Source: a virus
DNA: 46,401 nt
Virus record (IMG/VR): IMGVR_UViG_3300005549_000004
Location: 1-46,401 of that record
Strand: one strand, 5' to 3'
The notes under the pieces are model-generated. The model was not told the origin of the DNA. It did no database searches and saw only the letters and a list, made by a program, of their open reading frames with translations. Each line of letters opens with the position of its first letter. Position 1 is the first letter of the stretch. This document shows positions 1 to 46,401 of the stretch, in pieces. Position numbers and translations under genes: made by a program.

Positions 1-120
1 ACCACCCACACGTGGACCCACCGCGCGAGCGGTGCCACCCTGCTGCTGCGCTACCTCGACAACGACGCCGACGCCGACAACTACCAGGGCCACCAGTACA
101 CCTGGATGGGCTTCGACGAG
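1..120. repeat. Direct terminal repeat, left copy (circular assembly overlap)
   Basis: These 120 bases are identical to the last 120 bases of the window (46282-46401). The reading frame of the large terminase continues through both copies, so the repeat most likely reflects a circular contig with overlapping ends rather than a biological terminal repeat. The biological genome may be circularly permuted or may have real ends elsewhere. The sequence does not say which. Confidence 0.95.
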
Positions 121-1266
121 CTGACCAACTGGCCTCGGCCCGACCCCCTCGACAAGCTGTGGGGCTCGCTACGCTCCCCTCACGCAGTTCCCTGCGTCCG
201 GCGCAGCACCGGGAACCCCGGCGGGCCTGGCCACCACTGGGTGCAGGCGCGCTACATCGACCCCGCGCGTCCGTTCGTGCCGTTCCACTACAAGCCTCAA
301 GTGCACCACCCCGAGCTCGAGATCCAGGCCGTCTTCATCCCGGCCAAGCTCGAGGACAACCCCATCCTGCAGGCGTCCGACCCCGGCTACGAGCACCGGC
401 TCGCGGCCACCGGCTCGGCCGCGCTGTACAAAGCCTGGCGGCATGGCGACTGGTCGGCCGTGGTGGGCGCCGCGTTCACCGAGTGGCGCCCTGACCTGCA
501 CATCCTGGACGACTTCCACCCACCGAAGGGCTGGGTGTTCAGCGGCGGGTGCGACTGGGGCTACCGCAACCCGGGGTGGTTCGGCCTGTTCGCCTGCGGC
601 CCGGATGGCGACGTGGTGTGCGTGGCCGAGCTGTCGTTCCGCGAGCAGACGGACCGGCAAGTGGGCCACGCGGTGGGGCTCATCTGCCGGCACTGGGGCC
701 ACGTGCCCGTGATCGCCGGGGACGAGCAGATGTGGTACCAGACGGGCGTCGGCGCGCCGTCGATTGCCGAGGGCTTCCAGGCCGGCCTGCTCGACGCGGT
801 CAACAGCCTCGACTACGTGCCGAAGCTGATTCCCGCCACCCACGGCCGCGGCTCGCGCGCGGCCAAGCTGGTCGTGATGCACCAGTACCTGGCCTGGAAG
901 GCGGGGCCCGACGGCACCGTGCCACCTTGGGGTCGCCCACGGCTGCGCTTCGTGCGCCACGCCTGCCCGGTGGCGCTGCGCACCATCCCGGCGCTGCCTG
1001 TCGACCCCAAGAAGCCCGAGGACGTGGACACCGAGGCCGATGACCACGCCTACGACGGCGTCACCGCGTTCCTGATGAGCCGGCCCGCCGCGGGGGAACG
1101 TCAGCTGCGTCAAGCCGAGCCCGAACGCCACCCCGGGCTCGACCGCGGGCGTAAGAAACGGGCGGTGGCCGCCTGGGAGCGCGCCATGCGAGAGCACGTG
1201 GAGGGCGGCGAGGAACACTTCCGGATGCCCCGTGGCCTCGTGCCCATAGAGGACCTCGATGCTTGA
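1..1266 (+). CDS. terL: Terminase large subunit, C-terminal part (joins 46018-46401)
   Basis: This is the 3' part of the packaging motor gene. It continues in frame from the GTG at 46018, and joined across the circle it gives about 509 residues, a normal TerL length. Numbered on the joined protein, the Walker B acidic pair is D127-E128 in WMGFDEL. The coupling-type motif TGNPGG starts near residue 158. The nuclease domain opens at D273 in GGCDWGYRNPG, and a late acidic cluster, DDHAYDGV, lies near residues 435-442. The protein cuts concatemeric DNA and pumps it into the prohead through the portal encoded downstream. The family assignment is secure. The packaging strategy (headful or cohesive ends) is not determined. 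Confidence 0.95.
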   Translation, partial: TTHTWTHRASGATLLLRYLDNDADADNYQGHQYTWMGFDELTNWPRPDPLDKLWGSLRSPHAVPCVRRSTGNPGGPGHHWVQARYIDPARPFVPFHYKPQVHHPELEIQAVFIPAKLEDNPILQASDPGYEHRLAATGSAALYKAWRHGDWSAVVGAAFTEWRPDLHILDDFHPPKGWVFSGGCDWGYRNPGWFGLFACGPDGDVVCVAELSFREQTDRQVGHAVGLICRHWGHVPVIAGDEQMWYQTGVGAPSIAEGFQAGLLDAVNSLDYVPKLIPATHGRGSRAAKLVVMHQYLAWKAGPDGTVPPWGRPRLRFVRHACPVALRTIPALPVDPKKPEDVDTEADDHAYDGVTAFLMSRPAAGERQLRQAEPERHPGLDRGRKKRAVAAWERAMREHVEGGEEHFRMPRGLVPIEDLDA

Positions 1267-1303
1267 TACCTACACCCTAGCCGACCTCAAACGGAGGGAC
1301 CCG

Positions 1304-1570
1304 ATGAGCTGTCCCAAGACTACGCCCGAAGGCTCGCCGCACGAGGTGCACGCCGGGACGAAGATCGCGCCTGGGGTGTTCCTGAACGAGCGGAAGCTGT
1401 GCGTCCACGCCGCGTCCGACGGGTCGAGCCCCGTGGTCGTCACGGTCACCCTGGACGAGGTGTTCGCCGAGGCCATCGCATACGCGACCGAGACGCAGGC
1501 CTTCGGGCCGACGCCCGAGCCGGTCAAGGAAGCCGAAGCGCCCAAGCGGCGGCGGGAGCGGAACAAGTAG
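1304..1570 (+). CDS. Hypothetical protein, 88 aa
   Basis: This is a small protein of unknown function between the large terminase and the portal. I chose the ATG at 1304 because a good Shine-Dalgarno (ggaggg) lies about 8 bases upstream. An in-frame ATG at 1259 would overlap the terminase end by 8 bases and lacks a ribosome site of this quality. The middle is a compact region with alternating hydrophobic residues (VVVTVTLDEVF), and the C-terminus is a basic tail (KRRRERNK). There are two cysteines and no metal-binding pattern. Confidence 0.7.
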   Translation: MSCPKTTPEGSPHEVHAGTKIAPGVFLNERKLCVHAASDGSSPVVVTVTLDEVFAEAIAYATETQAFGPTPEPVKEAEAPKRRRERNK

Positions 1571-1815
1571 TGCCCGGCCGCATCCCGGCCATCGGTGAGA
1601 TCGCCCGCTACCGCGGCAAGGAGTACGGGGTGATCGGCGTGGCCAACGCGCAGCACTTCGGTGTGGTGCTGGTGGCCGAGGCGCACGAGGAGCTGGCGCC
1701 CATGTTCGCGGTGCCGCTGCAGCTGTTCGAGTACAACCAGGACGACCGCGACTGGAAGATCAACGGTACGAAGCGCACAATCATCACCGACATCCGCGAG
1801 GCGTTCGGTGGCTGA
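1570..1815 (+). CDS. Hypothetical protein, 81 aa
   Basis: The GTG start overlaps the stop of the previous gene by one base, which suggests translational coupling. The sequence reads like a small beta-barrel (GEIARYRGKEYGVIGVA, then a segment ending VPLQLFEY), a pattern shared by many short phage proteins of unknown role. There is no signal peptide and no cysteine motif. It belongs to the late operon. Confidence 0.65.
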   Translation: MPGRIPAIGEIARYRGKEYGVIGVANAQHFGVVLVAEAHEELAPMFAVPLQLFEYNQDDRDWKINGTKRTIITDIREAFGG

Positions 1816-1987
1816 GCAACGCTACCTCCAGCTGAACACGGGGCAGCTCCTGAGCCCCGCGCGCCAAGCCAAGAAGGCGTTCCACATGAGCGGGCGGCAG
1901 TGGAAGAAGTACCGCAAGAAGATGCGGCGGGAAGGGCTCGACGCGCCGCGACTCAACAGGTTTGGCAACCTCGTGGTGAACCTGTGA
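1808..1987 (+). CDS. Hypothetical basic protein, 59 aa
   Basis: The GTG at 1808 overlaps the end of the upstream gene by 8 bases. The protein is strongly basic in its middle (GRQWKKYRKKMRREG), so it could bind nucleic acid or a neighbouring virion protein, but no family is recognised. The position between terminase and portal and the coupled start support a real gene. Confidence 0.6.
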   Translation: MAEQRYLQLNTGQLLSPARQAKKAFHMSGRQWKKYRKKMRREGLDAPRLNRFGNLVVNL

Positions 1988-2370
1988 GGTGGCGCTGGCC
2001 GTGGGTGAGCCGTGAGCTGTACGACCTAGTGGCCGGCGTGGCCAACCGCCTCGTGCAGGAACGCAACGACGCGCTCGCTGCGGCGAAGGTGGCCGAGCGA
2101 CGCTACACTGAGCTCGTCGAGCGCGTGCTCCAGATGCGGCGCGAGGGCTTCCAGCCACCGGCCGAGTCCGCCCCCGCCGAGGTGACGCCGGCGCTCCCGC
2201 AGAAGGTAGTCGACGCCATCGCGCAGGTGGCCGCGAGCGCCGCCATGGAGCGCCAGCTCCGGCTGACCGCCGAGCGCCTGCTGCGCCAGGAAGACGGCAA
2301 CGAAGACAAGGTGGCTGCGCTCATCCTACACGGCGAGGACCAAGAGGTCCTGGAGGAGTTCCTTGGGTAA
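1984..2370 (+). CDS. Hypothetical helical protein, 128 aa
   Basis: The GTG start overlaps the preceding stop (GTGA). After a Trp-rich start (VRWRWPWVSREL) the protein is largely predicted helix, with a long charged stretch around residues 20-55 and a Pro/Ala linker before a second helical region. The acidic end EDQEVLEEFLG resembles the tails of small phage proteins that contact a partner. I recognise no family. Confidence 0.6.
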   Translation: MRWRWPWVSRELYDLVAGVANRLVQERNDALAAAKVAERRYTELVERVLQMRREGFQPPAESAPAEVTPALPQKVVDAIAQVAASAAMERQLRLTAERLLRQEDGNEDKVAALILHGEDQEVLEEFLG

Positions 2371-2524
2371 GTGGCGCGTCAAGGACCGGCCCAACGAGCC
2401 CCGGCACGTCGTCGACGCGACGCTGGTCGACGGGGTGATGGAGATCGTCGACTGGCAAGGCGCCGTCAGCTACCAGTCGCCCGAGGTGTTCGCGCAGTTC
2501 TACGTGGAGGCCGTCGATGGGTGA
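2363..2524 (+). CDS. Small hypothetical protein, 53 aa (TTG start)
   Basis: This short gene fills the space between the previous gene and the portal. It starts at TTG 2363, seven bases after a clear ggagg at 2352-2356. It overlaps the previous gene by 8 bases and the portal start by 8 bases, typical of the coupled genes here. The product (starting MGKWRVKDRPNEPR) looks like a normal small soluble beta-rich protein. TTG is the only start that gives both a ribosome site and the full frame. Confidence 0.55.
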   Translation: MGKWRVKDRPNEPRHVVDATLVDGVMEIVDWQGAVSYQSPEVFAQFYVEAVDG

Positions 2525-5207
2525 AGCCGTCATGCAGAACGTCCTGGACTCCGGTCCGGGCGGCTCAACCAACAAGCAATCCTTCGGTGGCGGGGACCAG
2601 GCGGGCGATCGCTACCCCGAGCGCAACCTCACCAAGCTCCAGGGTCCCGCCGCGGCCAAGGAGATCTTCCGGCTGTGGATCGCGCAGAACCCCATCATGC
2701 GGCGCCACAAGGCCCAGTGGAAGGTGAACGGGCTGCGGCGCAGCGGCGTGACGGGCGTCGTCCTCATCAAGCGGCAGGACACGCAGGAGTGGCAAGCCTA
2801 CGCGCCGCCCGGCACGGGCCGTCAGGTGCCCGCCCTGAACAAGGCCGCGCGCCTCTGCCGGCTGCTGCGCTCCACCCTGTTCACCGACCCGCCGGTGCCC
2901 GAGGCCACCCCCGCCACCGACGCGGATGAGGACCGCGACGCGGCCGAGTTCAGCACCCGCGTCCTGATCGACGTCGGCAATGAGGGGAACCTGGACAACG
3001 CGGCCACGGCGGAGCAGGCGTTCGACCTCAGCTCCATCTACGGCAGCGGCATCCGGGTGTACTACGTGGACCCGCAGGGCGGGGGTCAGCGTCCCTACGC
3101 GGTGCAGGCGGCCGCTGGCGCCACCACGTTCAACCCGGCCCAGCCGCAGAGTGCGCTGCTCGACCCGACCACGGGCCAGGTGGCCCCGCCACCCTACGTC
3201 ACCAAGTACGTCCTGGCCGACTGGATCCTGACCGACAACGCGAACGACCCGCGCGTGCAGCGCGTGTGGTTACCCAAGCTCAAGTGCGATGTGCTCACGG
3301 CGAAGCACGTGCGCCCGCTGCCCGCCACTAGTCGTGACGTGTGGGCCGCACAGGGTCTACTGGTCGGCAGCTGGGTGCCGCTCGACGAGCTGCGCGGGCG
3401 GTTCCCCGGCAAGATCCCCACCGATGAGGAAGGACTCAAGAAGCTCACCACCAAGCCGGCCGAGGACTTCCTCGACCTGCTCCCCGGCGGCCGCGCGAAC
3501 CGCGCCGTGCTGGACCAGCCCAAGATCACGGGCGACTCGCTGGTGCTGGTGATGCGCTGCTGGTACGTGCAGAGCCCCGCCTACCCCAAGGGCTACTACG
3601 GCGTCGCCGCGGGGCAGGAGCTGCTGCTGCACGCGGGCGTCTGGTACAACGAGCAGGCCAAGGAGCCGCTCGACCTGCCCGTGGACCAGTTCAAGCAACT
3701 GGATGACGAGGACGCCTTCCCCGGCATGGGCATGATGCAGGTGCTGGGCCCCGCCAACGAGATCCGCGCCGGCGTGCTCGGCTCGATGCTGGAGCACCTC
3801 GATCGGTTCCTGAACCGCAAGGTGTTCTACCCCATCACGAGTGCGCTCCAGCCGCGGGCGATGCAGGCTGCCACCGGGACCTACATCCCCATCACGCCGG
3901 GCGGGGAGCCCAAGGTGGAGCAGGTGCCCGACTTCCCGCAAGCGGCCACCAAGATGTTCGAGGGGATCAGCGCGGAGATGGACCACGAGAGCGGCCTGGA
4001 GCCGCCCTCCTCCGGCCAGAACCCGTCGAGCGTCCAGTCGGGCTTACACGCGCGCACCATCATCGAGCAGGTGAACGTCGGCTTGTCGGACATCCGGAAC
4101 AACGTGGTGCGTGCGCTGGTGCGCGGCTGGCGCATCCAGCTGCAGCAGATCCGCTGGCAGTACACCATCCCGCAGCGGCTAGGCTGGGTGGGGGACGACG
4201 GCCAGTACAAGGAGAAGGAATGGCGCGGGGCTGACTTAGGGTCCACGCGCGACGTCATGCTACACAAGGGCTCGCTGTCGATGCTGGCCCCGTCGGCCAA
4301 GCTGGCCGTGGCCGAGCAGATGAGCCAGATGACCGTCAACAACCAGCCGCTGATCGAAGCCGAGGACCTGCGCCGGCTCGTGATCGGGAACGTGGGCGGC
4401 CTGGTCGGGCTACAGGACGACCCGCACCGGATGCGCATCCGGCGCCAGATCGGGCAGTGGGGTGAGGGACCACCGCCCGGGTGGAAGCCCGCGATCGACC
4501 CCGTCACGGGGCAACCGGCCGTCGACCCGGTCACCGGCCAGCCGCGACCCGACCCGGTGCTCGGCCCGATGTGGGCCCCCGTCCCCGCCGACGACGACCG
4601 CAGCGTGGCCTTCGTGCGCGCGCACGAGCTGGCGCGGCTCACCGCCTCGACGCGGTACGCCCGCTGGCCGGCGCCGTGGCGCGCGCCCGTCGACGCCGAG
4701 TATCTCCGCATGCGGCACGCGGCGGGGCTCGTGACGGTGGCTGAGGAGCAGGCCGCCCAGCAACAGGTGGCCCAGCAGCAACAGCAGCAGGTCGACACGG
4801 TGGCCCAGTACACGCAGCAGGTGCAGCAGCTCGCGCAGGCGGTCGCCGCGGTGCAGCAGCAGCTACAGCAGGTGGCCAAGGCCGTCGGTCCCGCGATGCA
4901 GGCGCAGATCGCGCCCATCGCCGAAGGGCTCGCCGAGTTGGTCGCCGAGGTGCAGGCGCTGGGCAAGGCCCAGCAGGCCGGTACGGGGGACCTGGTCAAG
5001 GTAGCCCAGAACGTCGACCGGGAGCTCGGCAAGCACAAGACCCAGCTCGACCGGGTGGCGCAGACCGCCCAAGCGGCCGCCACCAAGCCCGCGGCCGCGC
5101 CTCCGCCACCGCCCGCCCCTCCGGGGCCACGCGTCATGCGGGTGACGGAGCGCGACGCGGCGGGCCGCATCCAGACCGTGGTCGACGAGCCGGTGGGGGC
5201 GCCGTAG
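2517..5207 (+). CDS. Portal protein, P22-type, 896 aa
   Basis: This is the dodecameric ring at the packaging vertex, through which the terminase loads DNA and to which the short tail attaches. The length (896 aa) fits large podovirus portals rather than the roughly 500-aa siphovirus class. The body has a central helical region with an N/Q-rich SGLHARTIIEQVNVGLSDI segment and conserved tryptophans around residue 550. After about residue 740 there is a Gln-rich, coiled-coil-forming stretch, then a Pro/Ala linker. In P22 the corresponding C-terminus forms the long barrel. Its position after terminase and before scaffold and capsid supports the call. No active-site motif is expected. Confidence 0.85.
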   Translation: MGEAVMQNVLDSGPGGSTNKQSFGGGDQAGDRYPERNLTKLQGPAAAKEIFRLWIAQNPIMRRHKAQWKVNGLRRSGVTGVVLIKRQDTQEWQAYAPPGTGRQVPALNKAARLCRLLRSTLFTDPPVPEATPATDADEDRDAAEFSTRVLIDVGNEGNLDNAATAEQAFDLSSIYGSGIRVYYVDPQGGGQRPYAVQAAAGATTFNPAQPQSALLDPTTGQVAPPPYVTKYVLADWILTDNANDPRVQRVWLPKLKCDVLTAKHVRPLPATSRDVWAAQGLLVGSWVPLDELRGRFPGKIPTDEEGLKKLTTKPAEDFLDLLPGGRANRAVLDQPKITGDSLVLVMRCWYVQSPAYPKGYYGVAAGQELLLHAGVWYNEQAKEPLDLPVDQFKQLDDEDAFPGMGMMQVLGPANEIRAGVLGSMLEHLDRFLNRKVFYPITSALQPRAMQAATGTYIPITPGGEPKVEQVPDFPQAATKMFEGISAEMDHESGLEPPSSGQNPSSVQSGLHARTIIEQVNVGLSDIRNNVVRALVRGWRIQLQQIRWQYTIPQRLGWVGDDGQYKEKEWRGADLGSTRDVMLHKGSLSMLAPSAKLAVAEQMSQMTVNNQPLIEAEDLRRLVIGNVGGLVGLQDDPHRMRIRRQIGQWGEGPPPGWKPAIDPVTGQPAVDPVTGQPRPDPVLGPMWAPVPADDDRSVAFVRAHELARLTASTRYARWPAPWRAPVDAEYLRMRHAAGLVTVAEEQAAQQQVAQQQQQQVDTVAQYTQQVQQLAQAVAAVQQQLQQVAKAVGPAMQAQIAPIAEGLAELVAEVQALGKAQQAGTGDLVKVAQNVDRELGKHKTQLDRVAQTAQAAATKPAAAPPPPPAPPGPRVMRVTERDAAGRIQTVVDEPVGAP

Positions 5208-7243
5208 TGGGCCTCATCGTCACGAACCCGTACGGGCAGGCGGCCGGCGGCGCGGCCACGCTCTACGGCAGGTTCGTCACGCCCGGCGGCGGCACGGGGG
5301 CGGGCACACTCGCGGACCCCTGGTCCCTGAGCTACGCGCTGAGCGGGGCCTACGCGGCGGGGAAGCTACTCGCGGGCGACACGGTGTGGCTGCGCGGGCA
5401 CCAGGGCAAGTACCCGAACGTCTCGAACTTGGGGGTGGTAGCCGTCGGCGTGCAGGGCACCAGCTGGGACCGCGAGGACGGCAAGATCATCTATCGCGCC
5501 TACAATCCCGACGTGGCGCGGATCCAGCGCCGCGAGTGGCTCGACGCGAACGGCGACGCGACCTGGTACGGGACGGGGGACCCACGGAAGACCGAACTCG
5601 TGCTGTTCGAGTCCGATCGGCCGGGCGCCGCGCCCACTGCGGGGGCCGTGACGGTGAGCGGGGCGCAGACGGGCACGTCGCTCACGGTGGCCAAGGCGGC
5701 GGGCGTGAACCAGCCCATCGTGGCGGGCGAGGTCATCACGATCGCCTCGGGCTCGGCCGCCGGCGACTACGTCATCCAGAACGCCACCACCATCGTTCAG
5801 AACACCACGACGGTGCTGACCATCAGCCCGGCGCTGCGCGGGGCGGGGACCAGCGGCAACGAGGCGTGCTCCCTGACGCTGCACCCGTCCGACAACAACG
5901 ACATGATCACGGTGCAGACGGGGTCGAACGGCCTCTGGTTCTGGGACCTGCGCCTGAAGCAGATCCACTATCTGCGCTCGGTCGACTTCACGGGCGCGGG
6001 CTTCAGCACGTTCAACCAGACGACGAACGGGCTCAAGGTCATCAACACGTCGTTCCAGGACTTCCCGAGCACACCGATCTTCGTCGACCGGCCGAGCGGG
6101 CGCGTCGAGCTGAACGGCAACCTCATGCGCTACACCGGCACCACGCCGCCCGGGACGACGGACGGTGGCGGCCACGGCAACTACGTCCACCATGAGATCG
6201 GCGGCGACGAGCTGCTCGCCGAGGCGCAGTGCTTCCTCAACGCCTACTGCATCGACTGGCAGCTCTACGACACCGCCAACCCGGCGACGCAGGGCAAGTG
6301 CCGCGTCAAGAACAACATCTCCCTGAACACCGGGCAGGTGAGCCTGGACGCGAACCTGGGTGGGGCGAACGCGACGACGATGACCTTCTCGGGGTCGCAG
6401 GGCGGCGCGACGGTCATGCAGGACGTCATCGCCGAGGGCAACGTGTCGCTCCTGCCTCTCCTCGGGGGCGACCGCGCCTGGGACTGGGACATCAGCGGCA
6501 CCCGCATTGGGTCCGGCAACCAGAACATCAACAACTACGCGCGGGGCAGCGGCGGCGGCTTCGGGATGCTGTACATGGGGAAGCTCGTGGCGGCGACGGG
6601 CGGCTTCACCCACACCGGCAACGAGTACGTCTGCTACCAGGGCCAGTCAGGCCCGCCGCAGATCAACGGCCTCGTGATCCAGCTCCAGGAGAACGGCGCC
6701 GCGGCGAACGCGGGCTACGTCTGGGGCGGGAACACCTACTGGCGCGTCCCCACCAGCGACAACCCCGCCTGCGGCGACGAAGCGGGCGCGCCCAAGGCGT
6801 TCAGGCGGCCCGGCGCGGCGTGCGCGAACCGGACGCTCTCGTCCTTCAGCACCACCTGCAGCTTCCCGACGGGGGGCCAGTCGGCAGACACGCTGAACAC
6901 CGTGGCGCCCACGGTGACCAAGACCTTCGTCCGCAAGCGGCGCTGGGCCAAGGGCAGCGCGTTCGTGGCGTACGACAACTGGGGCAGCCTGACCCAGATC
7001 CCCATCAACCTGTCGTCCTTCCTGAACGTGGGCGACTACTTCTACGCGCACGACGTGCGCGACATCGACGGCACGCCGGTCCTCCCCGTCCAGCAGTACG
7101 CGGGGGGCACGGTGAACTTCCCGAACACGCAGGTGGCCGACCCCCCGATCTCGGGCGCCCACCCGGGCCTCGCGCTCGAGGTGGCGGCGATTCCCGCTAC
7201 CGCGCCCAACTACAACGCCTTCCTGGTTCGCCGGGTGGCCTGA
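5207..7243 (+). CDS. Tailspike-like right-handed beta-helix protein, 678 aa
   Basis: This is a probable receptor-binding spike or capsule-degrading protein on the virion surface. The N-terminal signature (LADPWSLSYALSG, then GDTVWLRGHQGKY, then IIYRAYNP) is typical of parallel beta-helix proteins related to pectate-lyase folds. Repeated Asn/Gly-rich rungs follow over residues 200-500. The GTG start overlaps the portal stop by one base. Catalytic residues cannot be assigned by eye, so enzyme activity is an inference. The location between portal and scaffold is unusual. Confidence 0.7.
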   Translation: MGLIVTNPYGQAAGGAATLYGRFVTPGGGTGAGTLADPWSLSYALSGAYAAGKLLAGDTVWLRGHQGKYPNVSNLGVVAVGVQGTSWDREDGKIIYRAYNPDVARIQRREWLDANGDATWYGTGDPRKTELVLFESDRPGAAPTAGAVTVSGAQTGTSLTVAKAAGVNQPIVAGEVITIASGSAAGDYVIQNATTIVQNTTTVLTISPALRGAGTSGNEACSLTLHPSDNNDMITVQTGSNGLWFWDLRLKQIHYLRSVDFTGAGFSTFNQTTNGLKVINTSFQDFPSTPIFVDRPSGRVELNGNLMRYTGTTPPGTTDGGGHGNYVHHEIGGDELLAEAQCFLNAYCIDWQLYDTANPATQGKCRVKNNISLNTGQVSLDANLGGANATTMTFSGSQGGATVMQDVIAEGNVSLLPLLGGDRAWDWDISGTRIGSGNQNINNYARGSGGGFGMLYMGKLVAATGGFTHTGNEYVCYQGQSGPPQINGLVIQLQENGAAANAGYVWGGNTYWRVPTSDNPACGDEAGAPKAFRRPGAACANRTLSSFSTTCSFPTGGQSADTLNTVAPTVTKTFVRKRRWAKGSAFVAYDNWGSLTQIPINLSSFLNVGDYFYAHDVRDIDGTPVLPVQQYAGGTVNFPNTQVADPPISGAHPGLALEVAAIPATAPNYNAFLVRRVA

Positions 7244-7252
7244 GGAGATGCC

Positions 7253-7957
7253 ATGATCGAGACCATGCGGTCCGTCGTCACCCCCGAGGAGTATCGCCGC
7301 GAGCAGCAGCCCCCGCGCGGGATCGAACGCTGGGCGCGGGCCTGTGAGCGTCGTCCCCGCCTGTCCGACACGGTGCGCATCGCCCGCGGCATCCGCGGCA
7401 TGGACGATGCGTTCTACCTCGACTCGCGCGGCCCCTTCCAGACGATCGACGTGCCGTCGGTCACGCTCGCGGCGACGGACAAGGCGCTCTACACGACGTC
7501 CTTCTTCCCGGTGCTCGGCGGCAACTACTTCAAGTATCCGGGCAAGGCGGTCGAGATCTGGATGTTTGGGCGCATCACGACGGGCGCCACGCCGGGCAAC
7601 CTCACCTGGGACGTGTACTGGGGCTCTGGGGCCGACGCGAACGGCACCATCCTCGCGAGCTCGGCCGCGGTGGCGCTCATCGCCTCGCAGACGAGCCTCT
7701 CCTGGTACTCCTGGGTGCGGGTGCGCTGCCGGACCACGGGCAGCGCGGGCACCCTGTTCTGCACCGGCGGGGCGCACTTCAACGTGGCGGTCATGGCGTC
7801 GACGAACCAGCCGCAACTCATTCCGGCGTCGCTCGCGGCCGTGTCGGGCGCGGTGGACTTGACGGCCGCCAGCATCATCAGCGTGCAGACCAAGCGCTCG
7901 GGCTCGACGGCCGAAACGATGCAGGTCCACGAGATGTCGGTTGTCGCGCTCAACTAG
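7253..7957 (+). CDS. Virion-associated beta-rich protein, 234 aa
   Basis: The first 50 residues are basic and probably helical (TPEEYRREQQPPRGIERW). The remainder is Gly/Ser/Thr-rich beta sandwich-like sequence with repeated short strands, as in head fibres and tail appendages. A gaggag ribosome site precedes the ATG. It lies in a block of four beta-rich proteins between portal and scaffold. Function is inferred from composition and position only. Confidence 0.6.
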   Translation: MIETMRSVVTPEEYRREQQPPRGIERWARACERRPRLSDTVRIARGIRGMDDAFYLDSRGPFQTIDVPSVTLAATDKALYTTSFFPVLGGNYFKYPGKAVEIWMFGRITTGATPGNLTWDVYWGSGADANGTILASSAAVALIASQTSLSWYSWVRVRCRTTGSAGTLFCTGGAHFNVAVMASTNQPQLIPASLAAVSGAVDLTAASIISVQTKRSGSTAETMQVHEMSVVALN

Positions 7958-8277
7958 TGCTGAGCGTCGCGATTGGGCCTGGCCTGATCGCCGCGGGCGA
8001 CGTGACCTGGGGCCCGGTCGACGCGCCGGAGGGCTGGTTCCAGGCGATCCTCACGCTGGACATCGCGGCGCTGATCGGCGCAGATGTCGCGCTGGAGTGG
8101 AGCGCGGACGGACTGGTCTGGTCCCCGCTGGCGTCGGCGACCCGGGTCGTGCCGGGCCCGGACGCGTGGCGCTTCGGGGTGACGCAGTGGACCGGGGGCC
8201 CGGCTGGGCAGATCCGCGCCACCTTGTCCAACGATGTGCTGTTCGCCTCGCTCGGTGGCTCACTCGTGGTGTCCTGA
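7957..8277 (+). CDS. Hypothetical virion protein, 106 aa
   Basis: The GTG start overlaps the previous stop by one base, and the stop overlaps the next start in TGATG. The sequence is compact, beta-rich and Trp-rich (WGPVDAPEGWFQAIL, then VALEWSADGLVWSPL), resembling small adapter domains that sit between fibre proteins. There are no cysteines. I do not recognise a family. Confidence 0.55.
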   Translation: MLSVAIGPGLIAAGDVTWGPVDAPEGWFQAILTLDIAALIGADVALEWSADGLVWSPLASATRVVPGPDAWRFGVTQWTGGPAGQIRATLSNDVLFASLGGSLVVS

Positions 8278-9107
8278 TGGCGCAGATCAGTCTCGTCCCG
8301 GGCCAGTTTGCGAGCGCCAACTCGACGGCCGCGGTGGCGACGCTGGCCGTGGCGTTCCCCGCGCAGACCAAGGTGGGCAGCCTCCTTTGCGCGCATGGCG
8401 GGGCGACGGCCGCGATCACGAGCATCACCGACGACGGCTTAAACACGTGGACCAACGACATCGCCGTCAACGATCCGAACGTCGCCACCGACGAGGCGTG
8501 GCACACCTACAACGCCAAGGTCTGCCAGACCGTCACGATCCACTTCGCCGTGACGGGGGCGTTCGCCTTCGTCGCCGTGTCGGAGTACAGGGGGGCGAAC
8601 CGCGCCTACGACCCGAAGATCCTCGTGAGCGACCAGTCGGACGGCGGGACCGCCGCCAACTCGACCTGCCCCGACGTGACGCCCGATCGGCCGGGGTGCC
8701 TGACCTTCGTCATCAACCGCGACACGGGCGCCGGCGCCGCGACGTGGAACAGCCCCTTCACGCTGCTCAGCCAGTCGGGTCAGGCCGACTGCGACGGCTA
8801 CTACGTGCAGGGACAAGCGGCCGCCATCCACGCCGACGCCAACAACACCGGCGACACGCACTGGCACGTCGGGATGGTGACGTTCATCCCCGAGCCCGAC
8901 GCGACGCTGGCGATGCCCAAAACGATGCGCGGGCCCCGGGTGCGCTTCAAGATGCCGCTGGCGCGGTTCACGCCCGACGCCTTACCCGTCGTTACCTTCG
9001 ACGGCGCGTTGATGGCCGCGATTACCCCTCCGTGGCCGAGCCCGGTCGCGGAAACCCCGTCGGTGGTGGCCTCGGGAATGGCGCCGCCGAATGACCTCAT
9101 TCCCTAG
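8277..9107 (+). CDS. Beta-rich virion protein, 276 aa
   Basis: Starting at the ATG of a TGATG coupling site, this protein has a Ser/Thr/Ala-rich beta pattern with the motif FVAVSEYRGANRAYDP near residue 100. That pattern is common in phage and secreted proteins of jelly-roll type. The last 60 residues are Pro-rich with little predicted structure. It is probably a surface or tail-associated structural protein. Confidence 0.6.
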   Translation: MAQISLVPGQFASANSTAAVATLAVAFPAQTKVGSLLCAHGGATAAITSITDDGLNTWTNDIAVNDPNVATDEAWHTYNAKVCQTVTIHFAVTGAFAFVAVSEYRGANRAYDPKILVSDQSDGGTAANSTCPDVTPDRPGCLTFVINRDTGAGAATWNSPFTLLSQSGQADCDGYYVQGQAAAIHADANNTGDTHWHVGMVTFIPEPDATLAMPKTMRGPRVRFKMPLARFTPDALPVVTFDGALMAAITPPWPSPVAETPSVVASGMAPPNDLIP

Positions 9108-9121
9108 CGGAGCGCACTGAC

Positions 9122-9565
9122 ATGGCCAGCTTTCGCGGCGTCCACCGGACCCCGGCGGGGTCCAACCTGACGATCCTCGCGCTCGAATCCAACGCGTCGG
9201 TCGTGGGGAAGCTCGACCAGCTCATCATCGGCTCGGACTCGACTCCGGCCGACATCGCCACCCGGCTCGACGTGCTGCGGCATACCACCGCTGGCGCGGC
9301 GGGCACGGCCGTCGTCGAGAAGCCGGACGACCCCCAGAGCTCGGCCCCCGCGTGCAACCTGCGCGGCGGCACCATGACCGAGCCCACCTACGAGGCGGAC
9401 TTCCTCCTCGAGATCCCGCTGAACCAGCGCGCCACCTACACGTGGAACGCGAACCCGGGCAAGGAGTTGCGCACGGTGGTCGGGACGGCCAACGGCCTCG
9501 GGCTGCGCTCGGTTAGCTCCGGCGCCACGCCGAACATCGGTGCGACGTTCGGCTGGAGCGAGTAG
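9122..9565 (+). CDS. Hypothetical virion protein, 147 aa
   Basis: It starts at ATG 9122, 15 bases after the previous gene. The N-terminal half contains a helix with NASVVGKLDQLIIGSDSTP, and the C-terminal half is beta-rich (TYTWNANPGKELRTVVG). It resembles the small structural proteins found between portal and capsid genes, but no family could be named. Confidence 0.55.
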   Translation: MASFRGVHRTPAGSNLTILALESNASVVGKLDQLIIGSDSTPADIATRLDVLRHTTAGAAGTAVVEKPDDPQSSAPACNLRGGTMTEPTYEADFLLEIPLNQRATYTWNANPGKELRTVVGTANGLGLRSVSSGATPNIGATFGWSE

Positions 9566-9568
9566 GCC

Positions 9569-9814
9569 GTGGTGTTCCTCCCGAAGCTGCTCGGCACCGG
9601 GGGCAGCTTCCGCATTGACCGACCCGAGGGGCCGCCCATCGAAGGCGACACGATGCAGTGCGTGCACTGCATGAAGCACTGGACGGTGGTCCCCGGATCG
9701 GGTCGGCAGCGCGGCTGGTGCCTCAAGTGCGGCGGCCCGCTCTGTGGGGCGGAGAAGTGCATGAAGGAGTGCGTGCCGTTCGAGAAGAAGGTCTACGGGG
9801 AGGCGCCCTGGTAG
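9569..9814 (+). CDS. Small zinc-ribbon-like virion-operon protein, 81 aa
   Basis: The C-terminal half carries closely spaced Cys pairs: CVHC, then CLKC, then CGAEKC and C near VPFEKK. These could bind one or two zinc ions. The pattern HW-VVPGSG-RG-C--CGGPLCG recurs in short proteins of late operons in environmental podoviruses. The GTG at 9569 is used, with a second GTG directly after it. The function is not known. Confidence 0.65.
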   Translation: MVFLPKLLGTGGSFRIDRPEGPPIEGDTMQCVHCMKHWTVVPGSGRQRGWCLKCGGPLCGAEKCMKECVPFEKKVYGEAPW

Positions 9815-9817
9815 GCT

Positions 9818-11122
9818 ATGCCGAGTAGGTACCACTACCAGCCGCTGACGGGCCCGGTCTGGCGGGAGCCCGTCGCGTCCCGCCTGTCGTGGCTGCCGGA
9901 AGGCAATCCCACGCCCACGCCCGTCGTGCGGGCGCGGACCAGCGACCTGGTGGCGCCGTTCCTTGCCGCGCTCACCGTGGCGGCCAGCCTCGCGTGGCTG
10001 CCCACGGGACAGGCGCGGGCGCAGGCGCTGCCCGTCCCGCGCGGCGACCAGAGCGTCACGGTCTTCCCGCTGGCGGCGCCGTTCGACGCCAGTCAGTTCC
10101 CGCAGGTCAGCGCGGTGCGCCTCACCCCGGTCGAGCGCCGGTGGCCCAGCACGCTCGTCGAGCCCCTCCTCGACAACGTGGTGGTGGGTGTCGACGTTAC
10201 CGACGTGCGGCCGCAGGCGCCGCCGGTCCGCATCCCGCAGGACCTCACCGTCCTGCCGCCGTTCCAGGCGCCGACCTTCGACGCGCGGCTCTTCCCCTGG
10301 CCGGGCACCGTCCCGCCCGCGGCAGCTCCGGCTCGACCGCGCGCCGACCTCACGGTGGTGCCGCCCTTCCAGCCACCGACGTTCGACCCGAAGCAGTTCC
10401 CGGTGGTGGTGCTGTCGCCCGTGTTCCCGGCGGAGCGGCGCCAGCCCAGCACTCTGGTCGAGCCGCTGCTCGACAACGTCGTCATCGGGGTGGACGTCAC
10501 GGATGTGCCGCCCGCGCGGCCGCTCCCGCGCGCGGCGCCGGCGTGGACCGTGGTGTCGCCGTTGCCGCCGGTGCCATACGACCCAGCGCGGATGGAGTGG
10601 CTGCCTGCGGGTGCGCCACCAGCGCCGCGTCAGCTCCCGGGGCCGTACACGCAGGTGGTGTTCGTGGGCGACTACGGCAGTCCACCGCCACCCCCGACCC
10701 CCCCACCGCCGACCGAAGCGGGTCCCGGGGGTGGGAAGGTTCGCAAGCGGTCGCCCAAGGCTCCCGCGATCCGTGTGCGCGGCGTCATCCGCGACCCGCT
10801 GCTACGGCTGGAGCCAGACCAACGGGAGGAGGCGCCACCTGCGCCTACGGCTGAGGGGCCGAGACCGGCAGAGCCGCAACCTGGCGCCAGCTCCGCCAGT
10901 CAAGCGAGCGTTCCGGCGCCCGCCCAGGCCGCGCCGGCGGCCCCGAAGCCCAAGCGCCAACGCCGACCGAAGCTGCCGCCGCTGGCCCCGGTGGTGCCGC
11001 CGCTCGACTGGATGCCCGTGTTCCGCACGGCGGAGCCAGAGCCACCCGCACCGCCCGTGGTCACCGACGAGGACGACTTCCTAACGCTGCTCATCATGCG
11101 ACGCGCGCATCGATTGACGTGA
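9818..11122 (+). CDS. Proline-rich protein with internal duplication, 434 aa
   Basis: This low-complexity, Pro/Ala/Val-rich protein sits just before the scaffold. Residues from about 38 to 70 form a hydrophobic stretch ending in AQA, which could act as a membrane segment or signal-like region. Two units of about 43 residues resemble each other closely. Each has a PSTLVEPLLDNVV core, and both are preceded by FD--QFP. The C-terminus is basic and Pro-rich (KPKRQRRPKLPPL). A virion or ejected role is possible, but this is inference. Such composition also makes homology searches unreliable. Confidence 0.55.
   Translation: MPSRYHYQPLTGPVWREPVASRLSWLPEGNPTPTPVVRARTSDLVAPFLAALTVAASLAWLPTGQARAQALPVPRGDQSVTVFPLAAPFDASQFPQVSAVRLTPVERRWPSTLVEPLLDNVVVGVDVTDVRPQAPPVRIPQDLTVLPPFQAPTFDARLFPWPGTVPPAAAPARPRADLTVVPPFQPPTFDPKQFPVVVLSPVFPAERRQPSTLVEPLLDNVVIGVDVTDVPPARPLPRAAPAWTVVSPLPPVPYDPARMEWLPAGAPPAPRQLPGPYTQVVFVGDYGSPPPPPTPPPPTEAGPGGGKVRKRSPKAPAIRVRGVIRDPLLRLEPDQREEAPPAPTAEGPRPAEPQPGASSASQASVPAPAQAAPAAPKPKRQRRPKLPPLAPVVPPLDWMPVFRTAEPEPPAPPVVTDEDDFLTLLIMRRAHRLT
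10078..10507 (+). repeat. Imperfect direct repeat inside the proline-rich gene
   Basis: Units at about 10078-10207 and 10379-10506 encode near-identical peptides around PSTLVEPLLDNVV-GVDVTDV, with about 300 bp between equivalent positions. Synonymous differences are frequent, so the duplication is old or the protein sequence is under selection. Confidence 0.7.
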
Positions 11123-11150
11123 ACCCTTTCGCTCGAACGGAGAGAGATAT

Positions 11151-12374
11151 ATGTTAGACCCAGACGTTGCTGCACCTGGCGCTGCGGCTCCAGCCTCACC
11201 GACCCCCGCGATCGACGGCCCCATCGTCGACTGGGACGCGACGGACGAGGACCTGGAGCAGCCCGAAGGCACTCCTCCGGCGCAGCCCCCGGCGGCCCCT
11301 GCCCCGGCAGTTCCGGCGGCCCCTGGCGCTCCTGCGTCAGCCCAGCCTCCGACGCCCCCGGCAGCCCAGCCCCCGACCCCTGCCGCGACGCCCGCTGGTG
11401 CTGGTGCGGAACCCGCTCCCGCTGGGACGGCGCCCACACCTCCCACCAGCGCTGCTGCCGCCCCGTCGGTCTGGGAGTTCCAGGCCGACGGCCAGACCGT
11501 GGTCGTCGAAGGCTCGGTCCGGCACCCCGATGGCAGCGTCACGATCCCCGCCAGCATGGTCCCCCACCTCGAGACGCTCGGCGCCGAAGGAGCTGCACAT
11601 CGCGGCTCCTGGCGTCGGGAGCAGGAGGGGTACCAGGACCGTATCGCGACGCTGGAGCGGGAGGTCGCCAACAAGGTCAACGACCCGGAGTTGCTCCGGG
11701 CCCGGGCCTACAATAAGCAGCTCCTGGACCTGCTCGAGAAGGGGCCCGACGCGGTGGCAGCGTGGCTGGACAACTACCAGCAAAACTTCCCCGTGTTCCA
11801 GGCCAAGGCCGAAGAAGCGATCCTGCGGGCCCAGCTGGCCGAGCGGGATGCGTGGCTCAACGCGGCCGAGGAGGAGCGCCTGTCCGACGAGATCGCCCCC
11901 AAGATCTCGCAGACGATCGAGGGCGCAGTCACGCGGCTCGCGGCGCAGCACCCGGGCGTCAACGCGGCCCAGCTGCACCAGCGGATCCTGGCGCGGCACC
12001 TGGACCAGGTGGCCTACGAAGTGCCCGCGGCGGAACGGCCGCGCGGGCTGGCCGAAGGTGAAGTGCTATTAGGGCGAGGGCCGAAAGGCGAGCTCTACAT
12101 CGTGAACGAGGGCCTGATCGCGGATGAGTTCGCGTACCAGGCCAGCCTATTGAAGGGCAGCGCGGCCGCGGCGCAAGCCGCCGTGGCCCACAACGCCGCG
12201 ATCAGTGCGCCGCCACCGGTGGTGGCGCCGCCAGTGCCGGTGACCGGACCGGCGCCCGGGGCGGGCGAAGCCAAGATGCCCGAGTTCCCGAACACGCCGG
12301 AAGGCAAGCAGCAGATGCAGGACTGGATTGACTCTGGGGACTGGCGCAAGACCGTGTTCCCCAGCACCCGATAA
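11151..12374 (+). CDS. Scaffolding protein candidate, 407 aa
   Basis: It lies directly upstream of the capsid gene, the usual place for scaffold. The first 105 residues are Pro/Ala-rich and disordered. Residues of about 150-285 are charged and helical (AHRGSWRREQEGYQDRIA and onward), and a short conserved-looking tail ends QDWIDSGDWRKTVFP. This disorder-helix-tail organisation suits a scaffold that assembles capsid protein and leaves the head. The ATG at 11151 follows a purine-rich ribosome site. The call rests on position and composition. Confidence 0.7.
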   Translation: MLDPDVAAPGAAAPASPTPAIDGPIVDWDATDEDLEQPEGTPPAQPPAAPAPAVPAAPGAPASAQPPTPPAAQPPTPAATPAGAGAEPAPAGTAPTPPTSAAAAPSVWEFQADGQTVVVEGSVRHPDGSVTIPASMVPHLETLGAEGAAHRGSWRREQEGYQDRIATLEREVANKVNDPELLRARAYNKQLLDLLEKGPDAVAAWLDNYQQNFPVFQAKAEEAILRAQLAERDAWLNAAEEERLSDEIAPKISQTIEGAVTRLAAQHPGVNAAQLHQRILARHLDQVAYEVPAAERPRGLAEGEVLLGRGPKGELYIVNEGLIADEFAYQASLLKGSAAAAQAAVAHNAAISAPPPVVAPPVPVTGPAPGAGEAKMPEFPNTPEGKQQMQDWIDSGDWRKTVFPSTR

Positions 12375-12388
12375 GGAGGAGTGCCCCG

Positions 12389-13732
12389 ATGCGTAGTCTG
12401 ACACGATTCATCCTGATGGTCGGCGCGCTGCTCAGTGCGCTCGCGGGGCCGCTGTTCGCCCTCGGCACACGCGGCGCGACCGACACGTACAACGTCCTCA
12501 CCTCCAAGACCAACGTCAACGGCGTCTGGCGAAAAGTCCAGGCCCCGCTGCAGGTGGCGGCCCAGTTCATGGTCGACGAGTGGGACATGCTGGACTCGCT
12601 CAAGACGTTCGACGTCGACTGGTCCGCGCGCGAGATCACCGTGCCGCTCGACTTGTCGGACGACGTGGGCATCGCGTCCATCCCGGAAGGGGGGTACGAG
12701 GCGCGGCCGGGTTCACCCAACCCGACGGACGGTACGCTCACCTGGATCCTGTTCAACGGTCGGTGGACCATCTCGAAGACCGCCCGCTGGATCGACCAGC
12801 TGAACCGCGCCGCCATGCTCGAACGCCAGCTCCTGTTCCAAGGCCAGAAGAAGCTGCAGGCCATGGCCCGCCGGTTGGCCGAGTACATGTACGGCTTCTC
12901 CACGGCCACCATGGCGAAGGTGGCGTCCTACGCCAACCCCGTCATCACCCTGAAGGATGCGTACGGCATCGCGGGCCTCGGCTCCACGACCGCGCCGTTC
13001 GCGGTCACCAACCCGTTCCGCGTCGGTGACGCCGTCGCGGTGCTCAACCCGTCCGGCCCGGCGCTGCGCGGCATCCAGAAGCTCACCGCCGTCACCCCGG
13101 CCACGCCGTCCATCACGCTGGCGGCCGACATCGCCGGCACCACGGCGAACGACCTGATCGTGTTCGCCAACTCGCTCGAGAACACCACGCTGGCCGGCGG
13201 CACCGACCGGGACAACGGCCTCATCGGCTTCCTGGACGCGACCAGCTCCACCAGCGTCCACGGCGTCAGCTCGTCCAGCTTCGACAAGTGGAACGTGGCC
13301 CTGTCCGACGCGACGGGTGGCCGCTACACCGGCCCGCGGCTGCAGAAAGCACGTCAGTTCATCGCCAACAAGGGCGGCGGCGACCTGAACAACGTGCTCT
13401 GGGATCAGGGCGTCGAGCGGGACGTGACCGCCTACTTGCAGGCGGCGGTGCGCTTCTCCGACCCCTACGGCATGAGCCTCGACGGCTCGCCCAAGGCGAA
13501 GGGCATCAAGTTCACCAGCACGCGCTTCGTGCCGGAAGGCTACGCCTTCCACTTCGTCAAGAAGTCGGTGCAGAAGTTGGTGCTGCTGCCCAAGCCCGGC
13601 ACGCCGAGCTGGGACGATGCGAAGCCGCTGATCGACCAGAGCGGGTTCATCTTCGCCATCGACTACCCGTGCGCGCTCGTCTGGCTGAACCGCGGCAACA
13701 CGGCGGTGTTCAGCGGGTTGACGCGCCAATAG
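12389..13732 (+). CDS. Major capsid protein, 447 aa
   Basis: This is the probable shell-forming protein. The position after scaffold, the strong aaggagga ribosome site before ATG 12389, and the size fit. The sequence has capsid features: an N-terminal arm with a helix (QVAAQFMVDEWDMLDSL), a beta strand pair leading to the ISKTARWIDQLNRAAMLERQ helix, and a Thr/Val/Ala-rich beta domain around residues 215-275 that could be an inserted domain. Residues 7-25 are strongly hydrophobic (FILMVGALLSALAGPLFAL), which is odd for a capsid protein. I could not assign the exact coat fold by eye. Confidence 0.75.
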   Translation: MRSLTRFILMVGALLSALAGPLFALGTRGATDTYNVLTSKTNVNGVWRKVQAPLQVAAQFMVDEWDMLDSLKTFDVDWSAREITVPLDLSDDVGIASIPEGGYEARPGSPNPTDGTLTWILFNGRWTISKTARWIDQLNRAAMLERQLLFQGQKKLQAMARRLAEYMYGFSTATMAKVASYANPVITLKDAYGIAGLGSTTAPFAVTNPFRVGDAVAVLNPSGPALRGIQKLTAVTPATPSITLAADIAGTTANDLIVFANSLENTTLAGGTDRDNGLIGFLDATSSTSVHGVSSSSFDKWNVALSDATGGRYTGPRLQKARQFIANKGGGDLNNVLWDQGVERDVTAYLQAAVRFSDPYGMSLDGSPKAKGIKFTSTRFVPEGYAFHFVKKSVQKLVLLPKPGTPSWDDAKPLIDQSGFIFAIDYPCALVWLNRGNTAVFSGLTRQ

Positions 13733-13743
13733 CCTTCACGCGG

Positions 13744-13779
13744 AGCGGAGTGGGCAGGGTGACCTGCCCCTCCTCCGCT
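13744..13779 (+). terminator. Strong hairpin after the capsid gene
   Basis: Between the capsid stop and the next start is a hairpin with a perfect inner 7-bp stem, GGGCAGG/CCTGCCC, and a GTGA loop. It is enclosed by AGCGGAG/CTCCGCT, with a small internal loop. There is no T-run after it, and a gaaggag ribosome site follows at once. It may partly terminate transcription or protect the capsid mRNA 3' end from decay. Confidence 0.6.
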
Positions 13780-13793
13780 CGAAGGAGTGGTCG

Positions 13794-14159
13794 ATGCCCG
13801 TCTTACCATGCAACCTGAGCTACACCGGCACCACCACGGTGACCAAGCCGCTGATGCGCGCGTTGCGCTCGGGGCGGCTGCTGTGGGCCACCTACGCGCA
13901 AGAGCTCGCGACGGCCGGCGCCAGCGTGACGGCGCAGCTGCGCAATGCGACGCAGGCCGTCATGATGAGCGCCGCGCTGGACATCAACGGCAAGGGCGCC
14001 CTGTACGGGACCGAGTTCGCCGTCAACACCGACAGCTCCGCCGACTTCCTCAAGGGCGACCTGCTGGTGGTGGTGCTGACGTTCGGCACCGGCACGCTCG
14101 GCCCGGGGGAGTTCACCGTCGGGCTCGATGCCAACTATCCGGACGCCTCGCCGCGGTAG
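13794..14159 (+). CDS. Capsid decoration-type protein A, 121 aa
   Basis: This small beta-rich protein follows the capsid, the usual place for a head decoration or stabilising protein. It is paralogous to the next gene. Both have a GRL----QEL block, then a RNAT-AV-M-A-LDI block, then VNTD-SADF--GDL. The ATG follows gaaggag by about 8 bases. The decoration role is inferred from position, size and duplication. Confidence 0.6.
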   Translation: MPVLPCNLSYTGTTTVTKPLMRALRSGRLLWATYAQELATAGASVTAQLRNATQAVMMSAALDINGKGALYGTEFAVNTDSSADFLKGDLLVVVLTFGTGTLGPGEFTVGLDANYPDASPR

Positions 14160-14194
14160 GGCGCGGGGTCCTCTTTCACCGAGGGAGCGGTCAC

Positions 14195-14572
14195 ATGATT
14201 CGCAACTTCAACGTCGACCTGGACACGACGGCGACCCGGACGGTGCCGCTGTTCCGCGCGACGAAGCCGGGCCGACTCACCAAGGGCTCGTTCTCTCAAG
14301 AGCTCGACACGGACGGCGACAAGGTCCTCAAGATCCGCAACGCCACCCGGGCGGTGGACATGACGGCCAACCTCGACATCGACGCGCTCGCCGCGTTGGC
14401 CGGGGCCGCGCTCGTGGTCAACACCGACGGCTCGGCGGACTTCGCCGAGGGCGACCTGATCGTCGCGGTGTACACGGTCGCCACGGCCGGCTCGGTGGCG
14501 GCGGGCGAGTCGGGCATCGAGCTCGACATCCAGGAAGGGTCGGCGTACATTTCGGGCGGCATCGGCGGGTAA
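14195..14572 (+). CDS. Capsid decoration-type protein B, 125 aa (paralogue of A)
   Basis: This is the second copy of the preceding small protein. It shares the order GRL, QEL, RNAT-AV, LDI, VNTDGSADF and GDL at matching spacing, with diverged ends. The start at 14195 follows a gaggga ribosome site. A tandem pair after the capsid suggests two distinct surface sites or a heteromeric decoration layer. Confidence 0.6.
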   Translation: MIRNFNVDLDTTATRTVPLFRATKPGRLTKGSFSQELDTDGDKVLKIRNATRAVDMTANLDIDALAALAGAALVVNTDGSADFAEGDLIVAVYTVATAGSVAAGESGIELDIQEGSAYISGGIGG

Positions 14573-14577
14573 AGCCC

Positions 14578-14766
14578 GTGCCGGCGGTATCCGAAAAGCA
14601 GCGACGGCTGTTCGCCATCGCGGAGCACCATCCGGACCAGCTCCACGCCAAGAATCGAGGGCTGGCCCGGCTGCCGCGTCAAACGTTGCACGAGTTCGCC
14701 AGTACCGTGATGGGCAAGGCGAAGCGCAAACTACGCCATGGCCGCTACGCGAGGCTGAGCCGATGA
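14578..14766 (+). CDS. Small basic protein, DUF3008-like, 62 aa
   Basis: The sequence VSEKQRRLFAIAEHHPDQL followed by a TLHEFAST segment resembles short phage proteins of the DUF3008 type (SKAQQ-, then L-EFA-). It is very basic at the C-terminus. It starts at GTG 14578 and overlaps the next ATG by 4 bases (ATGA). Function is unknown. The family match is from pattern memory and is tentative. Confidence 0.55.
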   Translation: MPAVSEKQRRLFAIAEHHPDQLHAKNRGLARLPRQTLHEFASTVMGKAKRKLRHGRYARLSR

Positions 14767-15527
14767 TCCAGCACCGCGATCCGCCCGTCCCGTGGGTCGA
14801 GGCGCTCGCCCGCATTGCCCCGCGGTCGGAGCGGTTCTCCTGGCTGCTGCTCTACTGGTGGGCGGGGGAGCCGTGGCAGGAAGTGCAGCGCTGGTCCGTG
14901 TGGGAGATGCTGCCCCCGGCCTGGCTCTGCCGGACGCCCCGCTACGCGCAGCAGTTCGCCCCCGTACGCGAGGCGCTGGAGGGGCCGCCCCCGCGCAGCT
15001 TCCGGCGCTTCGGCCCCACCGGCCAGTTCCTCTACTCCGAGGCCGAAGTCACGCAGGAGCAGTGGGACCTGTGGCGCGTGTGGGGGTGCCTGGCGCGTCC
15101 GTTCTGGATCATTCAGGGCGATCGCGGCGGGCACAAGTGGACCTTCTCGCCCCCCGAACAGATGCTCCTCAAGCTGCACGGCCTCCCCGCCGAACCACCC
15201 CGCCCCGGCGACCTGCCCTACGCCGAGTGGAGCGATGCGACGGCGTGGGCGCTGCGCGTACAGCGCGAGCTGCACGACCAGAGCCTCACCATCGTGTCAC
15301 CCGGCGCCGATGCCGACGCGGCGCACCGGGTGGCGCGTGTGCGCAGCGAGCAGGACTTCCGGCGCGCGCTGCTCGACTGGCTCAAGCCGCAGGTGCGCGG
15401 CGCACTGGCCGAGTCCGATTCCGAGATCAAGGGCCTCGACCTCCCCACGGGCCCCGAAGTGACCGACGATCAACTGGCGGCGTCTGAGGAGTTGTTCATC
15501 CGCAGCACCGCCCACACGGAGGAGTGA
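14763..15527 (+). CDS. Conserved-type hypothetical protein, 254 aa
   Basis: This soluble protein is rich in Trp and aromatic residues (WLLLYWWAGEPWQEVQRW near residue 25, and RPFWIIQGDRGGHKWTFSP near residue 115). It has no membrane segment or Cys motif. It begins at an ATGA overlap. The position between decoration proteins and the head-tail adaptor suggests head completion or assembly, but no family is recognised. Confidence 0.6.
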   Translation: MIQHRDPPVPWVEALARIAPRSERFSWLLLYWWAGEPWQEVQRWSVWEMLPPAWLCRTPRYAQQFAPVREALEGPPPRSFRRFGPTGQFLYSEAEVTQEQWDLWRVWGCLARPFWIIQGDRGGHKWTFSPPEQMLLKLHGLPAEPPRPGDLPYAEWSDATAWALRVQRELHDQSLTIVSPGADADAAHRVARVRSEQDFRRALLDWLKPQVRGALAESDSEIKGLDLPTGPEVTDDQLAASEELFIRSTAHTEE

Positions 15528-15529
15528 CC

Positions 15530-16024
15530 ATGCTGGACCCGAACAGCAACACGCAACCCAAGATGCGGCGCAACTACAACGTGATCGACCAGTGGGGCCG
15601 CAAGTGGCTCGTCTCGGTCGAGAAGTCGACGGGCCAGCCCTGCGGCGGGATCGACGCCTGCTTCACGGACCCGCTGGGGACGCCGCCCCAGTACCTGGCG
15701 CTCGACCCGGAGAACCCGCGCCTCCTGACCATCGACTACGCGCGCTGGATCGGCGACTTGAACCAGGCCGCCGTCGAGTACGACGTCCTCAAGACCGACG
15801 TGGGCCGGCAGCTCTACGGCGAGCGATTCAATCCGGCCAAGGCGCCGACCCCGGAGATGATGCGGATCATCGGCAAGCCGCCGCGCCGGGTGGACGAAGT
15901 GGAGCGCGCGGCCGCGGGCGACCGGGAACTACTCGGCCTCGCGCCCGACGCACGCGGCTCGACCGTCCTAACGGACGAGCCCGCCCCCAAGACGAAGCGG
16001 TCGGCCAAGCCGGCGGAGGCGTAG
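15530..16024 (+). CDS. Hypothetical protein, 164 aa
   Basis: I chose ATG 15530 over the GTG six bases upstream because the ggagg site lies about 8 bases before the ATG. The middle is soluble mixed alpha/beta sequence (PRLLTIDYARWIGDLNQAA), and the last 30 residues are Lys/Ala-rich and probably flexible. It belongs to the head-tail part of the late operon. Function is unknown. Confidence 0.6.
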   Translation: MLDPNSNTQPKMRRNYNVIDQWGRKWLVSVEKSTGQPCGGIDACFTDPLGTPPQYLALDPENPRLLTIDYARWIGDLNQAAVEYDVLKTDVGRQLYGERFNPAKAPTPEMMRIIGKPPRRVDEVERAAAGDRELLGLAPDARGSTVLTDEPAPKTKRSAKPAEA

Positions 16025-16028
16025 CCGC

Positions 16029-16355
16029 GTGCAGATCCAGACCCTACGGGCCGTCAACGACGAGCTCCGCTTCCAGGACGACACGGAGAACCAGGGCGTC
16101 TCCGTGCAGCTGAAGGGCGTGGCGTTCACGGGCACCGTCGTGTTCGAGGCCAGCGTCAACAAGACCGACTGGGTCGCCTGCCCGGTCGAGCCGATTGCGG
16201 GTGGCGCGACCGTCACCAGCGCCACGGCCGACGGCATCTGGCTGGCCAGTCCTGGCGTGCTCGGCTTCGGGCTGCAGGGACTGGCGTTCCGCGCCCGCTT
16301 GTCGGTGCTGTCGGGTGGGACGGTCGACGTCATGTTCCAGCCCGTGGCGTGCTAG
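16029..16355 (+). CDS. Small beta-rich virion protein, 108 aa
   Basis: It starts at GTG 16029 and ends one base before the next GTG. Alternating strands (VSVQLKGVAFTGTVVFEAS, then VDVMFQPVAC) suggest a beta sandwich. Short proteins of this kind lie beside the adaptor and hub genes of many podoviruses. A structural role is likely, but the exact one is unknown. Confidence 0.6.
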   Translation: MQIQTLRAVNDELRFQDDTENQGVSVQLKGVAFTGTVVFEASVNKTDWVACPVEPIAGGATVTSATADGIWLASPGVLGFGLQGLAFRARLSVLSGGTVDVMFQPVAC

Positions 16356-17057
16356 GTGGCGCTGTTCGATAGCGCTGACCTGCTGGCGCGCGTCAAGCGC
16401 ATGGCGGCCCGGCCCGCGACCGACGAGGACAAGGGTCCGACCGACGCCGACGCCGACGCCATGTGGTACGCGCTCCTCACGGAGGCGCAACTCGCCGTGG
16501 TGCGGGAGCTGGCGACCCACGTGCCCAGCGTCATGTACGTCCACGAGAAGCTCACCACGGCCGACGCGGGCCTCACGTACGACTTCAGTGCCGAGCCGCT
16601 CGGGCAGTACGAGATCCGCCAGTCCCCGACGGGTCGGCTGCTCATCCCCGGGCCCGAGTGGGACCCGGGGTCGGATTTCGTGATGGCGGGAAACGAGATC
16701 CACTTCCCGGGGCAGAAGACCAAGCAGTTCTCCAACGGCCCGTGGGCGCGCTACGTGAAGACGCCGGGTGCCATTGCCGCGGCGACGGAGCCGACCCTGT
16801 TGCCAACGCACGCGCGGCAACTGCTCATCCCGCGCACCTGCATCCTGTGGGCGACACGCGGCGGCCTGCGGGACCCCGCGCCCTACGAGGCCGAGTGGAA
16901 CCGGCTGTGGTACGGGGACCCGGAGCACGGCGAGGTCGGGATTCTGGGCGCGCTCAAGTACCAAGCCTTCCTCATGGGGGCGGAGGCCATCCCCAGTCTC
17001 ACCGCCGACGACTGGTGGCGCTTCATCGACGACGGCGCCGGGTACTCGAGCGGATGA
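16356..17057 (+). CDS. Head-tail adaptor, gp4-like, 233 aa
   Basis: The protein sits between the head genes and a gp10-like hub, as P22 gp4 does. The N-terminal region of about 65 residues is helical (SADLLARVKRMAARP, then TEAQLAVVRELATHVPSV), followed by a beta region (DFSAEPLGQYEIRQSP) and a late helical segment. Adaptors of this family bind the bottom of the portal and close the head after packaging. The assignment is by order and fold pattern. Confidence 0.6.
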   Translation: MALFDSADLLARVKRMAARPATDEDKGPTDADADAMWYALLTEAQLAVVRELATHVPSVMYVHEKLTTADAGLTYDFSAEPLGQYEIRQSPTGRLLIPGPEWDPGSDFVMAGNEIHFPGQKTKQFSNGPWARYVKTPGAIAAATEPTLLPTHARQLLIPRTCILWATRGGLRDPAPYEAEWNRLWYGDPEHGEVGILGALKYQAFLMGAEAIPSLTADDWWRFIDDGAGYSSG

Positions 17058-18718
17058 GCCCCCGGGGGAAGGGTGTGGTGCCGCTCAACCTCAACTATCA
17101 GCAATTCCGCGCGATGCGCTGTAGCCGCGACAGCGCGCCCCCGAAACCCGACGAGGTGTACTACGCGCACGGGTTGATCATTGCTGACGCCGAGAACGGC
17201 GGTCCGCTACGGCAACAGGTGCACCCACAAACGGCACTGCTCTCCGGGACGACGAGCGCCAGCAAGATCCAAGCCCTTGTGGTGTTTACGCCTGGCGCGA
17301 CGCCGCACTACGTCGTCGTGATCGACGGCGCGGTGTACCTGGACGGCACGCTGTCGGTCACTCAAGCCAATTTCGCCACCGCGGGCATCACGTTCAGCAC
17401 CACCGCTGAGGTGTACGGCGTCCAGTTCGGAGCGCTGCTCGTCCTGCACGACGGGACCAATCGGCCGTTCACGTGGGACGGCACGGCAGGAGCGGGCGGG
17501 CTGGCGTCGCTGACCAACGCCCCGAGTAAGGTGTTCGGTCGTCCCGTCGTGTACTACGGCAAGCTGTTCTTCATCAAGAACGTCGCCGCGGCCGACGCCG
17601 ACCGCTCCACGCTGGTGTGGAGCGAGGAGAATCAAGCCAACACCGGCTACGAGGCGGGCGGCTTCAACAACGCGTGGACGCTGACGCAGAGTGGGCAGGG
17701 GTCGATGTACGCGTTGGTGGCGACCAACGAAGCCCTGTACTACTGGCGGCGGGACTCTGTGGGGAAGATCACCGGAGCGGTTACGCCAGACTTCGCGGCG
17801 GCGGGCGTCACCGACAGCGTGAGCCAAGCGTCTGGGACCATCTCCCCCCGCGGGGCCTGCTACTACGAGGGCTATCTCTGGTGGGTCAGCCCAACGAAGC
17901 GCCCCTTCCGGGTGCCAGTGGGCGGTCGCGGTGCTGAACCCATCTGGACCGACATCGCGGCCGACATCGACGCGTACCTCCCCCCCAGTACGAGCGCCGT
18001 GTCGGTCGACCCGTGCCCGATGTACCACGGGGTGCTAGTGGGGTTCGCGCGGGCCGGAGGCACGAGCTGCGACATGCAGTACGTGTTCAGCTACCGCACT
18101 GGTCGGTGTCTCGGACGGCTCGGTCTGCCGAGCCCGATCACGACCTACCCCAAAGAGACCGTCTCCCTACGTGACGACACTGGACAGCTCAAGATGATCC
18201 AGTACGTCGCGAGCGCAGGACTCAACGGATTGGGTTCTGCGGTGTACAAACTCCAAGCCCTAGAGGGCAACTGGTCGGTCGCGAACGGCACCGACATCCC
18301 GTGGTTCGTGCTCGTGCCGTTCGGTGACCAGTCGGCGGCTCGGGTCATGACGCGCCTCATGGAACTGGACCTGACCGTGAGCTTCGGCCAGACGGCGACG
18401 AACCCTGCCACGAGTGTGAGCGTTACGCCCGTCGAATTGCGGTCCGTGTCGCACGTGAGCACCGAGTGGTCGCCAGACGCCGCCCATCTCACTGCGATCG
18501 GCGCCGCCCAGAGCGTCGGCGTGCCGGGCTTCCTGAACCGAGCGGGCTTCCGACACGCGGCGTGGGGCCTCCAATCGCTCCGGCGCGGCGGGTACTTCGG
18601 ATTGCAATTCTCGGGTCTCGCGGGTGCCGCTACGACGGCATTTCTCCAGGTAGAGTCCATCCACGTGGACGGCGCGTACGAAGCGGTGACGGCGGGTTTC
18701 GTGGACGCGACCACGTGA
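17054..18718 (+). CDS. Tail hub/nozzle, P22 gp10-like, 554 aa
   Basis: The length, the position after the adaptor, and many short repeated beta segments with Trp and Gly (YGVQFGALLVLHDGTNRP, then VVYYGKLFFIKN, then ALYYWRRDSV) fit the beta-propeller hub proteins that seal the short tail of P22-like phages. The true start is ATG 17054, in ATGA overlap with the adaptor stop. The C-terminal 100 residues hold further beta strands. The specific role is inferred. Confidence 0.65.
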   Translation: MSPRGKGVVPLNLNYQQFRAMRCSRDSAPPKPDEVYYAHGLIIADAENGGPLRQQVHPQTALLSGTTSASKIQALVVFTPGATPHYVVVIDGAVYLDGTLSVTQANFATAGITFSTTAEVYGVQFGALLVLHDGTNRPFTWDGTAGAGGLASLTNAPSKVFGRPVVYYGKLFFIKNVAAADADRSTLVWSEENQANTGYEAGGFNNAWTLTQSGQGSMYALVATNEALYYWRRDSVGKITGAVTPDFAAAGVTDSVSQASGTISPRGACYYEGYLWWVSPTKRPFRVPVGGRGAEPIWTDIAADIDAYLPPSTSAVSVDPCPMYHGVLVGFARAGGTSCDMQYVFSYRTGRCLGRLGLPSPITTYPKETVSLRDDTGQLKMIQYVASAGLNGLGSAVYKLQALEGNWSVANGTDIPWFVLVPFGDQSAARVMTRLMELDLTVSFGQTATNPATSVSVTPVELRSVSHVSTEWSPDAAHLTAIGAAQSVGVPGFLNRAGFRHAAWGLQSLRRGGYFGLQFSGLAGAATTAFLQVESIHVDGAYEAVTAGFVDATT

Positions 18719-19815
18719 CCGCCCAGAAAACTCGGTGGCACGCGAACGGGGCGGTGGACCTGAACGGCGTGGGCGTCTCGCTCCGCCGCCTGGACCAGGT
18801 GCTGAACGGGCCCGTCCTCTACGCCGACGACGACCTCACGCTCACGGGCACGGTCACTGTGAACCCGGGACCGCTGATTGTCGGCGTGGACCCGGGCGGC
18901 ACGCAGGCGCTGCGAGTGGGCGGCGCGGCGCACGTATCAGGCGACCTCACGCTCGACGGTCGCCTCACCTTCACAGCCGCGAGCGCCAAGATCCTACTCG
19001 GCGCCACCGTGCTGTCGTTCCGCACCAGCGCCGACAGTGCAACCGTCATGTCCATCAATCCAACTGGCGGCCTGCGCGTGACCGGGTCGTCGGCCGAGGT
19101 GGTACTGGACGCGCGCAGTGGGGGCGGCAATCCGTGGGAGCTGTATGCCCCGACCACCGCCAGCTATCGGCTGTACCACGCCAGCGACCAGTACATCTTT
19201 ACCGACACGGAGTTCACCCCGGCCACCGATGGCGGCAAGACGCTCGGCACCGCGAGTGCCCGGTGGGGCGACGTGCGGTCGAATGGCGTCGTGTACTTGT
19301 CGGCGGCGGCCGCGAAGATTGTCCCCGGGAGCACGAGCCTGAGCTGGCGCAACAACGCGGACAGCGCGGACAACCTCCTCATCACTGACGCCGGCGCCGC
19401 AACGTTCCGGTCGACGGTGGGTGGCATCACCACCCTCACGGCCACGACCTTCCAGTCGGCTGGTGCCAACCCTGCCTCCTCGGGCACGGTCGCACTGGCG
19501 AACCTCGAAGGCGTCAAGTGGCGCAACGCGGCCAACAGCGGCGACGTATCGTTGTCGGTGGACTCGAACAACGACCTTGTGTACTCGGGCACGTCGGCAC
19601 GGGACATCAACGTCAGCGGCGGGGCCACTGGTGGCTACCGGGTCGGGAGCACCAAAGTCGTGGGCACGCGCAAGACGGGCTATACTAACGCGATGACGGG
19701 GACCAAGAACCGAGCCGCCGCGTATGACACGAGCACAATCACGCTCCAACAGCTCGCGGAGCGCGTCGGCGCGCTGCTCGACGACCTGACCACGCACGGC
19801 CTGATCGGAGCGTAG
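18715..19815 (+). CDS. Tail fibre or appendage protein, 366 aa
   Basis: This fibre-type protein has a repeating beta pattern and the signature DGGKTLGTASARWGDVRS, typical of phage tail fibres. A C-terminal helical part (TITLQQLAERVGALLDDL) is suited to trimerisation. GTG 18715 overlaps the hub stop by 4 bases. It is a second candidate receptor-binding element beside the tailspike at 5207. Confidence 0.7.
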   Translation: MTAQKTRWHANGAVDLNGVGVSLRRLDQVLNGPVLYADDDLTLTGTVTVNPGPLIVGVDPGGTQALRVGGAAHVSGDLTLDGRLTFTAASAKILLGATVLSFRTSADSATVMSINPTGGLRVTGSSAEVVLDARSGGGNPWELYAPTTASYRLYHASDQYIFTDTEFTPATDGGKTLGTASARWGDVRSNGVVYLSAAAAKIVPGSTSLSWRNNADSADNLLITDAGAATFRSTVGGITTLTATTFQSAGANPASSGTVALANLEGVKWRNAANSGDVSLSVDSNNDLVYSGTSARDINVSGGATGGYRVGSTKVVGTRKTGYTNAMTGTKNRAAAYDTSTITLQQLAERVGALLDDLTTHGLIGA

Positions 19816-19816
19816 G

Positions 19817-20050
19817 ATGAGCAAGGTGGTGAAAGAGCGGCGGTTCCCAGTGAGCCAGCAGACGCGCGACCTGGTGGCCACAGCGCAGCAGGACGTGAAC
19901 GTCGCCCAGGAGCGGCTCAACCTGATCCTGTCGACGGTGTTCGCGGGCGCCGGAGTGAGGCTCAAGGCGGTGGCGCCGCAGCAGATCGTGAAGGACAACG
20001 GCAAGTGGTGGTTCGTGTACACGACCCCGAACGGCAAGGAGTCTCCATGA
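19817..20050 (+). CDS. Hypothetical protein, 77 aa
   Basis: The N-terminal half is a helix (TRDLVATAQQDVNVAQERLN) and the C-terminal half is beta-like (QQIVKDNGKWWFVYTTP). Proteins of this shape often precede the ejection proteins of podoviruses. The start at ATG 19817 lies two bases after the previous stop. The function is not known. Confidence 0.6.
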   Translation: MSKVVKERRFPVSQQTRDLVATAQQDVNVAQERLNLILSTVFAGAGVRLKAVAPQQIVKDNGKWWFVYTTPNGKESP

Positions 20051-20769
20051 GCGGTCCCTCGGCGTCTCGACTGGCGAAGGCGGGAGGCGACCAGCGCGTC
20101 GCCCTCCAGCAGCTCACCGCCGAGTACAACGCGGGCGCGCAAGGCTGGAGCCCGGCGCAGAAGGCGGCCTACGAAAACCCCGCCACGCACGACGCCTTCG
20201 CCACGCGGCTCATCAACCAGAGCACGAAGGGCAAGTTCTCGGGCCCATTCGGCGGCGTAGCGAAGGTGGCCCTGAAGGCGGCGCCGTTCGTCCTACCCCT
20301 GATCCCGGGCGTGGGGCCGCTGGCTGCGGGCGTGGCCTCGGCCGCCGCTGGGAAGCTCTCCGGCAAGAGTTGGGGGCAGTCGCTGACGCAGGGAGCCCTG
20401 ACGGGCGCGGGCTCGGCGCTGCTGGGCGGCAAAGGGTACAAGGGCGTGAGCGGGGTGCTGGGCCGGGCCAAGAGCGCGGTCAAGGCCGCAGGTGCCACGG
20501 GCATCGGCAAGGCCGTCGCGAAGGACCCCCTAAAGGCGGCGCAGATCGGGCTTGCGGGGGCGAGCGCCATCCAGGGAGCGAAGCGCGCCAGTCAGGCCGA
20601 CTCGCTGATCGATCGGGCGACCGGGAACCTGCCCGCGTTCACGCCGAGCCGGCGCGTGGACCTGTCGCAGATCTTCAACGACCCGAACAACCCCTACGCG
20701 GCCCAGCCGCCCACCACCATGCTAGGGGCTCCGGGGGCGGCGCGTAGGGCGCTAGCGGGAGTGGCCTGA
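20047..20769 (+). CDS. Internal/ejection-type virion protein, 240 aa
   Basis: Residues of about 75-140 are hydrophobic and Gly/Ala-rich (FVLPLIPGVGPLAAGVASAAAG), flanked by helical basic regions. This is the composition of podovirus proteins carried in the head and ejected into the cell envelope. It starts at an ATGA overlap and is the first of four similar genes. The ejection role is inferred from composition and order. Confidence 0.6.
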   Translation: MSGPSASRLAKAGGDQRVALQQLTAEYNAGAQGWSPAQKAAYENPATHDAFATRLINQSTKGKFSGPFGGVAKVALKAAPFVLPLIPGVGPLAAGVASAAAGKLSGKSWGQSLTQGALTGAGSALLGGKGYKGVSGVLGRAKSAVKAAGATGIGKAVAKDPLKAAQIGLAGASAIQGAKRASQADSLIDRATGNLPAFTPSRRVDLSQIFNDPNNPYAAQPPTTMLGAPGAARRALAGVA

Positions 20770-22196
20770 TGCTCGCCACCGACGCGACGCTCGACCCGCT
20801 CAAGCCGCGGACGACGACCACCACCGCGGTCGCGCCCACCGCTCCGAAGCCCACCACGACGACGCTGGCGGGCCTAGTGGCGGCTCCAGGAGCGCCACCG
20901 CCACCGGCGCCCACCGCTCCAGCCCCAACGGCGCCCGCTCCATCGGCCCCGTCCGCACCCGTCGCGACGACGGCGCCAGCCCCGTCCACCGCTCCGGCGG
21001 CGACGCAACTCACGCTCCCGAAGCCGCCCGCGCTGCCGAGCCTGCCGACGCCTGAGCCAGTGGTGCCGCCAGAAGCGACCGCGCCACCCCCGGTGCCGAC
21101 GCTTCCCACGCCAGAGCCCTCGGTGGCGCCAGTGGCGAAGACGACGCAGCTGTCACCGCTCGAGGAGAAGACGAATCGGCTCGCGAGCCTCGACAGCACA
21201 CCGGTAGCGGCGACCCCTCCGCCTTTGCCAGGGTTGCCCAAGCCGCAAGCGGTTCCCCTGCCCGACGTCGTCGGCGCAGTGGACCAACCGGCTGCCCGGC
21301 CTGCGCCCGGGACCCCCGACATCGGGGCCAGTCGGCCGCCAGACCTCAATCCACAGGGCGGCACCGCCCCGAAGCCCGCTGCCCCCGGCGACTTCGTGAC
21401 GGACTTCGGTCCGGGGAACGACCTGCGCTTCGAACAGATCAACCCGCTGGCCACGGCACGGCTGCGGCAGCTCCAGAGCGGAGTCGACACGGCGGCCGGA
21501 AAGCTCGCGAACGGGCCTGACCTGACCGCCGCCGCGCAGGAGAAGCTGCGCCTCCTCGAGGAGCAGAGCCAGCCGGGGTTCGAGCGGGCCCTGCAACAGG
21601 TGGGCCAGAAGGCGGCCGCGCTGGGGCGCCTCGGGGCTGGCATGACGACGTCCGAGCTGGGCGACGTGACCACCACGCGCGAGCGCGCCCTGTCGGACGC
21701 GCGCCGGCAGCTGGCGTCCGAGCTGGCCTTCGCGCAGGGTGGAGAGAACCGCGCCAATCTCTCCTCTCTCTCGGGACTCGAAGGGCAGCAGTACGGACAG
21801 GAAGCGGGACAGCGGGCCGAGGTGCGCGGTGAACGTGGCTACCAAGCCGACACCGCCCAGCAAGCGATGGAGAACCAGATCCGGCAGCGGGCGCTAGAGG
21901 AGGCCATCACCCAAGGCGAGTACGGGCGGAACTACTCGACGGCCGAGCTCGGGCTGCAAGGCGCGGGACTCCAGTCCCAGCTGGCGCAGGGCGAACAGGA
22001 AGCCGCAGGGAACACCCTGTCGGACTTGGCGCTCCAGGAGTCGCTCAAGCAGTACGGGCAGCGGCCCGGCGCGACGGCGGCCGCACCCGCCCCGACAGGT
22101 GCTCCAGCTCCTGGCGCACCGGCAGCGCCCAAGGGCTTCAAGTGGCAGAACGGCGTGCTCGTCCCACTTCAACCGGGTGAGGACCCCAACTACTGA
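20769..22196 (+). CDS. Internal virion protein, proline-rich, 475 aa
   Basis: The first 210 residues are disordered Pro/Ala/Thr-rich sequence. Residues of about 220-430 are charged and helical with Gln-rich repeats (RALQQVGQKAAALGRLG), and there is a short structured tail (PKGFKWQNGVLVPLQPGED). It begins at TGATG and ends at another TGATG. It probably forms part of the ejected complex with the neighbouring genes. No family is recognised. Confidence 0.6.
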   Translation: MLATDATLDPLKPRTTTTTAVAPTAPKPTTTTLAGLVAAPGAPPPPAPTAPAPTAPAPSAPSAPVATTAPAPSTAPAATQLTLPKPPALPSLPTPEPVVPPEATAPPPVPTLPTPEPSVAPVAKTTQLSPLEEKTNRLASLDSTPVAATPPPLPGLPKPQAVPLPDVVGAVDQPAARPAPGTPDIGASRPPDLNPQGGTAPKPAAPGDFVTDFGPGNDLRFEQINPLATARLRQLQSGVDTAAGKLANGPDLTAAAQEKLRLLEEQSQPGFERALQQVGQKAAALGRLGAGMTTSELGDVTTTRERALSDARRQLASELAFAQGGENRANLSSLSGLEGQQYGQEAGQRAEVRGERGYQADTAQQAMENQIRQRALEEAITQGEYGRNYSTAELGLQGAGLQSQLAQGEQEAAGNTLSDLALQESLKQYGQRPGATAAAPAPTGAPAPGAPAAPKGFKWQNGVLVPLQPGEDPNY

Positions 22197-22789
22197 TGGC
22201 GCGCATCAGTCTCGGCAACTTGGCCGTCGCGGGCGCCCGTGCCGCGGGTGGGCTGGCGCGTGGTCGCCTCGTAGGCACGCAGTTCCGGCTCCAGCAACAG
22301 GAGCGCGACCGCTCGCACCAGAACGAGGACCTGCGCCTCGCCATCGCCCTGGCCGCCGCGCAACGCGGGCAGTCGCAGGACGCCGCCCTCGACACCTTCC
22401 TGCACGGGCAGGACGAAGGACGCGACATCCCCCCGGGCCTCAGCCCGTCGGCCGCGCTGGGGATCTACTCGACCCGGCTCGCGACCAAGCGGGCGCGGAC
22501 GCCCTCGCCCAGCGAGCAGCGCGTCAGTCGCCGCGAGGGCGACGCGGACCTGCGCCGCAAGGCGGACGACTACGCCACCTATCTGGTGGGGGTGGCTGGC
22601 GGCGGGTCGAAGTGGACGGTCACGAACCTCGCCGGGGCGGTGCGCGCCCGCTTCCCGACGCTCGACCCCTCTACGGCGGGCGCGGTGGCCACCAGCGCGC
22701 TCGGCCTCGAACTGCGTCCACAGGCGGGTCCCAAGCTCGACGTCCAGGGGTTGTTGTCGGGGGCCGCCCAGCGGCTCCCGCAGGACTGA
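22196..22789 (+). CDS. Internal virion protein, 197 aa
   Basis: This basic, helix-rich protein (AAGGLARGRLVGTQFRLQQQ, then NEDLRLAIALAAAQRGQ) starts at the ATG of TGATG. It lies directly before the very large ejection protein, as podovirus internal proteins do. There are no cysteines or enzyme motifs. Confidence 0.6.
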   Translation: MARISLGNLAVAGARAAGGLARGRLVGTQFRLQQQERDRSHQNEDLRLAIALAAAQRGQSQDAALDTFLHGQDEGRDIPPGLSPSAALGIYSTRLATKRARTPSPSEQRVSRREGDADLRRKADDYATYLVGVAGGGSKWTVTNLAGAVRARFPTLDPSTAGAVATSALGLELRPQAGPKLDVQGLLSGAAQRLPQD

Positions 22790-22792
22790 CCC

Positions 22793-25700
22793 GTGGCCGA
22801 CGAGCCACAACTCCCCAGCGCCGCCGCCGCACGCGCGGCGCGGCAGATTCCCCCGGGGGCGATCCGCTCCATTCTCGAAGCGTACCGCGAGCGGCAACGC
22901 CGACGCGCGGAGGCGCTGATGGCGCAGCGGGCCGACGTACTGCCGGCCGCGCCCCTGCCGCCGGACGAAGCGGAGCGTCGCCTCGCCCGGGCCGGCAGTC
23001 CCGCGCGCGCTCTCGAGCCGCTGAGCTACAGCGCCGAACAGGCGCATGCTGTCGAGACCGACGCGCTGATGCAGTCAGCCACCCGGATGGCGCACGCCGG
23101 CGCAACAGGTCGAGCGCTCGTCCAAGCCACCCGCACCGCCGGAGCCCCCGTCGAAGCCGCCATCCAGCTCGCCGCCCCCGGTACGGAGACGCCCTACGGG
23201 CGTGGGGCTCGCGGCCTAGACGAGCTCAAGGCGGCGGGACTGGACCCCACCTCGCCTGCCGAGGCAACGATTGGGACGCTGGCCGGGTCCATCGGGCCGT
23301 TCGAAGCGGCCTCGGTGGCCACGGGACCGGTGACGAAGGCGCTGGTCTCGCGGTTGGCGGCGCGCGGCGTGCCGGGCGCTGTCCGCGAAGCGATCGGTGG
23401 GGTCGGGCACACGGCGGCGACCCTCTCGCTCGGCAGCGGGGCGCAGACTACCGTCGACGCCCTCGCGAATCGCGCCCCACTGGGCGAAGCGCTCGAGAGC
23501 GGGGTGCTCTCTGCGGCGTTGGCGCTCGAACCCACCCCCGTCAACCTCGCCCTGATGGCCGCAGGTGGGCTGGGCCGAGTCGGTGCCCGCGCGGGCCGCC
23601 TCAAGGAAGCTGGCTACGCGGAGCGCCTCGAGAACATCCGGGCCGAGCGCGCCGCGCGCGAGCGCGGGGAACCGTTCCAGCCGCCACTGCCCACCGAGGG
23701 ACCGGATCGCCTGCGGTCCCTGACCGACGCGGAGCTGGTGGCCCAGTCGCCTCAGGACCGGGAGCTGCTGCTCAGCCCGCAGGAGTACAGCGCGCGCGTG
23801 GCGGAAGCCCGCCGCCGGCCACCGTCCAGCCTGTTCCCGCCCGAGGCGCCACGCACCCCAGCACCGGAGCCGCGCCTACCCGCCGGTGCCCCTGAGGTGT
23901 TGGGCGGGACCGAAGCGGAGCGCCAGGCGCAGCTGCCCAAGCGCGGCGACCCGGGCGTCCTCGGCAGCGGTCCCATCCTGGGCGGAGGACGCGCCAACTT
24001 GCTGGCGGGGGGTGCCGGCGCTGCGGCAGGCTACGCACAGGGCGACACGCCTGAGGAGAAGGCCATCGGCGCGCTGGCCGGAGCCACCATCGGCAGTGGG
24101 ATCGTGGAGTCGCTGCGGCGCCGGCGGGGTGGCCGGTTGGCGTCGGGCCCCATCGTCCCGCACGAGGAGCGCCCCGCGCCGCTGGCGCCCGACGTGTCGG
24201 GCTTCCGCAGTCGGATGCGCACCGCGATTGAGACGGCCCCGTTCGCGCGCGGGACGGCCGAGCAGTGGCGCGCCCACCTGGCGAAGGGCGTCAATCAGGC
24301 CGAGCTGAAAGACACGGGGCTGGGCGCGTTCCTGGACGAGCGCAAGGGCCAGGTGCTGGACCGTGACGCCGTGCTGGCGGCGGGACAGCCGACCCCGGTG
24401 CACGAAGTGCTGTACGGCGAACCCAAGACGCGGACCTACGGGTTGGGGGACAAGGTTCTGACCCCCAGCGGCCGCGTCGGTGTCATCACCGAACAGCGGG
24501 AAGACGGTACAGCGGTCGTCAGCACACCGCGCCAAGGCGACCACGCACCCGCCACGGTGCGCGTTCACCACTCGCGCCTGCTGCCGCTAGCGGAGGAGCG
24601 CCCCACACCGCCCCGCTACGCCAAGCACCAGCTCCCCGGCGGGACCAACTACCGCGAAGTGGTGCTGACGACGCCACAGAATCCACCTCCACTGGGCCCC
24701 ATTAAGGTTGGCGAGCGCGTGGCGTCCCGGCCTGGCACGCTGGCCTCGAACAGTGTCGTGGGGCAGGTTGTCACGGTCAACCAGCGGCCCAACCGACTCG
24801 ACGTCGCTCTACGTGACGAGCATGGCCGCCTGTTCTGGGCCGACGCGAACGACCTGACGCGCGGGGCCGAGCTCGGTCGCCCCAGCTTCACCTCCTCCCA
24901 CTGGCCAGGGGTGGAGAACCCGGTGGCGCACATCCGGCTGACCGACCGGACCACACCCGACGGGAAGAAGGTCACCTTCCTCGAGGAGATTCAGTCCGAC
25001 GTGCACGAGCAGGGGCGTGAGAAGGGGTATCGCGGCGACCCGCAGGACTTCGAGGTGGTGCCCGACCCACACGACCCCACGAAGTCGCGCGTGCGCGAAA
25101 AGCGCACTGGGCAGCTGCGCCCGACGTATTACTCGACCCCGGAAGTGGCGCAGCGTGCCATCGACGGCGGACTCGAAGGCGCTAGTGGCGTGCCCCGCCT
25201 CCCCTTCAGCCGCACGGAGGACTGGGTGGGACTGGCGGTGCGCCGTGCGCTGGCCGAAGCGGTGCACACCGGGAGCGACCGGCTGGCCTGGACCACGGGG
25301 GTGCAGCAGGCGGAGCGCTGGAGCCAGCAGCTGCAGCGGGGGTTGAGCGGCGTGCGGTGGGACCCGGAAGGCAACGTGCTGGAGTTCCGGCGGCAAGGCG
25401 CCGAGCGGTGGGAGTCGTACGGGGACGACGTCACCCCCGACGAACTGTCGGGCGTGGTGGGGCGTCAGATTGCCGACCAGCTGAAGGCGCAGGCGGCGAC
25501 GCCGGGAATCCGGGCTCGGCTGTACCCGGACGAGCTCGGCCCGCAGGACGTCGCCAACCTCGCGACTGCCGTCGAGCGCGACCGCCGCACGCACAACCTG
25601 GGCAACCTGGAACGCCGGCTGCGTGACCTCGCCGACCGGCTGTACGAGGCGGGCGATGCCATCGAGGCGTCGAAGCTGGACAACTACACCAGCACCAGCA

Positions 25701-28700
25701 TCCAGAGCTACTGGCTGGACCGGGAGTTGACGGACGGGCAGGCGGTCAACTGGCGCACTGTCGAAGGCACGGACCTCGTCATCGGGGCGCAGGGGATGCG
25801 CACCTTCTACGACGAGATCGTGCCGCGGGTCGTGACCGACTACCTCAAGAAGCTCGGCGTCAAGGACGTGAAGGTGGAGGACACGCCGCTGGCTGGCCGA
25901 GCGCGACCACGCGGTGGACGGTTCACCGTCGAGGACTTGGAGCGCGTGAGCCAGGAAGCCGAGGCAGCGGGCGACCACGACGTCGCGGACGCCGCCGCTG
26001 ACGTGGCCAGCCTAGTGGGGCAAGCCGGAGAGGCCGACTTCGGGATGCAGGTCGTCCGCGAAGGTATCCCGAACATCCGGCTGCGCGAAGCGGTGACGGC
26101 GCGTCTCCGCGCGCCCGGACCCACGACGGGCGCGACCGTCCACTCTATCGCCATCACGCCGGAGCTCAAAGCGAAGGTGCAGAGCGGCGAGGGGACGTAC
26201 CTGTACAGCGGGCTCGACCCGACGCTCCTCAAGAAGCTGCCGCCAGAGGTGCTAGGTGGGGCCATCGGCGCCGGGGTAGGCGCGTCGCAGGGGAAGGACA
26301 CCAAGGAGCGCATCGCGCTCGGTCTCGCGGGCGCCGCTGTGGGCGCCGTCGGCGGGCGCCGCATCAGTCAGGCGCTGCGGGACCGGCGGGCGACTGCAGT
26401 CCCAGGAGCGGAGCGCGGGGCGGCTGCGGTGATGCCCGTAGAGGAGCGGCCTCCGGAAGTGCCCCGCGAACCGGAACGCCAGCTGCGGCTGGTGCCTAAC
26501 GAGCCGGCGGCGGGCGCGCCAGCGGCGCAGCCTGGCGGGTTGCCCGTGGAACCGCCCGTCCGTCCGGCGGACTACGTCAACCCCGCCAAGTTCGACCTCG
26601 ACCCGACGGGCCACGTGCGGCTCGACGCGGAAGTGGAGCGCCTCGTTACGCAGACCGGCCTGCACCCCAAGACGGTGGTGACCCACGCGGAGGTGCGCCG
26701 TGCCGCCGATGACCTGGGACTGGACCTGAACGCGCCGGACCAGCAGGTGAACCGGCGGATCAGCGGCGCGAAGCTGCTGGCCATACGTAACGTGGTCAGC
26801 GCCAACATCGCCCGCAGCGAGCAGCTGGCGCACGAGCTGGCCGAACCGACCACCCTCAGCGCTGAGCGCCGCACCGAAGTGACGCGCCAGCTCACGGCGC
26901 TGGACGTGCAGAACTCGAACCTGTTGAGCGAGTTCATCCGGGCGCGGAGGGCAGCGGGCCGGGAGCTGAACGCGCTCAAGATCGTGGCGAAGCGCAGCCT
27001 GGACCCGGCCGTGTGGTGGGCCAAGGCCCGGGCGCTGGCGGGACGGGACCTGACCGCCGAGGAGCTGTCGACCATCCGGCGGCTGGTGGAGGAGCGGGAT
27101 CGCGCCGGGCTGGTGCAGACGGTCAGCCGCCTGCGCACGTCGACCGTCGGGGAGCAGCTAACCACGCTCTGGAAGGCGGGCCTGCTCACCAACCCCAAGA
27201 CGCACGTGGTCAACATCACGGGCAACACGGCGATGGCCGCGCTGGAGACGGCGAAGGACCCCGTGTCGGCCGGGTTCGACTGGCTGCTGTCCCTCCGGAC
27301 GCAGCAGCGGACCAAGGGTGGGCTCAACCGCTTCCTGCCCGGCGCGTCAGCCCGAGGGATCAGCATCGGTCTGCGGGAGGCGCACGAGGTGTTGAAGGGG
27401 CGGTTGGCGGGCACCCAGCTGGAGCGCGGCACGCTGCCGCGGGAGACGGTGATCGACCTACCCGGGCTGCCCAAGAGCGCCAACGCCTTGCTCGACGGGT
27501 ACCAGCGGTGGGTCTACCGGATGCTCGGCGCCTCGGACCAGGTCTTCGTCAGCCTCGCGCTGCAGCGCTCGCTCGCCGAACAGGCCAACCTCGCGGGCAA
27601 GCGCATGGGGATGCGCGGCGTGCAGCTGCGCGAGTACGTGGCCGGGATTCAGCGGGGCGAGGGTCCCTTGGCCGACGTGATTACGGCGCAGGCCGTCAAG
27701 GACGCCAACATCGCCACCTTCCACGACGTCACGCGGCTGGGCCGCGCGGCCGCCAGCTTCGCGAAGGAAGTGCCCGGTGGGCAGTTCATCGTGCCGTTCC
27801 AGAAGACCCCGGGCGCCGTGGCGACGCGCGTGCTGGAGTACTCGCCGCTGGGACTGGGGAAGGGCATCGTCGATGCCGTGCGCGTCGGCCTGAAGGGCAA
27901 GGACGCACCGCCCGCGTTGCAGCGGATCGCGGCCGAGGAGCTGGGCCGCGGGGCCACCGGGTCGGGCCTCGTGTACCTGGGCTACATGTTGGCGCACTAC
28001 GGCCTGATGACGGGCGCGGTGCCGACCACGGGCAGCCGCGAGCGGCAGCAGTGGCTGCAGGAAGGCAAGCGCCCCAACGCGCTGCTGGTAGGCAAGAACT
28101 GGCTGGAGATCGGGCGCCTCTCCCCGGTGGGCAACCTGCTGGCGCTGGGGGCGAACCTGCGGCGTGCCGTGGAGGAGCCCAAGACGCCCGACCTGGCTGG
28201 CCGCGCGGCCGAGGTGGGCTTCTCGGCGCTGCGCACCGTGGCGGATCAGCCGTTCGTCACCGGCGCGAGCCAGGCGCTGGCCGCCATCCAGGAGCCCGAG
28301 CGGGAAGCTAGCCGGTTCGCGCAGGGGCTGGCCGCGAGTGTGGTGCCGGCCGCAGTGGGCGCCGTGGCGCGCGGGACTGACGTGGGGCGCGTGCCGGAGC
28401 TAGAAGCCGCCGGACCGTTCAGTGGGGTGGCGGGGGCGGTCGCCGAGCGGATCCCCGGGGTGCGCAAGGCGCTCCCCGCCAAGCGCGACGCCTTCGGGCA
28501 GCGCGTGTCCAGCCGCGGCATCCTGAACGCGATGTTCAGCCCGACGACGGCCAGCCCCGACCTGCGGCAGTCGGACCCCGTGGTGGGCGCCCTGGCCGAC
28601 GCCGGCTACGCCGTGCCGCGACTGCCGAAGCGCCACGGGGAAGGCGCCATCGCCTACGAGCAGCGCCAGCGACTCTACGGCGCGGTGACGCGCGCCGCAC

Positions 28701-28933
28701 TGGAAGCCACACTCCAGAGCGGCGACTACGCCGCCGCAGTGCAAGTGGATCAGCAGCTGGACGCGGCCGTGGCGCAGGCGCAGCAAGACCCGCGGTTCCA
28801 GGGCCGCAGCCCAGCCGCCATCCGCGAGGCGCTGCTGGCGGTGGCGCAGCAGGGTGGCCTCAAGACCCGGGCCGACGTGCTCGACGCGGCCGTGGCCAGC
28901 GTACGGCGACAGCTCAAGGCGGGGCTCCAGTGA
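22793..28933 (+). CDS. Giant internal/ejected polyvalent virion protein, 2046 aa
   Basis: This is the largest gene in the genome, with its start at GTG 22793. Two Gly-zipper hydrophobic regions lie at about residues 403-438 and 1153-1191, suited to membrane insertion. Around residues 615-750 is the block found in large polyvalent phage proteins: PGGTNYREVVLTTP, then HW--VENPVAHIRLTDRT, then FLEEIQSDVHEQGREKGY. It is followed by DWVGLAVRRALAEAV and LAWTTGVQQAERW near residues 810-845. The region from about 1455 (LWKAGLLTNPKTHVVNITGN) resembles the LPD38-type segment. It probably enters the cell with the DNA and may carry enzymatic activity. No catalytic residues are assigned. Confidence 0.75.
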   Translation: MADEPQLPSAAAARAARQIPPGAIRSILEAYRERQRRRAEALMAQRADVLPAAPLPPDEAERRLARAGSPARALEPLSYSAEQAHAVETDALMQSATRMAHAGATGRALVQATRTAGAPVEAAIQLAAPGTETPYGRGARGLDELKAAGLDPTSPAEATIGTLAGSIGPFEAASVATGPVTKALVSRLAARGVPGAVREAIGGVGHTAATLSLGSGAQTTVDALANRAPLGEALESGVLSAALALEPTPVNLALMAAGGLGRVGARAGRLKEAGYAERLENIRAERAARERGEPFQPPLPTEGPDRLRSLTDAELVAQSPQDRELLLSPQEYSARVAEARRRPPSSLFPPEAPRTPAPEPRLPAGAPEVLGGTEAERQAQLPKRGDPGVLGSGPILGGGRANLLAGGAGAAAGYAQGDTPEEKAIGALAGATIGSGIVESLRRRRGGRLASGPIVPHEERPAPLAPDVSGFRSRMRTAIETAPFARGTAEQWRAHLAKGVNQAELKDTGLGAFLDERKGQVLDRDAVLAAGQPTPVHEVLYGEPKTRTYGLGDKVLTPSGRVGVITEQREDGTAVVSTPRQGDHAPATVRVHHSRLLPLAEERPTPPRYAKHQLPGGTNYREVVLTTPQNPPPLGPIKVGERVASRPGTLASNSVVGQVVTVNQRPNRLDVALRDEHGRLFWADANDLTRGAELGRPSFTSSHWPGVENPVAHIRLTDRTTPDGKKVTFLEEIQSDVHEQGREKGYRGDPQDFEVVPDPHDPTKSRVREKRTGQLRPTYYSTPEVAQRAIDGGLEGASGVPRLPFSRTEDWVGLAVRRALAEAVHTGSDRLAWTTGVQQAERWSQQLQRGLSGVRWDPEGNVLEFRRQGAERWESYGDDVTPDELSGVVGRQIADQLKAQAATPGIRARLYPDELGPQDVANLATAVERDRRTHNLGNLERRLRDLADRLYEAGDAIEASKLDNYTSTSIQSYWLDRELTDGQAVNWRTVEGTDLVIGAQGMRTFYDEIVPRVVTDYLKKLGVKDVKVEDTPLAGRARPRGGRFTVEDLERVSQEAEAAGDHDVADAAADVASLVGQAGEADFGMQVVREGIPNIRLREAVTARLRAPGPTTGATVHSIAITPELKAKVQSGEGTYLYSGLDPTLLKKLPPEVLGGAIGAGVGASQGKDTKERIALGLAGAAVGAVGGRRISQALRDRRATAVPGAERGAAAVMPVEERPPEVPREPERQLRLVPNEPAAGAPAAQPGGLPVEPPVRPADYVNPAKFDLDPTGHVRLDAEVERLVTQTGLHPKTVVTHAEVRRAADDLGLDLNAPDQQVNRRISGAKLLAIRNVVSANIARSEQLAHELAEPTTLSAERRTEVTRQLTALDVQNSNLLSEFIRARRAAGRELNALKIVAKRSLDPAVWWAKARALAGRDLTAEELSTIRRLVEERDRAGLVQTVSRLRTSTVGEQLTTLWKAGLLTNPKTHVVNITGNTAMAALETAKDPVSAGFDWLLSLRTQQRTKGGLNRFLPGASARGISIGLREAHEVLKGRLAGTQLERGTLPRETVIDLPGLPKSANALLDGYQRWVYRMLGASDQVFVSLALQRSLAEQANLAGKRMGMRGVQLREYVAGIQRGEGPLADVITAQAVKDANIATFHDVTRLGRAAASFAKEVPGGQFIVPFQKTPGAVATRVLEYSPLGLGKGIVDAVRVGLKGKDAPPALQRIAAEELGRGATGSGLVYLGYMLAHYGLMTGAVPTTGSRERQQWLQEGKRPNALLVGKNWLEIGRLSPVGNLLALGANLRRAVEEPKTPDLAGRAAEVGFSALRTVADQPFVTGASQALAAIQEPEREASRFAQGLAASVVPAAVGAVARGTDVGRVPELEAAGPFSGVAGAVAERIPGVRKALPAKRDAFGQRVSSRGILNAMFSPTTASPDLRQSDPVVGALADAGYAVPRLPKRHGEGAIAYEQRQRLYGAVTRAALEATLQSGDYAAAVQVDQQLDAAVAQAQQDPRFQGRSPAAIREALLAVAQQGGLKTRADVLDAAVASVRRQLKAGLQ

Positions 28934-29313
28934 CCGGACTGCAGGTGGCGGCGGCGATCGGGGTCCCAGCGGCCGCGCTGTCGCTTATTCTTCAGGCGGC
29001 CGCCGCGCCGAACGTCGAGCTGGCGGTGGGCGTGATCCTGAGCACGGCCGTGCTGGGCACGCAGGCCTACCTGATCAAGCGGGTCGGCTCGATTCCCAAA
29101 GAGGAAAGCGCGCTGCGCCACGAGGCGGCCAACAAGTTCACAGCCGCGCTCGGGGAGACGTACGACATGCTCGACGTGGCGCTGCAGCGCGCGGAAGCGC
29201 GCATCATGGGCCGCGTGGACGAGTTGGCGCGGGTCGCCGCGGACGAACGGCACCGGCTCGACGACCGCATCCGGGAGCTCGAACGCTACTTACCGCGAGG
29301 AGCCAGCGCATGA
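28930..29313 (+). CDS. Small membrane protein with coiled-coil tail, holin-like, 127 aa
   Basis: Two hydrophobic segments at about residues 3-24 and 28-47 are followed by a charged helix with heptad spacing. The GTG start overlaps the giant gene's stop (GTGA). Its place ahead of the DUF5675 protein, with membrane genes on both sides, suggests a lysis or membrane role such as a holin. That is inference. Confidence 0.55.
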   Translation: MTGLQVAAAIGVPAAALSLILQAAAAPNVELAVGVILSTAVLGTQAYLIKRVGSIPKEESALRHEAANKFTAALGETYDMLDVALQRAEARIMGRVDELARVAADERHRLDDRIRELERYLPRGASA

Positions 29314-29672
29314 AACGACCAGAGGACACGGGCGCGTTCCACGGCCTGACGCAGCGCGGCGTCCCGCCGGAGCGGGCGGTCGAGAAGATCCAGAACACGC
29401 GCCGCGGCGTGCTGTTTCTGTTGGCTGGCGGTCTGTTCATCGCGATGGCGTTCGGGTTCGTCATCTACACCATGGCGATCACGAAGGGCGCCCCGAGCAT
29501 CGGGTCGATGGTGTTCGCCCTGCTCCCCGGGTTGCCGGGGGCGTACTTCCTGCTGGCCGGCGGGCACCTGCTGTCGGGGGACGCGATGCGGGCGGCCGAG
29601 GAGTCGGGCGGCATCATCACCCGCACGGCGGCGAAGGTCCTGACGGTGGCTCGCATCAAGGAGAGGCCATGA
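29310..29672 (+). CDS. Small membrane protein, holin-like, 120 aa
   Basis: Two transmembrane segments lie at about residues 33-55 (LFLLAGGLFIAMAFGFVIY) and 62-85 (SMVFALLPGLPGAYFLLAG). The N-terminus is charged. It starts in ATGA overlap with the previous gene and ends in ATGA overlap with the DUF5675 gene. A holin or related membrane role is possible. Confidence 0.55.
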   Translation: MKRPEDTGAFHGLTQRGVPPERAVEKIQNTRRGVLFLLAGGLFIAMAFGFVIYTMAITKGAPSIGSMVFALLPGLPGAYFLLAGGHLLSGDAMRAAEESGGIITRTAAKVLTVARIKERP

Positions 29673-30169
29673 GACTGATCCTGCTGCGCAAGGAGCGACT
29701 GCTCGACGGCGTGTTCGGGGAGCTGCGCCTGCTCGAGGACGGCGAGGGCATCGTCGCGGGGCAGCCGCCTCCGGGCGACCTCCAGCTGTTCACCGTCGAG
29801 GATGACTGGCGCGACAACCTCCCGCGCATCAGCTGCATCCCGGCTGGCGTGTACACACTCCACCGCACCGTCTACCTGAAGCACGGCTACGAGACGTTCG
29901 AGGTGATGGGCGTCAAGGGCCGGAGCCGCATCCTCATCCACCCGGCCAACACCGAGGAGGACCTGGAGGGGTGCATCGGCGTGGGCCTGCGCCGCGGCAA
30001 GGTGCGGGTGGTGCGCGACGAGGACACCGGCGAGATGAACCGCCTGAAGGACGCCGTCGTGGCCAGCCAGGCCGCGTTCCACCAGCTGATGGAGCGCATG
30101 GCGCACGTCGACGAAGCCACCCTCGAGATTCTTTGGATCGGTGACATCGGCCCATCGGAGGTGCCATGA
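29669..30169 (+). CDS. DUF5675-like protein, possible lysis enzyme, 166 aa
   Basis: The protein matches the DUF5675 pattern. It has a Phe-rich FTVEDDWRDNLP start, then RISCIPAGVYTLHRT, then ILIHPANTEEDLEGCIGVG. H91 and C102 are arranged like the His and Cys of YkuD-type L,D-transpeptidases, so it could act on peptidoglycan, although the family's function is unproven. It is flanked by membrane proteins on both sides, which is lysis-cassette context. No classical lysozyme, amidase or peptidase was seen elsewhere. Confidence 0.75.
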   Translation: MRLILLRKERLLDGVFGELRLLEDGEGIVAGQPPPGDLQLFTVEDDWRDNLPRISCIPAGVYTLHRTVYLKHGYETFEVMGVKGRSRILIHPANTEEDLEGCIGVGLRRGKVRVVRDEDTGEMNRLKDAVVASQAAFHQLMERMAHVDEATLEILWIGDIGPSEVP

Positions 30170-30528
30170 CCAAGCTCCGCGACCTGCTCGACCCGGACCA
30201 CGACTGGCGCAGCGCCGCGACGCTCCAGCACTTCGTCGCGTGCTTCGTCTTGGCTTGCCTGTTCGTGTTGCTGTTGCCGGCCATCACGTGGGTGGTGCTC
30301 GGGGCGCCCACGCTCGCCGCGTTCCTGCTCGTGCTCTGGACCGCGCTCGTGTACGAGGCCGGTCAGACCGACACGGCCTACAGCCTCCGCGACGGCGGCG
30401 GCCGCCGCTACGCCGGCCAGCCGGGGTACGGCTTCGGGCTCATGGACGTGGCGGCCGGGATGTTGGGGGCGACGCTGTTCCTGGTCGTGCGCTTTCTGTA
30501 CCACGCCGTCTGGGCGCTGTTCCGATGA
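30166..30528 (+). CDS. Three-segment membrane protein, VanZ-like in pattern, 120 aa
   Basis: Hydrophobic segments fall near residues 24-46, 48-64 and 95-115. The ordering HFVACFVLA, then YEAGQTD resembles the VanZ-like membrane family, where a conserved His and Glu flank the first helices. It starts and ends at ATGA overlaps. A holin or envelope role is inferred from context. Confidence 0.55.
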   Translation: MTKLRDLLDPDHDWRSAATLQHFVACFVLACLFVLLLPAITWVVLGAPTLAAFLLVLWTALVYEAGQTDTAYSLRDGGGRRYAGQPGYGFGLMDVAAGMLGATLFLVVRFLYHAVWALFR

Positions 30529-31187
30529 TCGGCTTTGCGCTGGTCCTCATCGGCGTCGGCCTGGTGGGGATGCTGACGGCCGCCTCGCGCCGGGTGGCGG
30601 TCGGGTTCCCCGCGCTCATCGCGGAGGTGCTGGGCATTGCGCTGTTGGTGTGGACGGCGCTGGCAGCCACGGGCGCCGCGCGCGCGGAACGACTGGAGCG
30701 CCTGAACGTGGAGGCCGCGGCCGACTCCACCCACCACTTCCTGCGGGGCCAGCTCCAGATCGCCACGCGGCTCGCGGTCCAGGCGCAGCTGGCGCACCAT
30801 GCGGTGGCGACCGTCACGATCCAGGTGCCCGGTGCGACGGTGACGGGCGTGGACACGATCCACGTCAGCGACACCCTGCGGGCCCGGCTCGACACCAACG
30901 GGGTGCACGTGGGCGCCGTCGTCGCGCTGCTGCCCCCGCCGCCGACCTGGACCTGGTCGCTAGTGCAGGACCCGCTAGCCTACCAGGTCACGTTCGAGGG
31001 CTGTCACGACCACGCGGCCCGGGTCACGGTCGCGGGGCCACGCTGGCAGGCGGTGCAGCTGGTGGACCTCCGGCAGGACCCGCTGATCTGCAATCCGAAG
31101 CCGAGTTGGGGCCTGTTCAGCCTGAAGCCACCCTCGTTGGTGTGGGTCGTAACGATCGCCGTGGCGACCTACCTCATGGTTCGGTAG
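30525..31187 (+). CDS. Membrane protein, possible spanin-like, 220 aa
   Basis: I chose ATG 30525, in ATGA overlap with the previous gene. There are two N-terminal hydrophobic segments (residues of about 2-19 and 23-45), a periplasmic-type middle with helical (THHFLRGQLQIATRLAVQAQ) and beta parts, two cysteines at CHDH and ICNP, and a C-terminal hydrophobic helix from about 202. It ends the late operon. A spanin-like function is possible but not shown. Confidence 0.5.
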   Translation: MIGFALVLIGVGLVGMLTAASRRVAVGFPALIAEVLGIALLVWTALAATGAARAERLERLNVEAAADSTHHFLRGQLQIATRLAVQAQLAHHAVATVTIQVPGATVTGVDTIHVSDTLRARLDTNGVHVGAVVALLPPPPTWTWSLVQDPLAYQVTFEGCHDHAARVTVAGPRWQAVQLVDLRQDPLICNPKPSWGLFSLKPPSLVWVVTIAVATYLMVR

Positions 31188-31419
31188 CCTTCACGCCCGG
31201 ACCTCCGCAGACGTAGCCCATCGGGACTGCCGACCACGCCTCCGGATGCTGCTCGGGAGGTAGCGGACAGGGGTCGACTTGCGTCGGAAAGAGGGCGCAG
31301 CCGGCCGAGGCGATCCACAGCGCCAGCGCCGCAGCGCCGACGAGCAACTTCAGAATCACCGCCCAGCGGATCACGGTCAGGGTGCGCTCACTGACATGGG
31401 GCCACTTGACGGGGCTCAC
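31174..31419 (-). CDS. Small lipoprotein-like protein, 81 aa
   Basis: The GTG at 31419 overlaps the upstream stop (GTGA). A hydrophobic segment (residues of about 20-40) ends in IASAGC, an imperfect lipobox. Three more Cys-containing or Pro-rich segments follow (PCPLPPEQ, YVCGGPG). A lipoprotein or single-pass membrane protein is likely. It overlaps the end of the late operon by 14 bp on the other strand and could work with lysis, but this is speculative. Confidence 0.5.
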   Translation of the reverse strand: MSPVKWPHVSERTLTVIRWAVILKLLVGAAALALWIASAGCALFPTQVDPCPLPPEQHPEAWSAVPMGYVCGGPGVKATEP

Positions 31420-32153
31420 GGTTTCTCTCCCGTGGGGGCCGACTCCACCGCAGGCCGTTCCGTCCACCGACGGCCATCCAGCACGGCGCTCGCGCCGCCC
31501 TGCTTGTCGGGCCAGCCCCCGAGTTGCTTCAGGAAGAACTTGGCGCCCCGTGCGGTGCATTGATCGGCCAACGCCCGCAGCCACGAGACTTCGGTGGCGC
31601 GGAAGCCCGGCCCGGATTCACCGCCGCCAATCACCCACGACACATGACGCGGGCCGAGATACTCCCCGATACTGAGCGGCCCGAGGAGCGGCTCGGCGCT
31701 GCAAAACCGCACCGTCGCGGGCAGCGTGTTCAGGATGCGGAGCCGGTGCGCGAATCGCTGATTCTCGACGGACACCCCCAGCCACACGTTGGGCCACGGG
31801 TCACCGAAGGCCGCCCACGGCAACCGACCGTCGGCGCGCTCGATGCGCTTCGTGAGAATCAAGTAGGTATGCTGCGGCGTCTGACGGATCACGTCCCACG
31901 CTTCGTCGCGCCACGGGTCAGCGGCTTCGTGGAACCAGTCCGACCAGGAGCAGGTGAACACGACGCGGGGCTCGCGCCACTTGAGCGGGGCGTGGAAGGT
32001 TGTCTTGGAGCGCGTCACGACTTCCGGGTCGCGCCCGTAGCGAATCTGCTCGCGGAACATGTAGCAATGCGCGCACCCCGGCGAGACTTTGGTACAGCCG
32101 CGCCACGGATTCCACGTTGCATCCGTCCACTCGATCCCGGAACGTTCACCCAT
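31416..32153 (-). CDS. Gp37/Gp68-family protein (DUF5131-type), 245 aa
   Basis: The N-terminal signature IEWTDATWNPWRGC, then SPGCAHCYM marks this phage family, with cysteines at 20, 27 and 30. The Cys cluster resembles an iron-sulphur site but is not the standard radical-SAM spacing. Later blocks (FTCSWSDWFHEAAD, ILTKRIER, VWLGVSVENQ, FCSAEPLLG and IGGGESGPG) are also typical. The start is ATG 32153. Its biochemical role is not established. It is part of the leftward operon, whose genes are mostly auxiliary. Confidence 0.85.
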   Translation of the reverse strand: MGERSGIEWTDATWNPWRGCTKVSPGCAHCYMFREQIRYGRDPEVVTRSKTTFHAPLKWREPRVVFTCSWSDWFHEAADPWRDEAWDVIRQTPQHTYLILTKRIERADGRLPWAAFGDPWPNVWLGVSVENQRFAHRLRILNTLPATVRFCSAEPLLGPLSIGEYLGPRHVSWVIGGGESGPGFRATEVSWLRALADQCTARGAKFFLKQLGGWPDKQGGASAVLDGRRWTERPAVESAPTGEKP

Positions 32154-32469
32154 TGGACGGTGTCTCTCCCGTGGGGACAGAGCCCCGCCGCTGTTGTTCG
32201 CGCAGTCGGTCAGCGTTTGGCGCTTCCCTGAATCTGTCGGCGAATCTCTCGGCGGCGTCCTGTTCGGCGCGCACATCGCGCTGCACGTAGAGCAGCCCCG
32301 CCTCGTCCACGACGCCCTTGTCGTAGAGCAGTTGCACGAACGCGAGCCGCTCGGTCGGTGGCAATACCGTGCCCCGCGCCGCGAGCAATCTGCGGAGCCA
32401 TTCCACGGTGAGCGCCGCTGACGCCAACGCCTCGGTGGCGATTTTCTCGACACGTCCGGGATCGTTCAT
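32146..32469 (-). CDS. Hypothetical helical protein, 107 aa
   Basis: The start is ATG 32469, overlapping the upstream stop in ATGA. The protein is helical and charged (TEALASAALTVEWLRRLLAA, then DAAERFADRFRE). It overlaps the Gp37/Gp68 gene by 8 bases. No family is recognised. Confidence 0.6.
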   Translation of the reverse strand: MNDPGRVEKIATEALASAALTVEWLRRLLAARGTVLPPTERLAFVQLLYDKGVVDEAGLLYVQRDVRAEQDAAERFADRFREAPNADRLREQQRRGSVPTGETPSNG

Positions 32470-33470
32470 TGGGCTTCCCCGCTCGACGGGGAGGCGGCCC
32501 CTTCCTCGGCTCGCCAAACTTCGAGCGCCGCCGAGTTGCCCCGCAAGGCGCTTTCCAGTAACTGGACGCGGGCACACGCCCAGACCCATGCGTCACGCAT
32601 CGGCATCACGTAGCCGCTCGACGGATTGACGACGGTCGGCTCTGGGCTCGACGGGGAGGCGGCCCCAAACTGAACTTTGTACGCGGCGCGAAGTATCCAG
32701 CGCACATCCTCGCGGGCGTCGTCCTCGTCTTGCGCGGTGGATGCCATCAGACGGCGGTGCGCGGCTTCGATTGCCGCTTCCGAAGGCTCTGGGCTTCCGG
32801 CGCTGCCCGCCCCCACATGGATGGGAGGCAGCGGCGTATCCAGTCGTTCGCCCTCCCGGCGCGTATCTCGACTGGCCTCGCTTCCGCCGCTGGCCAATAG
32901 CCGTCCATGCCAACCGCAATGTAGACACAGGTCGTCGCGCACGCCCACCGCCATGTGACGGCAGTTCGGGCACTCGAAGCCGTCGCGCTCAAACGGCTCG
33001 GCTGGGGCGCTGCCCGCCTGAGACGAGCCCCGCAGCAAGGGCCACGGCTGCGTCGCATTGCTGGGTTGCGCTTTCCACGGCCCTGCTGGGGGCGGGCTCT
33101 CCACCCGCACCAAGCTCAAGAGAAATGCAACGTCCTCCGGGGCGCTGGCGATGAACTGCGCGTTCGCCTCGCGGGTCGGCCCCGTCATCCCACGGCACAC
33201 GGTGCACGCATCGACAAGTTTGCCATCGGCGTCGTACTGCGTATCCGGGTGCTTGGGCGCGTATACGCCATCCTCGACCAGCGACGGGTCGCGCCACCAC
33301 GCCCACGGCCCCGGCGTCGCTGCTTTCAGACGGGCTTCGATTTCCGCCAACCGGCTCGGGGGCGGCGCGTCGCGGCCTTCGGGCTCCCCACTCCAATCGC
33401 CCACGGTATCCGTGCTGTCGCAGCCGAGCGCCAGCAGGGCAGCAAGCATTACGTAGCGGGGGGCGCTCAC
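32466..33470 (-). CDS. Lipoprotein-like protein with Ea22-like segment and zinc ribbon, 334 aa
   Basis: The first 17 residues (ending MLAALLALGC) look like a lipoprotein signal with the Cys at about 17. Residues of about 40-130 (AEIEARLKAATPGPWAWW, then ANAQFIASAPEDVAFLLSLV) resemble the ead/Ea22-type phage segment. A zinc-ribbon-like CPNC-HMAVGV-DDLCLHCG lies near 170. The rest is low-complexity Ser/Pro. The signal on an otherwise cytoplasm-like protein may be chance. Confidence 0.6.
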   Translation of the reverse strand: MSAPRYVMLAALLALGCDSTDTVGDWSGEPEGRDAPPPSRLAEIEARLKAATPGPWAWWRDPSLVEDGVYAPKHPDTQYDADGKLVDACTVCRGMTGPTREANAQFIASAPEDVAFLLSLVRVESPPPAGPWKAQPSNATQPWPLLRGSSQAGSAPAEPFERDGFECPNCRHMAVGVRDDLCLHCGWHGRLLASGGSEASRDTRREGERLDTPLPPIHVGAGSAGSPEPSEAAIEAAHRRLMASTAQDEDDAREDVRWILRAAYKVQFGAASPSSPEPTVVNPSSGYVMPMRDAWVWACARVQLLESALRGNSAALEVWRAEEGAASPSSGEAQ

Positions 33471-33763
33471 CGGGAGACCCCCACGCGAGTTTTCCAGAAC
33501 GCCCGGAGCGCGGCCCGCAACTTGTCATCGGTGTGCGCGGGGCGTCCATCGGGCTGCACGAGGTCGTAGAACGCCTCGACTGCATCGAGTTCCGCGTCGC
33601 GGCATCCAGCTACACACAGCAAGCCCGCCTCGGCCAGCACTTCGGGGCCGCCGCAAATCGCGCACGTCGTTTTCTGGTCGCCCACAAAATCCTCCCGGTC
33701 GTCGTCAGGTAATTCGCTCGCCGCCATCCACGAAGCGTGGCTGTCTCCGCTCATTGGGCTCAT
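33467..33763 (-). CDS. Small Cys-rich hypothetical protein, 98 aa
   Basis: A CAICGG pair and a later CVAGC pair can make one metal site. The C-terminal half is helical. It starts at ATG 33763 with ATGA overlap. A second in-frame ATG lies three codons on. Function is unknown. Confidence 0.6.
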   Translation of the reverse strand: MSPMSGDSHASWMAASELPDDDREDFVGDQKTTCAICGGPEVLAEAGLLCVAGCRDAELDAVEAFYDLVQPDGRPAHTDDKLRAALRAFWKTRVGVSR

Positions 33764-34248
33764 TTTGGGCTCCCCTCTCCTTGGGCCGCGTCTAGCTCGG
33801 CCAACACAGTAGCCCGCAGCTTACAGCGGGTGCAGGAATAGGTCGCGTGTGGCGCGTGAGCATCTGCCAGCGCTTCCCTCGCACGGCGCAGGAGCGCCCG
33901 CAGATGGACTATCGTTGCGTTCGCCTCAGCCCAATCAGTACCGAGTTGCTTTCCTGCTTCGATGAGCGCCGTGTTATCGCGCTCCATCCGTTCCAGCGCT
34001 TCTCGGTCGGCTTGAAGCTCGCGCCGTAATGTGTCTTCACGCTCACTCGTAGAGCGCATCAGCATTTCGTTAGTATCGCAGACTTCATTGAGCCGCGTTA
34101 TCTCGTCTCGGTCGGCTTGCCACGCGGCCAGCACTCGCTCGACAAGTTGGTGAGTGCTTTGGTGAATCGCCGGGTAGCGAACCTGCTTAAGTGCGTCCCA
34201 TTCTTCCCGCATCTGTTGGGGGGTGAGCCGTTCGCCGGGAGCCGTCAT
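33760..34248 (-). CDS. Coiled-coil protein with C-terminal Cys pair, 162 aa
   Basis: I chose ATG 34248, in ATGA overlap with the upstream stop. Residues of about 40-125 are strongly helical and heptad-like (REDTLRRELQADREALERME). A CTRCK pair lies near the end. The longer upstream extension is not coding-like. It is probably an auxiliary phage protein of unknown role. Confidence 0.6.
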   Translation of the reverse strand: MTAPGERLTPQQMREEWDALKQVRYPAIHQSTHQLVERVLAAWQADRDEITRLNEVCDTNEMLMRSTSEREDTLRRELQADREALERMERDNTALIEAGKQLGTDWAEANATIVHLRALLRRAREALADAHAPHATYSCTRCKLRATVLAELDAAQGEGSPK

Positions 34249-34490
34249 AGCCGGTAACTCCGTTTGTTGAGATAGAATCGCCCCGCTGCGTCCCGGAATA
34301 CCTCGAACGCCATCAGGTGCCGGAGCCCGCACCCGCAGCACTCGTTGTCGATCGACGCCCGGAGACTCTGGTCGGGTAGATAGCGCACCAATTGCACGGT
34401 GGTCGCTTCGCCATCGTGATTCACTTGGCGCCCTTTTTCCCTCTTGGTGCGCTCCGCACTCGGGGGCCACAGAATCTTGCGGGGCTTCAT
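34245..34490 (-). CDS. Small Cys-rich protein, 81 aa
   Basis: The NECCGCGLRHLMAFEV segment provides a possible metal site with closely spaced cysteines, and the C-terminus is beta-like (GRFYLNKRSYRL). It starts at ATG 34490, about 20 bases after the nuclease gene. Short zinc-type proteins of this sort are common in phage early operons. The role is unknown. Confidence 0.6.
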   Translation of the reverse strand: MKPRKILWPPSAERTKREKGRQVNHDGEATTVQLVRYLPDQSLRASIDNECCGCGLRHLMAFEVFRDAAGRFYLNKRSYRL

Positions 34491-34509
34491 CGGGGTTCGC
34501 CGGGAGCCG

Positions 34510-35640
34510 TCACGGGGTCACCGCGCCGGTGTAGGGGTCGGTGCCGACAGCCGCCAAGTGCTCGGCGGCCAGCGTCGTGAGGGCGCCGCGGTCCACGTCG
34601 GGCGGCAGGGGGCGCTCGCCGAAGAACTGCGCCACCACCTCGTCCAGGGTCTGGCGGACGCGCGCGCGCGCCTCGGGTGTGGGCGCTTGGGCGGCGGGCC
34701 GGCTCCACGACAGGTGGTAGTTCAGGGCCCGGCGCTTGTAGCTCCGGATGGCTTCGTGGTCCAGGCCCGCCCGGTGCGTCTCCCGCGACAGGTTGACCAC
34801 CACCTGCCGTACCACGGCGCCGTCCACGTCGGCGGCGAGCTCCGCCAGCAGCGTGTTGAGCTCCTCGGCGGTCATGTCGGCCGCGTCGATTTTCAGCAGA
34901 TCCTCGAAGCGCCGCGGGGGCTCGATGGCCATGAAGGCTGGGTCGTACCCGAGCTCCACCAGTAGCCACCCCTTACCGGGGACGCGGGTGTCCAGCTGGC
35001 GCGCGCGCTCTGACCACGGGTCCGTGGACGTGTAGTCGAGCGAGCCGGCGTACCACGCTCTGGTGCCCACTTCGGCGCACACGTGGTAGTGCCCCAGCGC
35101 GACGTACTGCCACGGGTGGCCCTCCAGCACCGTGGGGTCGACGTTGGCCCCTGGCACCTGGCGCACCTCGCCGTGCAGCAACAGCACGTCGCCGGGCGGG
35201 CCCGTGTACGCCTTCAGCTGCCGCGCCCGCGCCTGCGGCACGCACAGGACCGTCAGGCCCGACGGCAGCGGCACCAGCGCGATGTCGCGTTCGACCGTGT
35301 GCACCCCCAGCGCGCGGTACAGGCTCAGGATGGTGCCCGTGCTGCTGGTGCGCGGGGTGTCGTGGTCGCCGGCGATGGCCACCACGTCGACCTTGGGGAG
35401 CGCGGTGCGCAACCGCTGGAGCTCGGCGAACAGCGCCACGATAGCGCGGTTGTCGGGCCGGACGGAGTGGAAGACGTCGCCCGCCAGCAGCACCACGTCG
35501 GGGGCCTGCGCAATCACGCCGTCGAAGGCGCGACGCACCGCCAGCTGCACGTCGGCCTCCCGCTGATTCTGCCCCTGGGGGGTCTCGCGCGTGTAGGCGC
35601 GGTAGCCGAGGTGGAGGTCGGCCAGGTGGGCGATCCTCAC
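34510..35640 (-). CDS. SbcD/Mre11-like metallophosphoesterase nuclease, 376 aa
   Basis: A calcineurin-like nuclease fold is clear from its ordered motifs: D8-x-H10 (LADLHLGY), GD at 54-55 (LLAGDVFH), GDHD at 91-94, then LHGEV and LGHYHV. The family normally reads GNHD. Here the Asn metal ligand is Asp92. In E. coli SbcD and in Mre11 it partners an ATPase (SbcC/Rad50), which I do not see here. It likely processes DNA ends for recombination or replication. GTG 35640 overlaps the upstream stop (GTGA). The residues past 260 form a capping region. Confidence 0.85.
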   Translation of the reverse strand: MRIAHLADLHLGYRAYTRETPQGQNQREADVQLAVRRAFDGVIAQAPDVVLLAGDVFHSVRPDNRAIVALFAELQRLRTALPKVDVVAIAGDHDTPRTSSTGTILSLYRALGVHTVERDIALVPLPSGLTVLCVPQARARQLKAYTGPPGDVLLLHGEVRQVPGANVDPTVLEGHPWQYVALGHYHVCAEVGTRAWYAGSLDYTSTDPWSERARQLDTRVPGKGWLLVELGYDPAFMAIEPPRRFEDLLKIDAADMTAEELNTLLAELAADVDGAVVRQVVVNLSRETHRAGLDHEAIRSYKRRALNYHLSWSRPAAQAPTPEARARVRQTLDEVVAQFFGERPLPPDVDRGALTTLAAEHLAAVGTDPYTGAVTP

Positions 35641-35939
35641 CGGCGCCCCCAGCTGCCCACCACCTGTGCGCGCACGTCGGCCCGAGAGCGGAACAGCCGC
35701 TCGCTCAAGGCCCACGCGGCGTACTCCATGAACACGTCGTTGTGCGCGCGCGCCCCGTCGTTCAGGGCCTGACTCAGGCGCCAGCGCCACTCGGGCTTCG
35801 GGAACGCCCGGATAGCCGCGTCGGTCGCCTGGACCCACGGGATCAGGCCATAGAGCGGATCGTGCGGGTCGTTGAGGGGGGGCGCGGTGCGCGCCCCCCG
35901 CTCGACGTACGACCGCGTACTGCCCAGCGGCCGGCTCAC
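35637..35939 (-). CDS. Hypothetical protein, 100 aa
   Basis: The start is GTG 35939, overlapping the stop of the upstream gene, and the stop overlaps the nuclease start. The middle (WRWRLSQALNDGARAHND, then FMEYAAWALSERLF) is helical and aromatic. It may be an accessory of the nuclease because the two are translationally coupled. No family is recognised. Confidence 0.6.
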   Translation of the reverse strand: MSRPLGSTRSYVERGARTAPPLNDPHDPLYGLIPWVQATDAAIRAFPKPEWRWRLSQALNDGARAHNDVFMEYAAWALSERLFRSRADVRAQVVGSWGRR

Positions 35940-36424
35940 GCCTTGACCGCGGCTTCACGCACGCGCACCGTGCGGTGCATCGCCACGCGCGGCGGCTTGC
36001 CGTGGCCGTTGCCCGAGCCCGACTCGCCCCGCTGGATCCCCATGCGGTTCGCCGGGCTGATCGGGCTGAGCCGGTAGTCCTTGCCGGCCGCGAAGTCGTG
36101 GTGGCGGTCAAAGCTGACGATCTCCCGTCCCACCCCGCCCGACGTCTTGTACCGGGTGGCGATGGTGCCCTTGATGAGCCACGAGATGCCGAGGCCGATC
36201 AAGGCGCCGTCGGCCAAGCCGTCGCGGTTGCAGGCGCGGGCCAGCGCGCACTGCCGCGGATCCTTTGGCTTGGCGCCGTCGGCGTCCTCGTCGGTGACGG
36301 TGATGAGCACGGCCTTGGTCGCGTCGCGCACTTCCTTCACCTGCGGGAAGATGGCCTGGATCATGCGCAGCGCGCCGACGCCACGGCCAATGCGGGTGGG
36401 CTTCTTCTGCTTGGGCTTGTTCAC
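35936..36424 (-). CDS. Hypothetical phage protein, 162 aa
   Basis: The N-terminus is basic (MNKPKQKKPTRIGRGVGALR). A mixed alpha/beta core (ITVTDEDADGAKPKDPRQCA and DGALIGLGISWLIKG) and a basic end (RVREAAVKA) follow. The C-terminal half has Arg/Gly-rich sequence typical of nucleic-acid contact. No catalytic motif is recognised. The start is GTG 36424, overlapping the upstream stop. Confidence 0.6.
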   Translation of the reverse strand: MNKPKQKKPTRIGRGVGALRMIQAIFPQVKEVRDATKAVLITVTDEDADGAKPKDPRQCALARACNRDGLADGALIGLGISWLIKGTIATRYKTSGGVGREIVSFDRHHDFAAGKDYRLSPISPANRMGIQRGESGSGNGHGKPPRVAMHRTVRVREAAVKA

Positions 36425-36639
36425 GGGGTCCTCGCTTTCGCCCCTGAGGGGCGGCGATGAGTGGGGTTGACTTCGGTGACATACTTGATCCCTGCGAGGA
36501 GGCGCTCCTGCACGCGGTGCCCCCGTTCAACGACAACGCCAACGCCGCCCGCCTCGAGCATGCCGAGCCCGAGTAGGTGCACGACAGCCTTGGCCTCTTC
36601 CAGCCGCAGCGACAGGTCCACGCGGCGGCGCTTAGGCAC
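36421..36639 (-). CDS. Small hypothetical protein, 72 aa
   Basis: A compact protein (LRLEEAKAVVHLLGLGMLEA) with a basic Pro-rich C-terminus. GTG 36639 overlaps the upstream stop by 8 bases. Function is unknown. Confidence 0.5.
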   Translation of the reverse strand: MPKRRRVDLSLRLEEAKAVVHLLGLGMLEAGGVGVVVERGHRVQERLLAGIKYVTEVNPTHRRPSGAKARTP

Positions 36640-36835
36640 GCAGCCGCCGCTTCGCGGCTTCGCACATGCCGCAGATGACGTCGTAGGCAGGCGGGTCCTT
36701 CTTGGGCCAGACGTACACGCTCTCGTCCAGCGGCCGGCCGCACAGCGTGGTGCGGGCGTTGCTGGTCACGTGGAACACGGGCGGCTTCTTGCGCCAGGCC
36801 ACGTAGGTGGTGAGCGCCGCGGGGCGGGGCTTCAC
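36632..36835 (-). CDS. Small Cys-containing protein, 67 aa
   Basis: It starts at GTG 36835, overlapping the upstream stop by 4 bases. Pattern: a basic start, FHVTSNARTTLCGRPL, then DVICGMCEAA, giving three cysteines (L-CGR plus C--C). This layout, a His-containing strand, a CGR turn, then a CxxC, recurs in short phage proteins, and a second copy may be the gene at 38513. The role is unknown. Confidence 0.55.
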   Translation of the reverse strand: MKPRPAALTTYVAWRKKPPVFHVTSNARTTLCGRPLDESVYVWPKKDPPAYDVICGMCEAAKRRLRA

Positions 36836-37041
36836 TGGGCCAACTCGTAGACTTCGCCGCCGACGTCGACCAACCGACCGAGCTCGACCAGCGCCCGACA
36901 AGCGCGGCGGGCTTGCTCCAGGCTGCGCTCGCCCTCCATGTCGTTGGCGATTTCCTCGACGGACACCGCCGCGGAGCCGAGCCGTCTCCGTTCGCGGACA
37001 ATGCGCATCACAAGCCCTTTCGTGCTAGTGAAGGATGCCAT
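36832..37041 (-). CDS. Small winged-helix-like protein, 69 aa
   Basis: The sequence has the look of a winged helix: helix (LVMRIVRERRRLGS), helix-turn-helix-like VSVEEIANDMEGERSLEQAR, then ALVELGRLVDVGGEVYEL as the wing. It may regulate the operon or bind DNA. ATG 37041 lies after a leader hairpin. The call is from pattern only. Confidence 0.55.
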   Translation of the reverse strand: MASFTSTKGLVMRIVRERRRLGSAAVSVEEIANDMEGERSLEQARRACRALVELGRLVDVGGEVYELAQ

Positions 37042-37058
37042 GGTGGTGCTCCTGTTCT

Positions 37059-37132
37059 GGCCTCCGAGAGGCCGTTGCGGGCCGGCGTTGGGACCGGCCA
37101 CGGGGTTTACGGCGGGTCAACCGCGCCCGCCG
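37059..37132 (-). other. Hairpin-rich leader between the DUF932 gene and the next gene
   Basis: Three GC-rich hairpins lie in 99 noncoding bases: 37059-37073 (GGCCTC/GAGGCC, 3-nt loop), 37080-37099 (GGCCGG/CCGGCC) and 37110-37132 (CGGCGGG/CCCGCCG). On the minus strand the first lies 18 bases upstream of the ATG at 37041, before an aggag site. The last could end transcription from DUF932. No T-run is seen. Confidence 0.5.
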
Positions 37133-37140
37133 CCCTCACC

Positions 37141-38184
37141 CTACTCGCGGTCGGGCTGCGCCACGTCCAGCAGCGACTCGAACACGCGGTCCTTGATGTC
37201 GTACAACCGCCCACCCGGCATCAGCTGCCGCACCCGACTCGACCGGCACGGGAACACCTCGGGGTCGTGGTCCACCGCCTCGGCGACGCCGTTGTACGCT
37301 TCCCACGCCGAGCCATCGCCGACATGGCCCTTGCCGAGCGTCCACAGGCCGAACAGCGCCTCGCGCTTCTCGGTGTAGCGCTGCACGGTGCTGTCGGCCA
37401 TGGGGCTCGCGGCGTCGAAGTCGGCGCGCTGGCGCGGGTCGCGCTGCACGACGTCCATCACGCGCCGCTGCCACGTGGACTCGTCCAGCTTCACGGTGCG
37501 GAGCGCCGCGTACCGGGCGAGGAAGTCCTGCGTGCGCTGCACGATGCCGCCCAGCACCAGCTTAAAGCAGTCCTCCAGGCGCTGACTCGCGTCACCCCGG
37601 TGCTGCACCGACGCCTGCGTCCGGAAGTCGCCGTCCTCCACCATCCCGAGCGTGTTCGCGCAGACGACGCGCACGTCCGTCTCGGTGACCGAGGCGTTGG
37701 CGCGCCCCGTGTGGTTGGTCCGAACCAACAGGTACTTGGCGATGCCGGCGCTGACGAGGCCCGCCTCCACCTCGCTGGGGAAGGTCGCCGGGTTGACCTG
37801 CGCCAGCACCCACGCGTCGGCACCGTCACGCAGCACACCGCCGCACTCCAGCCGCAGGTCGCCGCTCTCCACCAGCGGCTGCACCAAGCCGAATGCCTGC
37901 TCGTTCTGGATGACGGTGTAGTCGGCCCCGACGACGCCGAGCTCCGCGTTGCGGTCGGGCCGGAAGGTGACCGCCCCCGTGGTGCACTCGTCGTAGCCGC
38001 CGTCGTTGTTGCGGCGGTAGACGGGCAGCTTCTCGACGGGATACAGCAGGTGGCCGGCGGCGAGCGCTTCGGCGAACGACGTGGTGCGCGGAAGGGCGAT
38101 GCCCTCGCCGTGCCAGGCGGTGAGCTGCTCACCCAGTTCGAAGAAGTCGGCGCGGCCGTTGGTGAAGCTGAGTTCGTGCGACAT
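37141..38184 (-). CDS. DUF932 family protein, 347 aa
   Basis: This family of unknown function is common in phages and plasmids. The order VGADYTVIQNEQAFGLVQPL (residues of about 85-105), then WVLAQVNPATF, then KYLLVRTNHTG is characteristic, and the length is normal. It is first in the leftward operon, read from the divergent promoter region at 38238, with a hairpin and gaaaggg site before ATG 38184. It is often found near recombination or replication genes, which agrees with the SbcD-like nuclease downstream. Confidence 0.85.
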   Translation of the reverse strand: MSHELSFTNGRADFFELGEQLTAWHGEGIALPRTTSFAEALAAGHLLYPVEKLPVYRRNNDGGYDECTTGAVTFRPDRNAELGVVGADYTVIQNEQAFGLVQPLVESGDLRLECGGVLRDGADAWVLAQVNPATFPSEVEAGLVSAGIAKYLLVRTNHTGRANASVTETDVRVVCANTLGMVEDGDFRTQASVQHRGDASQRLEDCFKLVLGGIVQRTQDFLARYAALRTVKLDESTWQRRVMDVVQRDPRQRADFDAASPMADSTVQRYTEKREALFGLWTLGKGHVGDGSAWEAYNGVAEAVDHDPEVFPCRSSRVRQLMPGGRLYDIKDRVFESLLDVAQPDRE

Positions 38185-38201
38185 GGTGACCCTTTCGTTG
38201 T

Positions 38202-38217
38202 GGCCCCCGGTGGGGCC
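38202..38217 (-). other. Leader hairpin before DUF932
   Basis: A perfect 6-bp stem, GGCCCC/GGGGCC, with a CGGT loop stands 18 bases upstream of ATG 38184, followed by aacgaaaggg on the minus strand. The hairpin before the gene at 37041 has the same layout. Such 5' leader hairpins are known to stabilise mRNA. Confidence 0.6.
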
Positions 38218-38240
38218 GTTGTTGGTGGCTGACGGGAGTC

Positions 38241-38271
38241 AATCTGCAACGAAGTTCACCGCCGCGAAAGG
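38241..38271 (-). promoter_or_regulatory. Predicted leftward promoter for the DUF932 operon
   Basis: On the minus strand CCTTTCGC (38271-38264), 15 bases, then TGCAGATT (38248-38241). Read as -35 TTTCGC, 17-bp spacing and -10 CAGATT preceded by TG, it would start transcripts near 38234, giving a roughly 50-nt leader that holds the hairpin at 38202 and the ribosome site. The same element faces right at 38309. Confidence 0.55.
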
Positions 38272-38308
38272 GGGGATTTGTAACGATCACATTAAAATCG
38301 CGTTCGCC

Positions 38309-38339
38309 CCTTTCGCAACAAGTCCCGTCGTTGCAGATT
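38309..38339 (+). promoter_or_regulatory. Predicted rightward promoter; likely leaderless first gene
   Basis: CCTTTCGC (38309-38316), 15 bases, then TGCAGATT (38332-38339). Seven bases after the putative -10 hexamer falls the A of ATG 38346, so the first gene could be transcribed from its start codon without a leader. No ribosome site precedes that ATG, which supports the idea. Confidence 0.55.
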
Positions 38340-38345
38340 GACGGC

Positions 38346-38516
38346 ATGCGAAAGGCGCTCGATTCGCGTTGCGCAATTTGCCAGCGGCGACTGACCTACG
38401 CTGGCGTGGGCGCGCTGCCCAAGACGTGTCGCCGGCGCGAGTGTCGCCGGGCCGCCGCGCGAAAGCGGAAGCTGGTGCGGGAGGCGCGCGGCTTGGCCGC
38501 AGCGCTGCGGGGATGA
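38346..38516 (+). CDS. Small zinc-finger-like protein, 56 aa
   Basis: The first rightward gene. Cys pairs (CAICQ, then TCRRREC) could bind zinc, and the C-terminus is very basic (AARKRKLVREARG), suggesting nucleic-acid binding. An in-frame TTG at 38331 lies inside the promoter element and is less likely. Its first-gene position and DNA-binding look suit an early regulator, unproven. Confidence 0.55.
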   Translation: MRKALDSRCAICQRRLTYAGVGALPKTCRRRECRRAAARKRKLVREARGLAAALRG

Positions 38517-38857
38517 CGCCGCCCCCACGGCTCGTCGCCTGGAAGGTGGGTCGGTCGTGGACCAAGTACCACCTGACCCGCGAGGACGGCCGCACCCGCT
38601 GCGGGCTGGCGGTGCCGGAGACGCGGCACCTTACGACGCCGACGTGGGAGCAGGCGCAGAACGTGCAGTTAGTCAATGTGTGCGTGACCTGTGTGAACAC
38701 TTTCACCGGAGGGCCGACGCATGAGCACCGAAGCGAAGGGCACGGCAGTCGCCGCGCCGAAGGAGAAGGGCAGTCTGCTGGAGCGGTTACTGGTCCTGGC
38801 CAAGACGCCGCAGGAGCGCGAGAAGGCGTTCGCGCTGGCGGAGGCGCATCAACGTAA
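38513..38857 (+). CDS. Small Cys-containing protein, 114 aa
   Basis: ATG 38513 overlaps the previous stop (ATGA). The first 70 residues carry KYHLTREDGRTRCGLAV and NVCVTC, the same CGx...CxxC arrangement as the protein at 36632. The last 45 residues overlap the start of the next gene by 137 bases and are low-complexity, so the functional protein may be the first part. An overlap this large is unusual here. Confidence 0.5.
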   Translation: MTPPPRLVAWKVGRSWTKYHLTREDGRTRCGLAVPETRHLTTPTWEQAQNVQLVNVCVTCVNTFTGGPTHEHRSEGHGSRRAEGEGQSAGAVTGPGQDAAGAREGVRAGGGAST

Positions 38858-39623
38858 CCAGATCGTCCAGGAGCTCGTCGCCGAAGTCAAGGCGAAGTCC
38901 TGGGGGGATCGGGTGTCGCCGGCGCTGCGCGGCGCGATTGTGCGCTGGGCGCTGGACGTCGGGGCCGACCCCGTGGACGAGGTGGACATCCTGGGCGGCG
39001 GGCCGTACCTCAACGCGCGCTACTGGATGCGGCTGTGCGCGGCGGAGCCCGACTTCCTGCGCGCCGAGGAGGTGTGGGTGCACGACGACCCCCGCGCCGA
39101 CGGCGAGGTGAACGCGGTGCGCCGCGCGCTGCGCGTGCAGTACGCCATCCCCGACACGATCGACGGCAATCTCGGCTTGCGGCGCGACGAGCGCAAGAAG
39201 GAACCGGTCCAGGTGCCGGTGAAAGCCGCGGTGCTGGTGTTCGGCCACTTCACGGGCCGCGGTCCGTTCCTCGGCAAGAAGTGGAGTCCGTCGCGCGCCA
39301 ACGACGACGTCGGCCTCGACTTCCCGGAGAGCACGGCGCTGACGCGCGCGTGGCGCAAGATGGCGCTGCAGGCCGTGCGGCAACAGCCGCGCGTCACCGA
39401 CAAGCTCAAGGCGCTGCAGGTGCAGCAGGAGCGGTTGGCCGCGGCGGGGGCCGCGTTGCCGGAGCTCGGCACCGGACCCGTGGCGCAGGAGCCGGCGCCC
39501 GCGGTGCAGGAGGTGCCGGCCGACCCCGACACAACCCACGCGCCGAGCGCGTTCTGTAACACGGAAGGACCGCACCCGATGAGCGTGTGCGGCTACACCA
39601 AACAGCGGGAGAGTGTCGCATGA
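38721..39623 (+). CDS. Conserved-type phage protein, possible ssDNA-annealing role, 300 aa
   Basis: A soluble helical/beta protein with VRWALDVGADPVDEVDILGGGPYLNARYW near residues 75-103. This vaguely recalls the central part of RecT-like annealing proteins, but the likeness is weak and no clear motif fits. The final 60 residues are Pro/Ala-rich, ending with a Cys-containing tail. A ribosome site (ccggaggg) precedes the ATG. Its place with RusA and the SbcD-like nuclease in the same early region is compatible with recombination. Confidence 0.55.
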   Translation: MSTEAKGTAVAAPKEKGSLLERLLVLAKTPQEREKAFALAEAHQRNQIVQELVAEVKAKSWGDRVSPALRGAIVRWALDVGADPVDEVDILGGGPYLNARYWMRLCAAEPDFLRAEEVWVHDDPRADGEVNAVRRALRVQYAIPDTIDGNLGLRRDERKKEPVQVPVKAAVLVFGHFTGRGPFLGKKWSPSRANDDVGLDFPESTALTRAWRKMALQAVRQQPRVTDKLKALQVQQERLAAAGAALPELGTGPVAQEPAPAVQEVPADPDTTHAPSAFCNTEGPHPMSVCGYTKQRESVA

Positions 39624-39997
39624 TCATGGATCAGGTGAACCGCGTCGAGCAGCTGGCGGATATCAGTACGCTCGGCGCGGGGGCGGCGGCGGAGAAGTTC
39701 GCCACCGCGTTGAAGGCGGTATTGGAGAACGTGCGCGACCCCAACACGGAGGCGGAGGCGCGGCGCAAGGTCGTGCTCACGTGGGAGTTTGTCCCCGAGC
39801 CCGACCGCGAGCGCGTCAAGGTCATGATCAGCGCGCGCACGGCGCTGGCCGGCACCAAGCCCGTCAGCGAGGTGCTGTACATCGGCAAGCTCGACGGCCA
39901 GACGGTGGGCACCGTGGTGCATGGGGTGCCCATCCCGGAGGACCCGCGGCAGGGCGTGCTCTCCATCGAGAGCAAGACGGCGGGAGGTGCCTCGTGA
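39620..39997 (+). CDS. Hypothetical phage protein, 125 aa
   Basis: ATG 39620 overlaps the previous stop (ATGA). An N-terminal helical part (VEQLADISTLGAGAAAEKF) leads to a beta-rich half with VLTWEFVPEPDRERVKVMIS. The style is that of small soluble phage proteins of early operons, often replication or recombination accessories. No family is named. Confidence 0.6.
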   Translation: MIMDQVNRVEQLADISTLGAGAAAEKFATALKAVLENVRDPNTEAEARRKVVLTWEFVPEPDRERVKVMISARTALAGTKPVSEVLYIGKLDGQTVGTVVHGVPIPEDPRQGVLSIESKTAGGAS

Positions 39998-40749
39998 GCG
40001 ACCAACTGAACGGCACGGCCGTGCAGGCCGTGATCGCGCTGACCCGCGAGGCCAGCAAGGTACAGGAGATCACCAAGGGTGGCTACAACTTCACGGACCG
40101 CGCACTGGTCCGGGTCAACGTCGATCCACAGCTGCCCTGGGCGCTGCACTTCTACACGCTGGGGGCGTTCGCGGCCTACCTCGTGGCCGAGCGGTTGGAG
40201 TCCGACGTGGACACGCCCTTCGTCCACGTCGTCAGCCCGACGGAGGTGCAGGCCGTCAGCCCGCTGATGGGGGCAGACCGGCACCTGCGGCGCGTGACGG
40301 CCGAGGCCCGGTGCGCGCCGGCGATGCACAACTTCTGCTTCAATGAGGAGTTCAGCCTGGAGCAGCTGGCCATCGCGCTGCAGACGGGCTTCGTCCCCGG
40401 GGGCGACGTGGACGAGTTGCGGCAGTTCTGCGCCGGCGTGCGCGCCACGAGCGAAACGGGCGTCGCCGATGACGGGATCAGTCAGACCGTCAACGCGCGC
40501 AGCGGCATCGCCGCCGTGCTCACGACCAAGGTGCGGAACCCGTGGGTGCTGGCGCCGTACCGCACCTTCGCCGAGGTGGAGCAGCCGGCGTCGCCCTTCG
40601 TGTTGCGGTTCAGCGGCAGTGACGGCGACGGGCTGCCGCAGGCCGCGCTGTACACCACGGTCGACGGGCAGTGGCAGGTGGAGGCGGTGCGCAACGTGAC
40701 CGCCAAACTGCGGGAGTTGCTGGGCCCCGAGTGGCAGGTACTCGGGTAG
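39994..40749 (+). CDS. DUF2303-like protein, 251 aa
   Basis: The GTG at 39994 overlaps the previous stop. The pattern ADDGISQTVNARSGIAAV, then NPWVLAPYRTFAEVEQPA, then PFVLRFSG, and a late AALYTTVDGQWQVEAV matches DUF2303 (YfdQ-type) phage proteins, whose role is unknown. It is the last gene before the 307-bp noncoding stretch. Confidence 0.6.
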   Translation: MSDQLNGTAVQAVIALTREASKVQEITKGGYNFTDRALVRVNVDPQLPWALHFYTLGAFAAYLVAERLESDVDTPFVHVVSPTEVQAVSPLMGADRHLRRVTAEARCAPAMHNFCFNEEFSLEQLAIALQTGFVPGGDVDELRQFCAGVRATSETGVADDGISQTVNARSGIAAVLTTKVRNPWVLAPYRTFAEVEQPASPFVLRFSGSDGDGLPQAALYTTVDGQWQVEAVRNVTAKLRELLGPEWQVLG

Positions 40750-40757
40750 CTTCACCC

Positions 40758-40847
40758 GCACTGGGAGCCGGCTGCGTACCGGCCGGGGCCGATTCAAGGG
40801 CTCGGACCCCGTTCAGTAGGACCTCGGGTTGGAATCCCGACCAGTGC
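40758..40847 (+). ncRNA. tRNA-like cloverleaf RNA, noncanonical
   Basis: A 90-base fold closes exactly: acceptor-like stem GCACTGG/CCAGTGC (7 bp), then GA, then a D-arm-like hairpin GCCGG-CTGCGTA-CCGGC, then a long anticodon-like arm (CGGGG plus CCGA, 9-nt loop TTCAAGGGC, TCGG plus CCCCG with one bulged A), a 12-base variable segment, and a T-arm of TCGGG-TTGGAAT-CCCGA (5 bp, 7-base loop). The topology is tRNA-like, but U8 is missing, the anticodon arm is too long, and the T-loop has G where C56 is expected. I do not assign an amino acid. Confidence 0.45.
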
Positions 40848-40864
40848 CTTGGGGTTTCTCTCGC

Positions 40865-40927
40865 TCGGTGGTGTACGCAGGAGCAGCGCGGTCCGGTGAG
40901 GCGACCTGACCTCCTTCCGCGCACCGA
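40865..40927 (+). other. Further structured segment in the noncoding stretch
   Basis: GCGCGG (40886-40891) pairs with CCGCGC (40917-40922), and inside it GAGG pairs with CCTC. TCGGTG (40865-40870) can pair with CACCGA just outside. Together with the cloverleaf it makes most of 40750-41056 structured. The remaining bases up to the gene at 41057 show nothing clear beyond its aggagg ribosome site. Confidence 0.4.
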
Positions 40928-41056
40928 CGGGGGACGCGCGCAGGGTCGCAAGGCTACGGCGGTTAGGGCCTCCATAGCTGCGCGGCGCATGGTACGGCGT
41001 GAGGGCGTGCACCACGGACGCGCCGACCAGCCCCTTGACTTTCACAGGAGGGACAC

Positions 41057-41206
41057 ATGACGGAGCGCGTGAAGTTCTTGAACGACAGCGGACAGCAGTA
41101 CGAAGCCGACGTCGACACGGCACTCCTACAGGCGCTGCGCGCCGGCTACCCGATGAAGGGTTGGCCCTACCCGTGGCGCGAAGTCGCTCAAGGAGGGAGC
41201 TCATGA
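41057..41206 (+). CDS. Small hypothetical protein, 49 aa
   Basis: ATG 41057 follows aggagg by about 7 bases, the best ribosome site in the region. The product (starting MTERVKFLNDSGQQYE, with later GYPMKGWPYPWREV) is compact and ends at a TGA whose start overlaps the next ATG (ATGA). The strong ribosome site and coupled end support a real gene. Function is unknown. Confidence 0.6.
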   Translation: MTERVKFLNDSGQQYEADVDTALLQALRAGYPMKGWPYPWREVAQGGSS

Positions 41207-41511
41207 GCAAGCAAGGCGAGCTGCTGGACGTGGCGGCCCTGACCGACTGGGCCAAGGTGTACCGCACCGCCAGCGAGACGGACCGCAAGATCGTGGACTG
41301 GGTGCGGGCGCACCCCGGGTCGTTCCTGCGCGACATCGTGCAGGGCACGGGCATCCCCGACAAGACGCTGTCGTTCCGCCTGTGGGAGCTCTCGGGCCGG
41401 AGCACCGGGCCGCACCGGGCCGACGGGCTCCTCATCGCCACCAAGTGGTTCCCGCGCGAGCGAGCCGACCTGCCCCAAGGGCTGTGGCGCTATCATGCGC
41501 GCGAATGGTGA
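41203..41511 (+). CDS. Winged-helix-like DNA-binding protein, 102 aa
   Basis: After a short N-terminus the sequence follows the winged-helix layout: a helix (KIVDWVRAHPGSF), a helix-turn-helix-like GTGIPDKTLSFRLWELS, and a strand pair (GLLIATKWFPRE). It overlaps the previous gene and precedes a noncoding stretch with a predicted promoter, so it could act as a local regulator. The role is inferred. Confidence 0.6.
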   Translation: MSKQGELLDVAALTDWAKVYRTASETDRKIVDWVRAHPGSFLRDIVQGTGIPDKTLSFRLWELSGRSTGPHRADGLLIATKWFPRERADLPQGLWRYHAREW

Positions 41512-41828
41512 CTTAGCTCGGGGCCTTTCGCTTTCCCAGCGAGGGCTGCAGATTAATCCGCGTGCTGTCGCCACAGACGACGGCGCACGTGAACAACGAG
41601 GACCAGCGCTACCACCTTCGTGTGGGCGCCCGTTTGTGGCCTTTCCCATCCCGGTCTTGGTCCGCCGGGGCCTGGGATCTGTGAGGCGACAGCGGGCGCT
41701 CTCTTTTTTCCCCCGCCAGCAGGACACGCGTGGTTCTTTCTCAGCGCCGCCCCGCACGTGGGCATTCCCCCCACGGAGCGGGTTCTGGCCCCCCGACTGT
41801 TCGAACCTCACCGGCGAAGGGAGAGCGT
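41512..41828. other. Noncoding stretch of 317 bp with a promoter-like element
   Basis: Between the winged-helix gene and the gene at 41829 no frame has coding character. It holds the promoter-like element at 41524-41554, a pyrimidine-rich run near 41700-41715, and no clear RNA hairpin ending in a T-run. Lower GC content and little codon structure set it apart from its surroundings. Confidence 0.6.
41524..41554 (+). promoter_or_regulatory. Predicted rightward promoter before the RusA/TET module
   Basis: CCTTTCGC (41524-41531), exactly 15 bases, then TGCAGATT (41547-41554), the same two-part element as the mirrored pair at 38238-38342. Predicted transcripts would start near 41561 and carry a long leader before the gene at 41829. 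Confidence 0.5.
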
Positions 41829-42017
41829 GTGTCCGAATCTGATGGTCACATCCAATCTACACCTTCAAGCACTACAGGTAGTCCGGAAGGATGTTCGAGT
41901 AGGCCACCAACAGACCCTGACCTTCAGCTGTTTACTCAGGTCCAACAGGGGACCAAGGCCCTGTGGAACCTGACCCCAGAAGAACAACGTCGCCTCTGGG
42001 GCTACGTCAGCTCATGA
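41829..42017 (+). CDS. Small hypothetical protein, 62 aa
   Basis: GTG 41829 follows a gaaggga ribosome site. Ser/Pro-rich start, then a likely helical end (LQLFTQVQQGTKALWNL, then PEEQRRLWGYVSS). Codon use upstream of 41829 is not coding-like, so this start is preferred. It overlaps the next gene by four bases (ATGA). Function is unknown. Confidence 0.5.
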   Translation: MSESDGHIQSTPSSTTGSPEGCSSRPPTDPDLQLFTQVQQGTKALWNLTPEEQRRLWGYVSS

Positions 42018-42193
42018 GCGGGTCCCTGGAAGTGCTCACGAAGCACGGCGAACTGGTGCTGGTGCCGCTGACGGGTGAACCGCGCGCGGATGCGGTGCTG
42101 CGTCGACTGGCGGCGAAAGGCGGCCGCGTGACAGAGCTCTACCCGGATGACCCCGAGGCCGATGCACGGACAGCCCTACAGGAGGGTGCGTGA
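42014..42193 (+). CDS. Small hypothetical protein, 59 aa
   Basis: ATG 42014 in ATGA overlap. The sequence (GELVLVPLTGEPRADAVLRR, then GGRVTELYPDDP) looks like a small alpha/beta protein. It ends in GTGA overlap with the RusA gene, so the three are probably one transcript. Function is unknown. Confidence 0.55.
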   Translation: MSGSLEVLTKHGELVLVPLTGEPRADAVLRRLAAKGGRVTELYPDDPEADARTALQEGA

Positions 42194-42630
42194 CCAGCGA
42201 ACAGGTAGCGGCGTGGGGTAGTCCCGCGATCGGGACGGCCCGGGTGCCCTTCAGCCTGGTGATTCCCCAGCCGCCCTCGGTCAACGAGTACTGGAAGCCG
42301 TGGCGCTCCCGCATGGTGATGACGCCCGCCGGCCGCGCGTTCCGCAAGACGGTCTGGGCCATGGCGACGGCGCAAGGCTACGGCCTGCGGCACGAAGCGC
42401 TCGCTGGGGACGTCATTGTGTACCTGGCCTGGCACCGCAAGAACCGCAACGCCGGCGACATCGACAACCGTGTCAAGCCTGTGCTCGACGCGCTGCAAGG
42501 TGTGGCCTACAGCAACGACAAGCAGGTGGCGGCGCTGGTGGTCTGGCGCGTGGACGGGATGGGCCTGGCGCGGGTCGAGGTGCGCGTCGAGCCGTGGATG
42601 GCCAACCGCGTGCCGGTGGTGACGTCATGA
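42190..42630 (+). CDS. rusA: RusA-family Holliday-junction resolvase, 146 aa
   Basis: RusA resolves four-way junctions with two conserved Asp ligands and a Lys. Here they read D90-x-D92 and K96 in GDIDNRVKPVLDAL, and the N-terminal PQPPSVNEYWKP and KNRNAGDIDN blocks match the family. The length (146 aa) is in the usual range. It probably debranches phage recombination or replication intermediates before packaging. GTG 42190 overlaps the previous stop. Confidence is high because the motif is complete. Confidence 0.9.
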   Translation: MTSEQVAAWGSPAIGTARVPFSLVIPQPPSVNEYWKPWRSRMVMTPAGRAFRKTVWAMATAQGYGLRHEALAGDVIVYLAWHRKNRNAGDIDNRVKPVLDALQGVAYSNDKQVAALVVWRVDGMGLARVEVRVEPWMANRVPVVTS

Positions 42631-43421
42631 CGCACCAGATGGTGGTCTGCATCCCGACGCGCGGCCGACCCGACGCGCAGATCACCTGGGCGCAGCTGCC
42701 GTGGGAGTGGAAGGGGCGGACCTACTTCGTGTGCGACGCGGATCGGCGCCTCGAAGTCCAGTCCCTCGCGAAGCGCGGCGCCGTGCTGGTGTACCCCGGT
42801 GGTCCTGGCATCGGCCCGAAGCGCCAGTGGACCCTGGAGCACGCCCCGTCGCCCTACGTGTGCCTGCTGGATGACGACTTGCACTTCGCGGCCCGGCGCG
42901 ACGGCCGACTGCTGAAGGCCACCGGAGACGAGATCGCCGCGGGGCTGTCCCGGCTCGAGTCCTGGCTGCGCGACCTGCACCTGGTGGCCGTTGGGCTGTC
43001 GCCGCGGGCCGGCAACAACCGCGAGGAAGGCCCCTACGCGGAGAACACCCGCCTCTGCAACGCCTACGCCTTCGACCGCGACGTGGCCTTGTCGACCGGG
43101 GCGCGGTTCGATAGATTGTGGGGCAGCATGGAGGACTTCGACTTCACGCTGCAGCTGCTGCGCGCGGGGTACCCCAACCGCGTCGACTACCTGCTCGCCG
43201 TGGGCCAGGATGACCCGAACGCCGTCGGCGGCTGCACCGAGTACCTCACGCCCGCCGTGCAGAAGGACGCCGCGCTCAAGCTCGCGGAGTTGCACCCCGG
43301 GCTGGTCACGGTCAAAGACAAGGTCACGAAGGGTGGCTGGCACGGCTTCACCGAACGCACCGACGTGGAGGTCGCATGGAAGAAAGCCCTGCGCACTCGG
43401 CACCAGACCAGCTTGCTCTAG
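42627..43421 (+). CDS. TET-associated-type glycosyltransferase, 264 aa
   Basis: A GT-A-like fold is suggested by VVCIPTRGRPDAQITWAQLP at the start, YVCLLDDDLHFAAR with an acidic triad (residues of about 82-84), and GSMEDFDFTLQLLRAGYP near residue 170. The match is to phage glycosyltransferases linked to TET/JBP dioxygenases, and the dioxygenase gene lies immediately downstream. It would transfer a sugar to an oxidised base in DNA. The sugar cannot be deduced. ATG 42627 overlaps the RusA stop, and the end overlaps the next gene by 46 bases. Confidence 0.75.
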   Translation: MTHQMVVCIPTRGRPDAQITWAQLPWEWKGRTYFVCDADRRLEVQSLAKRGAVLVYPGGPGIGPKRQWTLEHAPSPYVCLLDDDLHFAARRDGRLLKATGDEIAAGLSRLESWLRDLHLVAVGLSPRAGNNREEGPYAENTRLCNAYAFDRDVALSTGARFDRLWGSMEDFDFTLQLLRAGYPNRVDYLLAVGQDDPNAVGGCTEYLTPAVQKDAALKLAELHPGLVTVKDKVTKGGWHGFTERTDVEVAWKKALRTRHQTSLL

Positions 43422-43771
43422 ACGCGGCCGAGGAATCGGCGGCGGCCCGCAGCGCCTACGTCATCCCGGGCGAGCCGCTGGTCGAGCCCGAGGCGCCGCT
43501 CACCCCGGACCAGACCACCCTGTTCGACCTGGACGGGCTGACCGTCATTCCCGCGGATCAGGCCATCCTGGACGCCTATGCCGCAGCGGGCGAGACGCCC
43601 GGCGCCCGGAAAGACACGTACGACCAGACCACCATCCGGCAAATCGTGCTGTACTACGACAGCACGGAGTACCCGGAGATTCTCGCGCTCCTCGAGAAGG
43701 CCATGCGCCGCACCAACCGCAAGACGCACACCGAAGCCGTCACCGAACTGCTGCGCGGAGCGGACGCATGA
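43376..43771 (+). CDS. Linker protein of the hypermodification module, 131 aa
   Basis: Unknown function. The first half is Ala/Glu-rich and probably flexible. The second half has YDQTTIRQIVLYYDSTEYPE, then helical ILALLEKAMRRTNRK and EAVTELLRG. This gene sits between the glycosyltransferase and the dioxygenase, overlapping the first by 46 bases and the second by 4. It may be a partner or specificity factor, but that is inference. Confidence 0.55.
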   Translation: MEESPAHSAPDQLALDAAEESAAARSAYVIPGEPLVEPEAPLTPDQTTLFDLDGLTVIPADQAILDAYAAAGETPGARKDTYDQTTIRQIVLYYDSTEYPEILALLEKAMRRTNRKTHTEAVTELLRGADA

Positions 43772-44598
43772 CCCTCGACCTCCCCGTCACCAAGGTCACG
43801 CGCCGGCGCCTGAAGCCGTCCGACTATCGGTTCCGTCACGCCGCTGAAGCCGACTGCGCCGAACACGTCACCAGCCCCGGCATCTTCACCGAGGCCGGGC
43901 GCGTCATGCTGGTCACCGTCGACCTCAAGGCCCTGGGCGTCGACCTGTCGCCGCTGGTCACCCTGCTGCACGGGGTGCGCTTCGACGAGCATCGCCGCAC
44001 GTCGGGCATGCCGTCGACCAGCCGCGTGTTCGGCTTCGAGCCCCGGCGCACGCTGCGCAAGGACTTCTGCGGCACCACCAGCCTGAGCGTGGAACACCCG
44101 GACGCCCACAAGGCCCTGGTCGATGCGGCTGGCGTCTGCGAGAGCGCGTACCAGCTGACCAACCCCAGCCTGTACAGCCAGCACGTCGAGGTGACGCGCA
44201 ATCGCGTGCTCGCCCAGTGGCACCTGCGCAACGGCGTGTTCACGTCGGGCATCGTGAACAAGAACAATCCCCTGCCCTATCACTACGACACGGGCAACTT
44301 CGCCTCCGTCTGGTCCGCCATGCTGGTGTTCAAGGGCCCGGGCCTCACGGGCGGGCACCTCGCCGTCCCGGAGTACGATCGCTGCTTCACGCTCCCGGAC
44401 CACACGCTGTTCTGCTTCGACGGTCAAGGGCTCTTGCATGGGGTCACGCCTATCGTGTGTCCGCCCGACTCGTATCGCTACAGCGTGGTGTTCTACAGCC
44501 TCAAAATGATGTGGGCGTGCCTTCCTCCCCAGCAGGAATTGGAACGGATTCGGCGCGTCAAGACTGACCGGGAACGTCGGCGCGGCGGTCTGCGGTGA
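43768..44598 (+). CDS. TET/JBP-family 2-oxoglutarate/Fe(II) dioxygenase, 276 aa
   Basis: The C-terminal half carries the double-stranded beta-helix dioxygenase signature: H172-x-D174 (LPYHYDTGNF), GGHLAVPEYD near 195, H224 in LLHGVTP, and R237 in SYRYSVVFY as the 2-oxoglutarate anchor. The full pattern matches the phage TET/JBP group, which oxidises methyl groups of 5-methylcytosine or thymine in DNA. The start is ATG 43768, in ATGA overlap with the linker gene. The N-terminal half is of unknown function. Substrate (5mC or T) is not determined. Confidence 0.85.
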   Translation: MTLDLPVTKVTRRRLKPSDYRFRHAAEADCAEHVTSPGIFTEAGRVMLVTVDLKALGVDLSPLVTLLHGVRFDEHRRTSGMPSTSRVFGFEPRRTLRKDFCGTTSLSVEHPDAHKALVDAAGVCESAYQLTNPSLYSQHVEVTRNRVLAQWHLRNGVFTSGIVNKNNPLPYHYDTGNFASVWSAMLVFKGPGLTGGHLAVPEYDRCFTLPDHTLFCFDGQGLLHGVTPIVCPPDSYRYSVVFYSLKMMWACLPPQQELERIRRVKTDRERRRGGLR

Positions 44599-45080
44599 CG
44601 GGCCTCTACCAGATTCGACACGTGGCGTCCGGCCGTCGCTACATTGGCAGCGCCGTCAACGTGCGCCTGCGCCTCAGCTACCACGTGTGGCTGCTGCGCC
44701 GCGGTGGGGACTCGATTCACCTTAGCCGGGCGTGGCGCAAGTACGGCGAAGCGGCCTTCGCGTTGGAGCCGCTGCTGGTGTGCGCCCCCGCCGACCTACT
44801 GTGGTACGAGCAACGTGCCATCGACTACTACGCCGCCCGCAAGCTGCTGCTCAACGTCAGCCGCACCGCAGGTTCGCCGCTTGGCTATCGCCACTCACCA
44901 GAGCGTCGTGCGAAAATCGCCGCCGGGCACCGAGGCCTGAAGCACGCAGCCGAGACCAAGGCAAAGATCGGCGACGCGAACCGACGTCGCGTGTGGACGC
45001 CTGAAGCACGCGCCAAGGTGGGAGCGGCTGCCAAGGGGCGGTTGCCACGCGACGCCGCTGGAAGGTTCGCCAAGCCGTGA
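44595..45080 (+). CDS. GIY-YIG endonuclease with NUMOD-type repeats, 161 aa
   Basis: The N-terminal GIY-YIG-type block is GLYQIRHV, then RYIGSAVNV, with R and Y/H in LRLSYH and a catalytic-type E in WYEQRAID. From about residue 98 follow NUMOD-type repeats (SPLGYRHSPERRAKI, then EARAKVGAAAKG), typical of homing endonucleases that bind a specific DNA site. The GTG overlaps the dioxygenase stop. It may be a mobile free-standing homing enzyme or a genuine phage nuclease. Confidence 0.8.
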   Translation: MTGLYQIRHVASGRRYIGSAVNVRLRLSYHVWLLRRGGDSIHLSRAWRKYGEAAFALEPLLVCAPADLLWYEQRAIDYYAARKLLLNVSRTAGSPLGYRHSPERRAKIAAGHRGLKHAAETKAKIGDANRRRVWTPEARAKVGAAAKGRLPRDAAGRFAKP

Positions 45081-45277
45081 AGTACAAGGCCACCGAACGC
45101 GCGTGGGTGCGGCGCCTGCTCGCCAGCCTCACCCCCGACCAACGCCAACGGTACGAAGCGGCCATGCGGCTCGAGCCTGGTCACCACCGCAGCGGCAAGA
45201 AGTACGACGGCCTCAAGGCGCGGGTGGCCGAACGCATCAAGCTGCAGGACGCGCGGGGCCTTTCGCACTCTGCGTGA
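45077..45277 (+). CDS. Small basic hypothetical protein, 66 aa
   Basis: The GTG start overlaps the previous stop by 4 bases. A basic helical protein (AWVRRLLASLTPDQRQRYEA) with a Lys-rich middle and a short tail. It ends just before the late promoter. No family is recognised. Confidence 0.5.
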   Translation: MKYKATERAWVRRLLASLTPDQRQRYEAAMRLEPGHHRSGKKYDGLKARVAERIKLQDARGLSHSA

Positions 45278-45289
45278 ATCGCGCATCTT
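45259..45289 (+). promoter_or_regulatory. Predicted late promoter before the terminase operon
   Basis: CCTTTCGC (45259-45266), 15 bases, then CGCATCTT (45282-45289), a weaker version of the element at 38309 and 41524 (5 of 8 bases in the second half). A start seven bases downstream falls at the GTG 45297 of the small terminase gene, again consistent with a leaderless message. Confidence 0.4.
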
Positions 45290-45296
45290 GAGGTCC

Positions 45297-45734
45297 GTGG
45301 TGCAGCGCCTGCTGCCTCCGGCCAAAACGGCGGGCAAAACCGCCGGACGTACCAAGCACGGACAGTTCACGCGCGGCAACTCCGGTGGCAAGAAGGGCCG
45401 CTCCGGTCGCGTCCCGCGCGACTTCACCAAGCTGTGCCAGTCCCTCGTCGACAAGTACGAGCTCGTCGACCGTGTCGCCTTGATGGCCGGCGGCAAGCCC
45501 ATCATCCAGTTCGACGCCGTCGACCCCGACACGGGACAGCCCGAGACGGTGTTCGCGCCGGCCCGCGCCACTGACCAGCTCGCGGCCGCCAAGCTGCTGC
45601 TCTCCTACGCCCACGGCCAGCCCCCCGAGCACGTCATCCACGAGGGAGAGATCACCCAGTACGTGGTGCGCACGGGCCGGATGCCTGCCACGCTGGACGA
45701 GTGGCGCAAGACCTTCAGCCCCAGTCGGTCGTGA
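45297..45734 (+). CDS. Terminase small subunit candidate, DUF5681-like, 145 aa
   Basis: It precedes the large terminase by one gene. The N-terminal KHGQFTRGNSGGKKGRSGR block resembles the DUF5681 start (GQSGNPKGR), common just before phage terminases, followed by helical DFTKLCQSLVDKYE and a later SYAHGQPPEHVI. I chose GTG 45297 because the promoter element predicts a start here. An in-frame TTG at 45288 is inside the element. DNA recognition for packaging is a reasonable role. Confidence 0.65.
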   Translation: MVQRLLPPAKTAGKTAGRTKHGQFTRGNSGGKKGRSGRVPRDFTKLCQSLVDKYELVDRVALMAGGKPIIQFDAVDPDTGQPETVFAPARATDQLAAAKLLLSYAHGQPPEHVIHEGEITQYVVRTGRMPATLDEWRKTFSPSRS

Positions 45735-46021
45735 ACCCCGACCACTTGCCCGCGTGCCCCGGGATGCGGTGGGAGCCCTGCGTCGACGGGCCGCTCGACG
45801 GCGACTTCTTCTGCGTGGACGCCGCGCGCCCCGACTTCCGGATCCATTGCCGCGTGTCGCCCGCGCCGTGGCCCACGCTGGTCGGCAATGAGCAGGTCAA
45901 CGTCGTGGTGGGCGTGTACTGCCCGCCCGTGACCCGCCACACCGTGGATGAGCTCCGCCGTCGCGTGCACACCTACGTGCGCTGCGACGAGGGCCACTAC
46001 CACCACGAAGGCGTGGCGTGA
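45731..46021 (+). CDS. Hypothetical protein, 96 aa
   Basis: GTG 45731 overlaps the previous stop by 4 bases, and its stop overlaps the terminase GTG by 4. A beta-like protein with four cysteines (CPGM, EPCVD, FFCVD, GVYCPP) and a His-rich end (EGHYHHEGVA). It may assist packaging or be unrelated. No family is recognised. Confidence 0.55.
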   Translation: MNPDHLPACPGMRWEPCVDGPLDGDFFCVDAARPDFRIHCRVSPAPWPTLVGNEQVNVVVGVYCPPVTRHTVDELRRRVHTYVRCDEGHYHHEGVA

Positions 46022-46401
46022 CCGGCACGGCGCTCGTCGCGTGGGCGCCGCAGCCCGGCCCGCAGCAAGCCCTCGTCAGCTGTCCCGTCGAGGACGTGTT
46101 CTACGGGGGCGCCCGCGGTGGCGGCAAGACTGACGCCCTCTTAGGCGACGTGCTGGTGCGCGCCGACGAGCACGGGGCGCACTTCCGCGGCATCCTGTTC
46201 CGGCGCACCTACCTGGAGCTAGAGGAAGTGATCCGCCGCTCTCAGGAGCTGTTCCCCAAGCTCGGCTGGGCTTACAACTCGACCACCCACACGTGGACCC
46301 ACCGCGCGAGCGGTGCCACCCTGCTGCTGCGCTACCTCGACAACGACGCCGACGCCGACAACTACCAGGGCCACCAGTACACCTGGATGGGCTTCGACGA
46401 G
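46018..46401 (+). CDS. terL: Terminase large subunit, N-terminal part (joins 1-1266)
   Basis: The 5' part of the packaging ATPase, starting at GTG 46018. The Walker A motif GGARGGGKT spans residues 30-38. It runs to the window edge inside the repeated 120 bases, then continues from position 1. The full protein is about 509 aa. The start overlaps the previous stop by 4 bases (GTGA). Confidence 0.95.
   Translation, partial: MTGTALVAWAPQPGPQQALVSCPVEDVFYGGARGGGKTDALLGDVLVRADEHGAHFRGILFRRTYLELEEVIRRSQELFPKLGWAYNSTTHTWTHRASGATLLLRYLDNDADADNYQGHQYTWMGFDE
46282..46401. repeat. Direct terminal repeat, right copy
   Basis: Identical to positions 1-120. With the reading frame continuing through it, this is best read as the overlap left by a circular assembly. 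Confidence 0.95.

Follow-up and report, generated by a model that had tools for sequence, protein, structure and literature searches.

The DNA studied here, IMGVR_UViG_3300005549_000004, belongs to a bacterial virus and is 46,401 bases long; this whole stretch is called the window below. On its plus strand, a run of tightly overlapping genes occupies positions 42190-45080. It contains the following features:

42190..42630, + strand, RusA-like resolvase; overlaps the glycosyltransferase start by 4 bases
42627..43421, + strand, TAGT glycosyltransferase (GT; PF20691), 264 aa; found by Pfam and phrog_842, DDD motif at residues 82-84
43376..43771, + strand, 131-aa partner protein; residues about 81-130 correspond to the C-terminal domain of ParB-like TET partners
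43768..44598, + strand, predicted TET/JBP 2OG-Fe(II) dioxygenase (PF12851), 276 aa; H172, D174, H224 and R237 intact, Asn177
44595..45080, + strand, GIY-YIG/NUMOD3 homing endonuclease-like gene; overlaps the TET stop by 4 bases

The GT gene overlaps the 131-aa gene by 46 bases, and the 131-aa gene overlaps the TET gene by 4. A GGAGG sequence lies 7 bases before the ATG of the 131-aa gene. The first-pass annotation had described a GT-like gene, a 131-aa gene and a dioxygenase as one overlapping unit, and this description holds: all three ORFs and their overlaps are present, and their coding signature is that of the window. Because there are overlaps on both sides of this unit, the run starts at the RusA-like gene (42190) and extends beyond 44598. 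The RusA-like gene is likely to be on the same transcript as the GT and is probably outside the modification chemistry. The GIY-YIG/NUMOD3 gene is probably a passenger. Given its 4-base overlap with the TET gene, its translation may be linked to that of the cassette, whose spread it may aid.

Bases 1-120 are identical to bases 46282-46401, forming a 120-bp terminal repeat, and the terminase frame continues across the join of the two ends of the 46,401-base record. For these two reasons the record probably represents a complete genome with a unit length of 46,281 bp, and the absence of a gene from it carries weight. Elsewhere in the window, a minus-strand block at 31416-38184 contains DUF5131, SbcD-like nuclease and DUF932 genes, several ORFs that have no family match, and a 25-nt repeat present in near-identical form at 31418 and 32157.

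The dioxygenase at 43768-44598 matches PF12851 (Tet_JBP) with 35.3-36.6 bits against a Pfam cut-off of 34.9, which is marginal by score. Its identity is secured all the same by its structure match and its invariant residues. The predicted structure has a mean pLDDT of 96. Its best PDB matches are CcTet (E 6e-12), CMD1, NgTet1 and TET2 (E 6e-12 to 5e-8), and the top 26 PDB matches all belong to one of these four proteins. H172, D174, H224 and R237, which form the HxD...H iron triad and the 2-oxoglutarate Arg and which had been picked out from the sequence earlier, are invariant in 38 aligned TET relatives. By sequence and model, the protein is a predicted enzyme of the TET/JBP dioxygenase family, and the profile and structure comparisons thus bear out the earlier reading of this gene. 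The base-contact position, residue 177, is Asn, as in the 5mC-specific TET2. This residue was considered as a decider of the target base and was rejected, since 5mC is a substrate of TET2, which has Asn there, and also of NgTet1 and CMD1, which have Asp. Asn177 is therefore permissive, and either base is possible. Many phage TETs carry the database label 'queuine tRNA-ribosyltransferase', and 'DNA methylase' is the label of a ParB_N protein; these are likely misannotations (examples are NC_022061 gp2, JF974286 CPAG_00033 and phrog_6059).

The GT at 42627-43421 matches PF20691 (TAGT) with an E value of 9.6e-13 and 49 bits against a Pfam cut-off of 27.5, so the GT-like gene of the first reading can now be placed in the TAGT family. 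It also matches phrog_842 (E 2e-39). The order of GT, 131-aa gene and TET, adjoining and overlapping in the studied genome, is kept in the close relative L010, in which the three proteins are 56%, 43% and 59% identical, respectively.

The 131-aa gene appeared to be unique when tblastn against phages returned nothing, but this idea was rejected when profile searches found its domain throughout. Most TET operons, of the GT and the ADDT/kinase type alike, encode a ParB-like protein a short distance upstream, and the last 50 residues of the 131-aa protein match the C-terminal domain of these proteins. This partner domain is present in 74 of the 80 TET-selected loci. By sequence comparison, the 131-aa protein carries the C-terminal domain of the ParB-like TET partner as a stand-alone copy. 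The domain occurs without the ParB part in the studied genome, L010 and L002, and the ParB N-terminal domain (PF02195) is absent from the studied genome at E <= 1. The structure model shows, with high confidence, one extended strand and then two helices. A weak profile match to VapB (E 0.0035) falls below the cut-off of that family, and comparison of the model with the PDB gave nothing significant, the weak matches including the ribbon-helix-helix protein NikR (probability 0.14-0.18). The modelled domain is thus strand-helix-helix and perhaps ribbon-helix-helix, and the protein may have a role in DNA binding or TET recruitment. In L003, an in-frame stop at 5401-5403 separates the ParB-like part from the TET-partner domain; it is either a sequencing error or a real split, and a real split of this kind may be a possible origin of stand-alone partner domains.

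A profile scan of IMG/VR with the studied TET found 549 relatives, of which 80 were kept. Local profiles for TAGT, ADDT, the P-loop kinase, the thymidylate synthase (TS)-type hydroxymethylase, the FAD lyase-like protein and the 131-aa domain were mapped around each TET. Among 91 TET loci, a GT is found in 53, ADDT and/or kinase in 24, neither in 14 and both in none. In a tree built from 54 TETs, those with a GT and those with ADDT/kinase are interleaved, with six changes of state. Such exclusion and interleaving are expected of alternative decorations of one intermediate. ADDT (amino acid:DNA transferase) functions in 5hmU-derived thymidine hypermodification. According to Pfam, PF18724 (ADDT) and/or PF18751 (kinase) are present in L002 (kinase), L003, Rhodococcus phage Tonitrus and Gordonia phage CloverMinnie. 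The known thymidine hypermodification route leads from 5hmdU through a 5hmdU kinase to amine transfer (PMC6449724). The cultured and complete genomes of Tonitrus and CloverMinnie encode TET, ADDT and kinase and have neither PF00145 (C5-methyltransferase) nor PF00303 (TS-type hydroxymethylase), so that no source of 5hmU is visible in them other than the action of TET on thymine. PF00303 was found in none of 48 TET records. After L010, the TETs nearest to the studied one include the ADDT/kinase types L018, L002 and L015, along with L012, which has a C5-methyltransferase nearby. By gene context, the TET family would mostly feed 5hmU, though not necessarily uniformly.

In the 327-kb record L016 (IMGVR_UViG_3300028800_000001), one cluster at 3900-11300 contains two TET genes, each with its own ParB-type partner, together with genes for ADDT, a kinase and an FAD lyase-like protein. 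In Arthrobacter phage Prairie (MW601223), a ParB-like gene, TET, TAGT and a PIG-L deacetylase are close together (L172:3607-7107). The PIG-L gene suggests that an N-acetylated amino sugar would be put on the hydroxymethyl base and then deacetylated.

The relatives of the GT have a history of their own. Of 80 GT-profile loci, 73 have a TS-type (PF00303-type) hydroxymethylase, 5 have a TET, 2 have neither and none has both. Hydroxymethylase and TET, never found together beside the GT, therefore replace each other as its partner. All but one of the 73 GT-linked hydroxymethylases are closest, among five references, to that of AN14, a relative of phage M6; they are 37-45% identical to it in the cases printed, and they typically have an almost identical active-site motif, RSND[LI]IWGAYGANAVH. 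The T4 dCMP hydroxymethylase (RSNDVVFGFRNDYAW) is far from them and has Asp179, a key determinant of dCMP over dUMP (PMC6400193). At the corresponding position the GT-linked enzymes have Ala (ungapped alignment) or Asn (HMMER), and Asp in neither alignment. The DNA of phage M6 carries 5hmU-derived thymidine (PMC6449724). In sequence, then, the GT-linked hydroxymethylases resemble those of thymidine-modifying phages.

The studied GT detects all 78 hydroxymethylase-linked GTs, with a best score of 164 and a median of 142 bits. Among the TET-linked GTs, 36 of 57 are detectable and the median is 34 bits. It is thus much nearer to the hydroxymethylase-linked GTs than to most TET-linked ones, L010 and L166-L169 being the exceptions. 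The GT tree favours placement with the hydroxymethylase-linked GTs; an AU test did not exclude a grouping with the TET-linked GTs (p 0.30), and the similarity scores were added to the tree because of this alternative. As judged by bit score, the studied GT is a predicted member of the hydroxymethylase-linked TAGT subfamily. The pairing of this subfamily with M6-type hydroxymethylases suggests 5hmU as the GT acceptor. The cassette in the studied genome and in L010 looks like a hybrid of a TET-side and a GT-side history. The earlier reading of a TET/JBP enzyme together with a GT stands; what it had not noticed is that the GT comes from the hydroxymethylase-linked (phage M6 type) subfamily and that the 131-aa gene encodes a conserved partner domain.

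Other loci carry this GT in further settings. L166-L169 combine a GT that is also from the hydroxymethylase-linked side with a very divergent TET, which has an HTDKGD motif and Asp as its base-contact residue; this may be an independent hybrid. L091 and L150 have this GT without hydroxymethylase or TET in the sequence stretch covered. Of the two GT copies in L091, one is closer to the studied GT than any other except that of L010.

The history of the TET and the separate history of the GT both point the same way, and 5hmU is therefore favoured. These two independent lines of gene context, drawn from over a hundred related viruses, favour thymine rather than 5mC as the TET substrate. A route from thymine through 5hmU to glycosyl-5hmU is inferred because of the partner swaps on the TET side and the hydroxymethylase pairing on the GT side. 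The first-pass annotation had left three sources of the substrate side by side, namely host-made 5mC, an unrecognised methyltransferase and direct oxidation of thymine. The comparative evidence favours the third, and the first two are rated lower.

The studied genome has neither PF00145, searched in six frames at E <= 1, nor PF00303, and Pfam scans of its called genes gave no C5-methyltransferase-like match. A hidden C5-methyltransferase was rejected on the strength of these empty searches. PF18724 ADDT and PF18751 kinase are also absent, by Pfam scans of called genes and local profile search. With the genome probably complete, the earlier statement that neither a C5-methyltransferase nor a TS-type hydroxymethylase is encoded is confirmed. 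The lack of a methyltransferase had also been presented as an oddity, and this did not survive the survey. PF00145 is above the cut-off in 6 of 86 distinct TET-bearing records (L012, L016, L032, L035, L051 and L052), a share that may in truth be higher as many TET-bearing contigs are fragments, and it is found in none of 10 cultured TET phage genomes, which are described as complete. TET without C5-methyltransferase is thus the rule among the relatives. Two apparent pairs of TET and C5-methyltransferase, in Nonlabens phage P12024L and cyanophage MED4-184 (annotated 'DNA methyltransferase' and 'DNA methylase'), were rejected, as Pfam identifies an N6/N4 methyltransferase and a ParB_N domain.

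These counts bear on the strongest alternative, in which the TET oxidises host-made 5mC and the GT glycosylates 5hmC at host sites. It would fit a phage that has no C5-methyltransferase, and phage TETs active on 5mC are on record: those with C5-methyltransferase partners are reported, as cited in PMC11404850 and PMC12730594, to oxidise 5mC. Downstream of the fairly close TET of L012 (about 49% identical) lies a C5-methyltransferase, and the same is true, or nearly so, of L032, L035, L051 and L052; in some phages, then, 5mC may be the substrate of this TET family. Asn at residue 177 is also shared with TET2. Such a pathway, however, would depend on host methylation and would mark few sites, the relatives of both TET and GT pair with 5hmU genes, and PF00145 is missing from all 10 cultured TET phages. 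We consider it unlikely. Still less probable is a cassette whose product is no glycosylated DNA base, either as the GT has another acceptor or as the TET product stays 5hmU, or a cassette that is not expressed. The gene overlap could indeed reflect compact packing only, but the order of the three genes is kept in L010, the catalytic residues are intact, and this GT family almost always adjoins a source of hydroxymethyl-pyrimidine. Least credible, and very improbable, is an unrecognised phage methyltransferase that makes 5mC for TET and GT to act on as in the published cytosine route: several genes of the studied genome have no family match, but C5-methyltransferases are strongly conserved, the PF00145 search was empty and none was found in the close relative L010/L011.

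The reading we prefer, and hold to be reasonably probable, is a compact hypermodification cassette that would convert thymine to 5hmU and then to glycosyl-5hmU, with the 131-aa protein as an accessory and DNA protection as the outcome. The cassette would be compact and translationally coupled. Once the phage DNA has been replicated, the TET would oxidise the methyl group of its thymines to 5hmU. With a host nucleotide sugar as donor, the GT would glycosylate the new hydroxyl, and a base J-like glycosyl-5hmU would result. The 131-aa protein may bring TET and/or GT to the DNA, perhaps as a ribbon-helix-helix dimer. The likely purpose would be to shield phage DNA from host nucleases.

Several known systems resemble this scheme. 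Kinetoplastid base J is made by the thymidine hydroxylases JBP1/JBP2 and the glucosyltransferase JGT, and the two-step logic proposed here is the same, with 5hmU in DNA followed by a sugar. The phage cassette differs in that it is a phage operon with a TAGT-family GT and an extra 131-aa partner. If the thymine assignment holds, it would work like base J. Burke et al. 2021, in PNAS, reportedly described cytosine hypermodification by a phage C5-methyltransferase, TET and GT. There, TET/JBP and GT are likewise encoded together in phage, whereas the studied genome and most of its relatives have no C5-methyltransferase and 5hmU is what their partner genes suggest. Thymidine hypermodification by hydroxymethylase or TET with P-loop kinase and ADDT (phages M6, ViI and phiW-14) shares the proposed 5hmU intermediate, and its TET version (Tonitrus, CloverMinnie and L003) shares the TET family and the partner domain. 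Here, in contrast, a GT replaces kinase and ADDT, and no amino acid-type decoration is predicted. Phages with hydroxymethylase and TAGT (ctUhy936, LuckyBarnes and about 70 IMG/VR loci) have the same GT subfamily downstream of a hydroxymethyl-pyrimidine source. In these phages a TS-like enzyme presumably adds the hydroxymethyl group at the nucleotide stage, while here TET would make it by oxidising the polymer. Prairie, a cultured phage with neither C5-methyltransferase nor hydroxymethylase, has a TAGT-family gene immediately after TET, but its GT is only distantly similar to the studied one (TAGT just under the cut-off) and the extra deacetylase suggests an amino sugar.

Phage TET with TAGT is already known as a kind, and Pfam names the GT family after its association with TET. 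Iyer et al. 2013 are said to have predicted phage TET/JBP enzymes computationally. As of 2019, thymine oxidation by phage TETs and glycosylated 5hmU in phages had apparently not been shown (PMC6449724), and a later report is possible. A wider proposal is that the locus represents a phage base J pathway. TET/JBP would hydroxylate thymine in DNA, TAGT would glycosylate the 5hmU, and a dedicated partner domain would assist. The cassette would have arisen by joining the GT of hydroxymethylase/5hmU phages to a thymine-oxidising TET, with polymer oxidation replacing hydroxymethylation at the nucleotide level. We give this proposal an even chance. The partner swaps, in which GT or ADDT/kinase accompanies TET and TET or M6-type hydroxymethylase accompanies GT, yield a sharply defined prediction that can be put to a direct test in cultured phages, among them Arthrobacter phage Prairie and Gordonia phage CloverMinnie. 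If the prediction is true, a thymine-specific dioxygenase and its matching GT would be a useful tool, and the existence of such a pair in phages would bear on the origin of kinetoplastid base J.
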